A stretch of 64,000 nt of DNA from Limisalsivibrio acetivorans. Its GTDB lineage: Bacteria; Chrysiogenota; Deferribacteres; Deferribacterales; Geovibrionaceae. Each line of letters begins with the position of its first letter. Positions within the stretch are counted from its first letter, which is position 1. The notes beneath the pieces were generated by a model, which made no database searches, had not been told where the DNA came from, and saw nothing but the letters and a program-made list of their open reading frames with translations. A program made the position numbers and the translations under genes. Positions 1 to 64,000 of this stretch are shown one piece after another. The stretch lies in contig NZ_ATWF01000001.1 in assembly GCF_000421105.1 (NCBI RefSeq), forward strand, positions 53,987 through 117,986, given 5' to 3'.

Positions 1-1291
1 AAACCTCTTTGGAGTACGTTTTAAGGTTATTAATAACAGAATCCGAAAGAACTCCTGCGTCTGCCTTCTTCATCGTGAGCTCTTCAATGGATGAGGCATC
101 CGCCTCTTCAAAGCCTTTACGCATGTATGCAACATACTGAGCCATTCGTCCGTAACCGCCGGGCTTTAGTATGTCTGAACAGATGGTTACAGGGCGCAGA
201 TTGCAGGCGAGGGTGTCTACGATGTTGAAGCAGTCCACTCCGGCGGAGAAGGATATATCCAGCTCTCCGCCGAACTCCTCTTGCAGTTTGGACGCAAGGT
301 TTATGCTTATGGGATGAAGAGCACGGCCGCTCATGTAGATCATCTCCGCCTCATCGGGGAGCTTACCCAGAACGTTGAGGTTCTCAAGGGTATTGGTGAG
401 CTTGAGATTGAACTCAACACCGGTTTTCTCGGCACTCTCCATCAGGGAGCGGATCAGTTTTACACCAGCCCCGTACTCAAGATCATGCTCGAAGGCGAGA
501 TCGGGAACCTCGGTCTCAAAGCCGAGGCTGTCATTGAGGATACCCCTTAGCTTCTCCGACCCGAGAAGGGTGGGGTTCAGCTTGATGGTGGTGTTCAGCT
601 TGCGCTCCTCTATGAAGTATCGTCCTATCTTCTCCGTCTCCTCGGGCGGACAGCCGTGCATGGTGGATACTGTTACGTTATCGGTGATCTGGGCGGGGAT
701 GCTTAGCTTGCGAACATTCGGATAGAACTCCGCCGCCTCCTCGATCTTTGCCGCCAGCTCATCGGGGCAGTTCTGCATCTTATCAAGGAATCGCTGGACG
801 GAATCGCTCAGGATGCCCTCAAGGTTATAGCCCACGCTCATATTGAAGATGAAGCCGCTCTCATCACCCTCAAAGCCGAACATATCCTTCATGATATGGA
901 GCATTACCCATGCGTTCAGGTACTCATCGAAGGATTCATGGAGCCTGAGCTCCTGTGACCATTCGCAGTTGTAACCCTCATCCCCCATCTCGATACATGG
1001 CTTTGTTATCTCCAGCTCATCAAGCACCTGTACGGTTTTCAGCTCGAAGTAACGTGAGCCAGTGAGCCAGGCAGCCATGATATTCTGGGCGAGCTGGGAA
1101 TGAGGCCCTGCGGCAACACCCAGTGGTGTTTCCAGGGTTTTTCCGTACCGCTTCATACGGAATGGGTCGTTTTTATCGGGTGTGAAGAAGAGCTCCCTTC
1201 TGATTCCGAGGATCTCTCCGGTTTTATCGAAGTCTTTAATCCAGCCGAAAAGGGTTTTCAGGCTGGAGCGTGAGAATCTGTCGCTGGTCAT
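1..1291 (-). CDS. ygfK: YgfK, putative selenate reductase / Fe-S flavoprotein subunit (N-terminal part, runs off the window)
   Basis: The open frame reads from an ATG at 1291 to the left edge, giving about 430 residues of a family usually near 1000 residues long. The visible part is the dihydroorotate-dehydrogenase-like half, with a GVAAGPH motif at residues 58-64 and a MHGCPPEE motif further on. The FAD/Fe-S part would lie outside the window. In E. coli and gut anaerobes YgfK belongs to the purine/selenium cluster with ssnA and hyuA, and is thought to feed electrons to a reductive step. The start lies 2 bases after the hyuA stop, so it is the last visible gene of the nine-gene operon. Identification rests on the sequence plus exact synteny; the biochemical role is inferred. 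Confidence 0.88.
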   Translation of the reverse strand, partial: MTSDRFSRSSLKTLFGWIKDFDKTGEILGIRRELFFTPDKNDPFRMKRYGKTLETPLGVAAGPHSQLAQNIMAAWLTGSRYFELKTVQVLDELEITKPCIEMGDEGYNCEWSQELRLHESFDEYLNAWVMLHIMKDMFGFEGDESGFIFNMSVGYNLEGILSDSVQRFLDKMQNCPDELAAKIEEAAEFYPNVRKLSIPAQITDNVTVSTMHGCPPEETEKIGRYFIEERKLNTTIKLNPTLLGSEKLRGILNDSLGFETEVPDLAFEHDLEYGAGVKLIRSLMESAEKTGVEFNLKLTNTLENLNVLGKLPDEAEMIYMSGRALHPISINLASKLQEEFGGELDISFSAGVDCFNIVDTLACNLRPVTICSDILKPGGYGRMAQYVAYMRKGFEEADASSIEELTMKKADAGVLSDSVINNLKTYSKEV

Positions 1292-1293
1292 AT

Positions 1294-2664
1294 TCAATAC
1301 TCCCGTTTTGTACGGGGTATGAACTCCCCGTTTCCTTTACCGGCATAGAAGCCGGCGGTGTCATATACTTTTTTGCCTCTCAGGAAGACCGTCTCAGGCA
1401 TTCCTGTAACTTCGAAGCCCTCGAAGGGTGTGTAATCGCATCTCTGTTGCATTCTTTCTGCACTGAGAACTGTTTCAGCATCCGAGTTCCATATAAGTAT
1501 ATCCGCATCGTAACCGGGCGCAATCCTTCCTTTTCGATTGCCAAGCCCCATGATGTCCGCAGGGGAGGTGGAAACCAGCTTTACGAACTGCTCAAGGCTT
1601 ATCCTGCCCCTTTTTACCCCTTCGCTGAAAAGCAGGGGGAGGCGTGTTTCAACACCGGGTGCGCCGCCGGGTGCATTGCGGAAATCGTCGGACCCGTACT
1701 TCACCTTGTCCGCATAGGAATAGGAGCAGTGGTCGGTGGCTACGACATCGATGGTTCCATCGGAGATCCCGCCCCATAGAGCTTCGCAGTCATCTTCTGT
1801 CCGAAGCGGCGGCGCCATGATGTACTTGAGGCCGTCCGGTTCCTCATACCTGGATTCATCCAGCATAAGGTACTGGGGGCAGGTTTCAGCTATAACATTG
1901 ACCCCCTGTGACTTTGCATTACGGATTATCTCGAGCCCCTCCTTTGTGGAGAGGTGTACGATGTATATAGGTGCATTCCCGCACCGGGCGGATATTTCTA
2001 TAAGACGCTTCACAGCATCCGCCTCGGTACAGTTCGGGCGGCTCTTTGCATGGTATATGGGACTGAGTTTACCCTCTAAAGCGTACTGTTTACGGAGGTC
2101 GTTAATAAGCGAATCATCTTCGGCATGGAAGCAGGCGAGCCCGCCGTTTTCGGTGATTACAGGGAGAAGTGACGCTATCTCATCATCACTGAGCATAGAG
2201 GCGTAGGTCATGTACATCTTCATGCTGGTGAAGCCCTTTCGGATGAGCTCCGGCATATCTGATACGATATCTTCACCTGTCCTGTGGATAACGCCGTGGA
2301 TGGAGAAATCGCAGATGCATTCACGCTGCATCCTCTCCAGATACATCTCCGGCTGGTCCAGCAGACCCGATTCCTCCGCCCCCGCTTCGGGGTGGTCGAC
2401 TATGGTTGTGGTTCCTCCGGCCAGGGCGGCCAAAGAGCCGTGGTAGAATCCATCGCTCACACGCTTGCCGCCGATGATGAGGTTCGTATGGGTATGAACA
2501 TCCACTCCGCCGGGAAGGACGAGCTTTTCAGAGGCATCTATCACACCGCAGTCGCAGTTAATCTCATCCTCGATGCGTGCTATCCTTCCGTTCTCCATGA
2601 GGAGATCACCCCTGAGGCTTCCCTCGGGTGTAACGAGCGTTCCGTTCTTGATCAGTGTTTTCAT
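1294..2664 (-). CDS. hyuA: dihydropyrimidinase/hydantoinase-type amidohydrolase HyuA
   Basis: This 456-residue cyclic amidohydrolase has the full metal-site set of the D-hydantoinase/dihydropyrimidinase family: HTH at residues 57-59, the probable carboxylated Lys149, His180, His237 and Asp311 (ATDH). It hydrolyses a cyclic amide ring, and in this cluster the substrate is probably a purine-derived ring-opening intermediate. It lies 7 bases after ssnA and 2 bases before ygfK, so it is translated within the purine operon. Length and motifs are normal. The exact substrate cannot be read from the sequence. Confidence 0.9.
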   Translation of the reverse strand: MKTLIKNGTLVTPEGSLRGDLLMENGRIARIEDEINCDCGVIDASEKLVLPGGVDVHTHTNLIIGGKRVSDGFYHGSLAALAGGTTTIVDHPEAGAEESGLLDQPEMYLERMQRECICDFSIHGVIHRTGEDIVSDMPELIRKGFTSMKMYMTYASMLSDDEIASLLPVITENGGLACFHAEDDSLINDLRKQYALEGKLSPIYHAKSRPNCTEADAVKRLIEISARCGNAPIYIVHLSTKEGLEIIRNAKSQGVNVIAETCPQYLMLDESRYEEPDGLKYIMAPPLRTEDDCEALWGGISDGTIDVVATDHCSYSYADKVKYGSDDFRNAPGGAPGVETRLPLLFSEGVKRGRISLEQFVKLVSTSPADIMGLGNRKGRIAPGYDADILIWNSDAETVLSAERMQQRCDYTPFEGFEVTGMPETVFLRGKKVYDTAGFYAGKGNGEFIPRTKREY

Positions 2665-2671
2665 CGGCGGC

Positions 2672-3943
2672 CTATCTGCTCATCCTTTCCCAGAGCTTCT
2701 TTGCCGCTTCGCTTGTCTGGGCGAAAAGCTCTTCTTCGTCAACGGTGGTTAGCTTCCTATCTTTTACGATGAGCCTTCCGCCCGAGACAACGCTGAGGAC
2801 ATGGGAGGTCTCAAGCCCGAAGAAGAAATGCCCGAGGAAGTTATCCGGGCGAAGCTCCGTGGGGGAGTTGTAATCAAGGATGACAAGGTTGTTGGAAGCA
2901 TCCCCTTCAAAGCCTGAACTTTCAATATATCTGTGGATATTTCGGAATCTGTCGTAGGCCGTGTCCATCCCCACACCTTCGGCGGGTTGGCCTGAGATGA
3001 AGGCTGCCTTTGCGCTTCTTATCATATCCGAGTGCATGCCGTCGGTTCCGAGCATGACGTTATCTGTTATGGAGCCGTAGTCAGCAAGGCCGACGTTGTT
3101 GTTCTGGTTACTCTCTATATTCTCCGCAACCCATATGCCGGAATCACGGATTATCCTCTTTTCATTGTCATCAAGGTGGACGCAGTGGCTGAATACGGAT
3201 TTTTTCAGCTCTGTAACGCCCATATCTCTGAACCTCTCCACAACCCGCTTACCGTGGTGTTTAAGGCATTCCTCCTGATCTGCGAGGCCTTCGGCGACGT
3301 GTACATGTACGCCCGTATCGAACTTCTCAGCCATCGCTACTGCACGCTTGAGGAGATCATCCCCCACAGTGAAGGAGGCGTGGAGGCCTATATGCCCCTG
3401 TCCGCCGCTGTTGAGGAACCTTTCGTGCTCCTCCAGTCCAGCCTCACGTGCCTTTTCGCCGTCCCTGTCCGAAAGCTCGAGGCAGAGGAGGGTGGATACA
3501 CCCACACGGTCGAAGGCCTCCTTTATGACTCCGAGGGAGTTTTCAGGCGCATTGGGGGAGGAGTGGTGATCGATGACCATGGTAACACCGTTCCTTGCGC
3601 ATACCGCCGCCGCACCGAGGGCGCTGGCCTCTATGGTCTCTGCATCCAGGCATTTATCCAGATGCCACCAGACGTACTCGAGTATTTCTGTGAATTTGGT
3701 GGGCGTTTTTTTAGGTGCCGGCATTCCTCTGGCGAAGGTGGAGTATATGTGGTGGTGTCCGCATCCGAATGATTTGGTTACGAACCTTCCGCCGCAGTCG
3801 TACACCGTATCGCTTTCTGTTATCTCAGGAAGCTCATCGGCAAACATGAGCGCACCGCCCGGACCCTCTTCGAGGATCAGGTTGGTTTCGGTTATATCAA
3901 AGCTCTGCCAATCTATGTATCTGCAGTTTTTCAGAAAAAGCAT
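2672..3943 (-). CDS. ssnA: SsnA-type aminohydrolase
   Basis: This 423-residue protein belongs to the amidohydrolase superfamily, subtype SsnA (guanine/8-oxoguanine deaminase-like). A histidine-rich metal motif GHHH is at residues 62-65. A central VHVAEG and SHCVHL and the late LGTDGMHSD supply the remaining metal ligands. SsnA is consistently linked to ygfK, hyuA and a molybdenum hydroxylase, where it probably deaminates or ring-opens a purine intermediate. It sits between the molybdenum hydroxylase (11-base gap) and hyuA (7-base gap). Function beyond family level is inferred from synteny. Confidence 0.88.
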   Translation of the reverse strand: MLFLKNCRYIDWQSFDITETNLILEEGPGGALMFADELPEITESDTVYDCGGRFVTKSFGCGHHHIYSTFARGMPAPKKTPTKFTEILEYVWWHLDKCLDAETIEASALGAAAVCARNGVTMVIDHHSSPNAPENSLGVIKEAFDRVGVSTLLCLELSDRDGEKAREAGLEEHERFLNSGGQGHIGLHASFTVGDDLLKRAVAMAEKFDTGVHVHVAEGLADQEECLKHHGKRVVERFRDMGVTELKKSVFSHCVHLDDNEKRIIRDSGIWVAENIESNQNNNVGLADYGSITDNVMLGTDGMHSDMIRSAKAAFISGQPAEGVGMDTAYDRFRNIHRYIESSGFEGDASNNLVILDYNSPTELRPDNFLGHFFFGLETSHVLSVVSGGRLIVKDRKLTTVDEEELFAQTSEAAKKLWERMSR

Positions 3944-3954
3944 GAAAACTCCTT

Positions 3955-6510
3955 TTATTTCTTATTAAGGGGCTTGAGGGGTAGGCTTAGCCGTTCCGCT
4001 CCGTCATAGCTCCTGTATGCACCAGCCACAGCCGCCGCAGTGGGGATACAGCATATCTCACCCACCCCTTTGGCGCCGAAGGGCGCATCTATGTCGTCTA
4101 TCTCAATGGGAACAACGTCTATCTCTGGAACATCGGTGGTTCGCAGGAGGCCGTAATCCCTGAAGCGTTCGGTCTTGAGATAGCCGTTATCCAGTGGCAT
4201 ATCCTCTGATAGAGCGTAGCCGATACCCATAACAACGCCCCCTTCGATCTGTCCCTCAAAGAGTTTGCGGTTCACCACACGTCCGCTGTCGTGAACGGCG
4301 GTTACTTTTTCGATCGCTCCCTCGTTATCCAGTTTAACAAGCTGGGTGGCGAAACTGTAGGCGAAGTGGCTAATAACGTCTCCGTCGATGTCCGGTTTTG
4401 TGGTCCAGTCGCAGAGGTATTCACCGTGGTATACCTTTCCGGCCAGCTCCTCGAGAGTACTGTTCTGAAGATCCTTCTTGAGCCCCTTGGCACACTCGAT
4501 GACAGCCTTGCCCACAAGGAAGGTTCCCCTGCTTGCCGTGGTGCTTCCACCCTTGGTTTCGCTGTCTGTCATTACGACAACATCCACTTTGGAAATGTCC
4601 GACAGGCCGATATGCTCGCAGAGCATCTGCTGGGCCACTGTGTCTATACCCTGACCCATCTCGCTCCAGCCGTGGTAAAGCCTCAGCCTCCCCTCGGGGA
4701 GTACCTCGATCTTAACCTGACTCAGCTCGGGAACGCCGTTGCCGATACCGCAGTTTTTGATTGCGCAGGCTATTCCGGCGTATTTCGATGAGCGGAACTC
4801 ATCCTTAACACGCTCCAGGGTCTCCTTAAGTCCCACCGCCTTGCGGAGCTTGTGCCCGCTTGTGGTGGTGAGCCCCTTGTCCAGAGCGTTCTTGTAACGT
4901 ATATCCCATCGATCGAAGCCGAACTTGTCGCAGAGTTCATCTATTATGCTTTCGATGGCGAAGGTGGCCTGATTAACGCCGAAGCCCCGCATGGCACCGC
5001 TTGGTATGTTGTTTGTATAGACAGCCGTTGATTTAACATCGATGTTGGGGATGTGGTACGCTCCCCCCGCATGGGTGGCGGCACGCTCGGAAACGGGACC
5101 TCCGGCAGAGGCGTATGCTCCCGTATCCGCAGTTATGCGGGCGTGTAATCCTGTGAACTTACCCTCCTTATCGCAGGAGAGTGTGTATTCAAGGGTCATG
5201 GGGTGGCGTTTGGGGTGCATGCGGAGTGATTCCGCACGGTTCAGCTTCACCTTAACGGGAACATCTAAAATGTATGCCCCGAGGGCGGCGTGCCCCTGTA
5301 CGGTGAGGTCCTCTTTCCCACCGAAGGCTCCTCCGGCGGCGATGAGTTTGACGTTAACATCCTTCGCCTCTAAACCGAGCATATCGGCGATCTGATGCCT
5401 GTCCTCGTAAATCCCCTGGGATTGGGTGTATACGGTGAGCTTTCCATCCTCTCTGCAGGCAACGCTGTTCTCAAGTTCGAGGAAGGCGTGTTCAATGCGC
5501 TGGGTCTGGTAGGTCTTCTGTATTACGTATTCGGATTCTTTGAAAACATCTGTGCACGGTTCGCCGTAGTTGATGACGGTTTCCTTGAGGATGTTTCCGT
5601 TTTCATGGATCCTTACATCACCGGCAAGTGATTTGAAGGGATCCGTCACCGGCTCGAGCACTTCGTATTCAACCTTTATCAGTTCACGAGCCTTTCTGGC
5701 CGTGCGGTTATCATCCGCTATGACGCAGGCGAGCACGTCACCGATGTATCTGGTTGTCTCACCCTCTGCAACGTAGAGGGGCCAGTCACGAACGAACATG
5801 CCCACGTTTCTGCTTCCGGGAACATCCTTTGCCGTCAGCACCTTGACAACGCCGGGGTACTTCTCCGCCTCGGAGGTGTCTATGGACAGAATGCGGGCCC
5901 TTGGATGGTCGCTGAACTTGAGGGCGCCGTGGTGGATGTTTTCAAACTCCAGTCCCCCAATAAAGAGAGGGGCACCCTTGGCACGTTCCAGTGCGTCGAG
6001 CTTGGGGGGTGAGCTTCCCATGAAGGCGTTTTCAATATCTATATCGGTTTTATCGCTGAGTTTTTCTGCTGCGAGAAGCACAGCGTCAATAATCTTTACA
6101 TAGCCGGTGCACCGGCATAGGTGGGGTTTCAGTTTTTTGGCAACCTCCTCACGGGTGGGTGAGGGGTTCTTTTCCAGAATCATCTTTGCTCTGGCGAGCA
6201 TCCCGGGTGAGCAGAATCCGCACTGCACAGCTCCGGCGGCCACAAAGGCCTTGGCGAGGATATCCCGGACATCCTCCGGAAAGCCCTCAAGGGTAACAAC
6301 TTCTGCTCCGTCAAGTTTTTCCATGGTAATGGAGCAGGAGAGCATCGGTTTTCCGTTAAGCTCCACAAGGCAGGCCCCGCAGGCTCCCTGCCCTGAACAG
6401 CCGTCTTTGACGCTTTTGGTGTTCATGGTGAAACGCAGCCATTCTATGAGCTTCAAATCACCGTCGCCGTTGTATTCGGCCATACGGCCGTTTAGCGTTA
6501 GTCTTATCAT
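3955..6510 (-). CDS. xanthine dehydrogenase-family molybdenum hydroxylase, fused [2Fe-2S] and Mo subunits
   Basis: This 851-residue protein fuses the two-cluster [2Fe-2S] domain (about residues 1-150) to the molybdopterin catalytic domain (about 170-851). The ferredoxin-type cysteines are C38, C44, C47 and C59; the second cluster has C97, C100, C132 and C134. The catalytic glutamate of the GVGE motif is E818. The layout matches the selenium-dependent xanthine dehydrogenase of ygfK/ssnA clusters (the XdhD type), which hydroxylates purines; unlike E. coli XdhD, its cysteines are intact. No FAD subunit is seen in the window. The first cluster reads C-x5-C-x2-C, one residue longer than the usual C-x4-C-x2-C. 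A labile selenium atom is family knowledge, not visible here. Confidence 0.88.
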   Translation of the reverse strand: MIRLTLNGRMAEYNGDGDLKLIEWLRFTMNTKSVKDGCSGQGACGACLVELNGKPMLSCSITMEKLDGAEVVTLEGFPEDVRDILAKAFVAAGAVQCGFCSPGMLARAKMILEKNPSPTREEVAKKLKPHLCRCTGYVKIIDAVLLAAEKLSDKTDIDIENAFMGSSPPKLDALERAKGAPLFIGGLEFENIHHGALKFSDHPRARILSIDTSEAEKYPGVVKVLTAKDVPGSRNVGMFVRDWPLYVAEGETTRYIGDVLACVIADDNRTARKARELIKVEYEVLEPVTDPFKSLAGDVRIHENGNILKETVINYGEPCTDVFKESEYVIQKTYQTQRIEHAFLELENSVACREDGKLTVYTQSQGIYEDRHQIADMLGLEAKDVNVKLIAAGGAFGGKEDLTVQGHAALGAYILDVPVKVKLNRAESLRMHPKRHPMTLEYTLSCDKEGKFTGLHARITADTGAYASAGGPVSERAATHAGGAYHIPNIDVKSTAVYTNNIPSGAMRGFGVNQATFAIESIIDELCDKFGFDRWDIRYKNALDKGLTTTSGHKLRKAVGLKETLERVKDEFRSSKYAGIACAIKNCGIGNGVPELSQVKIEVLPEGRLRLYHGWSEMGQGIDTVAQQMLCEHIGLSDISKVDVVVMTDSETKGGSTTASRGTFLVGKAVIECAKGLKKDLQNSTLEELAGKVYHGEYLCDWTTKPDIDGDVISHFAYSFATQLVKLDNEGAIEKVTAVHDSGRVVNRKLFEGQIEGGVVMGIGYALSEDMPLDNGYLKTERFRDYGLLRTTDVPEIDVVPIEIDDIDAPFGAKGVGEICCIPTAAAVAGAYRSYDGAERLSLPLKPLNKK

Positions 6511-6573
6511 ATCAGCACCAGATTAAGGGCATATACTGCATAAAGGGGGAGCCGATACGCTCCCCCGGTTATA

Positions 6574-6954
6574 TTATTCTTTGAAAGCCACCGCCTCCAC
6601 TTCAACCAGAACGTTCTTGGGCAGGGTTTTAACCGCCACACAGGAGCGTGCAGGGGGCTGATCCTCAAAGTATCTTCCGTATACTTCGTTGAATACGCCA
6701 AAGTTGCCCATGTCGCTTAGAAAGCAGGTGGTTTTTACTATATCCGCCATGGTGCATCCCGCCTTGTCCAGAACAGCCTTGAGATTCTCCATAACAAGCT
6801 CGGTCTGGGCGGCGATATCTCCATCGAGCACCTCGCCGTTTTCCGCCTTGAGGGGGATCTGGCCGGAGGTGTAGACCATATTACCCACAGCAACCGCCTG
6901 ATTATAGGGGCCGATGGCAGCGGGCGCTTTTTCCGTTGCTATTATATGTTTCAT
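6574..6954 (-). CDS. ridA: RidA family enamine/imine deaminase
   Basis: This 126-residue RidA/YjgF protein is full length, with the conserved arginine of the RSCVAV motif at residue 103 and a C-terminal VEVEAVAF segment. RidA hydrolyses reactive 2-aminoacrylate-type enamines released by PLP-dependent lyases. Its operon contains diaminopropionate ammonia-lyase, which passes through 2-aminoacrylate, so a local detoxifying or accelerating role is a natural inference. It starts 2 bases after the ygeW stop with a GGAGAG ribosome site, and a 63-base gap separates it from the hydroxylase gene. Confidence 0.92.
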   Translation of the reverse strand: MKHIIATEKAPAAIGPYNQAVAVGNMVYTSGQIPLKAENGEVLDGDIAAQTELVMENLKAVLDKAGCTMADIVKTTCFLSDMGNFGVFNEVYGRYFEDQPPARSCVAVKTLPKNVLVEVEAVAFKE

Positions 6955-6956
6955 TA

Positions 6957-8159
6957 TTACTCTCCGATTATCCTCCGGGCGTTTCTTTCGAGAACGTCCT
7001 GAAGTGTGTCCGCAGGGTTCCTGAACTTGCTGAGGAATATCATTGCGGCGATGATATAGGGCTTGTAGCTCGCCTCTTTGTAGAGGGGAACACGGTAGCG
7101 GTCGAATACCGATGCGGCGACCTCACCCTGATCGCAGGATACACCTGTGATGTCTGCGGGGAGGCAGTGCATATAGAGAGCTTTGCCCTCTTTTGTGGTT
7201 GCCATAAGCTCTTCGGTGCATTCCCAGTCGGTATGCTTGGCGTTGTCCGCAAGGAGCTCCTTCTCAAGGGCCTTGATGCCGTCCAGATCACCCTCGCCGA
7301 AGAGGTTGGTTCTCTTCTCCATGGCGGCAAAAGGTGCCCAGCTCTTGGGATAGACGATGTCCGCATCCTTGAAGGCCTCGGCCATGCTGTTTGTCTTGGT
7401 GAAGGTTCCGCCGGAGTTCTCTGCGTTTACCTTGGCGATATCCTCAACCTCGGGCATAACCTCGTATCCTTCGGGGTGGGCGAGGGAGACGTCCATGCCG
7501 AAACGGGTCATAAGGCCGATGATACCCTGGGGAACGGAGAGAGGCTTGCCGTAGGAGGGGGAATAGGCCCATGTCATGGCAACCTTTTTCCCCTTGAGGT
7601 TCTCTATCCCGCCGAAGGTTTCGATGAGGTGCATAGCATCCGCCATACTCTGGGTGGGGTGGTCTATGTCGCACTGCAGGTTTACGATGGTGGGTCTCTG
7701 CTCGAGAACGCCTTCCCTGTAACCCGCTTCTACTGAGGCGGAAACCTCTTTCATGTATGTGTGACCCTTGCCGATGTACATATCGTCACGGATACCGATG
7801 ACATCCGCCATGAAGGAAACCATGTTCGCAGTTTCACGAACGGTTTCGCCGTGGGCGATCTGGGATTTGCCTTCATCAAGATCCTGAACCTCAAGGCCGA
7901 GCAGGTTGCATGCACTGCTGAAGCTGAAGCGAGTCCTTGTGGAGTTGTCCCTGAAAAGGGATATTCCAAGACCGCTGTCGAAGACCCTGGGGCTGATGTT
8001 GTCCTTGCGGAGGGAGGCGAGGATCTGTGCTGTTTTGAAAACCGCCTCAAGCTCCTGGGATGATTTGTCCCATGTGTGAAGAAAGTCGTTGAGGAACATC
8101 TCCTCGGTTCCAAGTGTGCTGAGCTGTTTTATAAGCTCTGCGCTGTTTATTCTGCTCAT
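6957..8159 (-). CDS. ygeW: YgeW-type knotted carbamoyltransferase
   Basis: This 400-residue protein has the aspartate/ornithine carbamoyltransferase fold. The carbamoyl-phosphate motif STRT is at residues 73-76 and an HCLPAD segment lies in the C-terminal domain. The sequence matches the YgeW clade, distinct from OTCase and ATCase. In purine-degrading clusters it is thought to work in the catabolic direction, releasing carbamoyl phosphate and 2,3-diaminopropionate, or a precursor of it. The adjacent arcC would then convert the carbamoyl phosphate to ATP. It lies 12 bases after arcC and 2 before ridA. Confidence 0.9.
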   Translation of the reverse strand: MSRINSAELIKQLSTLGTEEMFLNDFLHTWDKSSQELEAVFKTAQILASLRKDNISPRVFDSGLGISLFRDNSTRTRFSFSSACNLLGLEVQDLDEGKSQIAHGETVRETANMVSFMADVIGIRDDMYIGKGHTYMKEVSASVEAGYREGVLEQRPTIVNLQCDIDHPTQSMADAMHLIETFGGIENLKGKKVAMTWAYSPSYGKPLSVPQGIIGLMTRFGMDVSLAHPEGYEVMPEVEDIAKVNAENSGGTFTKTNSMAEAFKDADIVYPKSWAPFAAMEKRTNLFGEGDLDGIKALEKELLADNAKHTDWECTEELMATTKEGKALYMHCLPADITGVSCDQGEVAASVFDRYRVPLYKEASYKPYIIAAMIFLSKFRNPADTLQDVLERNARRIIGE

Positions 8160-8171
8160 CGGTATACCTCT

Positions 8172-9122
8172 TTATCGTGTTATTATTGTTCCTGTTTTGT
8201 GTTCTATAGCATCCTTGAGAAGGGAGGGTTCGGTTATGATAACCTCCTCTCCGCCGTTTTCGATAAATTTGACAGCCGCTTCGATCTTGGGGAGCATGCT
8301 CCCTGCACCGAAGTGCCCCTCTTTTATATACTCTTTTATCTTATCAACGCTTATCTTCTCAAGCTTTTCCTCGTTTTCCTTGCCGAAGTTTATATATACG
8401 TGGCTTACACCTGTGGAGATTATGAAGCGTTTCGCCTCTATCTTCTCCGCCATCAGCGCGGAGAGGAGATCCTTATCCACAACTGCGTCAATGGCTTCGT
8501 AGGCGCCGTCTTTGTAAATGACGGGGATGCCTCCGCCCCCTCCGGCAACAACGACATAGCCCTTCTCGATGAGATCGCTAACAGCATCTATCTCCACAAC
8601 CTCCGTAGGTTGGGGGGATGCAACAACCCTGCGGAACCCCCTGCCGGAGTCCTCTACGAACTGCCAGTCCGGATATTCGCTCTGCAGCTTCTTCACCTGC
8701 TCCTCGTTAAAGAATGAGCCGATGGGCTTGCTGGGGTTCTTGAACTTCTCATCCTCTTTGTCCACCAGAGCCCTTGTTACGAGGGTCATGGTCTGTTGGG
8801 GGAGGTTTCTCTTCCTCAGCTCGTTTCCGAGGGCCATCTGGAGCTGGAAGCCGATGGAGCCCTGGGTATCTGCAACACATATGGAGAGGGGAACCTCATG
8901 GAGCCCCTCGGTTTTGAAGGCTATGGCGGAACGTCTGAGGATGAAGCCAACCTGGGGACCGTTTCCATGGCAGATAACGAGGCGGTAGCCCGCCTCCACG
9001 ATATCCGCCAGATGGGTGCAGGTTTCCACAAGGGCATTGTACTGATCTTCCACAGATTTATGCGCCTCATCCTTAATGAGGGAGTTACCCCCTATGGCAA
9101 CGAGTACTATATCCTTCTTCAT
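8172..9122 (-). CDS. arcC: carbamate kinase
   Basis: This 316-residue amino-acid-kinase-fold protein starts with an IGGNSLI phosphate loop, followed by HGNGPQVG and the VVAGGGGGIPV motif typical of carbamate kinases. It transfers phosphate from carbamoyl phosphate to ADP, giving ATP, CO2 and ammonia. This is the energy-conserving step of the purine operon, downstream of the YgeW carbamoyltransferase. It sits 9 bases after ygeY and 12 bases before ygeW. Family assignment is firm; E. coli paralogues in the same context are called YqeA. Confidence 0.93.
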   Translation of the reverse strand: MKKDIVLVAIGGNSLIKDEAHKSVEDQYNALVETCTHLADIVEAGYRLVICHGNGPQVGFILRRSAIAFKTEGLHEVPLSICVADTQGSIGFQLQMALGNELRKRNLPQQTMTLVTRALVDKEDEKFKNPSKPIGSFFNEEQVKKLQSEYPDWQFVEDSGRGFRRVVASPQPTEVVEIDAVSDLIEKGYVVVAGGGGGIPVIYKDGAYEAIDAVVDKDLLSALMAEKIEAKRFIISTGVSHVYINFGKENEEKLEKISVDKIKEYIKEGHFGAGSMLPKIEAAVKFIENGGEEVIITEPSLLKDAIEHKTGTIITR

Positions 9123-9131
9123 GCGCCCACC

Positions 9132-10334
9132 TTACGTTCGGCTGAGGTAAACCTTCGGGAGAGCCGCATAGAGGGCGGCGCACCTTACAAGATCCTCTTT
9201 CCATGTTTTTTCATTGGGGGCGTGGGCCTGAGCCTCTGCTCCGGGTCCGAATCCCACTGTGGGGATGCCGAAAAGGCCTGTGATGGAGACTCCATTGGTG
9301 GAGAATGTCCATTTGTCGATTCTGGGATCCTTGTCGAAGAGCTTTTTGTATGTGTCTGCCACTGCCTGAACGGATTCGTCATCCTCCTCTACGACCCATG
9401 AGGGGAAGTAGCAGTCTGTGGGGTATACGAGGCCTGTATATGAGGGCTCATCGTAAACGTACATCTCTACCTTTGCGCCCGCCTTCTTTGCGGAGGGGAG
9501 CTCGGCGATCTGGTTCATTGCGTATTCCTTATCCTCACCCTTTGTGAGACGGCGGTCTACGGATATGCTGCATCCGTCGGAAACTGCGCATCTTGAGGGT
9601 GAAGTGGAGAATATCTCGGATACTGTGAGGGAGCCTTTGCCGAGGAAGTCATCGGTGATGAGGTTTTTATGAAGCTCCTCAAGCTCCTGAAGGATGGGGG
9701 CCATCTTGAAGATTGCGTTGTCGCCCCTTTCGGGTGCAGAGCCGTGTGAGCTTACACCGTCCACGGAGACCTTGATCTCCATACGTCCCCTCTGGCCTCT
9801 GTATATTCCGCCGTCCGTGGGCTCTGTGGAGATAACGAATTCGGGCTTGAGGTCCATCTCTTTGATGATGTACTGCCAGCAGAGACCGTCGCAGTCCTCC
9901 TCCTGAACGGAGCCGACCATAACGAGCGTGTAGTCGTCCTCAAGGCCGAGGTCTTTGATTATCTTGCCCGCATAAACCATGGAGGCCATGCCACCTTCCT
10001 GGTCGCTGGTTCCCCTGCCCACGATGATCTCGTCATCCTCGTAGCCTTCGTAGGGGTCATACTCCCAGTTGTCTCTGTTACCTATGCCCACTGTATCGAT
10101 ATGCGCATCGTAGGCGATGAGCCTTTTTCCGTGGCCGATGGTTCCGTGTATGTTGCCCATGGGGTCGATTTCAACCTTGTCGAAGCCGACCTTCTCCATC
10201 TCTTCCTTAATGCGGAGAACAACCTTCTCCTCATCACAGCTCTCACTGGGAATGCGGACCATGTCACGAAGAAATTTCGTCATATCGTCCTTATACTTTT
10301 CCGCCATTTCCAGTATCTTTGCAAAATCCTGCAT
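9132..10334 (-). CDS. ygeY: YgeY family M20 metallohydrolase
   Basis: This 400-residue M20 peptidase-family enzyme has the di-metal ligands in canonical order: H78 and D80 (DAHIDT), D111 (GTSDQEGG) and the Glu pair E145/E146. The YgeY family is named a selenium metabolism hydrolase because of its conserved context. In purine clusters it is thought to hydrolyse an acylated or carbamoylated diaminopropionate, so that dpaL can act on the product. It lies 22 bases after dpaL and 9 before arcC. Substrate is inferred. Confidence 0.9.
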
Positions 10335-10356
10335 GTAACTTCCTCCGTAATGTATA

Positions 10357-11559
10357 TTATTGTCGCTTTAAATATTTTCCGTACCAGACTATCTCTTTAA
10401 AATTAACGGGGTCGGTGTTTCCTTCGGTGTTGAACATGAGTATGACAGAGTCGCTGCCAAGACCCAGCTCTTCTTTGATAGTCGTAAAGTTAGGATCGTT
10501 CATTATAAGATCAAGTACGCCTATGCCCACCGGGCCGGATTCGCCGGCTATGATCCGGTCGTCACCGAGGATGGGGCATGAGAGTATGCGCATCCCGTTC
10601 CCCGCCAGATAATCCTCACAGCTTATGAAAGCTCTGGCGGACTTTTTGAGTATATCCCAGCCGATGGGGTTCGGCTCTCCGCAGGCAAGACCCGCCATGA
10701 TGGTATCCAGATCCCCGCCTACGGTGTGGGGCTTTCCGTCACCAGCCTTTGCGGATTCATAGAGGCATGCCGCACTGTGGGGCTCTACCACTGCGGTTAT
10801 GGGTGCCTCATCGCCGTAAACCTCGCTCATAAATGCGAGCACGGCTCCGGCCATAGCCCCCACGCCAGCCTGCAGGAAAACGTGGGTGGGCTTTACATCG
10901 CCGAGCTGTTCCACAGCCTCATAGGGCATGGTCATATAACCCTGCATGATCCATGTGGGGATGTCAACATACCCCTCCCATGCGGTATCCTGAACCATAT
11001 ACCAGCCGTTCTTCTCCGCCTCTTCGCAGGCGAGCCGGACAGCATCGTCGTAGTTCAGATCCGTAACATGGCATGTTGCTCCATGGGCCTCAATGCTCTT
11101 TACCCTTGCAGCTGCGGCACCCTTGGGCATGTAGATCACCGCATTTTGCTTGAGCTTTTCCGCAGCCCATGCGATTCCTCTGCCGTGGTTGCCGTCGGTG
11201 GCTGTGATGAATGTTATGTCGCCAAGCTTTTCGTGCACCTCGGGACTTGTGAGATAATCGAAATCAACATCTGCGATATCCACGTCGAGACGTTCACAAA
11301 GGAGTTTCGCTACGGCGTAGCTTCCTCCTAGCACCTTGAAGGCGTTTAGGCCGAAGCGGTAGGATTCGTCCTTTACGTAGAAATCCTTTAAACCCCAGTA
11401 TTCTGCCAGTTTGCCCAGGTGGGCGAGGGGGGTAGGCTTGTATCCGGGGATACTCTTGTGAAAGCTCACAGCCTTCTCTGCCTCTTCCCTGGAGAAGAGG
11501 GGGTAGCTGGAATTGCCCTGAACTTCGTTTAGAACATACTTAAGATCGTTTATGCTCAT
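10357..11559 (-). CDS. dpaL: diaminopropionate ammonia-lyase (YgeX)
   Basis: This 400-residue fold-type II PLP enzyme has its catalytic lysine in NAFKVLGGS at residue 75. [11 protein letters not shown] and [10 protein letters not shown] glycine motifs bind the cofactor phosphate. It converts 2,3-diaminopropionate to pyruvate and two ammonia via 2-aminoacrylate, the carbon exit of the purine operon. It is the first gene of the minus-strand operon. Upstream lies a candidate promoter whose -10 overlaps a TTATACAA half-site. Confidence 0.93.
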
Positions 11560-11582
11560 AATTTTATCTCCGTATAAGCTAA

Positions 11583-11609
11583 GTTATACAATTTATTTTA
11601 TGGTGTCAA
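11583..11609 (-). promoter_or_regulatory. candidate promoter of the dpaL-ygfK operon
   Basis: On the minus strand TTGACA (11604-11609) is followed after 15 bases by TATAAC (11583-11588), 24 bases upstream of the dpaL start. The -10 lies inside a TTGTATAA half-site (complement TTATACAA, 11584-11591), so a bound repressor or activator would act directly here. The 15-base spacer is short. Confidence 0.5.
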
Positions 11610-11718
11610 CAAAATTGTGTAGGGTTTGCTATTGTTGATGGTCGGTATAAAGCATTGGTGTAAATGGGTATGATGAGGGAGGTGGTAATGTTGTATCGGT
11701 TAAAATACTGTAATATTG

Positions 11719-11748
11719 TTGTAAATTATACACGAAATTTTGTATAAT
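11719..11748 (+). promoter_or_regulatory. candidate promoter of the YheO-like regulator
   Basis: TTGTAA (11719-11724), an 18-base spacer and a perfect TATAAT (11743-11748) lie 70 bases upstream of the regulator start. The region between the boxes carries an inverted TTATACA/TGTATAA pair, which suggests autoregulation. Confidence 0.55.
11726..11747. promoter_or_regulatory. putative operator 1 (TTATACA-n8-TGTATAA)
   Basis: This is a perfect 7-base inverted repeat with an 8-base spacer, placed between the -35 and -10 of the regulator promoter. The same half-site recurs at 11584-11591 and 11765-11784, all within the divergent region. Confidence 0.5.
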
Positions 11749-11764
11749 AAGATAGCTGTTGATT

Positions 11765-11784
11765 TTATACAATAAATTGTATAA
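11765..11784. promoter_or_regulatory. putative operator 2 (TTATACAA-TAAA-TTGTATAA)
   Basis: This is a perfect 8-base inverted repeat around TAAA, just downstream of the predicted regulator transcription start. It is probably a binding site of the adjacent HTH regulator. Confidence 0.55.
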
Positions 11785-11817
11785 CTTAAAAACCTTGTCA
11801 CAGCAGAGGTGGAGAAC

Positions 11818-12525
11818 ATGAGCGAAAAAACTACACTAAGCGAGATCGTAAGCCAGTTTACCGAAGAAGACAAGAACATTATAAGATCCTATGAGGATGT
11901 ACTGGAGGGTATTGCCGCCTTCTTCGGAAGCCACTGTGAGGTGGTTCTCCACAGTCTTGAGAACATCGAGTGCTCCATAACAAAGATAGTTAACGGTCAT
12001 CTGACCGGACGTCAGGAGGGGCATCCCATCACGGACAAAGGCCTTCAGGTTATTCTGGACTATAAGAGGACCGGCCGCCAGCACACTGATAACTACATAA
12101 CAAACAACTCCCTAGGCGAGCCTATGCGCTCCATCACAACTATAATAACCAACAGGGGCAAGGCCATCGGGCTCATATGCATAAACTTCAGCCTCTCCAT
12201 GCCCCTTGCCGATTTCATAAAGGAGTTTAACGTTTTCCGATCCGAAGGAGCCGGCGAAGCGAAGCAGGAGGAGTTCTTTGTGAACAGCGTTGAGGATCTT
12301 ATACATAACGCTGTGAACGATATATACATGGAGATAGGGACAAAAACCTCCATAGCAAACCATGAAAAGAACAAGCATATCGTACATACCCTTTACGAAC
12401 GGGGTATATTTGATATAAAGGGTTCTGTGGTCATGGTTGCGGAACACCTCAAGCTCTCGAAGTACACCATATACAGCTACATTAGAGAGCTTAAGGAGAG
12501 CCGTGATAACGGCGCACAGCATTAA
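11818..12525 (+). CDS. YheO-like PAS/helix-turn-helix transcriptional regulator
   Basis: This 235-residue regulator has an N-terminal YheO-type PAS domain (roughly residues 20-130, including SLENIECSITKIVNG). A C-terminal HTH follows, with the RGIFDIKGSV...VAEHLKLSKYTIYSYIRE pattern shared with DauR/YheO. ATG 11818 is preferred because GAGGT (11806-11810) lies 7 bases upstream; a GTG at 11809 would add three residues without a good ribosome site. It is divergent from the purine operon and leads a three-gene unit, so it most likely senses an operon metabolite and binds the TTATACAA sites. The ligand is unknown. Confidence 0.85.
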   Translation: MSEKTTLSEIVSQFTEEDKNIIRSYEDVLEGIAAFFGSHCEVVLHSLENIECSITKIVNGHLTGRQEGHPITDKGLQVILDYKRTGRQHTDNYITNNSLGEPMRSITTIITNRGKAIGLICINFSLSMPLADFIKEFNVFRSEGAGEAKQEEFFVNSVEDLIHNAVNDIYMEIGTKTSIANHEKNKHIVHTLYERGIFDIKGSVVMVAEHLKLSKYTIYSYIRELKESRDNGAQH

Positions 12526-12551
12526 ATTCTATAATTCGGAGTTACTTTATA

Positions 12552-13724
12552 ATGGATATCAGATACATATGCACCGAGTGCGGTTCCAGATACGACATAA
12601 GGCCTGATCTTATGGTGTGCCCCTCCTGTGCCCAGGGGCAGGGTGCCGATGAGCCGGTAAGGGGGATCCTTGAGGTTGAAGCGGCGTGGAAGGCTGATGT
12701 GGATTTTGATGTTTTCGATCTCCTCCCCGTTTCAAAGGAGTTCTTTCCCTCCATACCCGTTGGCAACACACCCCTCTGGCAGCCTGCAAACCTGAGAAAG
12801 GAGACGGGATTCAGCAACCTGTTTATAAAGGACGATGGGCTTAACCCAACATTCTCCTTCAAAGATAGAGCATCATTCCTCGTTTCCGCCTTTGCGGCCA
12901 GCCACGGCATAAACGAGATCGCCCTTGCCTCCACAGGCAATGCGGGTTCCTCCATGGCTGGTGTGGGCGCTGCCGCAGGACAGAAGGTTACTCTCTTCCT
13001 CCCCGAGACCGCCCCCGAGGCGAAGATCGTGCAGGCTCTCCAGTATGGTGCAACGGTTCATAAGGTGAAGGGTAACTACGACATGGCCTATGACTTCTCC
13101 CTTGAATACTCGAAGATAAAGGGGGGAATGAACCGAAATACAGGGTATAACCCCATGACTATCGAAGGGAAGAAGACCGTATCCCTCGAGTTATTCAAGC
13201 AGATGGGAAGACCGGACTGCGTCTTCGTCTCCGCAGGGGATGGATGTATTGTTGCGGGCGTTATTAAAGGGTTCAAGGACCTTATGCAGGCGGGACTCAT
13301 AGATTTGATGCCCTGCGTATGCGCAGTTCAGGCGGAGAACAGCGACGCCCTAACAAGGGCCTCGGAAAAAGGGATGTTCGATAACCTCCCAGCTTCCACT
13401 GTGGCGGATTCCATCAGTGTGGACATCCCGAGAAACGGGTATCATGCCGTTAAGCTGATGAGCGATTACGACGGAAGGTTTATCCGTGTGAGCGATGCTG
13501 AGATACTCAACGCCCAGCATACTATGGCCTCCCGTGCGGGGATCTTTGCCGAGCCCGCAGGTGCGGCGGCATATGCCGGTTTTCTGAAAACTATACCCGA
13601 ACTGGAGAAGGATGCACGTATCGCCGTTATCTCCACCGGAAACGGGCTCAAGGATATAGCCTCTGCCCTTAAGGGTGTTGAGGCTCCCAAGGAATCAATA
13701 AAGTCGTTGAATGATATATTGTAA
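12552..13724 (+). CDS. threonine synthase-like PLP enzyme with N-terminal zinc ribbon
   Basis: This 390-residue fold-type II PLP enzyme begins with a zinc-ribbon-like C7-x2-C10...C23-x2-C26. The PLP lysine is K104 in FSFKDR, and the phosphate-binding STGNAGSS follows. Threonine synthases of the ThrC-like branch look like this, but so do cysteate synthase and other beta-replacement or elimination enzymes. The gene sits behind the purine-cluster regulator and directly before a second PLP enzyme (10-base gap). A role in beta-substituted amino acid metabolism linked to diaminopropionate is therefore as likely as threonine synthesis. No thrB or hom is nearby. Confidence 0.75.
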   Translation: MDIRYICTECGSRYDIRPDLMVCPSCAQGQGADEPVRGILEVEAAWKADVDFDVFDLLPVSKEFFPSIPVGNTPLWQPANLRKETGFSNLFIKDDGLNPTFSFKDRASFLVSAFAASHGINEIALASTGNAGSSMAGVGAAAGQKVTLFLPETAPEAKIVQALQYGATVHKVKGNYDMAYDFSLEYSKIKGGMNRNTGYNPMTIEGKKTVSLELFKQMGRPDCVFVSAGDGCIVAGVIKGFKDLMQAGLIDLMPCVCAVQAENSDALTRASEKGMFDNLPASTVADSISVDIPRNGYHAVKLMSDYDGRFIRVSDAEILNAQHTMASRAGIFAEPAGAAAYAGFLKTIPELEKDARIAVISTGNGLKDIASALKGVEAPKESIKSLNDIL

Positions 13725-13734
13725 GGAGAACTGA

Positions 13735-15189
13735 ATGAGCTTTGATATTGATAAGCAGGGGCGTGAGAGAAACGCCTCCTACCTGAAAGAGAAGGGGATA
13801 ACCCTGCCCACCTTTGAGATGATGAGGAATCCAGAGAAGGTTCCCTCGGAGGTTAAGGAGGGGCTTAAGTCCGTCGGACTTTGGGAGGTAAACCCCCTGA
13901 ACCTTTATAGAATTACATGGAAAAACGAGCAGAAGGAGAAGGGGGGGCTTTATAATGGAGTGAACCACATCGTTCTCCCCCCTGAACTCACAGGGTGCAG
14001 AGCAAACATCATAGCACTAACCGGAAAATGGTTTCCCACCGGTGCCCATAAGGTTGGCGCAACATACGGATGCCTCGCCCCGGCTCTTGTTACCGGAAGC
14101 TTCGACCCCGCAAAGACAAAGGCCGTATGGCCCTCCACAGGTAACTACTGCCGAGGCGGTGCATACATATCTGCACTGCTTGCCAACAGTGCAATCGCCA
14201 TACTCCCCGAGGAGATGTCCAGGGAGCGTTTCGAATGGCTCAAAACCGTTGCGGGAGAGGTTATAGCAACCCACGGGTGCGAGTCCAACGTTAAGGAGAT
14301 CTTCGATAAGTGCTGGGAGCTCCGCCGCTCCGGCGAGGATCTGCGCATCTTCAACCAGTTTGAGGAGATGGGCAACCCGATGTGGCACTACAACGTGACA
14401 GGGCACGCCATTGAGGAGCTTATCAACCATTACGTCGGCGAGGGTGAGAACTACTCCGGATTCGTATCCTCCTCAGGCTCTGCAGGAACACTTGGTGCTG
14501 GCTATTACCTTAAGAAGAAGTTTCCCAAATCGAAGCTAGCGGTGGGAGAGGCCCTTGAGTGCCCCACGCTTCTCAATAACGGCTTCGGTGATCACCGCAT
14601 AGAGGGGATCGGCGACAAGCATGTTCCCTGGGTCCATGACTGCAAAGATACCGATTTCGTTGTTGCCGTTGATGACGAGAAGGCTGTTCGGATCCTCCGC
14701 CTATTCAATGAGGAGAAGGGAAAGAACCTTCTGGCAAAGGAGGGTGTTTCCTCCGATGTTATCGATACACTGGAGCTTCTCGGAATATCCGGTATCGGGA
14801 ATATGCTTGGAGCGATCAAATACGCCAAGTACAACGAGCTCACCGAGAAGGACTATGTTGTAACCGTTGCCACGGATTCCCTCGAGCTTTACGGCTCACG
14901 CCTGCAGGAGCTCGAAGAGGAGAAGGGGCGCTACACCGAAGGGAATGCCGAAAGGGATTACGAGCTCCTTAACTCATTGAGCTATGACAACTTCAAGGAA
15001 CTCACCTACTACGACAAGAAGGCTATCCATAACCTCAAGTATTTCACATGGGTGGAACAGCAGGAGAGGAGTATCGATGAGCTGAACGCCCAGTGGTACG
15101 ACCACGATAACTACTGGAACAGTGTTCTTGAGATAGCTCCTGAAATTGATGAGCTCATAACAGAATTCAACAGGATGATCACCGGCTGA
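13735..15189 (+). CDS. PLP-dependent fold-type II enzyme (TrpB/cysteine synthase-like)
   Basis: This 484-residue enzyme has a PLP lysine in TGAHKVGAT (K106), a STGNYCRGGAY segment and the phosphate-loop SSGSAGTLGAGYY, all of the tryptophan-synthase-beta superfamily. It is longer than cysteine synthases, with extra N-terminal and C-terminal parts (about 60 residues each). I cannot assign a reaction. It is translationally close to the threonine-synthase-like gene and ends at a strong terminator. The pair plus the regulator form one unit diverging from the dpaL operon, which suggests related amino acid substrates. Confidence 0.7.
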   Translation: MSFDIDKQGRERNASYLKEKGITLPTFEMMRNPEKVPSEVKEGLKSVGLWEVNPLNLYRITWKNEQKEKGGLYNGVNHIVLPPELTGCRANIIALTGKWFPTGAHKVGATYGCLAPALVTGSFDPAKTKAVWPSTGNYCRGGAYISALLANSAIAILPEEMSRERFEWLKTVAGEVIATHGCESNVKEIFDKCWELRRSGEDLRIFNQFEEMGNPMWHYNVTGHAIEELINHYVGEGENYSGFVSSSGSAGTLGAGYYLKKKFPKSKLAVGEALECPTLLNNGFGDHRIEGIGDKHVPWVHDCKDTDFVVAVDDEKAVRILRLFNEEKGKNLLAKEGVSSDVIDTLELLGISGIGNMLGAIKYAKYNELTEKDYVVTVATDSLELYGSRLQELEEEKGRYTEGNAERDYELLNSLSYDNFKELTYYDKKAIHNLKYFTWVEQQERSIDELNAQWYDHDNYWNSVLEIAPEIDELITEFNRMITG

Positions 15190-15221
15190 TTGAAGCCGTT
15201 CTTTATGCACATCCTCATAGG

Positions 15222-15254
15222 GGCGGTATACACTTTGTGTGTGCCGCCTTTTTT
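15222..15254 (+). terminator. rho-independent terminator of the regulator/PLP-enzyme unit
   Basis: A 12-base stem (15222-15233 with 15237-15248, two G-U pairs, TTT loop) is followed by six T. It lies 33 bases after the stop of the second PLP enzyme. Confidence 0.85.
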
Positions 15255-15335
15255 CCTTAACGCAAAATGACACCAATGATACATTTACAAATATAAAAAA
15301 GTATTATATTCTTCTGATACTGAGGAGGAATCTTA

Positions 15336-17327
15336 ATGGACAACTGCCTTCGTCTGATCAGTGAAGAATTTACCGCTCAGCTTAACGGGAATAAATATTT
15401 CAGCGCATTTCTTAACGGTGAGAATATCAGCATAGTCACCGAGAAGGTCTATATGTTTCTGGACAGGGCGCTGAGCAGTGAATTCGATGAGAGTCTGCGA
15501 GAGCAGGCATTCAATATCGGCGCAAGGCACTATCATCTTGATATACCCCTCCTGCATGTCATTGAGTTTCTTGAGCATATAGAGGATAACCTCGCATATT
15601 CCATAGAAAACCCGAACGGCATGATGTGCAGCTATAACCTTGATAACTTCGGTGCGATAAAATCAGAGATAAGCAAAGCTTACCTCTTTGAGCAGGTTCA
15701 GAATGCAGACTTTTACAACATAAGCCTTTTCACCGTTTACTCCACCACAAACATTGTTACCTCAACGATTTCCTGGATGATGGATGTTAACAACAGGATA
15801 CTCTCAGGAGACCTCGAGAAGGGCCCTGAGCTAAGCCATAACGCCTGCATACTCAGCGGACACTTCAGTAAACCTTACTTCCGTATGATCTTTAACCGTA
15901 CGGATGACGAGCGCAGGTTCCATGAAATGCATACAGGTCTTCACAGTACAGCAAACAGTCTATTCTACTTCTATGATAATCAGGACTACAATAAGACGTA
16001 CCTTCTTTACTGCGACCTTCTTGAGCAGTGTAACAGTCTGCTCAGCTTCTTCTATGAACGTATACTCCTCTTTGAGCAGAACAAGAAGAATATCCTTTTG
16101 AGCCTGGTGGAGGATAAGCTGAGTGAAGGAGAGGATATATCCCTGATATGTCTGAATGTACGTAATATGGCTGTTATCAACGATGTTTGGGGGCAGGAAA
16201 ACGGGGATTTTGTTCTGAACGAGGTGGAGAGCGTTGTGGATAAGATCTACGGGATCTATAACGAAAATGCCACATACATAAGAACATCCGAAGGTTTATT
16301 TTATATCGCCGTATTCGCTCCAAGGACAGAGGCTCAGGACAGCTTTGAACGTTTTGCTGGGCTAATAGACGGGATGTCTGTGACCAAGGAACTGCTTGAG
16401 ATAAACCTCAGATTTATATGTGTATTTCTTCCCCTTAGCGACAGTGACTCTGATTATAAGGGGAATCTTGCCTACCTTACGAAACAGCTTCTCAACAAAT
16501 GCAAGGATGATAATGAATGGAAGATGCTCTACGAACGCTCTGATATTGAGGAGCAGGTAGCCCGTATTGAGGAGAAGAAAAGGAACAACCACTACATTAT
16601 ACAGTCCTTCGATGCTGACAAGATATTCCCTTTCTACCATACGATATTCTCCTCCAAAACGGGGGAGGTCGAGCATGTTGAGGTGCTGGCCAGGGTTTGC
16701 GATGACAAAACCTGCATGAATGCGGGGATATTTATCGACTACCTGATAGCGACGGACAGGATCACGGAGCTGGATAGAAAGATACTGCATCGTGTGGCTG
16801 AAGACCTTGAAGTGCTGGGTGAGCATGTTAATCGAGTTTTTATCAACATGAACCCTAAATCTCTGCAGTCCGATGATTATCTCAAGACGTTCGAGTGGTT
16901 TAACAGGCTTGCACGTGAAAAGGAAGTGGAAGCAGTATTCGAGATAACGGAGCAGGCGCTGTTTCGAAATGTGAATATAGTTCGCGCGCTCCATATGAAA
17001 TACGGCGTTAAGTTTGCCATAGACGACTTCGGAACAGGATACTCTAATTTCAATATCGTATCGGAGATGGCGAGAAACGAACTCATCAACTACATAAAGA
17101 TAGACGGCTCCCTTATCAAGAATATCCTAGAATCCCCCGAAGGATTTCATATTGTTGAAGGTATCAGCTCGATTGCCCAGAAGCTGAACCTGAAAACCGT
17201 TGCTGAGTTCGTTGCAAATAGAGAGATTCTCGAAACCATTCGCAGGGTTGGGATAGACAATGCCCAGGGCTTTTATCTTTCCCAGCCGGCTCCCCTCGAA
17301 AAGCTAACCTTTGAGGGCAAGCTTTAA
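15336..17327 (+). CDS. EAL-domain c-di-GMP phosphodiesterase with degenerate GGDEF
   Basis: This 663-residue cytoplasmic protein has three parts: an all-alpha N-terminal region (about 1-240, no recognised family), a GGDEF-like domain (about 250-415) and a C-terminal EAL domain (about 430-660). The GGDEF signature is replaced by SEGLF, so cyclase activity is unlikely. The EAL domain keeps EVLAR (E449), ITEQAL, DDFGTGYSN, KIDGS and AQGFYLS, consistent with active c-di-GMP hydrolysis. The N-terminus has GARHYHLDIPL (H65, H67), vaguely like a globin-coupled sensor; this is weak. The start has GAGGAGG upstream. The gene stands alone after a terminator and converges on the next gene, overlapping it by 4 bases. 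Confidence 0.82.
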   Translation: MDNCLRLISEEFTAQLNGNKYFSAFLNGENISIVTEKVYMFLDRALSSEFDESLREQAFNIGARHYHLDIPLLHVIEFLEHIEDNLAYSIENPNGMMCSYNLDNFGAIKSEISKAYLFEQVQNADFYNISLFTVYSTTNIVTSTISWMMDVNNRILSGDLEKGPELSHNACILSGHFSKPYFRMIFNRTDDERRFHEMHTGLHSTANSLFYFYDNQDYNKTYLLYCDLLEQCNSLLSFFYERILLFEQNKKNILLSLVEDKLSEGEDISLICLNVRNMAVINDVWGQENGDFVLNEVESVVDKIYGIYNENATYIRTSEGLFYIAVFAPRTEAQDSFERFAGLIDGMSVTKELLEINLRFICVFLPLSDSDSDYKGNLAYLTKQLLNKCKDDNEWKMLYERSDIEEQVARIEEKKRNNHYIIQSFDADKIFPFYHTIFSSKTGEVEHVEVLARVCDDKTCMNAGIFIDYLIATDRITELDRKILHRVAEDLEVLGEHVNRVFINMNPKSLQSDDYLKTFEWFNRLAREKEVEAVFEITEQALFRNVNIVRALHMKYGVKFAIDDFGTGYSNFNIVSEMARNELINYIKIDGSLIKNILESPEGFHIVEGISSIAQKLNLKTVAEFVANREILETIRRVGIDNAQGFYLSQPAPLEKLTFEGKL

Positions 17328-17782
17328 TCTCTGAGTTCTTTTATTAGTCTGGAAGTAATATCAGAGCCTTCCCCTTTATCCGTTGTGATCCAGTAGTTAC
17401 CGTCCTTATGAACGAAGTAGTAGTTATCCATGCCCATACCGAAGACATAAACGGTTTCTTTCCCTGCGATGCTCACCTCCCTGCGGTTGGTGAACATGCG
17501 GCTCTGGTCCATCTTACCGTCCATAACTTCATGGAGCTTTCGGGATGTTTTTTTATCCTCGGCGAAGGATGTCCAGAGTATGGCCTTGGCTTCGCCGCAT
17601 TCGTAATGGGCAACATACGCACTTTTCAGGTCGATATCCCTGCGATGCAGCTTGATGATCTGCCGTTCCGCCTCCTCTCCGGTTACCAGCTTTTCGATGG
17701 TGCATCCATTGATTGCAGGGGCGTTTGAAGCAAATACACTCAAAGGGATAAGGGATAAAACAGCGATAATAAGACCTTTCAT
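17324..17782 (-). CDS. hypothetical exported protein
   Basis: This 152-residue protein begins with a clear signal peptide (MKGLIIAVLSLIPLSVFA, cleavage near residue 18). Two cysteines in the mature part (C27, and one in HYECGEAK) could form a disulfide. No family is recognised. It immediately follows the Cache/HD-GYP gene with no gap, so it is probably co-transcribed and may be a periplasmic partner of that sensor. That link is inferred from position. Confidence 0.65.
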   Translation of the reverse strand: MKGLIIAVLSLIPLSVFASNAPAINGCTIEKLVTGEEAERQIIKLHRRDIDLKSAYVAHYECGEAKAILWTSFAEDKKTSRKLHEVMDGKMDQSRMFTNRREVSIAGKETVYVFGMGMDNYYFVHKDGNYWITTDKGEGSDITSRLIKELRD

Positions 17783-20149
17783 CTAGCTCTCTCCTCCACT
17801 GATATACTGCTGAACATCCACTTCGTCTATCTGTTCAGGTTTTAGGGTTTTTTCTGCATATTCCCTGTAGATACCGGAGGTTAGAAAGAGTTCAAATATT
17901 TCCGAATCGATCTTGTCTTCCTTTGCCATGAAGCTGAGGATCTTTACTGATTCTGAAAGTTTCTTTGGGGCTTTGTATGGTCTATCCGCCGCTGTTAGCG
18001 CTTCGAAGATATCCGCAACAGCCATTATTCTGGCTGGGACGCTCATCTCATCCCTTGTGAGCCTGCGGGGGTAACCTGTTCCGTCCATCGTCTCATGATG
18101 CGCTCCGGCGTATTCAGGAACATTTGAAAGATTCTGCGGGAATGGGAGTTCCTCAAGCATCCGGATGCTCATGATCATATGCTCGTTTATCTTGTAGCGC
18201 TCCTCTTCGGTGAGTGTACCTCTTTGGGTGCTAAGGTTGTACAGTTCCCCTTTGTTATAAAGGTTTTGAGGAACATCCACCTTGAAGCCGAGGGCTTCGA
18301 AATCCTTTGTATCATCATCGGATCGGGCAGAGACGTGGAAGGGGGCATCCATGAGAACGTTTTCCTCTTGGGGGAGGTCTCCCGATTCTTTGAGTTGTTT
18401 ATCCTCCTCGAAGGAGAGCCCTGCTGTTCTGTCGAAGTATGGTTTCCAAGTTCTTTCTGCGATCTGCCTCAGCCTTTCAAGATCATCATCGGTAACGAAA
18501 TGATCCCCGTTGTTCAGGAAGGCAGTGAACTCAAAGTCCTTTTTCAGCTTATCCTTTTCACCATCAAGCCATTTGTTTACCTCATCCCTTTCTTCGCCGT
18601 TAATGATCCTTTCGCACGCCTCAATCTCTTTGTCCCTAAGGAGAACCTCAAAGCGTGTGCGTATCTCATGGATGCGGTTGTAAATCGTTTCTAGCTTTAC
18701 TGATTTATCCATAATATGATCGGGGATAACTAATTTCCCGCAGTCGTGAAGCCATGCGCCAATGTAGAGTTCGCGCCAGTCATCCTCGCTTTTGAGAGTG
18801 AAGTCCTTGAGAGCTCCCTGTTTCGAATCCGATGCGGCTTTTGCCAGCATCTCAGTAAGCACGGGTACTCTGCGGCAGTGTCCGCCTGTGTATTTGGACT
18901 TATTGTCCACAGCTTCTGCGATAAGCTTGATGAAGGAATCGAAAAGCTCCTGCTGGGCCTTCTGATAGGCTTCGATATCGCCGGACATATGTACCAGAGA
19001 TGTGGAAAGCTCCTGATATTCTTTGATAATCGTTTTTATACCCTTGACTTTGGAAAACTCCCGCTTACTTACCAGCTCGTTCTCCCCCATGAGCTCACGA
19101 AGGGGACGGACTATGATATAACTGCTGAACATTATCAGCGGTATGATGATTACTGAGAGGAGCAGGGTCACCATAAACGATATCGTTATTATGCGTATGT
19201 AAGGACCGGCCATCACACTGTAAGGCACAGCGATAACAATCTTTGCAGACTCCCAGAAACCATCGGTCACGGGAGTTGTTTCGACGAGATACTCAACTCC
19301 GTTAACATCAGCCTTCAGCACCCCTCTGCCTTCGCTGAGGAGATCTTCGCTGTATTCATTAAAAAGGTTTATATCTGAACCGCCTGCTGCGGCAATGAAC
19401 TCGTTGGAGCTGTCCAGAAGGAAGATGCCTGTTTGCTCATAAACCTTCTCCGATTCCAGAATGGAAGAAAGAGAATGCAGTGAAACATCTGCGGCTAGTA
19501 CCACATCCTTGCCGGATATATGCTTTGCATATGTAACGCCTGCTTTTTTCAGATTGCTGAATACGTATGGTTCTGTGCGTATGGTTTTGTCGCTTTCTAT
19601 GGCAGAGCGGTACCATGGACGGTTTACGGGGTTGTACTCAGTCTCTTCTATCCTTGAGCGAATCAGTTTCTTAGCATCATCAAGGAAATAAGTATACTTA
19701 AGCCCTGTACCACCCGGGATCATGATTATACACCACCGGGCATTTTCCGGTGCCAGAAAGGTTGAGCGGATGTTATTTCCAATCTCAAGGTTTACGATCT
19801 CAAAGAAGCTTCCGTCACTATGTCCGGTATACAGGGCGTAAAGGTCGGGCATGTTTTCAAGCATCCGGGTAAAAGAAGCTGTCAGGGGGTGTTTCCTTTC
19901 GGTATCCGGCGGAACAGCAATGTCAGGATGAACCTCAAGATAGTTCACAACGGCGGATGTTCTTTCATCAAAACCCATAATTCCCTGTTTTATGTCCTCA
20001 GATATGGTGGCGAAATGGTCCTCTGTGGCGGATATGGCCATCTTGTTGCTGTAGTAATACTGAACTGTCATAACGAGCAGTACGCCTATTACTGCCACAG
20101 CAATGAAGTTCATGATTATACTGATTCGGATAGGGATCGATTTAAACAT
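17783..20149 (-). CDS. membrane Cache-sensor HD-GYP phosphodiesterase
   Basis: This 788-residue protein has an N-terminal membrane helix (about 8-28), a periplasmic double-Cache-like sensor (about 35-300), a second membrane helix (about 310-335), a short linker and an HD-GYP domain. The HD pair is in LHDCGK near residue 468 and the HHETMDGTGYP signature lies near residue 683. These are normally about 60 residues apart; here about 215 intervene, so roughly 150 extra residues are inserted in the catalytic domain. The active-site motifs remain, so c-di-GMP hydrolysis is plausible. It heads a unit with the exported protein at 17324. Confidence 0.85.
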   Translation of the reverse strand: MFKSIPIRISIIMNFIAVAVIGVLLVMTVQYYYSNKMAISATEDHFATISEDIKQGIMGFDERTSAVVNYLEVHPDIAVPPDTERKHPLTASFTRMLENMPDLYALYTGHSDGSFFEIVNLEIGNNIRSTFLAPENARWCIIMIPGGTGLKYTYFLDDAKKLIRSRIEETEYNPVNRPWYRSAIESDKTIRTEPYVFSNLKKAGVTYAKHISGKDVVLAADVSLHSLSSILESEKVYEQTGIFLLDSSNEFIAAAGGSDINLFNEYSEDLLSEGRGVLKADVNGVEYLVETTPVTDGFWESAKIVIAVPYSVMAGPYIRIITISFMVTLLLSVIIIPLIMFSSYIIVRPLRELMGENELVSKREFSKVKGIKTIIKEYQELSTSLVHMSGDIEAYQKAQQELFDSFIKLIAEAVDNKSKYTGGHCRRVPVLTEMLAKAASDSKQGALKDFTLKSEDDWRELYIGAWLHDCGKLVIPDHIMDKSVKLETIYNRIHEIRTRFEVLLRDKEIEACERIINGEERDEVNKWLDGEKDKLKKDFEFTAFLNNGDHFVTDDDLERLRQIAERTWKPYFDRTAGLSFEEDKQLKESGDLPQEENVLMDAPFHVSARSDDDTKDFEALGFKVDVPQNLYNKGELYNLSTQRGTLTEEERYKINEHMIMSIRMLEELPFPQNLSNVPEYAGAHHETMDGTGYPRRLTRDEMSVPARIMAVADIFEALTAADRPYKAPKKLSESVKILSFMAKEDKIDSEIFELFLTSGIYREYAEKTLKPEQIDEVDVQQYISGGES

Positions 20150-20223
20150 GGCACAACCTGAAGTGTATTTATACAGTATTAGTATTTATAACACACAGGT
20201 TTGCTGTTTTCTATCAAACAGGA

Positions 20224-21138
20224 CTACAGAAAAATATCCGAAATCTGGATAACCAGTGTGAGGGTTATTCCTGAAAGCGCTGTGGTCGCAAAGATGATGC
20301 CTGCAAGGATATCAGGTGAACGGTTGAACTTGATCGCCAGCATAAGGGTTAGGATAGCTGTCGGGGAGGATGTTTGAAGCAGAGCGGTTTTGCCTTCCAG
20401 TTCTGTTATCCCAACAAAAATGAGGATAGGGGCAGCTATGAGCGGGGAGAGAATAAGCCTAATAATGGTTGCCGAACTAAGAACCTTAAGGTTTACCTTC
20501 TTGAGGTTTATGTTTGCGAGTTGCAGGCCCAGTATGAAAAGCATCATCGGTATGGCTGCCTGCCCCAGAAGCCCGAAGCTCTTCTCGGCAAAGGAGGGGA
20601 GCGGGATCTTCAGTGTAGTAAACACCATCGCCGCAATAAAGGCATGGAACAGAGGCATTTTCAGCATATCCTTCACCGATTCCTTGATGCTGTGCTGGTT
20701 GCTGCTTATGAGTATGCCCAGGGTGAGTATCGGGAAAACGAATGTTACGAAGTATATAACAGAATAGGGGAGCGTTCCCTCACCGTAGGTAAAGATAATG
20801 AGCGGAATCCCGAAGTTGCCGGAGTTTATCATGGATGTGCCAAGTATGAGGGATATACGTTCGTTTGTATTCAATCTCAGCAGGAGTGCCGTCAGGTATG
20901 ACAGACCTATCAGGGCAGCCATGAGAAGAGCCATGAACATAAAGGGCTTAATGAGCACATCCACTTGCACCGACTGCCTGTACAGGTTATCGAAAACCAT
21001 TATGGGTGCGAGGATGGTCAGGGTTAGATCGCTGATCGCTTTGATGTTGGGCTGATACTTCTTCTGATAGATGAATGCCAGGCCAATAAGAAAGAATATG
21101 GGCAGAATCGACTGCTCGAAGATTATCAGGAATTCCAT
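20224..21138 (-). CDS. AEC family auxin efflux carrier-type transporter
   Basis: This 304-residue membrane protein shows about ten hydrophobic helices in two halves. Family-typical segments include INSGNFGIPL and TSSPTAILTLMLAIKF, with the broken helix between the halves. AEC carriers export or import small carboxylates or amino acids. The gene lies 74 bases upstream of the HD-GYP gene on the same strand. The substrate is not deducible. Confidence 0.85.
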   Translation of the reverse strand: MEFLIIFEQSILPIFFLIGLAFIYQKKYQPNIKAISDLTLTILAPIMVFDNLYRQSVQVDVLIKPFMFMALLMAALIGLSYLTALLLRLNTNERISLILGTSMINSGNFGIPLIIFTYGEGTLPYSVIYFVTFVFPILTLGILISSNQHSIKESVKDMLKMPLFHAFIAAMVFTTLKIPLPSFAEKSFGLLGQAAIPMMLFILGLQLANINLKKVNLKVLSSATIIRLILSPLIAAPILIFVGITELEGKTALLQTSSPTAILTLMLAIKFNRSPDILAGIIFATTALSGITLTLVIQISDIFL

Positions 21139-21553
21139 AGCAGAGAGCTTAATCTAAAGATGGTAAAATGCCAATACAATAGTTTTGATTTAATAGTGTG
21201 TAGTTTCTATAGCGTATTAATATGGCACATTCCATGGGTTTAATCGGTAGCTATAACGTTTACACTTGAGAGAAAACAACGTGATACATGAAATGGAATT
21301 CCGTCAATAAGTAGACTAAAAGCCAGTAACTTATTTGGCCATAAAAGCTCTTAATCTTTCCCGAATGTTTTACAGCCGAATAAGCTCTTTTGGAACCGCC
21401 ATCTCTTACGAATTTATGAATATAAATGAGTGACAATGGCGGATGTAAAACCCTGAGGGAATAGTTTTGCATACTTTTCTAAAAAGTATGTGGCGCATAA
21501 GCGCAAAACAAATAAATTAGTGACTAATTTCGAATATAAGTATGAAAGAAAAA

Positions 21554-21600
21554 GATCGCTGGGAACTTTTTAGGGAAAAATCTCCCCTTAGGATCCCCTT
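21554..21600. repeat. module A variant (GATCGCTGGGAACTTTTTAGGG...)
   Basis: It starts with the same 23 bases as the module at 21791-21843, then diverges. The GGGAA...TCCCC hairpin layout is preserved with different bases in the arms. Confidence 0.6.
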
Positions 21601-21625
21601 AAAAACCCATTTTAAGATAATTATC

Positions 21626-21778
21626 AAGGTTGAAGCGAATAAAGCCAACATGGATGTTGGCTCTGAAGGCGTAGCTGAATTGAATTGTATTCAATTCACG
21701 AAGCCGGAAGTAAGCGGAGCGAAGGCCTTGCCAAGTGTAGCGGCAATGGAATTTCCATGGATGGTAAATTCCATAGAT
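21626..21778 (+). repeat. structured dispersed repeat, copy 1 (short form)
   Basis: About 153 bases are shared with copies 2 and 3. The hairpins are CCAACAT/ATGTTGG, then AATTGAAT-TGT-ATTCAATT (21678-21696), and a long ATGGAATTTCCAT/ATGGTAAATTCCAT stem. The second stem differs from copies 2 and 3 at three positions on each side, all compensatory. The GC hairpin and the 5' hairpin of copies 2 and 3 are absent. Confidence 0.85.
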
Positions 21779-21790
21779 TAGTAAAACTAA

Positions 21791-21843
21791 GATCGCTGGG
21801 AACTTTTTAGGGAACAAAGTTCCCCGCACCCCTCAAAAACTCA
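21791..21843. repeat. module A, uninterrupted copy
   Basis: This is the uninterrupted form of the sequence into which the IS30 element inserted at 42781/43855. It contains a GGGAAC-AAA-GTTCCC-like hairpin. Confidence 0.75.
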
Positions 21844-21900
21844 TCTTTATCTATATGACTAATAAGAGATATTTAGGGGAAATCTCCCCTCAGCATACCC

Positions 21901-22518
21901 TTACAGCACCTCGTACGTGCAAAGCTTGCAGCTGACGTTTTCGCCGGAAAAATACACCGCATCGGTCATCTCCTTAAGCTCCCAGAGTTTCTTTGCCTCC
22001 ATCTCCACCATCTTCTCCCGATAGTTGAGATCGTCATACGCTCCTTCTCTAACAGTAAAGACGATATGCCCACCGGGCTTAACGAGACTGAGTATCCTTT
22101 CGAAGGCGTCGCTTTCCACATGGCCGTAAGTGAATGTGCCCACGCATATCAACGCATCGTAGGCCTTTTCCTTCAAATCAAGGGGCATGGTGAGATCAGC
22201 ATGGAAGAGGTTGTCGTATATATCCTTTTCACCAGCTACTTCCAGCATATCCTTTGAGTAATCAAGGCCATGGATGCCGCAGAAGCCGTTTTTACATAGC
22301 AGGCTCCCCACAAGGCCAGTTCCGCAGCCAACATCGATAACCTTTGCATCGGAATCAACATACTTAAGAAAGGTGTTAACGCTCTCAACAGGAGCCTGAT
22401 AGCCGAACTCCTCCAGATCACCGTCATACTCTCTGGCCCATTCGTTATAGGCCTCCATCAGTTCTTCTTTGGTTTTTGCTGTGTAAACCTTTTTAAGGAT
22501 CGATTTCTCTGTGTTCAT
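21901..22518 (-). CDS. class I SAM-dependent methyltransferase
   Basis: This 205-residue protein has a Rossmann-type methyltransferase fold: glycine motif VIDVGCGTGLVG, then an acidic strand end (GLDYSKDML) and ICVGTFTYGHV. The substrate is unknown; related short methyltransferases act on small metabolites or proteins. A Cys pair closes the protein (VSCKLCTYEVL). It stands alone, with structured repeats immediately after its stop codon. Confidence 0.8.
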   Translation of the reverse strand: MNTEKSILKKVYTAKTKEELMEAYNEWAREYDGDLEEFGYQAPVESVNTFLKYVDSDAKVIDVGCGTGLVGSLLCKNGFCGIHGLDYSKDMLEVAGEKDIYDNLFHADLTMPLDLKEKAYDALICVGTFTYGHVESDAFERILSLVKPGGHIVFTVREGAYDDLNYREKMVEMEAKKLWELKEMTDAVYFSGENVSCKLCTYEVL

Positions 22519-22638
22519 AGCTTATCTCTCACCTGAATATTTCATGCTGAAATAGATTATATATAAAAGAGATGGGTGTCAAGTGGGGGGAGACGTATGT
22601 GAGCACAGGTTGTCATAGGAATAATTTCAAGAAAAGCT

Positions 22639-22666
22639 TTGAAAGGCTTTGATTATGGGATAATAT
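22639..22666 (+). promoter_or_regulatory. candidate sigma-70 promoter of the aminotransferase gene
   Basis: TTGAAA (22639-22644), a 16-base spacer and TAATAT (22661-22666) lie 37 bases before the ATG at 22704. Confidence 0.55.
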
Positions 22667-22703
22667 TTTTGCAGTTAGTAACATTAGCTCACAGGGGGGT
22701 GTT

Positions 22704-23879
22704 ATGGAACATGTATTTTTCTGTACTGGTCATGAGCTTAAGATTAAGAATGCCGTTAAGGCTGAGGGACTTTACATTACAGATGACCAGGAGCGTAAGT
22801 ATCTAGATCTAGAGTCCGGTGTTTGGTGCACATCCATAGGGCACGGCAACCCCTATGTTAACGATGCTGTAAAGGAGCAGATCGACAAATTAATTCATGC
22901 CGGGTTCTGCTATTCCAGTGAGATTATGGAGTATGCGGCAAAAGAGCTTTTGCGTGTGGCAGGAATGGAGGATGGCAAGTGTGTTTTTCTCTGTTCTGGC
23001 AGTGAAGGTGTGGAAGTTACGAGGCAGATGTCTAGAACCCTTACAGGCAGGGGACTCTCCATGACTCTCCACGATTCCTATCTCGGGTCATATTCATCTT
23101 TATCAGAAGAGAGTGGTGGTTGGTTTCTCCTTGACTGGGAGAGATGTAAAAACTGCCCTGTTCAACAGACGTGTGATGAAACCTGCCATTTGTTCGCTGA
23201 GGTGCCTGAGGATATCTCTGAATTCATCTTCGAACCGGGGAGTTCCTCCGGTTTAGTTAACTTCCCGCCGGAGAAGATGATTGAGAACCTCGCTGACAAG
23301 GTGCGGGCCCTTGGAGGTAAGGTAATCGTAAACGAGGTGACCACGGGCGTTGGAAGGACGGGTAAATGGTTTGGTTTTCAGCATTATCGTATGGAGCCGG
23401 ATTTCATAGCTGTCGGTAAAGGTATAGGAAACGGATATCCGGTTAGTGCGGCGCTGCTGAAAGGGGAGGATGCGGAGAAGCTTCTCGATAAAGGGTTCCA
23501 TTATTCCCAGTCACATCAGAATGACCCGCTCGGTGCTTCCGTTGTTTTTTCCGTCATCCGTTTCATCGAGAACAGCGATCTTGTTACCCATGCCACGGTT
23601 TGCGGCGATTACCTCTACAAAGAGCTTGAGGGGCTTGTGGACGGAAAGCTGGTCACGGAACACAGGGGGAGAGGGTTGATGCACGTTCTGGAGTTTGCCG
23701 ATCCTGCAATGGTTCAGAGGGTCTATTCTGAGCTTATTGAGAAGGGTTATATCGTAGGGAACAGGGGCAGGGCACTGCGCATCGATCCGCCGCTGATTAT
23801 TGAGCAAAACGAACTTGAAGTCTTTTTGGATGTATTCAGGGATGTTTTGATGGGTCTCAGCGACACTAAGCCTGCCTGA
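22704..23879 (+). CDS. class III PLP aminotransferase with a four-cysteine insertion
   Basis: This 391-residue protein follows the class III aminotransferase plan: SGSEGVEVTRQ phosphate binding, NEVTTGVGRTG, and the PLP lysine K239 in VGKGIGNGYP. Two features are unusual. The Asp that normally contacts the PLP ring nitrogen is Asn210, and an insertion carries C148, C151, C157 and C161 (C-x2-C-x5-C-x3-C), which could bind zinc or an Fe-S cluster. Amino donor and acceptor are unknown. It is a single gene with its own promoter whose 3' end overlaps the convergent chrA by 14 bases. Confidence 0.82.
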   Translation: MEHVFFCTGHELKIKNAVKAEGLYITDDQERKYLDLESGVWCTSIGHGNPYVNDAVKEQIDKLIHAGFCYSSEIMEYAAKELLRVAGMEDGKCVFLCSGSEGVEVTRQMSRTLTGRGLSMTLHDSYLGSYSSLSEESGGWFLLDWERCKNCPVQQTCDETCHLFAEVPEDISEFIFEPGSSSGLVNFPPEKMIENLADKVRALGGKVIVNEVTTGVGRTGKWFGFQHYRMEPDFIAVGKGIGNGYPVSAALLKGEDAEKLLDKGFHYSQSHQNDPLGASVVFSVIRFIENSDLVTHATVCGDYLYKELEGLVDGKLVTEHRGRGLMHVLEFADPAMVQRVYSELIEKGYIVGNRGRALRIDPPLIIEQNELEVFLDVFRDVLMGLSDTKPA

Positions 23880-25029
23880 AATATGCCATAGCTATACAGA
23901 AAAGAGCAGTTGCCCAGATGGGTGCTTTTGCGAATTTCAGCATTGCGAATGCTCCCATACAGACGGCAAAGTCGTAGGAAGAATGTACGCCCTTTACCCA
24001 TACAGGGTTGTACAGTGCTGCCAGAAGAATACCCACCACACCGGCATTAACCCCCTTAAGCGAGGCTGATGCCCAGTTCTTTGCGGAGAGATGATCCCAT
24101 ATGGGCAGAACAGCCGGCACGAGAAGGAAGGTGGACATGAAGATTCCTAGTAGGCAAACGAGACCGGTTATAAATCCGCCCGCTGTGGTTCCAACGAAGG
24201 CGGAGAAAGTGAAAAGGGGGCCAGGAACGAGCTGGGCGATGCCATAACCGGAAAGGAAAGTGTCGTCACCCAGAAACAGCCCACCCGCTGTCTCAGCCTG
24301 TAGAAGTGGGAGAACCACGTGACCTCCGCCGAAAACAATGGCTCCTGCCCGATAGAAAATCTCGAATAACCTTAAGCTTTCATTCCCCGATAATGCCGCT
24401 GCGGCGGGGAGTGCGACGAGTAGGGTGAAGAATATACCCAGCAGTGTTGCGGATCTGCCGTAGGGTATGATGCTATTCTGCTTCATTCTGGTTGGTTCAT
24501 TGTATATTAGGTAGCCCGCTCCCCCCGCGCAGAGGATAACGAGTACCTGTATAAGTGGATGCCCGGTTACAAGTACGGCGAAGGCTGAGGTGGCGGCGAG
24601 AATACGCAGGGGGTTGTCGGTGCAGAGCCTGCTCCCCATGGACCAGACCGCCTGGGCTACCACCGCAACGGTTAGCATGAGCAGGCCGGGTATGATAAAT
24701 GAGTCTCTCAGGAAAGAGAAGCTACTTAGGCCGTAAGCGGCAAGAACCATAACAACAACGGAGGGGAGTGTAAAGCCAAGCCATGCGGCAAACGCCCCCG
24801 GCATACCACCTTTTCTAAGGCCTATGGAAAACCCTGTCTGGCTGCTTGCAGGACCGGGGAGGAACTGACACATCGCTGTTATGTCGGCAAACTCTTTTTC
24901 ATCCAGCCATTTACGGGCTTGCACGAATTCCTTATGGAAGTAACCCATATGTGCAACAGGTCCCCCGAAGCTCCTCAGCCCAAGAGATAGAAATATGTAG
25001 AAGATCCTGATATTTTGCTTATTAATCAT
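23866..25029 (-). CDS. chrA: ChrA family chromate transporter
   Basis: This 387-residue inner-membrane protein consists of two homologous CHR halves. The first contains GLRSFGGPVAHMG and FLPGPASSQTG, the second FGGGHVVLPLL and QLVPGPLFTFSA. Long-chain ChrA proteins expel chromate by a proton-coupled route; family members without chromate function also exist. It is convergent with the aminotransferase gene, and no chromate regulator or reductase is adjacent. Confidence 0.9.
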   Translation of the reverse strand: MINKQNIRIFYIFLSLGLRSFGGPVAHMGYFHKEFVQARKWLDEKEFADITAMCQFLPGPASSQTGFSIGLRKGGMPGAFAAWLGFTLPSVVVMVLAAYGLSSFSFLRDSFIIPGLLMLTVAVVAQAVWSMGSRLCTDNPLRILAATSAFAVLVTGHPLIQVLVILCAGGAGYLIYNEPTRMKQNSIIPYGRSATLLGIFFTLLVALPAAAALSGNESLRLFEIFYRAGAIVFGGGHVVLPLLQAETAGGLFLGDDTFLSGYGIAQLVPGPLFTFSAFVGTTAGGFITGLVCLLGIFMSTFLLVPAVLPIWDHLSAKNWASASLKGVNAGVVGILLAALYNPVWVKGVHSSYDFAVCMGAFAMLKFAKAPIWATALFCIAMAYFRQA

Positions 25030-25567
25030 AGAGCCCTCTCATTCGTAATGGTAACAGTCCGGGGGGAGGGTTGCGTGGAAAAGTGGAACAAATATTTGTG
25101 AAATTGGCTCAGACCCTTAAGCGGTGGTACGCAGTTTCTTCTGTAATATCTGGGAGGCAGCAAGAAACATTCGTATCACTCTTTGCTGGAAGCTTGGGGT
25201 GGGTTCTAATAATTGTGCTGAAACTCAGGAGAAGTGGTGGTGGGTATAAGATCTTTCATGAACTACTCCAAAGGATTAGTATTAGGTTGCAATCATCATG
25301 ACTGATTACAACAGTTAAGGACAATAAAAAAGTTATTGGTAGTTGCCAATAATGTATTGTAATTAATATGAACCTATTAATCTGTATTAGAATATCCAAT
25401 AGATAGGGAAATATAATAGTAATAGCTCTCAGGAGGGGGTTCCCTCCTAGTCTGGGCGGTGCACTGGCACAAAAACTGGCACAATTTGACGATTTTTCGT
25501 AAGCAATGGCTTTTTTCAAATAAAAAAAGGCGAGCCAAGTGACTCGCCTTGCTAGCTTATTTATTAA
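25030..25567. other. non-coding stretch between chrA and tRNA-Arg
   Basis: No convincing gene is seen; a 76-codon frame at 25071-25301 has no ribosome site or family signal. A short direct repeat ACTGGCACAA occurs twice near 25460-25485. The tRNA terminator lies at 25522-25550. Confidence 0.5.
25522..25550 (-). terminator. rho-independent terminator of the tRNA-Arg gene
   Basis: A perfect 8-bp stem (25527-25534 with 25543-25550) is followed on the minus strand by a T-run (25522-25528). It lies 18 bases past the tRNA end. Confidence 0.85.
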
Positions 25568-25641
25568 CGCCCCCGGCACGATTCGAACGTGCGACCTTTG
25601 GATTAGGAATCCACTACTCTATCCTCCTGAGCTACGGGGGC
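25568..25641 (-). tRNA. tRNA-Arg (anticodon CCT)
   Basis: The minus strand folds into a complete cloverleaf: acceptor GCCCCCG/CGGGGGC, D arm with AGCTCAG, anticodon loop TTCCTAA giving CCT, and T arm GTTCGAATC. The discriminator is G and CCA is not encoded. It reads the AGG arginine codon. Confidence 0.96.
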
Positions 25642-25651
25642 GTGAACGAAT

Positions 25652-25680
25652 TTCATAACTGATACCCCACCCTATGTCAA
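25652..25680 (-). promoter_or_regulatory. promoter of tRNA-Arg
   Basis: On the minus strand TTGACA (25675-25680), a 17-base spacer and TATGAA (25652-25657) place the start a few bases before the tRNA 5' end. Confidence 0.75.
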
Positions 25681-25923
25681 GAAAAATTAATATTTTCATG
25701 GGATTCCATGGAATACTTCTTGTTTTTTTAAACTGAGCCTGTGGCAATAAGTTTCAATAACTTAATAATGAACAGAAGTTACCTTAGCAGCATGAGCCAC
25801 ATCCTTAAAATTATTTAATGATATTGATTATTTGTTCAGCAAGTGTGTATTACCTATCGTTCAGCTCTGTTTAAAAAACGGGAACCCTCCTGTTTTTCCA
25901 ATAGCTTATGCCTCCTCTTAGCC

Positions 25924-25953
25924 TTGCAAACCGGTTAAACTTCATGCTATTAT
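25924..25953 (+). promoter_or_regulatory. candidate promoter of the chemosensory operon
   Basis: TTGCAA (25924-25929), an 18-base spacer and TATTAT (25948-25953) end only 10 bases before the parA ATG. Transcription would start about 4 bases before the start codon, so the mRNA may be nearly leaderless. No Shine-Dalgarno sequence is visible. Confidence 0.45.
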
Positions 25954-25963
25954 CACATTCAAG

Positions 25964-26752
25964 ATGGCAGATATAATAACCTTCGCAAACAAAAAGGGGG
26001 GTAGCGGTAAAACCTCCACCGTCTTGAATGTGGGAGCTGTTCTCGGAAGCAAAGGGAACAGGGTGCTTCTTGTCGACTTGGATCCCCAGGCTCATCTCTC
26101 CTATTGGTCGGGCGTAAACACCTACGATACATATAAAAACATCTACAGTGTAATCCACGGTGACTACAGCTCGTCGGAAGCTGTCACCACAACTGAGCAC
26201 GGACTCTACGACATAATCCCCGCCTCCACCCATTTCTCACACAAGGATCTTAAACAGATTATAGACGGCAGGCAGGTTGAGGGAAAGCTGGCTAAAGCAT
26301 TGATAGATGTGAAGGATAAGTATGATATTATACTTATAGACACTCCGCCCACAGTTGCCGTGCTCACGCTGAACGCCCTTGTGGCATCCAGACATGTGCT
26401 TATACCGGTACTTCTCAACTTCCTTGCCATAGAAGGGCTTGCACAGCTCGCCCAGAACATATACAGGATAAACATGGCCCATAATCCTGATCTCAGGATA
26501 ATGGGCATAATCCCAAACCAGTACGACCTGCGGAGCAACCATGCGAGAAGGGTTGTAAGCGAATTGAATGAGAATTTCGGCGAGGATATGATATCCCCCC
26601 GTATACGTCATGACATCAAGGTCGCAGAAGCTCCAGAAGCGAGGCTCCCCATAAATTTATACGCGCCCAAGAGCCGCGGGGCTATGGACTTCAGTATTTT
26701 AGCCGATTATGTAATGGGTAAAATCAACGAGTCTGCGGGGGTGAAGACATGA
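25964..26752 (+). CDS. ParA family ATPase (chemosensory array positioning)
   Basis: This 262-residue ParA/MinD-type ATPase has the deviant Walker A KKGGSGKTS (K10-S18) and the switch motif ILIDTPPT. There is no adjacent parB and the gene lies within a chemosensory operon. ParA homologues in such settings (PpfA of Rhodobacter, ParC of Vibrio) distribute chemoreceptor clusters. The soluble receptor two genes downstream has a lysine/arginine-rich N-terminus, the usual form of a ParA-stimulating peptide. It overlaps the Hsp70-like gene by 4 bases. Confidence 0.88.
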   Translation: MADIITFANKKGGSGKTSTVLNVGAVLGSKGNRVLLVDLDPQAHLSYWSGVNTYDTYKNIYSVIHGDYSSSEAVTTTEHGLYDIIPASTHFSHKDLKQIIDGRQVEGKLAKALIDVKDKYDIILIDTPPTVAVLTLNALVASRHVLIPVLLNFLAIEGLAQLAQNIYRINMAHNPDLRIMGIIPNQYDLRSNHARRVVSELNENFGEDMISPRIRHDIKVAEAPEARLPINLYAPKSRGAMDFSILADYVMGKINESAGVKT

Positions 26753-28251
26753 GCCACTGTATCGGAATCGATTTCGGTACGAGCAATTCTATGATCGCTG
26801 TTTACAAGGAGCAGGGTGTCATAGATATCATAAGCTCCGACAGCGGCAAGCGTTTCCTTCCTTCCGTCGTGTACTTCAAGAAGGAAAACGAGGTTGTCAT
26901 AGGCGACAACGCCAAGAGCATGCAGCTTTTGGAGTCGGAGCAGACAATAGCAAACATAAAACGCTATCTGGGTACGGATAAGGAGTTTGAGCAGTTTGGG
27001 AATACCTACAAACCCGAAGAGCTTGCAGGGTTAATATTCAAAAAGCTGATGATGACATATCAGGACTACTCCGGCGAGGAGGATGCCTCGGCTGTTATAA
27101 CCGTTCCAGCTTATTTTGATCACTACCAGCGTGAGGCGGTCCGTTCTGCGGCGGAATATGCGGGTTTTAATGTACTGCGCCTTCTGAACGAGCCAACATC
27201 GGCGGCCTTATACTATAATAATATTGGCAAAAACACGGGTGAAACATGCCTTGTATTCGATCTTGGTGGCGGAACCCTTGATATAAGCATTATCGAAATG
27301 GACGTGGATTCCTGCAGTGTTATTTTGACCGGAGGCTCCACAGAGATAGGCGGCGTTGACTTTGACATAGCCGTTGCGGACTACTTTATCGAAAACTTCC
27401 GAAGTAAGCACGGCATTGACCTGAAATCCGATCCCATAGCCTATCAACAGCTACTTTTCCAGGCGGAGAAGGCGAAGGTTGAGCTTTCATCGCTGAACGA
27501 GGTTAACGTAGTTGTTCCCTACATAACCATATCCAAAGAGGGTCCGCTCCATTTTAAGGACAGTATAGATAGAGACACGTTCAGCAGGGTTACCGCTCCG
27601 ATTACGGCCAAGATTCGCACAATTATTGAAAAACTCCTCGAAAACGGAGAAATGGAAATAAAAGACATCGACCGTGTCCTCCCCGTAGGTGGAGCCTCCA
27701 GGATACATAGCGTTCGAGGGCTTATCTGGGATATGTTTAACGGAACGGTTAAGAAGGATATGAACCCCGAAGAGGCTGTTGCATGCGGTGCTGCTGTTAA
27801 TGCGGCAATGCTAAAAGGTGTTCTCAAAGATAAGACATTTAACGATGTTACTGCACATAATCTCGGAATCGAGGATGACAACGGCAATTTTCAAGCTATA
27901 CTTAATAGGAATGAGATCTACCCCGTTGAGTTCAGTATGGAGTTTACCACAGCCTCTGAGGACACCGAGCGTGTCAAGGTTCACATACTGCAGGATATGG
28001 CGAGATCCTCTTTAAATACAAGCGATTCTGTGTCTGAAAATCCGGAGCAGTTCGTAAGCCTTGGTGAGTTTGAGATAGAGACAAAAGCCTCTGAAGAGTC
28101 AGAGGAACCCACCATTGAGGTTACATTCAGTATAGACAATAGCGGGATAATCAGCGTGAACGCAGCGCATCTGAACAGCGGAAGCAAAGGGGATTTTACT
28201 CTCCGCATGACAATCAAAAATGAAAGCTTAAATAAGATCGGAATTTTTTAA
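26749..28251 (+). CDS. short Hsp70-like chaperone (HscC/DnaK-type)
   Basis: This 500-residue protein has a complete Hsp70 nucleotide-binding domain (about 1-365): [10 protein letters not shown] at residues 6-15, [12 protein letters not shown] and [10 protein letters not shown] beta substrate-binding domain follows (about 375-500), and the sequence stops before the helical lid, so it is about 140 residues shorter than DnaK. No dnaJ or grpE is nearby. It overlaps parA by 4 bases and precedes the receptor by 17 bases, so a role in folding, assembling or disassembling the receptor array or ParA complex is inferred. Confidence 0.88.
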
Positions 28252-28268
28252 TCCTTCGGAGGAAATTA

Positions 28269-30509
28269 ATGAAGAAACTGGCACGCCCTTCCAGCCTGGA
28301 GGGAAAGACAGGTATCGTTAGGAAAGAGGGGGAAGACCTCCAAAAGAAGCGTGAGGAGGCCAGAAAGAGTGCCGCCGAAAAGGCGAAGAGCAGAACTCTG
28401 GCGAAGCAGCAGGCTAATGCGGAGAGGCTGGCCACAGCGTCCGAAGAGATGGCCTCTGCCATTGAGCAGTCAAGCTCTGCGGCGGACCAGCTCAGCAACG
28501 CCATGGGGCAGGTAACCGTTGCCTCCGGTCAGGTCAGCTCAAGCTCGGAAAACATCAAGAACGACACTATAGTTCTAGAGGATGTGAGCAGTAAAGTTCT
28601 TGATACCTCTGCAGATTACGAAGAGGCGATCTCCCAGATGGGACAGAACGTTACCTTCACCGTTACCGCTGTCAGAGAGCTTCGTGAGAGTGTGGACAAC
28701 ACAACCAACAAGGTTGTTGAATCCACTGAGATTGTAGAACAGCTTAAAGAGAAGGCAGGCTCCATCGAGCAGATCGTTCAGGTTGTTAAGAAGATCGCCG
28801 ACCAGACGAACCTCCTTGCTCTCAACGCCGCCATCGAAGCGGCCAGAGCTGGTGAACACGGCAAGGGATTCGCCGTTGTGGCGGATGAGGTAAGAACGCT
28901 GGCCGAGGTTTCCGACGGTGCCGCTAAGAATATTAAAGACGTCATTGATTCATCCCTTGAGCAGGTAAAAACCGTTGTGAGCAAGGTGGACGGTTTCACG
29001 AAGCTATCCCAAACAAACCTGTTTAAAGCGGATTTCATAAGCAACCAGTGCAACATAATCAACGACGCCACAAAGGTTATGGTGCGTGAAGTTAATACGA
29101 TCAAGAAGGACTCCAACAAGATCAGTGAAGAGGCGAAGAAGTCCCTTGATATAGTGAACCGCCTCGCCTCTGCCACAGAGCAGAACGCCACAGCCTCCGA
29201 GGAAGTGAGCAAGTTCACCGATGAGCAGTCAAAGGCTTTCAACGAGCTTACCTCCGCCGCCCAGGAGATTGCAGAGATGGCTGATGACCTTAAAACCTCT
29301 ACGGATATGGCGAAATCCTCCGAAGAGGTTGCCGCCGCCGCAGAGGAGCTCTCTGCAACAGTTGAGCAGTTGAATGCATCTGCGGATGAGATCCTGAAAG
29401 CGATAGACCAGATAGATACCGGAACCGATGAGATGTTCCATGAACTCGGCGACATCAAAAAAGAGTTCGCCACTATGAAGCAGATGCTCGAAGAGGGTAA
29501 AGGGAGCTGGGAGATCATCCGTGAAGAGGGTGACAAGATCGATGAAGGTCTTGAGGAGATCAAGGCCCTTGATCATATCGTTTTCATCAACCAGCTTGAA
29601 GAGGCCATCAACAACCAGACCAAGTTTGAGGGCGTTCTAGACCCCACAAAATGCTCCTTCGGTTCCTGGTACGAAACATACAAGCCCCACGATCATGAAG
29701 AGGAAGAGGCCTATAACGCCATACGTGAACCCCACAACCATGTGCATGTAGGTGCGGCAGAGATAGTCCGCCTCATGGAAGAGGGCAAGTATCAGGAAGC
29801 AAGGGATGTCTACAAAGAAAAGGTTATGGAGGGTGTGAAGGGATTTAAAAAGAACTTCAAACACTTCCATCAGGGTATAGAGCTTGTGGTTAAGGGATTT
29901 GTACGCACCATAGATAACCTCAAGGACATAAGCAATGAGGTGAAGGCTCTCAGCAAGTCCTTTGCAAGCATAAGAAAGATCGTAGATACCATCAATAATG
30001 TAGCCATACAGACAAACATGCTCGCCGTTAACGGCAGCATAGAAGCGGCCCGTTCAGGCGAGTTTGGCAGGGGCTTCTCCGTTGTTGCCTCTGATATCCG
30101 CTCCCTCGCTAATGAATCGGGGGATAATGCGGACAGGATGAAAGACATCCTCGAGGAAATGTATGAGCAGATCAACGGATTCCAGGATGAGCTCAGCGAG
30201 ATAACCGCCCTAATCAGGGTGCAGATCGAGAAGTCCGAGCTTGCTGTTACCAACCTTATTTCCATGGTCAAGATCCGTGGACGGGCTGGTGAGCTGAGGG
30301 AGGAGTCCGAGAAATACTTCGACGAGGGAATCGTTAAAGTCCGCAAGGTGAACGAGGCGTGCGATGAGGGACTTGAGGTTGCCGATAAGCTCAAGAAGCT
30401 TACCGATGAAGCCAAGATCGCTGCCGACGAGCAGGTAAGGGGACTTAACGAGATCTCCGCCGCATCCGAAGAGGTTGCCTCACTCGCAGACGAAATGCAG
30501 AACTACTGA
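28269..30509 (+). CDS. soluble chemoreceptor with two MCP signalling tips and a CZB domain
   Basis: This 746-residue protein has no membrane helix. It begins with a basic segment (K2, K3, R6, K13, R18, K19), then a first MCP signalling hairpin with tip [15 protein letters not shown] near residue 178. A second coiled region follows, then a CZB zinc-binding domain (about 445-545; [20 protein letters not shown]), and a second, divergent MCP tip [15 protein letters not shown] near residue 580. Two tips in one chain are rare. CZB domains sense zinc or oxidants such as hypochlorous acid. It is placed between the Hsp70-like protein and the triple CheW and is the obvious receptor of the system. Confidence 0.85.
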
Positions 30510-30539
30510 GCCGGAAGGCTATCCTAAGGAGGTCGGCTC

Positions 30540-32069
30540 ATGGCAGAAAGCATTGAGAAGCTAACAGAGAGCGAAGAAACCAAATACGTGTCGTTTTCAG
30601 TGGGTTCCGAATCCTTTGGCATCCCCATAGATGAAGTTCGTCGAATCATCAGGATGCCAAGGGTTACAAGGGTTCCCAAAACCCCTGACTTTATCCTTGG
30701 CATCAGCAACCAGCGGGGGAGTGTTCTTCCGATTATTGACCTCTCCCTGCGCCTCGGTTATGGAAAGCCCTGCAATGTTACCGATGAGGCTAGGGTTATT
30801 GTGCTTGAAAAATCGGGCACGATGACGGGTTTTGTCGTGGAATCGGTGAGCGAGGTTCGAGGCGTTGAGAAACAGAATACAGAGAACTTCCCCGAGATGC
30901 TCGATGCCGGCATAGACGAACGCTTTATTTCCGGACTCCTCAAGATGACCAACGGCGGTGAGAGCAGGCTTATTCAGGTTCTCAACACCGATGAGGTCAT
31001 AAATATTAACGAGCTTCGCAAAAACCTCAAGGAGAGCGGCGGCCAGAGCGCCGGAAGAGGGGGTGTTTTTGAGGAAGAGAACGATGGTGATGATGAGAGA
31101 CGCTTCATAAGTTTCCAGATCGGAATCCAGGAATACGCAGTTGAGATACACATGATAAATGAGATTATTCGTGTGCCCGATTACGTTACTGTGCCCGGCG
31201 TTGCGGATTACGTCATAGGGATATTCTCGCTCAGGGATTCGGTAAACCCTCTTATATCACTCCACAGTAAGTTCGGACGAAGCCTGCCGGATGTTAACGA
31301 AGACACCAGGGTTGTCATTGTTGACATTGAGGATACCAAGATAGCCTTTATGGCGGATAAGGTAAGCGAGGTTATAAGTGTTCCTGAGAGTCAGATAGAG
31401 CCACCTCCCCGTGTCTTCACCGATGGGAAAGAGTCCGAGATAAGCTCTGTTATCAAAGGGGAGAGCGGCGACAGGCTTGTGCTGATCCTCGATACCGGAA
31501 ATATCCTAGCAGACCAGGAGCTGGCCGCCCTCAGGCAGCTTGCCGAGAAGGGTGAGGAAAAACTGGAGGTGCAGGAGATGGATGAAGAAATAATTAGTGA
31601 TGAAAAACAGATAGTAACCTTTAACATAGAAGAGGAGGAGTACGGTATTTACATCGAAAAGGTGCAGGAGATTAACCGCTTCACCAATGTAACCCGTGTT
31701 CCCAAGACCCCTCCGTTTGTGGAGGGTATTATCAATCTCAGAGGAGATGTTATTCCACTGATAGATTTGAGAAAGAGGTTCGATCTTGAGCCGAAGGAAA
31801 GGGACGAGTTCACAAGGGTTATCATCGTGAATCTTGATTCCGTAAAGGTCGGTTTTGTTGTGGACTATGTGGACGAGGTTCTGCGTGTGAGCGAATCGAG
31901 CATTGATAACGTTCCTGCGGTTCTTTCCTCCACAGTGGACAACCAGTTCCTTGATGGTGTTGTGAACTATAAGGCTAAGGATACAGAGCGCATGATAATG
32001 CTTCTCTCTGTTGATGACCTCTTCTCCAAAGCGGAGAAGAAGAAGCTGGAGAACCTCAAGGACGATTGA
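30540..32069 (+). CDS. cheW: triple CheW-domain coupling protein
   Basis: This 509-residue protein is a tandem of three CheW domains, at about 10-150, 180-340 and 355-505. Each shows the core: VSFSVGSESFGIPIDEVRRI, FISFQIGIQEYAVEIHMI and VTFNIEEEEYGIYIEKVQEI. Domains 1 and 3 carry the family GI.N.RG motif, but domain 2 reads GIFSLRDSV and may bind differently. CheW couples receptors to CheA; three joined domains could scaffold several receptor or CheA contacts at once. It lies 30 bases after the receptor and 16 before cheB. Confidence 0.9.
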   Translation: MAESIEKLTESEETKYVSFSVGSESFGIPIDEVRRIIRMPRVTRVPKTPDFILGISNQRGSVLPIIDLSLRLGYGKPCNVTDEARVIVLEKSGTMTGFVVESVSEVRGVEKQNTENFPEMLDAGIDERFISGLLKMTNGGESRLIQVLNTDEVININELRKNLKESGGQSAGRGGVFEEENDGDDERRFISFQIGIQEYAVEIHMINEIIRVPDYVTVPGVADYVIGIFSLRDSVNPLISLHSKFGRSLPDVNEDTRVVIVDIEDTKIAFMADKVSEVISVPESQIEPPPRVFTDGKESEISSVIKGESGDRLVLILDTGNILADQELAALRQLAEKGEEKLEVQEMDEEIISDEKQIVTFNIEEEEYGIYIEKVQEINRFTNVTRVPKTPPFVEGIINLRGDVIPLIDLRKRFDLEPKERDEFTRVIIVNLDSVKVGFVVDYVDEVLRVSESSIDNVPAVLSSTVDNQFLDGVVNYKAKDTERMIMLLSVDDLFSKAEKKKLENLKDD

Positions 32070-32085
32070 TAACGGATAATATATT

Positions 32086-33153
32086 ATGAGCCTTAGAGTA
32101 CTGATTGCGGATGATTCTGCGCTTATGCGCAAAAAGATCAGGGAGATGATCGATGCCGAGACCGGAATGGAGGTTGTCGGCACAGCGAGGGATGGTGAGG
32201 ACGCCGTTATAAAGGCGAGAGACATCCGTCCCGATGTCATCACTATGGATATTAACATGCCCCGCATGGACGGCCTTGCGGCGCTTTCCGTCATAGTTGA
32301 GGAGGAGATCTGCCCTGTAATCATGCTCAGCTCCTTGACCCAGGAAGGTGCGGAGACGACCTTTGAAGCCATGGAACTTGGCGCCTTTGACTTTGTTTCA
32401 AAGCCAGGCGGCACCATCTCCGTGAATATCGAAGAGGTTCGCAAGGACCTGATCAGAAAACTGAAAGCTGCCGGCAGAACCGGCTATAACAAGATAAAGA
32501 GGAGTGTCCAAAAGCCGCAGAAGGTTAAAGAGGCTACGGACAGGATAGAAACGGAAAAGATGGTATGCGGGGAGGAGTTCTACGGCGTTGGCATAGGCAT
32601 TTCAACGGGCGGCCCGAAAACCATCTTTGATGTTTTGCCGAACCTCAACCCGGATTCGAAGGCGTCATTTTTTCTGGTTCAGCATATGCCGCCTACATTT
32701 ACATCCACCTTCGCCAAAAGGCTGAATGAATACTGCACGATCGAAGTTAAGGAGTGCGAGGCGGGTGAGATTGTACGTCCGGGGGTATGCTATCTCGGTA
32801 AAGGGGGGAGTCATATGACCCTCTATAAAAAGCACAACGGGTGCATGACCGTTAGGCTTAATAAAAGACCGGAGCACAATTTCATGCCCAGCGTTGATAT
32901 CATGCTGGAATCGGTTCTCAGCTGTTTCAATGGTAGAACCATCGGCATTATCATGACTGGAATGGGTGACGACGGTGCTGATTCCATGGTTAAGATTAAA
33001 CGCTCTGGAGGCTATACCATCGCCGAGTCCGATGAGACCTGTGTTGTTTTCGGTATGCCAAAGGAAGCCATAGACAGGGGGGGAGCAGATATTGTCCTCC
33101 CCAGCTATAAGATAGCCGATGAGATAACCAAGAGAATAAGGTACGGATGGTAG
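32086..33153 (+). CDS. cheB: CheB protein-glutamate methylesterase
   Basis: This 355-residue response regulator has an N-terminal receiver (phospho-acceptor D55 in TMDINMP, K in SKPGG), a linker and a methylesterase domain. The catalytic triad is S173 (STGG), H200 (QHMPP) and D296 (GMGDDG). It removes methyl groups from receptor glutamates, opposing CheR encoded three genes downstream. All motifs are intact. Confidence 0.95.
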   Translation: MSLRVLIADDSALMRKKIREMIDAETGMEVVGTARDGEDAVIKARDIRPDVITMDINMPRMDGLAALSVIVEEEICPVIMLSSLTQEGAETTFEAMELGAFDFVSKPGGTISVNIEEVRKDLIRKLKAAGRTGYNKIKRSVQKPQKVKEATDRIETEKMVCGEEFYGVGIGISTGGPKTIFDVLPNLNPDSKASFFLVQHMPPTFTSTFAKRLNEYCTIEVKECEAGEIVRPGVCYLGKGGSHMTLYKKHNGCMTVRLNKRPEHNFMPSVDIMLESVLSCFNGRTIGIIMTGMGDDGADSMVKIKRSGGYTIAESDETCVVFGMPKEAIDRGGADIVLPSYKIADEITKRIRYGW

Positions 33154-33156
33154 AAT

Positions 33157-33447
33157 ATGGATGTTAAGGTACTTAAAACGAAGGTGAAAATAGTTTTCCC
33201 GGAGGAATCCGAAAACTTTATGGCCATAGATATGCTTGATAAGCTGGAGGATGCAGATTTCAGTGAAAGAAGCGCAGAGATAGACCTCTCAAAGGTACAG
33301 ACCTTTGATACATCCTTTGTGAATATCCTCTGTTCTGTGGTTAATTCTGCAAAGGATGCCGGAGCGAACTACACTGTGAAAGAACCGGCTGATGAAGTTA
33401 AGAATAAGCTTAAACTTTATGGGATAGAGCTTGGAGGTACAGCTTGA
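33157..33447 (+). CDS. STAS-domain protein
   Basis: This 96-residue single STAS domain carries the central DLSKVQTFDTSF segment, where S53 is at the site phosphorylated in anti-anti-sigma factors. STAS proteins of this size appear in some chemosensory operons and could be regulated by phosphorylation or act as a structural partner. The next gene starts at a TTG overlapping its stop, so the two are translationally coupled. Confidence 0.82.
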   Translation: MDVKVLKTKVKIVFPEESENFMAIDMLDKLEDADFSERSAEIDLSKVQTFDTSFVNILCSVVNSAKDAGANYTVKEPADEVKNKLKLYGIELGGTA

Positions 33448-33806
33448 AGAGAATACTTGTAGTAGACGATGCAATCACCATGCGCCAGCTCGTGGCCGCA
33501 ACACTTAAGTCCGCCGGATATGATGTTGTGGATGCCAAGGACGGCGTGGATGCCCTCAACAAGCTCGGGCAAGGTCGTTTTAATCTTATAGTCTCGGATC
33601 TTAACATGCCCAATATGGACGGGATCACCCTGATAAAAGAGGTTAAGAAGAATCCCAGACATAAGTTTACACCCATAATCATGCTCACCACCGAATCCCA
33701 GTCCTCTAAGAAGGAGGAGGGGAGACAGGCGGGTGCGAAGGCCTGGATTGTAAAACCCTTTAAGCCGGCGGATCTTCTTAACGTTGTTAAAAAGATAGTA
33801 CCCTGA
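33444..33806 (+). CDS. cheY: CheY-like single-domain response regulator
   Basis: This 120-residue receiver has acidic D8/D9, phospho-acceptor D52 (VSDLNMP), T in MLTTES and K in IVKPF. The start is a TTG that overlaps the stop of the STAS gene, with GGAGG 8 bases upstream. It closely resembles flagellar CheY of the MCP/CheA pathway and is one of two single-domain CheYs in the operon. Confidence 0.92.
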   Translation: MKRILVVDDAITMRQLVAATLKSAGYDVVDAKDGVDALNKLGQGRFNLIVSDLNMPNMDGITLIKEVKKNPRHKFTPIIMLTTESQSSKKEEGRQAGAKAWIVKPFKPADLLNVVKKIVP

Positions 33807-33817
33807 AGAGGTGTTTA

Positions 33818-34879
33818 GTGGATATTGAAAGCATACGCAAATCCCTTTACCATGAGGATGAAACAGAGCGGCTCTACGCTGTGGAGGATGTTATATCCTT
33901 TAAGGCAGAGCAGCTTGTTCCAGATATAATCGACATGAACCTGCGTGAGGACAGCCGTATGGTTCGTGAGCTTATTGTTGAAGGGCTTAAGCTCATGGAC
34001 ATATCGGATCACTATGCAAAGGTTGCAGAGTATTTCGAAAGCTCCGATGCATTCATAAGAAACTGCGCCATAGAGATATTCGGCTCCAAAGGAGAGTCTG
34101 CAGTACCCTTTCTCACCTCTATTATGGACCACTCGGATAAAGAGGTGCGCAAGCTTATCCTCGATTGCCTGGTAGCCACCAGCTCCAAGTATTCCATACC
34201 AGCATTGCGTGCTGCATTGAACGATAAAGCGCCTAACGTGCAGATAACGGCTGTGGAGTATCTGGGCAAAATCGAGGACAAGGAATCCCTCAGGGATATT
34301 GTAGAACTGTTTGCCTCTACAAATGAGCCTATGCTTAGGATATCCTGTATCGAAACCTTCGTTTTCCTCGGTGGTGCAGAAACCGTGGACAGGGTAATCG
34401 ATATACTCGGCGGAAGAAGTGTGGACGGGTTCTATAAGCCCTCCGTATTCCGCCTTGTGGCGGAGAAGGGTGCTGAGAAGCATCTTGATTTTCTGCTGTC
34501 ATTTCTTAACAATAAAAACACTCTCTTCTTTACAGAGATCGCGAACTCCATTCTGAAGATAATCTCGAGGGAGAACGTCTCTGAGCTTCCCGAGGAGAGT
34601 GTCAGCTTTATAATAGAGAGTGCCAGAAACCAGAACCTCTCCACCGACGAACGGATAACCTTCATGAGAATTATCAGTGTATTAGGAGCGGACGGCAAGG
34701 AAAAGATACTTGAGGAGCTTGCCTACGAGGATGACATGAACCTTATGCTCAGTTCTCTGGATGAACTTTCCGGTTCGAACCTTGAAAAGGCCCTTAAGAT
34801 AATAGATCGAAGGCTCAAGGTGGCCGAAGGTGACCTTAAGGATGAGCTTATCAATCTAAAAGAATATCTGGCGGAGTAG
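33818..34879 (+). CDS. HEAT-repeat protein of the chemosensory operon
   Basis: This 353-residue all-helical protein has tandem HEAT-type repeats, clearest over residues 5-170 (LYHEDETERLYAVEDV, VRELIVEGLKLM, VRKLILDCLVAT, VQITAVEYLGKI). The GTG start at 33818 is used; AAGAGG lies upstream. HEAT solenoids act as protein-binding scaffolds. Between cheY and cheR it probably binds an operon component, but which one cannot be told. Confidence 0.82.
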   Translation: MDIESIRKSLYHEDETERLYAVEDVISFKAEQLVPDIIDMNLREDSRMVRELIVEGLKLMDISDHYAKVAEYFESSDAFIRNCAIEIFGSKGESAVPFLTSIMDHSDKEVRKLILDCLVATSSKYSIPALRAALNDKAPNVQITAVEYLGKIEDKESLRDIVELFASTNEPMLRISCIETFVFLGGAETVDRVIDILGGRSVDGFYKPSVFRLVAEKGAEKHLDFLLSFLNNKNTLFFTEIANSILKIISRENVSELPEESVSFIIESARNQNLSTDERITFMRIISVLGADGKEKILEELAYEDDMNLMLSSLDELSGSNLEKALKIIDRRLKVAEGDLKDELINLKEYLAE

Positions 34880-34882
34880 CGG

Positions 34883-35716
34883 ATGTTTCTTGTAACCTTA
34901 GAGGATTATAAAGACCTTACAGCTTTTATTTATAAAAAGTCGGGCATAAAGTTTGAGGACAAGAAGCGCTATTTCATCAATAAACGGATAGAAAAGCGCA
35001 TAAACGTTCTCAAGCTTGAATCTGCTCGTGATTACCTGCGGTACCTTAAATTCAAGGACAAGGAAGGTGAGGAGTTCCAGGAGCTTATGAATCTCCTTAC
35101 CGTGAATGAGACCTACTTCTTCCGCGAGTTCAGCACACTTGAGGTATTTGCCGAGTTCTGCCTGCAGGAGATTGCCGATAAGAAGGCCGCAGAAGGGGAC
35201 AGAACAATAAGGATCTGGTCTGCAGGCTGTTCCTCTGGTGAAGAGCCCTACACCCTCGCCATAATAACAAGGGAAATGCTCGACAGCCCTGATGACTGGA
35301 ATATCGAGGTTGTCGCCACAGATATAGACCAGACTGCCCTCGATAAGGGGAGAGAGGCGAGATACGATGACCGCAGCGTAAAGGATGTCCCCGATGAGTA
35401 TTATGCGAAGTACTTCGATTATGTGAACGGTTTTCATATGCCTAAGAAAGAAGTTCGCCAAATGGTGAAGTTTGAGCATATGAACCTGATGGACAGGCTT
35501 ACAATGCGTAAGAAGAGAGGGTTCAACTTCATCTTCTGTCGCAACGTGTTAATTTATTTCGATGAAATCTCGAGGAAGCAGGTTGTGGACCATTACTACA
35601 TCGCCCTTAACAAGGGGGGCTACATCTTCCTCGGTCACAGTGAATCTGTAGGCAGAATAACCACTGCGTTCAGCATTAAGAAGTTCGGCCGCAATGTTGT
35701 GTATTATAAGGGGTAA
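34883..35716 (+). CDS. cheR: CheR chemoreceptor methyltransferase
   Basis: This 277-residue protein has an N-terminal helical CheR domain and a SAM-binding catalytic domain with IWSAGCSSGEEPYTLA, the FIFCRNVLIYF motif and the closing LGHSES segment. It methylates receptor glutamates using S-adenosylmethionine. It lies 3 bases after the HEAT gene and 3 before the second cheY. Confidence 0.95.
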   Translation: MFLVTLEDYKDLTAFIYKKSGIKFEDKKRYFINKRIEKRINVLKLESARDYLRYLKFKDKEGEEFQELMNLLTVNETYFFREFSTLEVFAEFCLQEIADKKAAEGDRTIRIWSAGCSSGEEPYTLAIITREMLDSPDDWNIEVVATDIDQTALDKGREARYDDRSVKDVPDEYYAKYFDYVNGFHMPKKEVRQMVKFEHMNLMDRLTMRKKRGFNFIFCRNVLIYFDEISRKQVVDHYYIALNKGGYIFLGHSESVGRITTAFSIKKFGRNVVYYKG

Positions 35717-35719
35717 GAA

Positions 35720-36085
35720 ATGGCTTTTAAGGTACTTATAATTGATGATTCGGATATGGTAAGACACTTCCATGCCAATATATTGAAGTCCGCCGGATTC
35801 GATGCGGATCAGGCTATTGATGGTATGGATGCTTTGGAGAAAACCACACAGAACAGCTATTCTCTACTCCTTTGCGATCTCAATATGCCCCGCATGGACG
35901 GTGTTACGTTTATCAAGGAGTTTCGTAAAACAGGCAAGGAGACACCTGTTATCATAATAACAACCCAGGAGGAGGCGGAGAACAGGAAGCTTGGTTACAC
36001 CTCCGGCGCAAACCTCTATATAACAAAACCGGTTAAACCGGATGAGCTTATAATAAACATCAAGATGCTGCTCGGCATTACATAG
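35720..36085 (+). CDS. cheY: CheY-like response regulator (second copy)
   Basis: This 121-residue receiver has D9/D10, phospho-acceptor D53 (CDLNMP), T in ITTQE and K in TKPV. It is divergent from the CheY at 33444, so the two probably have different outputs or one serves as a phosphate sink for CheA. It directly precedes cheA. Confidence 0.92.
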   Translation: MAFKVLIIDDSDMVRHFHANILKSAGFDADQAIDGMDALEKTTQNSYSLLLCDLNMPRMDGVTFIKEFRKTGKETPVIIITTQEEAENRKLGYTSGANLYITKPVKPDELIINIKMLLGIT

Positions 36086-36099
36086 ATACGGAGAAGGTT

Positions 36100-39048
36100 A
36101 TGGTTGAACTTGATATGGAGAAGTTCCGGCGCTCATTTCTGGATGAGGCAACGGAGCTTCTGGAACAGGTTAATGAAGATATACTGAAAGCGGAATCGGA
36201 TAGTGATCCTGAGCTGGTCAACTCGATGTTCCGCTCCATCCATACCATTAAAGGAAGCGCTGCGGGTTTTGGATTTGACCATATCTCCGAGTTCAGCCAT
36301 CATCTTGAAACACTGCTCGATTCGCTCAGAAACGGTGAACTGCAGCTCACCTCCGAGCTTGTGGACACCATCCTCAAAGCTGTAGACGGCCTTTTTGAGA
36401 TGGTGGATGCCTCAAAGGAGGGGAAGGAGCATGGCGTTGATACGGAAACGCTGATTAAGGAGCTTGCTGTTATGAAAGGTGAGGCCGTTCCGGAGGAGCC
36501 TTCATCAACAGACACTCCCACCGAGGCAGAGCAGTCATCTGAACGCTATATACCTAACGATGAAAAGAGAGAGGAACTGCGCTCAAAATTCAACGGAGAA
36601 GGTAAGGTTTACCGTGTTGAATTAAAGTTCACTTCCGAGATGCTCGAAAACGGATACGACCCCCTCCCTTTCCTGCAGAACATAAAGAACAGTTCAAGCG
36701 TTTATCTTTCCTCCTGTGACATTTCCAGAGTGCCTAAAATAGATGAGGTTAACCCCTTTGAGATATATCTTGAACCTGAGATTTATCTCATCTCTGAACT
36801 TTCTGCTGAAGACTTGGCGGACTTTGCCTTTGATCCCGAAGCTGTGGATGTGTATGAGGTATCCCTTAGCGCTCCTCCGGCGGATATGCCCGTGGAGAAA
36901 ACACCTCCGGAGCCGGCAATGGAAGAGAAGCATCTAGAGGATGAGCCCTATGCCGTTGATCAGGACGAAGAGGTCATAACCCTCGAAGGGGTGGATACGG
37001 CGATGCTTTCCGAGCTGCGTTCGGGCGTTGAGGACTACTTCGAATCTATAGAGTCCCTGATACTCCGTCTGGAAAAGGGTGACGGTGAGATCGGTTCCGG
37101 AATCGATGATCTTTTCCGTGTTTTCCATACAATCAAGGGGGATTGCGGCTATGTGGGCCTGACCTTCATGGAGAAGTATTCCCATCTCCTTGAGAGTATT
37201 CTGGATGATATAAGAAGCGGCAAGGTTCTTTTTGATAAGAAGGCGGCGGATCTTATACTCACTGTCATAACCGACATAAACGAGTTCCTCAAAAAGCTGG
37301 AAAGTGAGGGTCAGGCTCCTGTGCCAAAGACCTATAAGATGCTCCAGGAGCTCAATACCAACATCGATGAGATGAAGGATTCTGTAACCGTTCTCAACGA
37401 TGAGGTTAAGATCTTCCTTACCCAGGTGGATCAGTTTATGGAGATTATGAACATGGCCGCCTCCGGCGACACCGTGGACAAGAAGCAACTTCTACGTGGT
37501 GCGGCGGGTCTTAAGAATGCCTCTCGCTTTGTAGGTTTCACCGAGATAAACGAAACCGCCACAAGGCTTGAAACGGCCATCAAGAACGGTGATTCCCATG
37601 GGGACATTCTCAACGATATCCACGAAAGTATCGAAACGCTGAAGTCACCCCCAAAGAAGCTGGGAGAGCTTCTTGTGGAGAGTGGAAAGATTTCCGAGGA
37701 TGACATAAAATACGCCCTGAGCAAGCAGAAGAAGATCGGTGACATCCTTGTGGAAGAGGGGCGTCTCGAAAAGGAAGACCTTGATAATGCCCTGAAAAGA
37801 CAGGAGGTTATGAAGGCGGTATCCGATACTGTAAAGGACAAGATACCCGAAAAGGCTCAGCCCCAGACCCAGGGCGTTGAATCTGTTCCACAGCTGATGA
37901 AGGTGGACCAGGAGAAGATCGACAAGTTCACAAACACTATCGGCGAACTGGTTGTTGCAAAGAACGCTAATGAGTACCTTATTCACAACCTTGCCAAGGA
38001 GTATGGTCTGCCCACAAACCTTGTTAAGGATCTTAAGGATACAGCTAATCTTATTTCCCGCATAGCACAGGATCTGCAGAGGGATATTCTCTCGCTCCGC
38101 ATGGTTCCCATTAAGCAGATATTCCATAAGTTCCCCAGAATCGTGAGGGATATATCAAGGAAGCAGGATAAGCAGATAGACCTTAAGATAATCGGCGAGG
38201 ACACGGAGATTGACAAAAAGGTTGCCGATCTCCTAAGCGATCCCCTTGTGCACCTTGTTCGCAACTCCTGCGACCACGGCGTTGAGAATGTGGAAGAGCG
38301 TAAGAGTGCAGGCAAGACCCCTATGGGTACGGTTATACTCAAGGCCTATCAGGAAGGGAGCTTTGTCTATATCGAGGTTATCGATGATGGTAAGGGGATC
38401 AATACTGCGAAGGTTCTCGAAAAGGCTATCAGCAGAGGGCTTGTCAGCGAGAGTGACCAGCTCGATGATAAAGAGATAAAGCAGCTCATCCTTGAGCCCG
38501 GTTTCTCCACGGCGGAAAAGGTAACCGATGTATCCGGTCGCGGGGTTGGGATGGACGTTGTTAAAACGAGTGTTCTTGATCTTGGCGGAATGGTGGATAT
38601 ACAGTCAAACCTCGGTGACGGGACAAGGATTATCCTCAAAATACCTGTTACCATAGGCGTTTCCACTGCTCTCCTTGTTGAGCTGCGCGATGAGACCTAC
38701 GCCATACCAATCGAAAACGTAGCGGAGACTATAAAGCTTGAGCGTGAAAGGGTTAAGGACCTGCATTACGGTATGGCCATACATTATCGTGGTATGGTTC
38801 TCCCCGTTTATACCATGAGTGAGCTCTTGGACAATGATCCGGATGAGCTTAAAGAAGAGGTGAGCATTGTTATAACGAACACCGAAAAGGGTAAGGTGGG
38901 TATCGTTGTAGATGAGCTCGTCAACCGTATCGACATAGCTATTAAACCAGTTCCCGAATACTTCTCACATCTCTCATATGTCGGAGGAATAACTATCCTG
39001 GGTGACGGTCAGGCAGTGCTTGTATTAAATACGAATAGACTTATCTGA
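36100..39048 (+). CDS. cheA: CheA histidine kinase with multiple Hpt domains
   Basis: This 982-residue kinase has Hpt1 (about 1-115) with H48 in SIHTIKGSAAG, a linker and Hpt2 (about 300-410) with H343 in VFHTIKGDCGY. A third Hpt-like segment (about 430-520) has Ala469 where the His should be. A 50-residue stretch resembles the GspE/PilB N-terminal LGELLVESG...IGDILVEEG repeats. The dimerisation helices, ATPase domain (VRNSCDHGVENVE, DDGKGI, GRGVGMD) and C-terminal CheW domain follow. Two live phosphorylation sites fit the two CheYs plus CheB. A CheY-binding P2 domain may lie in 165-290. Confidence 0.94.
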   Translation: MVELDMEKFRRSFLDEATELLEQVNEDILKAESDSDPELVNSMFRSIHTIKGSAAGFGFDHISEFSHHLETLLDSLRNGELQLTSELVDTILKAVDGLFEMVDASKEGKEHGVDTETLIKELAVMKGEAVPEEPSSTDTPTEAEQSSERYIPNDEKREELRSKFNGEGKVYRVELKFTSEMLENGYDPLPFLQNIKNSSSVYLSSCDISRVPKIDEVNPFEIYLEPEIYLISELSAEDLADFAFDPEAVDVYEVSLSAPPADMPVEKTPPEPAMEEKHLEDEPYAVDQDEEVITLEGVDTAMLSELRSGVEDYFESIESLILRLEKGDGEIGSGIDDLFRVFHTIKGDCGYVGLTFMEKYSHLLESILDDIRSGKVLFDKKAADLILTVITDINEFLKKLESEGQAPVPKTYKMLQELNTNIDEMKDSVTVLNDEVKIFLTQVDQFMEIMNMAASGDTVDKKQLLRGAAGLKNASRFVGFTEINETATRLETAIKNGDSHGDILNDIHESIETLKSPPKKLGELLVESGKISEDDIKYALSKQKKIGDILVEEGRLEKEDLDNALKRQEVMKAVSDTVKDKIPEKAQPQTQGVESVPQLMKVDQEKIDKFTNTIGELVVAKNANEYLIHNLAKEYGLPTNLVKDLKDTANLISRIAQDLQRDILSLRMVPIKQIFHKFPRIVRDISRKQDKQIDLKIIGEDTEIDKKVADLLSDPLVHLVRNSCDHGVENVEERKSAGKTPMGTVILKAYQEGSFVYIEVIDDGKGINTAKVLEKAISRGLVSESDQLDDKEIKQLILEPGFSTAEKVTDVSGRGVGMDVVKTSVLDLGGMVDIQSNLGDGTRIILKIPVTIGVSTALLVELRDETYAIPIENVAETIKLERERVKDLHYGMAIHYRGMVLPVYTMSELLDNDPDELKEEVSIVITNTEKGKVGIVVDELVNRIDIAIKPVPEYFSHLSYVGGITILGDGQAVLVLNTNRLI

Positions 39049-39058
39049 CGGAGATGGA

Positions 39059-39412
39059 ATGAAAATATTTATTATTGATGACAACAGCCTGCACCTCAAG
39101 ATGTGCAGGTTCATCCTTGAGAAGATGAAGCATGATGTTCATTTATTCTCAAGTTTGGGTGAATTGAAGGCATATAGCGGCTCCGAGCCGGATATCTTTT
39201 TCATAGATTACAGGCTCGGTGTGGACGAAACCGGTATTGATGTGCTTAAGTATGTTAAGGAAACGCTGGGATGGACGAAAACAAGGTGCGTCGCTTTTAC
39301 AGCTGATGTATCCGAAGAGGCCCAGCTGAAGAGGAATGATTTCTCAGGGGTTATACTGAAGCCCATAACTGAGAAGATGCTTAGCGAAGCGGTGGAAAAA
39401 TACAGCAGATGA
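39059..39412 (+). CDS. receiver-domain protein
   Basis: This 117-residue receiver has acidic DD at residues 7-8, phospho-acceptor Asp in FIDYRLG, AFTAD and LKPI. It is more divergent than the two CheYs. Its stop overlaps the start of the next gene (ATGA), so it is coupled to the receptor-like/CheZ-like protein, a likely partner. Confidence 0.85.
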   Translation: MKIFIIDDNSLHLKMCRFILEKMKHDVHLFSSLGELKAYSGSEPDIFFIDYRLGVDETGIDVLKYVKETLGWTKTRCVAFTADVSEEAQLKRNDFSGVILKPITEKMLSEAVEKYSR

Positions 39413-40881
39413 TCGAACTGCAGAACCTGAAAGAGAAGCTTACCGATTACTTCGTCGAGATTGTGGATATTATCAACAAACTTGTCGATCTGCGCAGTGA
39501 GAACTTTGCCAGTATGCTTGAGATAAACTCATACCTTGAGGACTCCGCCCACAGGTTCATGAACAACACTGCTGAGATAACAGGAAACATCTCAAGCGCT
39601 CTTGATAAAAAGGTGGACAACCTTGATGTGGAAGCGATGAAGGATGAAATCGTTGAGTCAACCAACACCTTCCTCCGCATAACAGACGACTTGGAGCTAC
39701 TTTCATACAACACTATCTGCCGCACCATGTCCCTTGGTAACAAGGGCGCAACCATCGCCCATATAAGCAAGGAGATCAAGAAAAACTCCAACAGCGCAAA
39801 GGATCTTCTTGGTGATATCTCCGAGACATTTGGGTCAATTTATGAAGACTTCAAGAAAATATCCGAAACCTTTGCAGAGAACAGTGTAAAGGTTGATACA
39901 CTGACAGTTGACGAGGACGATGATGGTGAATCGCTTGAGGTAAGCTCGGATATCTCAAGACTTATAGAGTTCAGCCAGTTCCACGATATTATCGTACAGG
40001 AGATCGAGGCGATTGAGAGAGCCTTTGCAGAGGCGGAGGAGGATGATAACTTCTCTCTTGGAAAACGTTACGGCGTTTTCGAGATTGCATGTCAACGTAT
40101 TTCCCAGGTTCGTGAAAGAACCCTTAACACCTTTGAAGAGATAAAAAGTGTAACTTCCGAGTTTCTTTATCATATAAATACGGATATCCAGAATATTGTC
40201 AGCCGGGCGAATATCGTTCGTATGGAGTTCGATAAGGCAAGGGAATACTCCGAAAGCATTGAGACCATTGTAGAAGATCTTGTGGAGATGATTGATAGCA
40301 CCGATTCACAGATACGTGACGCTAACCAGGGTATCCACCATCTCAAAAAGTTTGGCAAATCATTCAGAAACCTTGTTGTGATAACCTCTGTGGAGGTCTC
40401 ACGCATTGGCGATGAAAGCCTGCAGAGTGTTGTTGTTTCCATGAATGACACAGAGCAGGTTCTGAGCCAGCTGGTATCAAAGTTAGCTAGCAGTCTTAAG
40501 GTCTGGGAGGAGCTTAAGGAGGATTTTGGCGATGTTCTCACCTCTGCTGAGGGTGACATTAAGAAACTGAGGAATCTGCATAGAGAAGGGGAAATTGACG
40601 ACCTGGCAGTGAAGGCTGATAAGCTTGATGACGAACTTTCATACTTTCGCAGCCGCTTCTCAGGAAGCGATTTTATGGAGCACTTGCAAGAGGCTATCTC
40701 CAGTGTAAACTTACTTTTTGATGACCTTGATAAAACCATTGAAAGAAACTTTGATGAATACAAAACAGCATTAAGCAGTGCCTCAATGAATTCAGCGGAG
40801 TTTGAAGAGGGGCGGCAGTCTGCGGAAATAATCGATATAATAGCTGATTCCAGCGATCATTCCTCAGTAGAGTTCTTTTAA
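39409..40881 (+). CDS. chemoreceptor-like coiled-coil protein with CheZ-like D-x3-Q motif
   Basis: This 490-residue helical cytoplasmic protein has no membrane segment. Two stretches look like eroded MCP tips (LLSYNTICRTMSLGN and FRNLVVITSVEVSRIG). Between them, QFHDIIVQEIEAIERAF contains D193-x3-Q197, the arrangement of the catalytic Asp/Gln of the CheY-phosphate phosphatase CheZ. I infer a phosphatase or phosphate-sink regulator built on a receptor-like scaffold, acting on the receiver encoded just upstream. No exact family is recognised; the CheZ link rests on a short motif and context. Confidence 0.6.
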   Translation: MIELQNLKEKLTDYFVEIVDIINKLVDLRSENFASMLEINSYLEDSAHRFMNNTAEITGNISSALDKKVDNLDVEAMKDEIVESTNTFLRITDDLELLSYNTICRTMSLGNKGATIAHISKEIKKNSNSAKDLLGDISETFGSIYEDFKKISETFAENSVKVDTLTVDEDDDGESLEVSSDISRLIEFSQFHDIIVQEIEAIERAFAEAEEDDNFSLGKRYGVFEIACQRISQVRERTLNTFEEIKSVTSEFLYHINTDIQNIVSRANIVRMEFDKAREYSESIETIVEDLVEMIDSTDSQIRDANQGIHHLKKFGKSFRNLVVITSVEVSRIGDESLQSVVVSMNDTEQVLSQLVSKLASSLKVWEELKEDFGDVLTSAEGDIKKLRNLHREGEIDDLAVKADKLDDELSYFRSRFSGSDFMEHLQEAISSVNLLFDDLDKTIERNFDEYKTALSSASMNSAEFEEGRQSAEIIDIIADSSDHSSVEFF

Positions 40882-40954
40882 TACTTCACCTTTTTCTGAA
40901 CATCTGATATATAAGGCTACACACAATACTAAGACGATTATTTCAGGGTGCGTC

Positions 40955-42166
40955 ATGTTAAAGGTTAAAACCAAAGATCTTAAACTTGGTGATAAGGTTC
41001 TTAAGCTTGACCGCAACTGGCTTCAAACATCAATTCTTAAACATAAGTTCATAATTAAAGAGCAGGGTGTTATCGACAGGCTCATAAGAGAAGGTGTTGA
41101 GCATGTCTATATTGAAAAGCGTACAGCAGAAGAGCAGGCCGCCCAGGCCATACTTGCCGGGGATGAGGAAGCTATTCTTGAGGTGCAGGAGGAGATCGTC
41201 AAGGACAACTATGTGGACCTTGACAACTTCGACAGTGCCGTCGGTCTTTATAAGGAATCCGTTCGTATTGTTAAGCATGTCATGTCCGATATCCGTGCAG
41301 GAAAGCTCTTTGACAAAGGTGCTTTAAACAACGTTGCCGACAAAATTGTTGATATAACGCTCAAAAGCCAAGGTGTTCTTTCCAGCGTATCCAAGCTTAA
41401 GCAGTTCGATGAATATACCTTTCAGCACAGCATGAACGTAAGTGTTTTCGCCACATCGCTGGGCAGGCATATGGGACTTGATGAGGAAGAGCTAAGGGCT
41501 TTATCCTCCGGTGGACTCATGCACGATGTTGGCAAAATGATGGTTCCCCCTGATATACTGAACAAGCCCGGAAAGCTCACCGATGAGGAATTTGTCACAA
41601 TGAAGAAGCACGTGGAGTACGGATACGAATACCTCAAAAAGAATGGTGTGGACGAGCGGATGCTTGCCCTTGCCCATGAACACCACGAACGCTTCGACGG
41701 CTCCGGTTATCCCAGAAAACTAAAGGACGGCGAGATCAGCATGCATGGGAAGATTGGTGCGGTTGTGGATATATACGATGCAATAACCAGCGACAGGGTA
41801 TACCACAAAGGGATGGAGCCCGCACAGGCATTGAAGCTGATGTTCAAATGGGCGGACTCACATATAAACAAAAAGGTTTTCGAGTTCTTCGTTACCAACA
41901 TCGGCATATACCCGGTGGGAACCCTAGTGCTGCTAAATACGAATGAGCTGGCAATGGTGGGAAGGGTGAACACACGAAAGCCCACCGAGCCGAATGTTAT
42001 CGTATTCAAGGACGGCAGAGGGAATGACAAAACACCTTTCATCGTTGACCTTGCAAAGCCTGTTGTTAATAAAAGGAAGATTGTCGGACCTGTTAATCCT
42101 GCTGAAATAATCGTCCCTGAAGCAATTTACAATGCTGTGGATAAGATGAACGCCCTCAATCCCTAG
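40955..42166 (+). CDS. HD-GYP c-di-GMP phosphodiesterase with N-terminal DUF3391
   Basis: This 403-residue cytoplasmic protein has an N-terminal DUF3391-like domain (about 1-110; LKLGDKVLKLDRNWL). A canonical HD-GYP domain follows, with H190/D191 (MHDVGK) and HHERFDGSGYP from residue 243, 53 residues later, which is the normal spacing. It hydrolyses c-di-GMP. It sits 73 bases after the chemosensory operon on the same strand and may be an output module or a separate unit. Confidence 0.9.
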   Translation: MLKVKTKDLKLGDKVLKLDRNWLQTSILKHKFIIKEQGVIDRLIREGVEHVYIEKRTAEEQAAQAILAGDEEAILEVQEEIVKDNYVDLDNFDSAVGLYKESVRIVKHVMSDIRAGKLFDKGALNNVADKIVDITLKSQGVLSSVSKLKQFDEYTFQHSMNVSVFATSLGRHMGLDEEELRALSSGGLMHDVGKMMVPPDILNKPGKLTDEEFVTMKKHVEYGYEYLKKNGVDERMLALAHEHHERFDGSGYPRKLKDGEISMHGKIGAVVDIYDAITSDRVYHKGMEPAQALKLMFKWADSHINKKVFEFFVTNIGIYPVGTLVLLNTNELAMVGRVNTRKPTEPNVIVFKDGRGNDKTPFIVDLAKPVVNKRKIVGPVNPAEIIVPEAIYNAVDKMNALNP

Positions 42167-42317
42167 GTATTTTTCACCAGGGTTCGCTACAACCTTAGAA
42201 AATGTTCAAAAAACATATCCTATAGTATGAGTATGTTATAAACGTTCTATATACCTCGGTTGTATAAGTGCTTTATGGCGAAGGATAATAAAATTCCGAA
42301 AAAAAATAGAAAAACAA

Positions 42318-42345
42318 TTGAACTAAAGATAATCTGGTCTATCTT
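42318..42345 (+). promoter_or_regulatory. candidate promoter of a small transcript
   Basis: TTGAAC (42318-42323), a 16-base spacer and TATCTT (42340-42345), followed by no reading frame but by two GC-rich hairpins and a T-run. Confidence 0.35.
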
Positions 42346-42351
42346 AGTAAT

Positions 42352-42450
42352 ATAACAAGAGAGCTTCCAGCGGGCAGAAGCCCGCATAATCTAATCCCCT
42401 GTAGGTTCCATTTATAGAGTAGCAGGCCTTAACGGCCTGCTTCTTTTTTT
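42352..42450 (+). ncRNA. candidate small RNA (about 100 nt)
   Basis: The stretch has a GCGGGC-AGAA-GCCCGC hairpin (42370-42385) and ends in a strong terminator hairpin with T-run, preceded by promoter-like boxes. It could instead be the long 3' untranslated end of the HD-GYP mRNA. No known RNA family is recognised. Confidence 0.35.
42421..42450 (+). terminator. rho-independent terminator
   Basis: An AGCAGGCC/GGCCTGCT stem (42421-42428 with 42434-42441, TTAAC loop) is followed by CTTTTTTT. It ends either the HD-GYP mRNA or the candidate small RNA. Confidence 0.85.
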
Positions 42451-42542
42451 ATAATTTCAAAATCTATTTTGAATAATTTTCCATCCATGGAAATTATTCT
42501 GCCATTCGAAGAAAGAAGCTTCCTTCTCACTTACGCAAGCGC

Positions 42543-42744
42543 GCTTTCATCCATGAAAGCCAGTTGCTAATCATACGTTTAAGGTTGATGCGGATAAAGC
42601 CAACATGGATGTTGGTTCTGAAGGCGAAGCTGAATTGTGCTTTGCTCAATTCACGTAGCCGGAAGTGCGAGAGGGCAGGGTTTCCCTGCCCGAACAACAA
42701 TGGAATTTCCATGGATGGAAAATTCCATAGATAAAATCAAGATG
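42543..42744 (+). repeat. structured dispersed repeat, copy 2
   Basis: 202 bases align without gaps to copy 3, exactly 1380 bases away. In order, the hairpins are CTTTCAT/ATGAAAG (42544-42559), CCAACAT/ATGTTGG, AATTGTGC/GCTCAATT (one mismatch), GGGCAGGG-TTT-CCCTGCCC (42673-42691) and the ATGGAATTTCCAT stem. The first stem differs from copy 3 by one compensated C-G to T-A change. Confidence 0.9.
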
Positions 42745-42763
42745 ATGAATTTCCTAAATATAC

Positions 42764-42781
42764 GCAGGGAACTTTTTAGGG
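42764..42781. repeat. module A, left part split by the insertion element
   Basis: GCAGGGAACTTTTTAGGG ends at the insertion point; its continuation is at 43855. The last three bases (GGG, 42779-42781) are repeated at 43855-43857 as the target duplication. Confidence 0.75.
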
Positions 42782-43854
42782 CCTGAATTCAACTAGCAAG
42801 TGCAACGGGGTCTATAGAGAATAGTATCTGGTTAGGAGTTTTATATCCAGTTGCTTTTCTTGGTCTGTTGTTTAGTTTCTGCATAATATTCTGAATCTCT
42901 ATATCATCAACACTTTCAAGCATCCTACTCTTTGGTACATACTGCCTAATGAGTCCGTTTGTATTTTCGTTTATTCCGCGTTCCCACGAAGCATATGGAT
43001 GAGCAAAGTAGAATTCAGCCCCTAGTATCTCAGATATTTCGGCATGTCCTGCAAACTCTTTCCCGTTATCGGAAGTGATTGTATGGACTAGGTGTGATAT
43101 CGGTTTCAACATTTCTATAACCGCTTTTGTCACCAGTACAGCAGTCTTTCTTTCTACCTTGCGTATAAGTGTCAGATAAGACTTCCGCTCAATAAGAGAA
43201 ACAATCGCCTGCTTGTTCCCTTTTCCTATAACTGTATCCACTTCCCAGTCTCCGAATCTCGCTTTCTCTTCTACAATACTTGGACGCTGCTCAATGCTTA
43301 ACTTGCCATGTATCTCTCCTCTGCGTTCATAAACACCATATCGCTTCCTGCGTTTTCTTCGGCAACGCAGGTGAGTATAAAGTGTTCCACCATGACTTTT
43401 ATCTTCAAGAATGTGCTGGTAGATACGCTCATGACTTACGTTTATTCCATAATTTTGATTTAGCCAATTGCTCACCTGCTCAGGGCTCCAGTCTTCAAGC
43501 AGAAGACGTTCAACAAAATACCATTCAGTTTGTGCAATCCGTCTTGGGACCTTGTCCATTCTTCGTTCAATAGCTTTGCGATGAGCTTGCTTTGGGCGAT
43601 AACCACGACCTCCTGTGTTTCTGCGTAACTCTCGGCTGATGGTAGATTTATGTACTTTAAGCAAATCAGCTATGTCCGTCTGAGAATGTCCGGTTTTCCT
43701 CAGCACATAAATCTGGTACCTTTGTTCACGGGTCAGGTGTGTATAGTTCTTCATTCGGTGCTCCTTTGACGTGGTGGTTAAAGAGCTACGATGCTAACGC
43801 ACCTGACCTCTTTTGACCACTACTTAAAAGTTGCACTTAATTATTGAATCCAGG
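42782..43854 (-). mobile_element. IS30-family insertion sequence (1073 bp, complete)
   Basis: The ends are 25-base inverted repeats (42782-42806 and 43830-43854) matching at 20 of 25 positions and starting CCTG. GGG is duplicated on both sides (42779-42781 and 43855-43857). One transposase gene fills the element. Comparison with the uninterrupted module at 21791-21843 confirms both boundaries. Confidence 0.93.
42789..43754 (-). CDS. IS30 family transposase
   Basis: This 321-residue transposase begins with a helix-turn-helix (YTHLTREQRYQIYVL...SQTDIADLLKVHKSTISREL). The catalytic core has D173 (DWEVDTVIG), D229 (TSDNGKEFA) and E263 (INENTNG), the DD(33)E spacing of IS30. The frame is intact, so the element may be active. 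The start lies 100 bases inside the right end of the element. Confidence 0.96.
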   Translation of the reverse strand: MKNYTHLTREQRYQIYVLRKTGHSQTDIADLLKVHKSTISRELRRNTGGRGYRPKQAHRKAIERRMDKVPRRIAQTEWYFVERLLLEDWSPEQVSNWLNQNYGINVSHERIYQHILEDKSHGGTLYTHLRCRRKRRKRYGVYERRGEIHGKLSIEQRPSIVEEKARFGDWEVDTVIGKGNKQAIVSLIERKSYLTLIRKVERKTAVLVTKAVIEMLKPISHLVHTITSDNGKEFAGHAEISEILGAEFYFAHPYASWERGINENTNGLIRQYVPKSRMLESVDDIEIQNIMQKLNNRPRKATGYKTPNQILFSIDPVALAS

Positions 43855-43890
43855 GGGAACAAAGTTCCCCGCACCCCTCAAAAACCCATT
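43855..43890. repeat. module A, right part split by the insertion element
   Basis: It continues the module interrupted at 42781 (GGGAACAAAGTTCCCC and CACCCCTCAAAAACCCA). Joined across the element, it recreates the arrangement at 21798-21843. Confidence 0.75.
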
Positions 43891-43922
43891 TTGAAAAAAG
43901 TATTAAGGTTAAGATATAACAA

Positions 43923-44124
43923 GCTTCCATCCATGGAAGTCAGTTGCTAATCATACGTTTAAGGTTGAAGCGGATAAAGCCAACATGGATGTTGGCTCTG
44001 AAGGCGAAGCTGAATTGTGCTTTGCACAATTCACGAAGCCGGAAGTGCGAGAGGGCAGGGTTTCCCTGCCCGAACAGCAATGGAATTTCCATGGATGGAA
44101 AATTCCATAGATAAAATCAGGATG
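43923..44124 (+). repeat. structured dispersed repeat, copy 3
   Basis: The full 202-base form with all stems perfect or nearly so: CTTCCAT/ATGGAAG (43924-43939), CCAACAT/ATGTTGG, AATTGTGC-TTT-GCACAATT (44013-44031), GGGCAGGG-TTT-CCCTGCCC (44053-44071) and ATGGAATTTCCAT/ATGGAAAATTCCAT (44080-44108). It ends 16 bases from the cysS stop codon, so its complement would form the 3' untranslated end of the cysS transcript. Confidence 0.9.
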
Positions 44125-44140
44125 CATGGAATTTCCCAGA

Positions 44141-45586
44141 TTAATCATGCAGCTCCCTTATCTTTTTCGCCCTGAACCGTGTCCCTTCAGGGGTATCGAG
44201 AAGCTCAATCCCCTTCTCCGTCAGCTTATTCCTTATCTCATCAGCTTTGGCGAAATCCTTGTTTTTCCTGGCTTCATTACGCTCGGTAATGAGCGAGTTC
44301 AGTTCCTCTTCGGGTATGCTGAGGTTCGCTCTGAACCACTCCTGGGGTGTTTTTACAGTTATTCCCAGAACCTCTCTGGCTGCCTTGAATACATCCTCTG
44401 CACAGCTCCTTACCTCTTCGATGCAGGCCTTATTCGGTTTTTCTGAAAGAAGCCTGTTGAAGCCACGCACAGCCTCAAAGAGTGCGGCCAGGGCGATGGG
44501 CGTGTTGAAGTCATCATCCATGGCTTTACAGAAATCGTTTATGAACTCATCACGTATCCTGCGTGCATCTTCACTGAGATCCTGCCCCTTTTTGCCGGCA
44601 GGATAGCTGTTTATCTCGTCGATGGCCGTGTATATCCTGTCAAGCGAGCTTTCCGCATCGACCAGGCGGTAGTCACTGAAATCGAGGGAGCTTCTGTAGT
44701 GGGTTGTGAGCAAAAAGTACCGGATAATCTCCGGATCCCAGACGTTCGTGACATCCCGTATGGTGAAGAAGTTGCCGAGTGACTTGGACATCTTCTCCTC
44801 ATTTATGTTCACGAAACCGTTGTGCATCCAATATTTTACAAAGTCATTGCCTGAATATGCCTCGGATTGGGCAATCTCGTTTTCATGGTGGGGGAATATG
44901 AGATCACGTCCGCCTCCGTGGATATCGAAGGGGAGGCCGAGTATCTTTTCACTCATAACGCTGCATTCGATATGCCATCCGGGTCTTCCCGGGCCCCACG
45001 GGCTATCCCAGCTTGGTTCACCCTCTTTGGAAGCCTTCCATAGAACGAAATCGTAGGGGTTCTCCTTCTTATCGCTCACCTCGACCCTTGCTCCGGCGAG
45101 CATCTCGTCCAGGCTTCTGCCGGAGAGCTTGCCGTACCCCTCAAAGCTGTTTACACGGAAGTATATATCGCCGTCCGCTTCATAGGCGTGTCCTCTTTCG
45201 ATAAGGGTTTGGCACATGGTGATCATCTCATCGATGAAGTCGGTAGCTTTTGGTGTGTGGGTTGGGGGGAGGATTCCGAGAGAGGTCATATCCTGGTCGT
45301 GTTCATCGATATATTTCTTTGTTAGATCCCGCCAGTCCATCCCCGTTTCGCCGCTTCTCTTGATGATCTTGTCGTCGATGTCGGTGAAGTTTTTCACGAA
45401 ATTTACGTTGTAGCCGGAATACAGCATGTAACGCCTGATAACATCGAAAACCACAGAGCTTCTTGCGTGCCCGATATGGCAGAAGTCATACACCGTAACG
45501 CCGCAGACGTACATGTTTACATTTTTATCTGAATGGGGGGTGAAATCCTCTTTCTGTTTGGTGAGTGAATTATAGAGCTTAAGCAT
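44141..45586 (-). CDS. cysS: cysteinyl-tRNA synthetase
   Basis: This 481-residue class I synthetase has the zinc cysteine C28 (VCGVTVYD), HIGH at residues 37-40 and KMSKSLGN near residue 270. The family-specific zinc ligands lie in HIECSVMS and PHHENEIAQSE. It charges tRNA-Cys. It is the last gene of an unusual unit behind a chemoreceptor and an ABC ATPase (13-base gap). Confidence 0.97.
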   Translation of the reverse strand: MLKLYNSLTKQKEDFTPHSDKNVNMYVCGVTVYDFCHIGHARSSVVFDVIRRYMLYSGYNVNFVKNFTDIDDKIIKRSGETGMDWRDLTKKYIDEHDQDMTSLGILPPTHTPKATDFIDEMITMCQTLIERGHAYEADGDIYFRVNSFEGYGKLSGRSLDEMLAGARVEVSDKKENPYDFVLWKASKEGEPSWDSPWGPGRPGWHIECSVMSEKILGLPFDIHGGGRDLIFPHHENEIAQSEAYSGNDFVKYWMHNGFVNINEEKMSKSLGNFFTIRDVTNVWDPEIIRYFLLTTHYRSSLDFSDYRLVDAESSLDRIYTAIDEINSYPAGKKGQDLSEDARRIRDEFINDFCKAMDDDFNTPIALAALFEAVRGFNRLLSEKPNKACIEEVRSCAEDVFKAAREVLGITVKTPQEWFRANLSIPEEELNSLITERNEARKNKDFAKADEIRNKLTEKGIELLDTPEGTRFRAKKIRELHD

Positions 45587-45599
45587 CCTTTCCTCTCTC

Positions 45600-46382
45600 T
45601 TAGATAACGCAGGCCTCCAGCAGGGTTCTGGTGTATTCCTCTGCTGGGTTGGCTATTATCTCTGCAGTTTTGCCCCTCTCGACGATGATACCGTCCTTCA
45701 TAACTATCATATCTCCACACAGGTAGGAGACGACGGCAATGTCATGGGAGATAAGCACAAGTGTTATACTATTTTCTTCGCACAATTTTTTCAACAGATT
45801 AAGTATCTGCGCCTGAACGGAGACATCAAGGGAGCTTACAGGTTCATCCGCCACAAGCACCTTCGGCTCAAGGCTCAAAGCCCTTGCAATACTTATCCTC
45901 TGCCTCTGTCCGCCGGAGAATTCGTGGGGGTAGCGTTCAAGGTGTTCCTCCTCCAGCCCTACCATCTCCATGATGGATACGCATCTGTCCCGTATTTCAG
46001 CTTTATCCTGTGTAATATGCTTTGCCACCCCGTCGGAGAGGGCGGAGCCTATGGTTAGCTTTGGGTTAAGGCTGGAGAAAGGGTCCTGAAATACCATCTG
46101 TACGTTTTTGCGGTACTCGTCATAGATGGAAGGATCGCTGTGGATATCCCTTCCTTTGTATAGAACATGCCCTTCGGTGGGGGGTGTGAGGTCGCAGAGC
46201 ATCTTTGCAAGGGTTGTTTTGCCGCTTCCAGATTCGCCGACGATTCCCAGACGCATACCTTCGGTTAATAAAAGATCGGCCCGGTCAACGGCGTTGAAGC
46301 CGGTGCCCGAGCCTTTAAAAAGTCCCTCGAAGGATCTATATGTTTTGGTCAGTTTCTCAAGTTTAACAAGTTCGTGTGCCAT
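45600..46382 (-). CDS. oligopeptide/dipeptide-type ABC transporter ATP-binding protein
   Basis: This 260-residue ATPase has Walker A GESGSGKTT (49-57), Q-loop, signature SGGQRQR (156-162), Walker B VADEP with E180, and the closing YTRTLLEA segment typical of OppF/DppF. The permeases, binding protein and OppD partner are not in the window, so it is either an orphan or works with parts encoded elsewhere. It is 8 bases after the chemoreceptor and 13 before cysS. Confidence 0.88.
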   Translation of the reverse strand: MAHELVKLEKLTKTYRSFEGLFKGSGTGFNAVDRADLLLTEGMRLGIVGESGSGKTTLAKMLCDLTPPTEGHVLYKGRDIHSDPSIYDEYRKNVQMVFQDPFSSLNPKLTIGSALSDGVAKHITQDKAEIRDRCVSIMEMVGLEEEHLERYPHEFSGGQRQRISIARALSLEPKVLVADEPVSSLDVSVQAQILNLLKKLCEENSITLVLISHDIAVVSYLCGDMIVMKDGIIVERGKTAEIIANPAEEYTRTLLEACVI

Positions 46383-46390
46383 GCACCATA

Positions 46391-48415
46391 CTACACTTTG
46401 AATTTAGAAATTGCATCAGCAAGTTCTTCGGAAAGATCCTCCAGTTTCTTCGTCATGGTATTAATCTCCTCAACGCTCTCCTGTCCCTGCTCTGAGTTCT
46501 GGCTCAGGTTTGTTACCGTTGTTGAGATGGTCATGATAGCTTCGTTCTGCTGCTCCATAATGCCTATGATAGGCTCCACAGACTGGGTTGTAACCTCCAT
46601 CTGCTCTGCAACTTCGCCGAAGTTGTCGCCGACGCTGGTGATGGCCTTTGAACCCTTTTCAACGTCCTCGATGCCTTGATGAACGGTACCAACAACGTTG
46701 CCCACGTTGTCCTGTATAGTTTTAACCATGGAGGAGATCTCTTGGATAGACTGTCCCGTCTTTTCGGCGAGCTTGCGAACTTCGTCTGCAACAACGGCGA
46801 ATCCTCTTCCGGCTTCGCCCGCTCTTGCGGCTTCGATGGCGGCGTTGAGTGCGAGGAGGTTTGTCTGCTCGGCGATATCTACGATGATTCCGATGATGTT
46901 GCTGATCGATTCGCTGGCCTTGTTCAGTTCATCCAGATTCCCTGCAACACCGGAAAGGTTTGATGCAATATTGTTTATCTGGTTAACGGTTCCCTGAAGC
47001 TTATCGTTTCCTTCGATTACAAGCTCCTTTGTGGACTGAACCTGCTGTATACCGCTATTTACACTTTCGACAATCTCGCTGGAGCTTGCAGAGAGCTGTT
47101 CAGTACTGGCTGCAGTGCTTGCGAGATCGGAGTTTATCATGGAGAGGTTGTTACTCATGCTCTGCATATGATGATAGGTGCTGTCCGCATTGGAGCTGAT
47201 GTATTCTGATATCTGCTTAACATTGAATACAAGCCCTTTGAGGTTTGTCTTCATCTCATTTACTGAATCGGTGAGTGAGCCGAACTCATCATTCGAGTGG
47301 AAAGTGATATCCTCAACGGTGAGATCTCCATGCTTGATAGCTTCTGCAATGCGGTTTATGGCAACGAGGGGCTCGCTTATCTTTCTGGATGAATAGAGCC
47401 CGATGATTATAGAAAGGATAATCGCAGCAGCAACGAGTCCGAAGGTTGTGAGGTTTGTTTTCCTCATTAGATCATTAATGTCTGAGATACCTTCGCCCAT
47501 ATTCCTTTCTGAAAGCTTAAGAAGGTTATCGAATGTTTTAGTGGTTTTGGTAAGTGTGTTCTCAATCTTCTCTATGCTTACCAGAAGCTTTTCAGATGTT
47601 TCGTAGGACTGTATTGCTGCCTGATCGAGCTCTTCTATGATATTCTGGATCTCTGCATTATTATCACGAAGCACCTTTAGGCTGGATGTTGCGAGTTTGC
47701 CCTGCAGGGGCTGGTAGCTTATGTTTTTATAGGAGCCGCCGTTTGTGAGTATTTCTGCTTTTGCTTCAAAGGCGTTGGAGTAACTCTTGAGGCTTAGGTA
47801 TGAATCCTCAATGGTCTCCATATCCGTTGCACCAACGAGCTGGTTTGCATAGATTTTGATTTCAAGCGTGTCCTCCATGAGAAGATCCATAAACATATAT
47901 TCATCACGGAGCTCAGGGTTGTTCTTGAGTGTGGTTTTTACAACGATGATCCTGCCCTTATTTTGACGGTATAGGTTATCAAGTTCGGCAAAGAGTTCTT
48001 CCATGCGGCTATCTGTTCTTATTGCCTGCAGCTTTGCGTTAAAGAGAAGATCGATTTCGCTCTTAAGGCTCTTTTGAAGCTTTGCAACGTTCTTGATTTC
48101 CTGGCACATCGAGTCGTTCTCAACCTGCTTTTGAACCTTTTTGTCCAGACTGTTGAGATCTTTCTGTACCTCAGCCTGCATACTTTGGGCCTCTTCAAGC
48201 TCCTCTGTATGTATAATGTTTTTAAGCAGGAGAACGATGTGGGTGAACTCGCTGTTGAGTTCGTTGATGGCGCTTCTGTTTTCGATCAGATAGGTAAGAT
48301 TGCCGTTAATGAAGCTGCCGATTCTTTTGCTGGAGGTGATGAAGCCCACAGCAAGGACCACGATTATAAGTGCTATAATCAGGTAGGACGCTGTTACTTT
48401 AAGTTTCACACTCAT
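46391..48415 (-). CDS. membrane methyl-accepting chemotaxis protein
   Basis: This 674-residue receptor has a first membrane helix (about residues 7-27), a long helical periplasmic sensor (about 30-310), a second helix ([16 protein letters not shown]), HAMP and an MCP signalling domain with tip [16 protein letters not shown]. The ATG at 48415 is chosen, with GAGGG 8 bases upstream; a TTG at 48430 is less likely. The ligand is unknown. It heads a unit with an OppF-like ATPase, so a peptide-related stimulus is possible. Confidence 0.92.
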
Positions 48416-48983
48416 TTTTTTTACCCTCAAGAGCTAATGAAGTACGTTCAAATTATTTATTTCTTTTTAGTCTCCGTCAAACACGCCTTTGCCGGAATGG
48501 TAATACCAGTTAACCTATATTCCTAATTTAAAATTATTTTCTATTTTTGCAATTTTTTATTTAACATGAAATATAGGTATATTCAATATTAAAAAACACT
48601 GTATGCAATATCTGAATGCTTTTTATATACATGAGAAAAATAGTTCACTTGTTTCAGGAGTTTATAATTTGTGATAACCAAGAGAATAGATAGGATTCAG
48701 TAATTCACTTTGGGTTAAAATAACTTAACATTTTAAATTTTAATAACCTGTATTATTGAGTATATGTGTAAAATATTGGTTAAGCTCTAAGAGCATCTTC
48801 AGAATATTCACATTTTATCACTTGCAACAGCTATTGATAAGACTGCGGTATGCGCTGATTCAGGCCGATGGACAATCTTTATGACCAGTTGACATAGTCT
48901 TCTGGTTCTAGCACAGCTATTAACAGTTGATTTCAGGTTCTGCGTTCTATAGGATATTCTTTCGAGAAAAGTTGAGGTAGGCC
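48416..48983. other. AT-rich divergent intergenic region
   Basis: 568 bases between the chemoreceptor and a plus-strand hypothetical gene. A TTGACA lies at 48889-48894 but has no good -10 at the right distance. No gene, repeat or RNA is recognised. Confidence 0.5.
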
Positions 48984-49502
48984 ATGAAAACAGCTGATAT
49001 TAAGATTATCGAATCTCTGGAGACCCTCTGCGAGAAGAATGTGAAACAGCAGAACAAGGGAAGCTCCTTTCGCCCCTTTAAGTACTATAAGTCCGATGGG
49101 GAGGACAATGTCCCTGTTTTTTTTGTGGGCGTTCCCGGACTGACTGTTGCTATGGTTATGACAGCCCTCATAATGTCCACTGTCTATATGATAACTCTTC
49201 CTTTTAATATTTTCCTTTGGATAGGCTATCTCCTTGTGGCTTCATTTGTTATCCGTTTTGCCATGAAGATAGATAAGAGCAAGCAGATACGTTTTATGTG
49301 TCAGAGCCTCAGCTGTCATGCCCTGAGGCTTATCAAAAAGGCAAAGGAGATCGATGATGAAGAGGAGGCTCTGAGGTATGCGGGGCAGGCAAAGGCACTG
49401 CTGAAAAGGGCGGATGAATGGCTTGATGATCCTTGTATCGGGGAACAACTCGCCCAGCTTGAGCCCTTTGAGGAAGTTGAACCGGAGCTTACATTCAAAT
49501 AA
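48984..49502 (+). CDS. hypothetical membrane protein
   Basis: This 172-residue protein has a charged N-terminal 45 residues, two closely spaced membrane helices (about 46-70 and 74-92) and a C-terminal helical cytoplasmic part (EALRYAGQAKALLKRADEWL). No family is recognised. The start has GTTGAGG upstream. It is a single gene, and its stop codon runs into a terminator hairpin. Confidence 0.7.
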   Translation: MKTADIKIIESLETLCEKNVKQQNKGSSFRPFKYYKSDGEDNVPVFFVGVPGLTVAMVMTALIMSTVYMITLPFNIFLWIGYLLVASFVIRFAMKIDKSKQIRFMCQSLSCHALRLIKKAKEIDDEEEALRYAGQAKALLKRADEWLDDPCIGEQLAQLEPFEEVEPELTFK

Positions 49503-49526
49503 AAAAAGGCTCCCGCAAAGGGAGCC
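49501..49526 (-). terminator. terminator of the cytochrome gene
   Basis: A perfect 8-bp stem AGGCTCCC/GGGAGCCT (49506-49513 with 49519-49526) is followed on the minus strand by a T-run. It sits in the convergent gap and may also slow plus-strand transcription. Confidence 0.82.
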
Positions 49527-49559
49527 TCTGGTGTTTCTTATTCAGTTTAGCCCTGGTGC

Positions 49560-49907
49560 TTAGTGGCACTTAGAGCATGATTTTCCGCCGGGTACCTTCT
49601 TTTCCTGATGGCATTCCCAGCAGAACTCTTTATGAGCATCGTTGGACATCTTTCTGGGCTTGATAGCTCCGTCGAAGCTTATCTCTTTACCAGTTTTGAT
49701 GCTCTTGAGGGGACCGCCGTCTGCGTTCATGTGGCACTCAGTACATTCGTTCTTTTCCTGGTGGAAGGCGTGGGGGAACTCAACTGCCTTTTTGCTGGGC
49801 TTGCCGTCAACCCACTTAGAAAGGTCTACTTTGTCGGGGCCGGCAGCTGCAAATGCTATCATTGCAGTAAGACAGACGAGTAAAACGCCCATAATCATTT
49901 TCTTCAT
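49560..49907 (-). CDS. periplasmic triheme c-type cytochrome (c7/c3-like)
   Basis: This 115-residue protein has a signal peptide (MKKMIMGVLLVCLTAMIAFA) and three CxxCH haem sites (CTECH, CWECH, CSKCH) with extra histidines (PHAFH, DAHKEF) for bis-His ligation. This is the class III cytochrome pattern of PpcA-like c7 proteins, periplasmic electron carriers in metal- or sulfur-respiring bacteria. ATG 49907 has AAGGAG upstream, so a longer frame from 49925 is rejected. It is about 20 residues longer than classical c7 after cleavage. Confidence 0.88.
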   Translation of the reverse strand: MKKMIMGVLLVCLTAMIAFAAAGPDKVDLSKWVDGKPSKKAVEFPHAFHQEKNECTECHMNADGGPLKSIKTGKEISFDGAIKPRKMSNDAHKEFCWECHQEKKVPGGKSCSKCH

Positions 49908-49966
49908 AATAACACTCCTTGACACTTATTATGCTGATAAAAACAATATCACAAGCCCCTTTCTTG

Positions 49967-50548
49967 TCAAGGCTGATGTTCAGGGGTTCCACGTAGAATT
50001 TTCGGGTATTCTTCGGTTAAGTCAACGATGGCGGAGGGCTCTCCGCTTTGGGAACCGGCGTTCAGTATGAACTTGATCGAATTTTTAAAGTCTCTGATAA
50101 TATTGGTTATATACGGTGAATAGTCCTTGCCGGAAAGGTTTGCACTGGTGGCTGAAACTGGTGCACCTATGCTCAGCAGTAGCTCTCTAAGATCCTCATC
50201 CGCCGGTACACGAACAGCGATCTTCATATCTTTTACAAGCTCGGGGGCGAGCCCCTCTGCGGCGTTCATTATGAGGGTAACAGGGCCGGGCCAGACTTTG
50301 TATGCGTATTCGTGGATGGGGCCTCTGATAAGAGACTGCACCTGCTCGATACTGCCTGCAAGGACGGGGAAGGGCTTGTTACGTTCCCTTCCTTTGGCCT
50401 CGTATACCTTTCTGTTAGCTTCGATGTCGGTAACGGGCGCACCGATGCCGTAGATGGTGTCGGTGGGAAAAATGACGGGCTCGTTAAGCTCACCCGCCAT
50501 CCTGAAAATATGTATTGAGTTCTCTTTGTTCGCCTTAAGAACCAGCAT
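49967..50548 (-). CDS. Sua5/YciO/YrdC family threonylcarbamoyl-AMP synthase
   Basis: This 193-residue protein has the YrdC fold: FPTDTIYGIGAPV, a KGRERNKPFPVL substrate loop and GAPVSATSANLSG. It makes threonylcarbamoyl-AMP from threonine, bicarbonate and ATP for the t6A37 tRNA modification. The ATG at 50548 overlaps the end of purE by 14 bases; a GTG at 50593 would add 15 atypical residues. It ends the ileS-pur unit. Confidence 0.88.
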   Translation of the reverse strand: MLVLKANKENSIHIFRMAGELNEPVIFPTDTIYGIGAPVTDIEANRKVYEAKGRERNKPFPVLAGSIEQVQSLIRGPIHEYAYKVWPGPVTLIMNAAEGLAPELVKDMKIAVRVPADEDLRELLLSIGAPVSATSANLSGKDYSPYITNIIRDFKNSIKFILNAGSQSGEPSAIVDLTEEYPKILRGTPEHQP

Positions 50549-51056
50549 CCTGCTTTCTTGCTTCGAGCATATTCTGGACCTCTTCGTTGGCACTGTAAAC
50601 CTTGTCCCTCATGTTTTCACGGTAGCTCTTGAGCCTTGCCTGGATGTCGTAGTTGTCAACGGCGAGGATCTGTGCGGAGAAGATAGCCGCATTCTTAGCG
50701 CCTGCGCTTCCTATGGCCATGGTGGCGACGGGGATTCCGCCGGGCATCTGTACCATGGAGAGAAGAGCATCGATACCGCCGAGGCTCGTTGCAGAAACGG
50801 GCACTGCGATTACGGGGAGATTGGTTTCACTCGCCACGACACCAGCAAGGTGAGCGGCTGCGCCTGCGATGGCTATAATAACGGAGAAACCGTTCTTCTG
50901 GGCGTTTCTGGACCATTCACCTGTTCTTTCGGGTGTCCTGTGCGCACTGGAGACGATAACCTCATAGGGTATCTCAAATTCATCAAGAATGTTGATAGCT
51001 GTTTCAGCAACCCCGAGATCGGACTTGCTTCCCATAATGATTCCTACCTTACTCAT
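50535..51056 (-). CDS. purE: 5-(carboxyamino)imidazole ribonucleotide mutase
   Basis: This 173-residue class I PurE has MGSKSDLG, SSAHRTPER (catalytic His) and AGAAAHLAGVVA. It moves the carboxyl group of N5-CAIR to give CAIR in purine synthesis. It overlaps the purD stop by 4 bases. A purK partner is not in the window. Confidence 0.96.
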   Translation of the reverse strand: MSKVGIIMGSKSDLGVAETAINILDEFEIPYEVIVSSAHRTPERTGEWSRNAQKNGFSVIIAIAGAAAHLAGVVASETNLPVIAVPVSATSLGGIDALLSMVQMPGGIPVATMAIGSAGAKNAAIFSAQILAVDNYDIQARLKSYRENMRDKVYSANEEVQNMLEARKQDAGS

Positions 51057-52333
51057 CCCTTCAACCTCCTGAGGGCCTTTGCCCCGATATCCTTTCTGTA
51101 ATGCATACCCTGGAGCTGTATCCGTTCAACAGCTTTATAGGCATTTTCTATCGTCTCTCCAAGCTCCTGACCTCTTGCTGTAACGCCGAGGACCCTTCCG
51201 CCGGAGTTGACTATCTTTGCGTCCTTCAATGCTGTTCCCGCATGGAAAACCTTGACCCCTTCGATGCTGTTTGCATCATCAAGGCCGGTTATGGGCCGCC
51301 CTTTCTCGTATGAGGAGGGGTATCCTTCGGATGCCACAACAACGCATACGGTGGGTTCACTGCTCCATATAAGCTCAGCTTTGTTGAGGGTTTCGTCTAT
51401 ACATGCCTCGAATATGGGGGTTATGGGTGAATCCATCCTTGAGAGAACCGGCTGGGTCTCCGGATCGCCGAAGCGGCAGTTGAATTCCAGTACCTTAACC
51501 CCATCACCGGTTACCATCAGGCCGGCGTATATGATTCCCTTGTATGTTATACCACGTCTCTGCATCTCCTGTATGAGCGGATATGCAATCTTCTCCGTGG
51601 CGTAATCGAAGATCTCGTCCGTAACCACAGGAGCGGGGGAGTATGCTCCCATACCGCCGGTATTGGGGCCTTTATCGTTATCGAAAACGGGTTTATGGTC
51701 CTGGCTTGATACCATGGGAAGAACGGTCTTTCCGTCGGTGAATGCAAGGTAGCTCGCCTCCTCGCCGTCAAGGAACTCCTCGATTACGACACTGCTTCCA
51801 GCTTCGCCGAAGACGTTTTCATGGAATATATCCTTCAATGCGGCTTCCGCCTCTGCCTCTGTGAACGCAACGGTAACCCCTTTGCCGGCGGCGAGTCCGT
51901 CCGCTTTGACAACTATGGGTGCTCCCCTCTCTTTTACATAGGCTATGGCAGAGTCGTAGTCGGTGAATTCACCGTAATAAGCTGTGGGTATCCCAGCGGC
52001 GACCATAATCTCCTTTGCAAAGGCCTTGCTCGCCTCTATCCTGGCTGCATCCTTGCGTGGGCCGAAGATCCTGAGCCCCTCATTCTCGAATACGTCCACA
52101 ACTCCGGAGGCGAGGGGGTCTTCGGGGCCGACTACGGTGAGGTCTATGCCGTTCTCCTTTGCGAAGGCGGCAAGAGCCTCGTTTCCTTTGATGTCGATGT
52201 TCTCGCACTTCTCCTCAACGGCGGTTCCGCCGTTTCCGGGTGCTACATACACCTTCTCCACATCCTTCTCAGAGGCTATCTTCCAGGCGAGGGCGTGTTC
52301 ACGTCCCCCGCCGCCAATTACCAAAACTTTCAT
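51053..52333 (-). CDS. purD: phosphoribosylamine-glycine ligase
   Basis: This 426-residue ATP-grasp enzyme has the N-terminal VIGGGGREHALAW motif, the central VVKADGLAAGKGV, and LEFNCRFGDPETQ near the ATP site. It joins glycine to phosphoribosylamine in purine synthesis. It lies 14 bases after purH and overlaps purE by 4. Confidence 0.97.
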   Translation of the reverse strand: MKVLVIGGGGREHALAWKIASEKDVEKVYVAPGNGGTAVEEKCENIDIKGNEALAAFAKENGIDLTVVGPEDPLASGVVDVFENEGLRIFGPRKDAARIEASKAFAKEIMVAAGIPTAYYGEFTDYDSAIAYVKERGAPIVVKADGLAAGKGVTVAFTEAEAEAALKDIFHENVFGEAGSSVVIEEFLDGEEASYLAFTDGKTVLPMVSSQDHKPVFDNDKGPNTGGMGAYSPAPVVTDEIFDYATEKIAYPLIQEMQRRGITYKGIIYAGLMVTGDGVKVLEFNCRFGDPETQPVLSRMDSPITPIFEACIDETLNKAELIWSSEPTVCVVVASEGYPSSYEKGRPITGLDDANSIEGVKVFHAGTALKDAKIVNSGGRVLGVTARGQELGETIENAYKAVERIQLQGMHYRKDIGAKALRRLKG

Positions 52334-52347
52334 AGGTTTACCCTGTA

Positions 52348-53895
52348 TTAATGCTTGAAGTGTCTTATGCCGGTGAACACCATGGCTATGCCGTGTTCGT
52401 CCGCCGCCTCTATAACCTCTTCATCCCTGATAGATCCTCCGGGTGATATGATGGCGGTTATACCGTTTGCCGCCGCTTCATCAACGCTGTCACGGAAGGG
52501 GAAGAAGGCATCGGAGGCCATAACGGTTCCTTTAAGAGGCTTCTGCGCCTTGCTGGCGGCTATCTTTGAGGAATCCACACGGCTCATCTGGCCGGCTCCA
52601 ACTCCGATGGACTGGTTCTCGTTGGCGTATATTATTGCGTTGGACTTAACGTGCTTTGCAACCTTCCATGCGAAGGCGAGGGATTTGTATTCGCTCTCGG
52701 TGGGTTTGCGTTTTGTGGGAACGTTGAGCTCCATGATGTCCTCGAAGACGTGGAGGTCACGATCCTGAAGGAGGATTCCGCCGGTTACCTTCTTCATCTC
52801 AAGCTCGGGGTCACGGTATCCGTCAAGCTCCCCGAGTTCGATGAGGCGGAGGTTCTTCTTGGCGGAGAGTATCTCCTTTGCCTCTGCACTGAATGATGGG
52901 GCCACAACAACCTCAAGGAAGATCTTGGCGAGCTTCTCTGCAAGGTCAGCCCCCACCTCTCTGTTAACGCCCACAATGCCGCCGAAGGCACTTACGGGGT
53001 CGCACTCAAAGGCGAGGTCATATGCCGTTGATACATCCTCTGCTACGGCAGTACCGCAGGGGTTGGTGTGCTTTATGATAGTAACTGCGGGCTCTGCGAA
53101 CTCCTTAATGATCTCCGCCGCCGCATTGATGTCTACGATGTTGTTGAAGGAGAGCTCCTTACCTTGAAGCTGTTCCCCTGTGGAAACGCCCGCCTCTTTG
53201 ATAAGGGGGTGGGTGTAGAAGGCTGAATCCTGATGGGGGTTTTCGCCGTAGCGCATCGACTGCTTCTTCCTTGCGGGGAGGGTGAATTCCTCGGGGAACT
53301 TCACATCGAGGAGCCTGTTGAAGTAGTTTGCGATTATACTGTCGTAGAGGGCTGTATGGCTGTATGCCTTTCTGGCTAGGTCACGCCTCGTTTCGAGGGT
53401 GGTTCCGCCGTTGTCCATTTCTGCAATGACCCTTTCGTAGTCCGCAGTGTCCACAACGATGTTAACAAACTTGTGGTTCTTCGCCGCACTGCGCACCATG
53501 GAGGGGCCGCCGATGTCTATGTTTTCGATGACCTCGTCCAGCTCAACCCCCTCCTTCTCGACTGTTTTCTCGAAGGGATAGAGGTTCACGACCACCATGT
53601 CGATATCGTCCATGCCGTGTTCCTTCATGGTGGCTCTGTGCTCTTCGTTGTCTCTGATATTCAGGATTCCGCCGTGCACTCTCGGATGAAGAGTCTTCAC
53701 ACGTCCGTCCAGCATCTCGGGAAAGCCTGTGAAATCGCCGATTTCGACTATGTCGATCCCGCTCTCACGAAGAAGCTTTGCTGTACCACCGGTGGAGATT
53801 ATCTTCACTCCCCTTTCGGCAAGCTTTGCGGCGAAGTCAGCAACGCCTGTTTTGTCAGATACACTGATGAGGGCTGTTTTTGGTGTTAAGGTCAT
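52348..53895 (-). CDS. purH: bifunctional AICAR formyltransferase/IMP cyclohydrolase
   Basis: This 515-residue protein has an N-terminal IMP cyclohydrolase domain (SVSDKTGVADFA, STGGTAKLL, GRVKTLHPRVHGG). The C-terminal AICAR transformylase has KHTNPCG and the late AFFPFRDSVD. It does the last two steps of IMP synthesis. It overlaps lspA by 4 bases. Confidence 0.97.
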   Translation of the reverse strand: MTLTPKTALISVSDKTGVADFAAKLAERGVKIISTGGTAKLLRESGIDIVEIGDFTGFPEMLDGRVKTLHPRVHGGILNIRDNEEHRATMKEHGMDDIDMVVVNLYPFEKTVEKEGVELDEVIENIDIGGPSMVRSAAKNHKFVNIVVDTADYERVIAEMDNGGTTLETRRDLARKAYSHTALYDSIIANYFNRLLDVKFPEEFTLPARKKQSMRYGENPHQDSAFYTHPLIKEAGVSTGEQLQGKELSFNNIVDINAAAEIIKEFAEPAVTIIKHTNPCGTAVAEDVSTAYDLAFECDPVSAFGGIVGVNREVGADLAEKLAKIFLEVVVAPSFSAEAKEILSAKKNLRLIELGELDGYRDPELEMKKVTGGILLQDRDLHVFEDIMELNVPTKRKPTESEYKSLAFAWKVAKHVKSNAIIYANENQSIGVGAGQMSRVDSSKIAASKAQKPLKGTVMASDAFFPFRDSVDEAAANGITAIISPGGSIRDEEVIEAADEHGIAMVFTGIRHFKH

Positions 53896-54368
53896 ATCTG
53901 TTTTCCCCTTTTCTCTAGGATGAGATCCATAAGCAGTATGGTGATCCCGACTGTTATAGCACTGTCCGCAATATTAAAGGCGGGCCAGTGGTACCTGGAC
54001 ACGTAAAAGTCCAGAAAGTCCACAACCTTACCGATGTAAATCCTGTCTATAAGATTACCGCACGCACCGGTTAGAATAAGCGTGTATGAAAAGGCTCTTA
54101 GCCTGTTATCGTACTCTTTGTACAGCAGATAAAGCACAGCGAAGACCGCTGCAATCGTAACAAGGACAAAGAAGATCTGCCTGTAGGACTCGTTCAGCTT
54201 CGCAAGGAAACCGAAAGCCGCCCCCGGGTTGAGTATATATGTGATATTGAAAAGCCCCGGGATAACCTCGATGCTCTGGTGAAGGTGCATCGTCTCCTTG
54301 ACGAAAACCTTGGTTGCCTGATCCAGGATGAGGATAACCGTGAAAAGGGTAATCAGCTTTTTCCTCAT
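53892..54368 (-). CDS. lspA: lipoprotein signal peptidase II
   Basis: This 158-residue inner-membrane protein has four membrane helices. The catalytic aspartates are in GNLIDRIYIGKVVDF and FNIADSAI, and the family NPGAAFGF motif is present. It cleaves lipoprotein signal peptides, which fits the lipobox protein encoded at 57320. It is 1 base after ileS, an order common in many bacteria. Confidence 0.96.
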   Translation of the reverse strand: MRKKLITLFTVILILDQATKVFVKETMHLHQSIEVIPGLFNITYILNPGAAFGFLAKLNESYRQIFFVLVTIAAVFAVLYLLYKEYDNRLRAFSYTLILTGACGNLIDRIYIGKVVDFLDFYVSRYHWPAFNIADSAITVGITILLMDLILEKRGKQI

Positions 54369-54369
54369 C

Positions 54370-57159
54370 TTACTTTACGGCCTCAGCACACCTTGAACAT
54401 ATGGTCGGGTGTTCGCTGTCCTCGCCTATGGTTTCGGAGCGGACCCAGCATCTTTCACACTTTTCGTGTGCAGACGGGGTAACGGCAACACGAACCTGTC
54501 CATCCTCGGAGGTGTGTCCCGCCACTTCCGCAAGGGGCTTGATCTCAAGCTCGGATACTACGAAGATCTTCTCGATCCCCTCGTCCGCCTTCATCACTTC
54601 CATATCCTTCTCGTTAAGCCCTACGATAACCTTTGCATCGAGGGGATGGCCTATGGTCTTCTCCGCCCTGGCGTTCTCAAGCGCCTTGTTTATATCCTTT
54701 CGTATCTCAAGTATCCTTGCCCACTTCGCCTCAAGGTTTGCTGAGGAGAAGTCCTTAACCTCAGGGAATATCTCCTGGAACACCAGTTCGCACTTGCCGG
54801 AGTATTCGGGGGTGAACTCCCATATCTCGTCCGCCGTGAAGGAGAGTACGGGAGCCATCACTATGCTCATCTCCTTTGCCAGGGTGAAGAGAACGGTCTG
54901 GGCTGAGCGTCTCATGAGACTGTCCGCCTTGTAGGAGTAGAGCCTGTCCTTTATGATTGCGAAGTAGAAGTTGCTCAAATCGCTGATGCAGAAATTCAGG
55001 AAGGCGTGGTAGAAGGTATGGAACTGGTACTTCTTGTAAGCATCATATATACGCTTCTTCACCGCCTGCCATCTGATCAGTATGTATTTATCAAGGTCGA
55101 TGAGTTTTTCGAAATCTACCATATCCTCATCGGGGTTAAAGTCGTCTATGTTGCCGAGGATGTAGCGTGCAGTGTTTCTTACCTTCCTGTATGACTCCAC
55201 TAGGCGGTTTATGATATCCTGGGATATCCTTATATCCTCGGAGTAATCCTCTGCGGATACCCAGAGGCGGAGAACCTCAGCACCGTATTTCTTAATTATC
55301 TCATCGGGAGCCACAACGTTGCCGGAGGACTTGGACATCTTGCGCCCTTTTCCGTCCACAACAAAGCCGTGGGTGAGTATCTCATCATATGGAGCCCTTC
55401 CTCTGGTGCCCACCGATTCGAGGAGCGTACTGTGGAACCATCCCCTGTGCTGGTCGCTTCCTTCCAGGTACATGTTTACAGGCCACCCGAGCTCCTCCCG
55501 CTCTTCGCACACTGCGGAGTGGGATACGCCGGAATCGAACCATACATCGAGGATGTCGGTCTCTTTCTTGAACTTGTCATGGCCGCATTTGGAGCATTTG
55601 GTTCCTGCGGGGATGAATTCCTCCACCTCTTTTTCGAACCATACATCCGCTCCGTTCAGCCGGAATTCTTCGAGTACCTTTCTTCTGATATCCTCGGGGA
55701 GGTGTATCTCTTCGCACTGTTCGCAGAGGAATACTGCTATGGGAACACCCCACGTTCTCTGGCGTGATATACACCAGTCGGGGCGGTTCTCTATCATCGA
55801 TGTTATCCTGTTCTGACCCCATGCGGGGTACCACTGAACACGGTTTATCTCCTCAAGGGCCTTCTTGCGGAGGTCGTTTGTCTCCATGCTGATGAACCAC
55901 TGGGGTGTGGCACGGAAGATAACGGGCTTCTTGCATCGCCAGCAGTGGGGGTAGGAGTGGTGTATCTCACCGCTGGAGAGGAGGCTTCCGTTCTCCTGCA
56001 TGTGCTCAACTATCCTCGGGTTCGCCTTGTTTATATGCTCGCCGCCGAAGAGCTCCACATCATTCTTGAACTTGCCGTAATCATCAACGGGGTTGTACAC
56101 CTCAAGGCCGTACTCCCTTCCCACGGCGTAGTCCTCCTGACCGTGGCCGGGGGCTGTGTGTACAAGTCCGGTACCCTGCTCGAGGGTTACGTGATCACCG
56201 AGGATTATGAGGGATTCCCTGTCGTAGAAGGGGTGCTTCGCTTTGAAGTTCTCAAGCTCCGTACCCTTATATATCTTTACCGTTTCGTAGTCTGTTATCC
56301 TGAACTCCGCCGTCATCTTCTCGGCGAGGTCTTCGGCTATAAGTATGTGTTCACCGGCCTCAAGGTTCCCGTTCTCCGTTTCCTTCACCTTGATAAGGGA
56401 GTAGTTGAAATCGGGGTGAACGGCAACGCCGAGGTTTGCGGGGAGTGTCCAGGGTGTGGTTGTCCATATAACAACACTTGCCGGTGTGCCGAGCATCTCC
56501 GCCAGTTTCTCATCCGCTTTGAACTTTACATATACTGATATGGATGTGTGGTCATCGTATTCAACCTCCGCCTCGGCCAGAGCTGTAACACAGCTGGTGC
56601 ACCAGTAAACGGGCTTGCTCCCTTTGTATACTCCGCCGTTTTCGAAGAAGCGGTAAAGCTCCTCAAGGGTCTTTGCCTCGTATACGTAGTCCATGGTTAC
56701 GTAGGGGTTTTCCCAGTCGCCAAAGCCGCCGAAGCGCTTGAACTCATCCCTCTGGATGTCGATGAACTTCATGGCATAATCACGGCACTGCTTTCTTATC
56801 TCCGCCTTGGTCATATCATGCTTCTTCTTGCCGAGCTTCTTGTCCACCTGATGCTCGATGGGAAGACCGTGGCAGTCCCATCCGGGAACGTAGGGGGTCT
56901 GGAACCCTTCGAAGGTTTTAAGCTTAACAACGAAGTCCTTGAGGATCTTATTGAGGGCGTGTCCGATATGGATATGGCCGTTGGCATAGGGGGGGCCATC
57001 GTGGAGAACATAGCGCTCGCTCTCCTTACGGCTCTGCATAATCTTATCGTAGGCGTTAATTTCATCCCATCTGTTAAGCCTTTCGGGCTCTCTCTGGGAA
57101 AGGTTCGCCTTCATCGGGAAGCTGGTTTTCGGCAGATTCAATGTGCCTTTGTAATCCAT
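54370..57159 (-). CDS. ileS: isoleucyl-tRNA synthetase
   Basis: This 929-residue class I synthetase has HIGH (GHIHIGHALNK), the editing-domain threonine-rich segment TTTPWTLPANLG, KMSKSSGN, and a C-terminal zinc motif with CERCW and CSRC. ATG 57159 is chosen because GAGGTG lies upstream; an in-frame start at 57210 would add 17 unconserved residues. It heads the unit ileS-lspA-purH-purD-purE-Sua5. No T-box leader is visible. Confidence 0.97.
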   Translation of the reverse strand: MDYKGTLNLPKTSFPMKANLSQREPERLNRWDEINAYDKIMQSRKESERYVLHDGPPYANGHIHIGHALNKILKDFVVKLKTFEGFQTPYVPGWDCHGLPIEHQVDKKLGKKKHDMTKAEIRKQCRDYAMKFIDIQRDEFKRFGGFGDWENPYVTMDYVYEAKTLEELYRFFENGGVYKGSKPVYWCTSCVTALAEAEVEYDDHTSISVYVKFKADEKLAEMLGTPASVVIWTTTPWTLPANLGVAVHPDFNYSLIKVKETENGNLEAGEHILIAEDLAEKMTAEFRITDYETVKIYKGTELENFKAKHPFYDRESLIILGDHVTLEQGTGLVHTAPGHGQEDYAVGREYGLEVYNPVDDYGKFKNDVELFGGEHINKANPRIVEHMQENGSLLSSGEIHHSYPHCWRCKKPVIFRATPQWFISMETNDLRKKALEEINRVQWYPAWGQNRITSMIENRPDWCISRQRTWGVPIAVFLCEQCEEIHLPEDIRRKVLEEFRLNGADVWFEKEVEEFIPAGTKCSKCGHDKFKKETDILDVWFDSGVSHSAVCEEREELGWPVNMYLEGSDQHRGWFHSTLLESVGTRGRAPYDEILTHGFVVDGKGRKMSKSSGNVVAPDEIIKKYGAEVLRLWVSAEDYSEDIRISQDIINRLVESYRKVRNTARYILGNIDDFNPDEDMVDFEKLIDLDKYILIRWQAVKKRIYDAYKKYQFHTFYHAFLNFCISDLSNFYFAIIKDRLYSYKADSLMRRSAQTVLFTLAKEMSIVMAPVLSFTADEIWEFTPEYSGKCELVFQEIFPEVKDFSSANLEAKWARILEIRKDINKALENARAEKTIGHPLDAKVIVGLNEKDMEVMKADEGIEKIFVVSELEIKPLAEVAGHTSEDGQVRVAVTPSAHEKCERCWVRSETIGEDSEHPTICSRCAEAVK

Positions 57160-57319
57160 ATCTGAGCACCTCTGTTCAGTTCTTTTAAGGAACAAAATAC
57201 ATAACACCAATCATGCGGATAATCAAGTTCCTTTAAACAAGCTGTCGATTGTCTTTTTTCAGAACATGTGGTAGCTTTTGCTGTCTAGATAAAGACTACT
57301 ATTTTTGGAGGAATTGTTA

Positions 57320-58222
57320 ATGAGGAAACTCGCACTGATTCTAACGCTGGCTCTTGCTATTGCAGCCTGCGGAGCTTCAAACGACAAAGGAAATGAGAAG
57401 GAAACCGCCGCAGCCGACAAGCCGGTAGTTGAAAAGAAGGACAACACCGCTTCTGTTCAGCAGCAGCTTAACGATAATCTTGCCAAGTTCTTTGCAAACA
57501 AGCAGATGGAAGGCGTTACCTTCGGAGCTGAGGTTATTTCAGCTGTGGAGGGGCTTGAGGATATCAAGTTCGTAAAGATCACCTTCACCGACACAAACAC
57601 AGGCAAAACCCAGGAGCAGTATGTGTTCTCCAACGGTGAGTATCTTATGCCCGACCTCACAAGCGTAGCCACCGGCCAGGGGCTTAAGGATACTCTCATG
57701 TTCATGCATGCAGAGAACGTTGATATAGACACATCCAACCTCTCCCTTGCATACGGAAGCAAGGATGCGAAGAATGTTATAGTTGAAGTGAGCGACTTCC
57801 AGTGCCCCTACTGCAGAAAGGCACATGAGTATCTTAAGCAGAGGCTTCAGGGTGAGGATGTTGCGATCTACTTCATGCATTTCCCCCTCTCGTTCCACGA
57901 GAAGGCGGAGCTTTATGCAAGGGTATTCGAAGCTGGTGTTCAAACTGGTGCAAACTTCTACGACGAGCTTTACAGCACCACAAAGCAGTTCGACAAGAAG
58001 CCCGACGAAGAGATCATAGAGCACTTCGCAGCTAAGACCGACAACCCCGAGAAGTTTAAGGAGCTCGTGAACAGCGAGGAGCTTAAGCAGAAAGTTCTCA
58101 ACCAGAGCAAGAGGGGGCAGGAGCTTGGCGTTAGAGGAACACCCGCTCTCTTCTTCAACGGAAAACTCGTTGGCGGATACAAAACAGATATGTACGACAA
58201 AGCGATAGAATCATTTAAATAA
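57320..58222 (+). CDS. DsbA-family thiol-disulfide oxidoreductase lipoprotein
   Basis: This 300-residue protein has a lipoprotein signal with the lipobox IAAC (Cys17). A linker rich in charged residues and an N-terminal domain of about 110 residues follow, then a DsbA-like thioredoxin fold with C162-P-Y-C165 and a cis-proline in RGTPALFF. It probably forms or isomerises disulfides at the membrane surface. The ATG at 57320 has GGAGG 9 bases upstream. It stands alone between its terminator and the divergent ileS. Confidence 0.88.
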   Translation: MRKLALILTLALAIAACGASNDKGNEKETAAADKPVVEKKDNTASVQQQLNDNLAKFFANKQMEGVTFGAEVISAVEGLEDIKFVKITFTDTNTGKTQEQYVFSNGEYLMPDLTSVATGQGLKDTLMFMHAENVDIDTSNLSLAYGSKDAKNVIVEVSDFQCPYCRKAHEYLKQRLQGEDVAIYFMHFPLSFHEKAELYARVFEAGVQTGANFYDELYSTTKQFDKKPDEEIIEHFAAKTDNPEKFKELVNSEELKQKVLNQSKRGQELGVRGTPALFFNGKLVGGYKTDMYDKAIESFK

Positions 58223-58229
58223 GCAAGTC

Positions 58230-58260
58230 AGGGGGGCTTTCTGCCCCCTTTCTTAATTTT
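58230..58260 (+). terminator. terminator of the DsbA-like gene
   Basis: A GGGGGC-TTTCT-GCCCCC stem (58232-58248, extended by A-T and G-U) is followed by a T-rich run, just after the stop. Confidence 0.8.
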
Positions 58261-58265
58261 TTTAC

Positions 58266-58295
58266 TTGAACAAGAGCCCAAATAAAGCCTAGTAT
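58266..58295 (+). promoter_or_regulatory. candidate promoter of accA-mutL-miaA
   Basis: TTGAAC (58266-58271), an 18-base spacer and TAGTAT (58290-58295) lie 55 bases before accA and directly after the upstream terminator. Confidence 0.5.
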
Positions 58296-58350
58296 ATGAC
58301 ACATATGGGCTATTTTTTTATAAGGTCCGGATCAACAGTAGAGGTGAATA

Positions 58351-59304
58351 ATGGCAGCCCCCCTTGAATTCGAAGCTCCTATTATTGAGATAGAGAACAA
58401 GATCGCAGAGCTGAAAACTATGTCCTCCCTAACCGATGAGGATATGCAGAAGGAGATGGAATCTCTGGAGCGGAAGCTGGACAAGATGAAGGCCAACGTT
58501 TATCAGAGACTCACCCCCGCCCAGAAGCTCCTCGTTGCGAGGCACCCCGAGCGTCCGTACACGCTGGACTACATCAACCTTATGTGTGATGACTTCCTCG
58601 AGCTCCACGGCGACAGGCTCTACAGGGACGATCCCGCAATCGTCTGCGGCATGGCGAAGTTCGAGGATGAGCCTGTGATGGTTATCGGCCACCAGAAGGG
58701 GCGCAACACCAAGGAGAATATCCACCGCAACTTCGGCATGGCAAACCCCGACGGCTACAGAAAGGCCCAGAGGATGTTTGACCTCGCCGAGCGGTTCAAC
58801 AGGCCTGTTATCACCTTCGTGGATACCCCCGGAGCATACCCCGGCATCGAAGCTGAGGAGAGGGGGCAGGCGGAGGCCATCGCCAGAAGCCTTATGGTTA
58901 TGGCGGGACTCACCGTTCCTATGATTACCGTAATAGCCGGTGAAGGGGGAAGCGGAGGCGCACTCGCCATCGCCATGGGTAACCGTGTCCTTATGCTCGA
59001 GCATTCCACCTATGCAGTTATCAGCCCCGAAGGGTGTGCATCTATCCTTTGGAAGGATGCGGCATACTCCGGCAAGGCCGCTGAGGCACTGAAACTCACC
59101 GCCGCGGACCTGAAAGAACTTAAGATTATCGATGAAATCATAGAGGAACCCCTCGGCGGGGCTCACAGAAACCATCACGAAACCGCCTACAGGGTTAAGT
59201 CTGCAATAGCCAAAGACCTCAAGGAACTCAAGGCTCTTTCACCTGAACAGCTCTTTGAGCAGAGGTACGAGAAGTTCCGCTCCATGGGTGTTTTCTCCGA
59301 ATAA
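58351..59304 (+). CDS. accA: acetyl-CoA carboxylase carboxyltransferase subunit alpha
   Basis: This 317-residue AccA of normal length has the crotonase-like carboxyltransferase core with FVDTPGAYPG and GEGGSGGALA. With AccD it transfers the carboxyl from biotin to acetyl-CoA, the first step of fatty acid synthesis. The N-terminal helical region (LEFEAPIIEIENKI) is typical. Its stop overlaps the mutL start by one base. Confidence 0.97.
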   Translation: MAAPLEFEAPIIEIENKIAELKTMSSLTDEDMQKEMESLERKLDKMKANVYQRLTPAQKLLVARHPERPYTLDYINLMCDDFLELHGDRLYRDDPAIVCGMAKFEDEPVMVIGHQKGRNTKENIHRNFGMANPDGYRKAQRMFDLAERFNRPVITFVDTPGAYPGIEAEERGQAEAIARSLMVMAGLTVPMITVIAGEGGSGGALAIAMGNRVLMLEHSTYAVISPEGCASILWKDAAYSGKAAEALKLTAADLKELKIIDEIIEEPLGGAHRNHHETAYRVKSAIAKDLKELKALSPEQLFEQRYEKFRSMGVFSE

Positions 59305-61079
59305 TGAAGGAGATAATACACCTTCCCGAAAGCGTCTCCAATAAAGTTGCTGCGGGCGAGGTCGTTGAGAAGCCTCTCAATGCAGTGAAGGAGCTTGTGG
59401 AAAACGCCCTTGATGCGGATGCTGACCACATCACCATAGAGATCGAGGACGGCGGTCTGGGGCTTATCCGTGTGACAGATAACGGAAAAGGGATACTTCC
59501 CAATGATCTCGAAAGCGCAGTAGACCGCTTCGCCACCAGCAAGGTAAGCACCATTGATGATGTATACCGCATAGCCAGCTTCGGCTTTCGGGGTGAGGCG
59601 CTTGCGGCTATCTCCTCTGTCAGCGATTTCAGTATAAAATCAGCCAGAAAAGGGCACTCCGGAGCCGAGCTTCGTGTTAAGTTCGGCGAGAAACAGCCCC
59701 TTCGTCCAGCTCCTCCCATAGACGGAACCGCCGTCACCGTGAGGGATCTCTTCTCCAACGTTCCCGCAAGGCTCAAATTCTTCTCCGGCTCAACGGCCCT
59801 TGAGCGGGAGATAACCAAATTCATTAAACAGTTCAGCATATTCCACGAGGGGGTTTCCTTCATCCTTCGCACCAACGGACGGGAGAACTTCACCGTAATG
59901 CGGGGAACACCCTTCATCGATCGTGCGAGGGAATCCCTGTCCACAAGGGAGCTTGCCGAGGCTGAGGGTGAGTACGGCGGCGTCAGGATACGGGGTGCAG
60001 TGAGCCTCCCCTCCGTTCAGCGATACAGGCGTGATGCTGTGCTCTTCTGTGTTAACGGCAGGCTTGTTAAGGACCAGTCCATGATCCACGCCGTAACAAG
60101 AGCCTACCACAGGCTTATCCCCGAGAACCGTTTTCCGGCCGCGGCCATTGACCTGCACACCCTCCCCGAGGATGTGGATGCCAATGTCCATCCAGCTAAA
60201 TCGGTTGTTAAGCTTATCAATGCACGGGATATCTACTCCCTGATCCACGATACGGTTAAGAAAGGTGCCGAAGTGAGCCTCACCGAAACAGAAAATCCGA
60301 AACAGCAGGATTATGACTACACCCGTGAGGCCACAAAAACCGCTGAGGCGAGGGAGCCTGTTAGAGAGAGCCCTCGACCTTTTAGCGGAGAAAAGCCCCC
60401 TTCCGATAAATATTTATCGGGGGGCTTTGATATGCGAAGCGTCTTCGAAACCGAGGAAGAGGTGCGCAACACCCCCTATGCCATAAGTGACAGCAGGGGG
60501 GAACGGGTTAGTTCCTCCGTATCCGGCTACAGGATTGTGGGACAGCTCTTCGATTCGGTCATCGTCTGCGAGAACGACAAGGGTGAGGCGGTGTTTATCG
60601 ACCAGCATGTCGCCCATGAGCGTGTGCTTTATGAGCGTTTTCTGAATGAGCGCAAGATGAACATACCCACCGTCGTGCTTATCGAGCCCATAGCTTTCGA
60701 GGCGGACGCCGAGGAGATAGACACGGCGGAGAAGAACAGCGATGCACTCTCCGAGTTCGGTTTTGACATAGAGCCCTTCGGCGGTGCGCTTAAGATCTCC
60801 CGTGTTCCGGCGGATATGCTCCGTATGGATATCGAGAAGGAGATACGCCAGATGCTTGCCGAGATGAATGACGATACCCCCGGGCATGATGCGGATGCGA
60901 GGGTGCTTACCATGTCCTGCAAATGCGCCGTTAAGGCGGGTGAGAAGCTTACCCCTGCTGAGATGGATAAGATAGTAACCGAGCTTCTGCAAACCTCAAA
61001 CCCCTCCACATGCCCCCACGGCAGGCCGATAATGTTTAATATGGAGAAGGATTTCTTCTTCAGGAAGTTCGGCAGATGA
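59304..61079 (+). CDS. mutL: DNA mismatch repair protein MutL (endonuclease type)
   Basis: This 591-residue protein has the N-terminal GHKL ATPase (AAGEVVEKP, ELVENALDAD, TDNGKGI, GFRGEALA), a variable linker (about 330-400) and a C-terminal dimerisation domain. From residue 433 the sequence DQHVAHERVLYE fits the DQHA-x2-E-x4-E metal site, and CPHGRP lies at residue 570. It therefore nicks DNA itself, and a MutH is not expected. It overlaps miaA by 4 bases. Confidence 0.96.
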   Translation: MKEIIHLPESVSNKVAAGEVVEKPLNAVKELVENALDADADHITIEIEDGGLGLIRVTDNGKGILPNDLESAVDRFATSKVSTIDDVYRIASFGFRGEALAAISSVSDFSIKSARKGHSGAELRVKFGEKQPLRPAPPIDGTAVTVRDLFSNVPARLKFFSGSTALEREITKFIKQFSIFHEGVSFILRTNGRENFTVMRGTPFIDRARESLSTRELAEAEGEYGGVRIRGAVSLPSVQRYRRDAVLFCVNGRLVKDQSMIHAVTRAYHRLIPENRFPAAAIDLHTLPEDVDANVHPAKSVVKLINARDIYSLIHDTVKKGAEVSLTETENPKQQDYDYTREATKTAEAREPVRESPRPFSGEKPPSDKYLSGGFDMRSVFETEEEVRNTPYAISDSRGERVSSSVSGYRIVGQLFDSVIVCENDKGEAVFIDQHVAHERVLYERFLNERKMNIPTVVLIEPIAFEADAEEIDTAEKNSDALSEFGFDIEPFGGALKISRVPADMLRMDIEKEIRQMLAEMNDDTPGHDADARVLTMSCKCAVKAGEKLTPAEMDKIVTELLQTSNPSTCPHGRPIMFNMEKDFFFRKFGR

Positions 61080-61975
61080 GGATACCGATAATAACAGGCC
61101 CCACCGCCACGGGAAAAACCGAGCTTGCTCTGGAGCTTGCGGATAGAATAGACGGCGAGATTATCAGCGCCGATGCCTATCAGGTTTACAGGTATATGGA
61201 TATCGGCACTGCAAAACCCTCCATGGAGGAACGCAGAGGGATCTCTCATCATCTCATCGATATACTCGACCCTTCGGAAACATACTCTGCAGGCGATTTC
61301 TTCGAAAACGCAGAGAGGTGTATAACCGATATTCTGAATCGGGGGAAAAAGCCGATAATCGCTGGCGGTACAGGGCTTTATGCTGAAACACTCATAAAGG
61401 GGATATTCACCGGACCGGGCAGGGATGACGAGCTTCGGGAGAGTATACGCAGTGAGATAGAGGAGAAGGGCTCTGAAACTGTGCATGCAAGGCTCGCCTC
61501 TATAGATCCGGGCTTTGCCGAAAGGGTGGAGCCTGCCGATGTTACAAGGATTATCCGTGGTCTTGAGATAAACGAGAACTGCGGGATGAATGTTCGTGAT
61601 GCCCAGAGAGAGTTCCACCGCAAGGGGGCCTTCGAATATGATGTTTTCATGCTGAGTGACGATCGGAAGAGGATGTACGCCCGTATTGAGGAAAGGGTGG
61701 ACAGGATGTTCGATGCCGGCTGGGAGGCGGAGGTTAAGGGTATTCTTGACATGGGCTATCATTCCGAGCTCGATTCCTTCAAGGCGATAGGATACCGTGA
61801 GATAGCCTCAATGCTTGCCGGTGATCTGGAAAAAGATTTTGTTGTTGAGGAGATTAAGAAAAAAACCAGAAATTTTGCCAAAAGGCAGGTTACGTGGTTT
61901 AAGCGGATGGATGTTTATCCTCTGCCTGCGGGTGACAGCTCGAATATTGATATAATAATGGGTATAAATAATTAG
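61076..61975 (+). CDS. miaA: tRNA dimethylallyltransferase
   Basis: This 299-residue enzyme has Walker A GPTATGKTE (residues 8-16), the ISADAYQVYRYMDIGTAKP segment and the late FAKRQVTWFKR. It adds a dimethylallyl group to A37 of tRNAs reading U-starting codons. It is coupled to mutL by a 4-base overlap and is followed by hfq, a classical gene order. Confidence 0.97.
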   Translation: MRIPIITGPTATGKTELALELADRIDGEIISADAYQVYRYMDIGTAKPSMEERRGISHHLIDILDPSETYSAGDFFENAERCITDILNRGKKPIIAGGTGLYAETLIKGIFTGPGRDDELRESIRSEIEEKGSETVHARLASIDPGFAERVEPADVTRIIRGLEINENCGMNVRDAQREFHRKGAFEYDVFMLSDDRKRMYARIEERVDRMFDAGWEAEVKGILDMGYHSELDSFKAIGYREIASMLAGDLEKDFVVEEIKKKTRNFAKRQVTWFKRMDVYPLPAGDSSNIDIIMGINN

Positions 61976-61982
61976 GATTAAC

Positions 61983-62011
61983 TTGCAAAAGATTACTACA
62001 CCAGTTATATT
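61983..62011 (+). promoter_or_regulatory. candidate promoter of hfq
   Basis: TTGCAA (61983-61988), a 17-base spacer and TATATT (62006-62011) lie 40 bases before the hfq start, just after miaA. Confidence 0.6.
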
Positions 62012-62051
62012 CACTAGTTAAAGATTCACTTATTATTTCGGGGGCGTTTTG

Positions 62052-62276
62052 ATGAGTAAAAAGGTAAATATTCAAGATGTTTTTCTAAACCATATCAGAA
62101 AGCGGAGAGTGCCCGTAACGGTATATCTCGTTAACGGCGTTAAGATTGAGGGGCTTGTTAAGGGCTTTGACAACTTCGTTATCATCCTTAAGGATGAATC
62201 CCAGAAGATGATCTATAAGCATGCCATTTCCACCATTGAGCCTTCCGAGGAGATCGAAGAGATCGAGATGGTCTAG
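62052..62276 (+). CDS. hfq: RNA chaperone Hfq
   Basis: This 74-residue protein has the Sm1 motif ([21 protein letters not shown]) and the Sm2 motif YKHAIST that forms the proximal uridine pocket. It lacks a long acidic tail beyond EEIEEIEMV. It pairs small RNAs with mRNAs as a hexamer. ATG 62052 is used; GGGG lies 7 bases upstream, and a TTG directly before it is unlikely. It has its own promoter and terminator. Confidence 0.96.
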
Positions 62277-62310
62277 GTCTGTCTTTACAATACCGAATAT
62301 GCTGTAGTTC

Positions 62311-62350
62311 AGGCGGTTCTTTTCTATAAGGAGCCGCTTTTGTTTTATAT
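62311..62350 (+). terminator. terminator of hfq
   Basis: A GCGGTTC/GAGCCGC stem (62313-62319 with 62331-62337, one G-U pair, extendable inward) is followed by CTTTTGTTTT. Confidence 0.75.
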
Positions 62351-62374
62351 ACTTTTAATTTGACTCACACGAAT

Positions 62375-62402
62375 TTGAAAGCTGCCTCTCATGTGTTAGA
62401 AT
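62375..62402 (+). promoter_or_regulatory. candidate promoter of the 62439 gene unit
   Basis: TTGAAA (62375-62380), a 16-base spacer and TAGAAT (62397-62402) lie 37 bases before the TTG start. Confidence 0.5.
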
Positions 62403-62438
62403 AACCTAGATATAATAATAACCGGAGAACCTAAATCG

Positions 62439-63359
62439 TTGGAAGAGCTTAAATCCCGAACAGGAAGCGGACTGACCGATTCATTCTTAGACGGAACCCT
62501 CCCCGATGAAAAGGTGGAAGAGGTATTTGTCTCCTCCTCCGTACCCGAAGGGGACGAGCCTCTCTGGGTATACTGGGTTCTGGAGAAGAGGCGGAATCTT
62601 CTCAAACCCCTTTTTCGCTGGCTCAAGGAGAGGAAGGTTCTCTTTGTCCCTCTGGCCGAGGATCCCCTTTTTCAGGGGGAAACCCTTGTTTATCTTATAC
62701 GGATGATGAAGAATGTGGAGGGTTTCACAAAGGCTCTGCTCACCGTTGTTCCCCTTGATGAGGATCTTTTTAATATCTTTGTGGACACTAATGATGAAGA
62801 CACGATCCGTATGATCTACGAATTTGCCCTTGAGGATGAGGGGAGGGCGGCAAGGCTTATGAAGAACCCCTTTGTTCCAGAGCCAATGCTCTATGCCCTT
62901 GGCGAGAAGGCGGGGAGGGAGCAGAGCGAAACGGCGGAGGAGATCGAGCAGAACCTTTACGCCCAGCTTAAGGATATGACCATCGCCCAGAAGATAAAGC
63001 TTGCCATGAAGGGGAACAAGTCCGCAAGGACACTCCTCATGAGAAGCCCGAATAAGCAGATCTCCACAGCCGCTATCCGAAACCCCAAGGTTACGGATGA
63101 TGAGGTTGAGTTTATATCGAAAAACAAGAACACGGGTGAACATATTATCCGTGAGATTGTTTTAAATAAGGAGTGGATGAAGAAGTATACCATCGTAAGC
63201 GCACTGGCCCAGAACCCGAAGACACCCCTTGATATAAGCATGGGGCTTTTGGGGAGGCTTATGCCGAAGGATGTTGAGAATATCTCCCGCTCCAAGGATG
63301 TACCGAACACCTTAAAGGTTTCGGCTGCGAGAATAATTGAGCAGAAGGGTAAGAAATGA
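62439..63359 (+). CDS. hypothetical protein with LRV/HEAT-like repeats
   Basis: This 306-residue cytoplasmic protein starts at a TTG with GGAG 11 bases upstream. The C-terminal half carries about 20-35-residue units reminiscent of leucine-rich-variant or HEAT repeats (ARTLLMRSPNKQIS, AIRNPKVTDDEV, ALAQNPKTPLDIS), each with an NP turn. No enzyme motif is seen. The stop overlaps the FtsB-like gene by 4 bases, so the two are coupled. Function unknown; a protein-binding scaffold is likely. Confidence 0.7.
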   Translation: MEELKSRTGSGLTDSFLDGTLPDEKVEEVFVSSSVPEGDEPLWVYWVLEKRRNLLKPLFRWLKERKVLFVPLAEDPLFQGETLVYLIRMMKNVEGFTKALLTVVPLDEDLFNIFVDTNDEDTIRMIYEFALEDEGRAARLMKNPFVPEPMLYALGEKAGREQSETAEEIEQNLYAQLKDMTIAQKIKLAMKGNKSARTLLMRSPNKQISTAAIRNPKVTDDEVEFISKNKNTGEHIIREIVLNKEWMKKYTIVSALAQNPKTPLDISMGLLGRLMPKDVENISRSKDVPNTLKVSAARIIEQKGKK

Positions 63360-63661
63360 AGATAACAGCTGTTTATGTGGCTCTGCTTACTGCGCTTGTG
63401 ATGTATCTCTTCTTCGGGCACAACGGTATACTTAAATATCGTGAACTCGTAGAGATAAAAAACGGATATGAAAGACGCATAGATAATATGGAAGTAAGGA
63501 TTAAAGAGCTCTCAAAGGAGCTTGAGCTTATAAAGAAGGACAAGGAGTATCTTGAGCTTCTCATCAGGAAGGAACTGCATATGCGTTCACCGGATGAGGA
63601 CCTTTATATTATTGACGAAAATGCAGAAATACACAGTAACGGAGATAACGGGAGCGATTAA
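63356..63661 (+). CDS. FtsB/DivIC-like septum formation initiator
   Basis: This 101-residue protein has one N-terminal membrane helix (about 3-20), a coiled coil (about 28-62; RRIDNMEVRIKELSKELELI) and a short DxE-rich tail. This matches the FtsB/DivIC topology, where the periplasmic coil pairs with FtsL at the division site. Its last 41 bases overlap the start of xseA in another frame. Assignment is by architecture rather than by diagnostic motif. Confidence 0.75.
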   Translation: MKITAVYVALLTALVMYLFFGHNGILKYRELVEIKNGYERRIDNMEVRIKELSKELELIKKDKEYLELLIRKELHMRSPDEDLYIIDENAEIHSNGDNGSD

Positions 63662-64000
63662 GGGCCTCCTCGAGGGGACCTTCAGCGGCCATGTCGCTGT
63701 TACTGGCGAGATAACCAGTCTCTCAACCTCCCCCCGGGGGCATATATACTTCTCCCTCAAGGACGAAAAAGCGAAGATCAAGGCTGTTATGTTCAAGGGC
63801 TCTGCCATGGCAAACCGTGGCTATACGCCCAGAAACGGCGATTCCGTTCAGGCGGTGGGTGAGCTTCGTGTTTACGAACCTGAGGGCTATTACCAGATTA
63901 TCGTAAAGAAGCTGGAGTATGACTCCGTAGGGCTCTTCTGGCAGAAGTTCGAGGAGATGAAGCGAAAACTCGAGGCGGAGGGGCTCTTTGATGATGAGCG
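63621..64000 (+). CDS. xseA: exodeoxyribonuclease VII large subunit (N-terminal part, runs off the window)
   Basis: The frame opens at ATG 63621 and stays open to the window edge (126 codons). It begins YTVTEITGAIKGLLEG and continues with the OB-fold nucleic-acid-binding domain of XseA (VTGEITSLS, GHIYFSLKDEKAKIKAVMF). XseA with XseB degrades single-stranded DNA. The catalytic part is outside the window. The start overlaps the FtsB-like gene by 41 bases; the conserved N-terminus supports it. Confidence 0.92.
   Translation, partial: MQKYTVTEITGAIKGLLEGTFSGHVAVTGEITSLSTSPRGHIYFSLKDEKAKIKAVMFKGSAMANRGYTPRNGDSVQAVGELRVYEPEGYYQIIVKKLEYDSVGLFWQKFEEMKRKLEAEGLFDDE

Follow-up and report, generated by a model that had tools for sequence, protein, structure and literature searches.

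The window, a stretch of 64,000 nucleotides from Limisalsivibrio acetivorans, holds an operon of 13 genes that, judged by its sequences, is a cytoplasmic chemosensory system of the rare F9 class and includes a gene for a lid-less Hsp70. The association of an Hsp70 with F9 array genes appears to be new, whereas the F9 class itself, the HEAT protein in F9 systems and ParA in che operons are already known. In our reading, the operon would encode an F9 array that is positioned by ParA and has the lid-less Hsp70 as its dedicated lattice partner, and we assign this explanation as a whole a probability of about 0.55.

Domain profiles (e.g., Pfam) place the 13 genes at positions 25964-40881 (Table 1), with the order, coordinates and domains that the first-pass annotation had given. 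Its description of a nearly gap-free run from ParA to a CheZ-like gene also holds for the spacing, as intergenic distances are at most 30 bp throughout and genes overlap by 4 bp at three junctions. None of the 13 genes is ParB-like, and a search for a FliA-type promoter found none. An HD-GYP gene (40955-42166) lies 73 bp past the last operon gene with no terminator-like site between them and could be co-transcribed with the operon; it was rejected as a member of the conserved module, because it is not found downstream of the operon in the relatives checked.

Table 1. Features of the operon, with positions counted from the first letter of the window.
Feature	Position	Strand	Support
ParA-family ATPase, deviant Walker A KGGSGKT; predicted array-partitioning ATPase	25964..26752	+	Pfam AAA_31, 157 bits
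Hsp70, 500 aa, ATPase domain and beta substrate domain, without alpha lid	26749..28251	+	Pfam HSP70, 404 bits
Hsp70 interdomain linker, KTFND here, VLLLD in DnaK	27832..27846	+	[KR]-x-F-x-D in 12/12
DosM-type soluble receptor, 746 aa, two signalling domains	28269..30509	+	two MCPsignal stretches, 213 bits
Basic N-terminal tail of the receptor, candidate ParA-activating segment	28269..28403	+	net +7 across 45 residues
CZB zinc-binding domain, between the two receptor halves	29574..29768	+	Pfam CZB, 49.7 bits
CheW3, three CheW domains in tandem	30540..32069	+	Pfam CheW, three times
CheB	32086..33153	+	domain profile
STAS-domain protein	33157..33447	+	STAS_2, 29.5 bits; ortholog at 12/12 loci
CheY 1	33444..33806	+	domain profile
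HEAT-repeat protein, standard F9 gene	33818..34879	+	domain profile; relatives in F9 loci of other phyla
CheR	34883..35716	+	domain profile
CheY 2	35720..36085	+	domain profile
CheA, three Hpt stretches, HxxKG kept in two	36100..39048	+	domain profile
CheA candidate MshEN-type c-di-GMP-binding repeat pair	37657..37803	+	NCBIfam NF053729, 46.7 bits
REC, single-domain receiver	39059..39412	+	domain profile
Last gene, all-helical protein with receptor-tip-like hairpin and CheZ-like motif	39409..40881	+	no family match
Last gene, receptor-tip-like hairpin, residues 85-137	39661..39819	+	profile match to receptor tip
Last gene, SQFHDIxxQ motif, residues 189-197	39973..39999	+	S-Q-F-H-D-I and Q invariant in 12

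The hallmarks of F9 systems are DosM, a soluble receptor in which two signalling domains follow each other, and CheW3 (PMC9321776), and both are found here. CheW3 aligns end to end with CheW3 from other phyla at 34-36% identity, both receptor tips align with F9 receptors of other phyla, and the receptor is free of membrane segments (its highest 19-residue Kyte-Doolittle mean is 0.70). Encoding a CheA and a CheY of its own, the cluster is a full and not a partial F9 system. Cluster I of Vibrio cholerae (DosM VC1403, CheW3 VC1402, CheA VC1397) shares the soluble double-signalling receptor, the triple CheW and an own CheA (PMC7534058, PMC9321776), and proteobacterial plasmids have the same order DosM-CheW3-CheB-HEAT-CheR-CheY-CheA. 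F9 arrays form a double-layer cytoplasmic lattice of about 35 nm, and such a lattice is predicted here from the genes; their ultrastructure has been described for V. cholerae, and even there their role is an open question (PMC7534058). Unlike cluster I, the operon starts with ParA and Hsp70, has a receptor CZB domain, a STAS-CheY pair and a candidate MshEN motif in CheA, and ends with REC and a protein that combines a receptor-tip-like hairpin with a CheZ motif. The CZB domain occurs in the aligned family members and is absent from the receptor of G011, a genome of another family, and from the aligned F9 receptors of other phyla; 98% of DosM proteins are reported to have no sensory domain (PMC9321776).

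Eleven other genomes share the gene order, with 29-88% identity per gene; kept in so many, it lies far beyond chance. Ten of the 11 other members of the window's family keep the order of all 13 genes, and G011 (locus L042) has the same order except that the last two genes are inverted. Full-length CheW3 and the F9-type Hsp70 coincide in the same 12 of 51 Deferribacterota genomes; this Hsp70 is the second gene in every genome with F9 and is absent from the other 39. The first-pass annotation had stated that its proposal would fall if close relatives lacked Hsp70 and ParA in this context; this is not the case, as they occur together in all 12 genomes with the array. Both are missing in the array-less G019, whose syntenic site lacks the entire block from ParA to REC; the last gene is retained. 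A scan of genome contigs with ParA returned one relative only, and a short Hsp70 in G065 was rejected because its frame is truncated by the contig end. As judged from this pattern of inheritance, the Hsp70 is truly part of the array module. F9 clusters elsewhere manage without it (none of 22 CheW3 loci outside Deferribacterota has an Hsp70 in the cluster), and Hsp70 is therefore not required for F9 arrays generally.

In a phylogenetic tree, the ParA falls together with the ParA proteins of alphaproteobacterial F9 clusters and apart from chromosomal ParA (support 93/94). It is encoded in a che operon without parB, and its deviant Walker A motif is of the KGGxGKT type. A ParA-positioned array had already been proposed in the first-pass annotation, and a ParA-partitioned cytoplasmic array is indeed the best reading, by analogy with PpfA, which partitions a cytoplasmic array via the N-terminus of TlpT (PMC3964821). 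The CheOp3 cluster of Rhodobacter sphaeroides likewise encodes a ParA homologue together with a soluble receptor (PMC3964821, PMC2829493), but TlpT is a classical receptor of 567 aa (PMC3964821), in contrast to the double-tip receptor here. The basic receptor tail occurs in F9 receptors both with and without a nearby parA; it was therefore dropped as a marker of ParA use and is suggestive only. As for an Hsp70, we know of none in the CheOp3 cluster.

The match of the Hsp70 ends at position 496 of a 599-position profile, and all 12 proteins stop at a similar point and have no lid. They form a clade separate from DnaK (support 100/100), and the operon protein scores below the NCBIfam cut-offs for DnaK (415 of 648 bits, the equivalog, and 406 of 823 bits). 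The best PDB match is 2v7y, a 509-residue construct of Geobacillus kaustophilus DnaK (328 bits), with which it shares the ATPase domain and the beta substrate domain, and an AF2 model (12 sequences, mean pLDDT 76) matches ATP-bound DnaK 4b9q with a TM of 0.82. Compared with DnaK, however, the operon Hsp70 is naturally lid-less; the hydrophobic linker is lost and a residue of the substrate arch is changed in 12/12, and the DnaJ-docking Arg (R167) is lost in eight of the 12, although the window's own protein retains it. Given the loss of the lid, of the interdomain linker and, in most members, of the DnaJ-docking Arg, the protein is unlikely to act as a canonical remodelling chaperone. Of the earlier proposal that the Hsp70 assembles or remodels the array, membership in the module stands and canonical remodelling becomes improbable. 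The protein is expected to serve a single client as an ATP-driven partner rather than to work as a general DnaJ-dependent chaperone. The changes in lid, linker and arch residue also resemble decay, as if the Hsp70 were a degenerate DnaK paralogue and a mere passenger without a specific array role. This is very unlikely, since all ATPase residues checked (D8, T11, K70, E171, D194 and T199; residue table) are kept in 12/12, clade members share on average 71% identity in the ATPase domain and 60% in the beta domain, a linker F followed by His-Asn is newly invariant in 12/12, and the position of hsp70 in the operon is fixed across two families.

In the reading that we prefer, DosM receptors would be rods that span two CheA/CheW3 baseplates, and the CZB domain in mid-receptor would receive zinc or redox input. 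Nucleoid-bound ParA would place the lattice and distribute it to the daughters at division, with the basic N-terminal tail of DosM probably acting as activator of the ParA ATPase. The ATPase cycle of the Hsp70 would pace binding and release of one fixed client (DosM, CheW3 and a ParA-DosM complex are the likeliest candidates) and would thereby aid assembly, splitting or freeing of the array without the usual DnaJ cycle. Alternatively, Hsp70 and ParA could constitute one partition module, in which Hsp70 loads or releases ParA at the receptor tail. The overlap of the two genes by 4 bp (26749-26752), their adjacency in 12/12 loci and their joint loss in G019 would fit such a module, and because both genes travel together, array-positioning and Hsp70 roles are inseparable by co-inheritance. 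Nonetheless, F9 clusters of Alphaproteobacteria and of the phylum of G077 use ParA without Hsp70, and we consider a joint module quite improbable.

Another lid-less Hsp70 is encoded in a flagellar che operon of family f10, the other deep branch of the phylum, where it lies between fliN and cheY-cheZ-cheA in the family's three genomes. The idea that the F9 and f10 proteins belong to one family of chemosensory Hsp70s was rejected, because they form separate clades in the tree; this separation is likely but not certain, because the tree tool warns of long branches. A full-text literature search for Hsp70 in chemosensory operons retrieved only StkA/SglK and no earlier report of an Hsp70-F9 partnership. 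StkA (540 aa) and SglK of Myxococcus xanthus are Hsp70 homologues involved in EPS regulation through or near Dif (PMC4319316), and are likewise genetically tied to a chemosensory pathway. Unlike the Hsp70 gene here, stkA is located upstream of stkB and stkC and outside any che operon, and StkA/SglK act in Dif-dependent EPS regulation. The Hsp70 might also be a signalling element, the nucleotide state of which senses protein-folding or energy stress and alters kinase output. Such a role would agree with the position of the Hsp70-like StkA genetically upstream of the Dif pathway (PMC4319316), with the f10 protein, whose flagellar che operon is not expected to produce a cytoplasmic array, and with the degraded DnaJ-coupling features. 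We regard it as unlikely, because the Hsp70 has no direct link to CheA or CheY and its location beside ParA and DosM suits assembly or positioning better.

The first-pass annotation had considered Hsp70, HEAT and STAS an unusual set. This applies to the Hsp70, but not to HEAT, which most F9 loci of other phyla encode; as HEAT is standard in F9 and ParA recurs in che operons, neither is unusual. A non-flagellar output through STAS or HEAT, also suggested earlier, is unsupported: the phospho-acceptor position of STAS is S, T or V in orthologs, and a SpoIIAA-like phospho-switch was rejected because the Ser is not conserved. By pattern, the MshEN-type repeat pair of CheA is present in 12/12 orthologs and in none of 17 other F9 CheA proteins, and three of the four orthologs scanned exceed the NCBIfam cut-off (NF053729, 38 bits). 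MshEN domains consist of two 24-residue motifs with a 5-residue spacer (PMC5013675). Here, a single residue separates the two motifs, most rows have Lys in place of the first Arg, and some relatives lack Leu21 of motif 1. CheA possibly carries a candidate c-di-GMP motif.

The protein encoded by the last gene has no Pfam or NCBIfam match, no significant hhalign alignment with CheZ of G001-G003 and no Foldseek match in the PDB at E 0.001. Its hairpin matches the receptor tip by profile (z=5.9, 0/500 column shuffles), and in the AF2 model the hairpin turns at residues 107-110 and the motif lies within the helix 189-208. This modelled helix would present D-x-x-x-Q, the catalytic pattern of CheZ; FHDIxxQ is invariant in 12 orthologs and compares with FQDITHQ of CheZ in G001-G003. 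The label 'CheZ-like' therefore has only this invariant motif behind it and no profile, and CheZ function is putative. The hairpin, the MshEN-type motif of CheA and the F9/DosM/CheW3 identity are additions to the first-pass annotation.

It is an open question how large chemosensory lattices in the cytoplasm come together, are divided and pass to daughter cells. For the assembly or splitting step, an Hsp70 inherited along with ParA and the array genes provides a defined candidate that can be deleted. The separate Hsp70 in the flagellar che operon of f10 suggests a broader link between Hsp70s and chemosensory systems, comparable to StkA/SglK in Myxococcus. Tentatively, lid-less, client-specific Hsp70s may recur in chemosensory systems, recruited separately to the F9 array and the f10 flagellar che operon and acting as ATP switches in the assembly, splitting or gating of lattices; the Hsp70 described here would then serve a lattice that reads zinc or redox state through CZB and possibly c-di-GMP through CheA. 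The natural loss of lid, linker and DnaJ contact also offers a way to learn which features an Hsp70 requires when it serves a single client.

The operon carries its 13 genes at the places given by the first-pass annotation, all on one strand and with matching domains; three of its junctions are overlaps of 4 bp, and no gap exceeds 30 bp. The hallmarks of F9 systems are DosM, a soluble receptor in which the signalling domain occurs twice, and CheW3, a triple-CheW adaptor (PMC9321776), and in Vibrio cholerae they form a purely cytoplasmic lattice of about 35 nm thickness with two baseplates spanned by DosM (PMC7534058). The receptor of the operon has no membrane segment in a sequence check, and we assign the operon to the F9 class with a probability of roughly 0.95. 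The host genome (Deferribacterota; 2.97 Mb, with the window on contig 1) encodes three CheA proteins; a second, flagellar che cluster is separate from the operon and contains a CheZ recognised by Pfam.

The set of a dedicated Hsp70 with HEAT and STAS partners had been considered unusual; of the genes that accompany the array, HEAT and ParA also recur in other systems. CheW3 was found on six proteobacterial plasmids, and five of these loci share the core order of the window, DosM-CheW3-CheB-HEAT-CheR-CheY-CheA, while the Rhizobium locus lacks HEAT; thus, HEAT is a normal F9 gene. Likewise, ParA is recurrent, because parA lies inside the F9 cluster on two alphaproteobacterial plasmids and in four genomes of another phylum (that of G077), and 37% of 206 species have been reported to carry ppfA homologues in their che operons (PMC2829493). 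In a ParA tree of moderate support and long branches, the clade of the window groups with alphaproteobacterial F9 ParAs (93/94), whereas those of the G077 phylum group with chromosomal ParAs (87/92), which makes a repeated recruitment of ParA probable.

The F9-type Hsp70 is present in 12 of the 51 Deferribacterota genomes, the same 12 that encode a full-length CheW3, and is always the second gene, between ParA and DosM. Beyond the phylum, 22 CheW3 loci were compared, and in none of them does the cluster include an Hsp70; the F9-associated Hsp70 is specific to this lineage. No earlier description of a chemosensory operon with an Hsp70 turned up in our literature search, which is weak evidence of absence as most subscription journals lay outside it. 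One carrier of array and Hsp70 (G011) belongs to another family, and its congener G010 lacks the system. In G019, a congener of the carrier G018, the neighbouring genes are kept and the entire ParA-to-REC block is absent; therefore, the block, including Hsp70 and ParA, was gained or lost as a single unit. The CheW3 gene of G020 (L039) has one in-frame TAG within the matched stretch, which may point to a late start or to a gene disrupted in that assembly. Among the 22 loci beyond the phylum, four from genomes of one family (L078, L079, L104, L105) have a normal hrcA-grpE-dnaK locus nearby, divergently read and separated from the F9 cluster by some 5-7 kb.

Of the operon, G019 retains only the last gene (481 aa, 53% identity to its G018 counterpart), and this survival without an array suggests that the protein also serves another system. 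It has no family assignment and contains an invariant FHDIxxQ motif. A match to the receptor tip covers residues 85-137 (z 5.9; equalled in 0 of 500 shuffles for tip 1 and in one of 500 for tip 2), the same stretch is selected by hhalign at low probability, and the turn in the AF2 model falls within it. As a reasonable guess, the protein could be a phosphatase whose receptor-like tip anchors it in the baseplate.

In the receptors aligned, a CZB domain, reported as a zinc-based redox sensor (PMC13370339), lies between the two halves in family members and is absent in G011 and other phyla. All 12 CheA orthologs carry a candidate MshEN-type repeat pair, which a pattern comparison did not find in 17 other F9 CheAs; MshEN-CheA fusions are already known (PMC5013675). 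The pair scores above the cut-off of the NCBIfam model for MshE-related c-di-GMP binding in three cases (the window, G011, G023) and falls narrowly below it in G018. Binding of c-di-GMP is doubtful, because the spacer comprises one residue instead of five.

Coordinates of the operon, its flanks and two comparison loci (window positions unless stated otherwise)
Feature	Position	Strand	Remark
tRNA-Arg(CCT)	25567-25642	-	immediately upstream of parA, transcribed away from it
F9 operon	25964-40881	+	ParA to last gene
Hsp70	26749-28251	+	500 aa
Last gene	39409-40881	+	all-helical protein
HD-GYP protein	40955-42166		73 bp 3' of operon
Hairpin	42421-42441		good terminator-like, after HD-GYP gene
IS30-like transposase	42789-43754	-	HTH_38 and integrase core, near operon 3' end
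Locus without the block	G019:C10:72000-91900		L149
f10 Hsp70	4068-5567		L044

The tRNA-Arg occupies the same place in three relatives (L032, L033, L034) and is absent in two other genera, and G011 has a tRNA-Pro; the site is possibly an old insertion site. In this species alone, the HD-GYP gene could tie the system to c-di-GMP.

The twelve F9 Hsp70s form one clade (100/100), separate from DnaK and from the proteins of f10, the family on the other deep branch of the phylum. For their comparison, we assume the residue numbers and roles of DnaK. All twelve retain D8, T11, K70, E171, D194 and T199, lack the lid and end near residue 500. Their interdomain linker is changed from VLLLD to [KR]-x-F-x-D, arch position 404 is Asp in all twelve, and P396, L397 and S398 are replaced by S/A/T, His and Asn, respectively. 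R167, which we take to be the DnaJ-docking residue, is lost in eight and retained in the protein of the window, whose AF2 model (mean pLDDT 76, pTM 0.81) fits ATP-bound DnaK (4b9q; TM 0.82, rmsd 4.2).

A separate clade of lid-less Hsp70s (495-499 aa) from three f10 genomes (G001, G002, G003; L043, L044, L045) retains the hydrophobic linker and R167. These are encoded inside a flagellar che operon, in L044 in the order FliA-CheB-FliM-FliN-Hsp70-CheY-CheZ-CheA, with which gene lengths and matches in L043 and L045 agree; FliA, FliM and FliN are presumed from their sequences, without a family search. In a 385-genome sample, which covers proteins similar to the query and is not a census, these three and the twelve F9 proteins were the only truly short Hsp70s among matches listed at E 1e-88 or better.

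As judged from these residues, the F9 Hsp70 would be an active ATPase with altered coupling and an altered binding face, as expected of a single-client partner rather than a general chaperone. A signalling role of the Hsp70 appears unlikely. The chances are about even that it acts in array assembly, splitting or release, next to a ParA that probably partitions the array.
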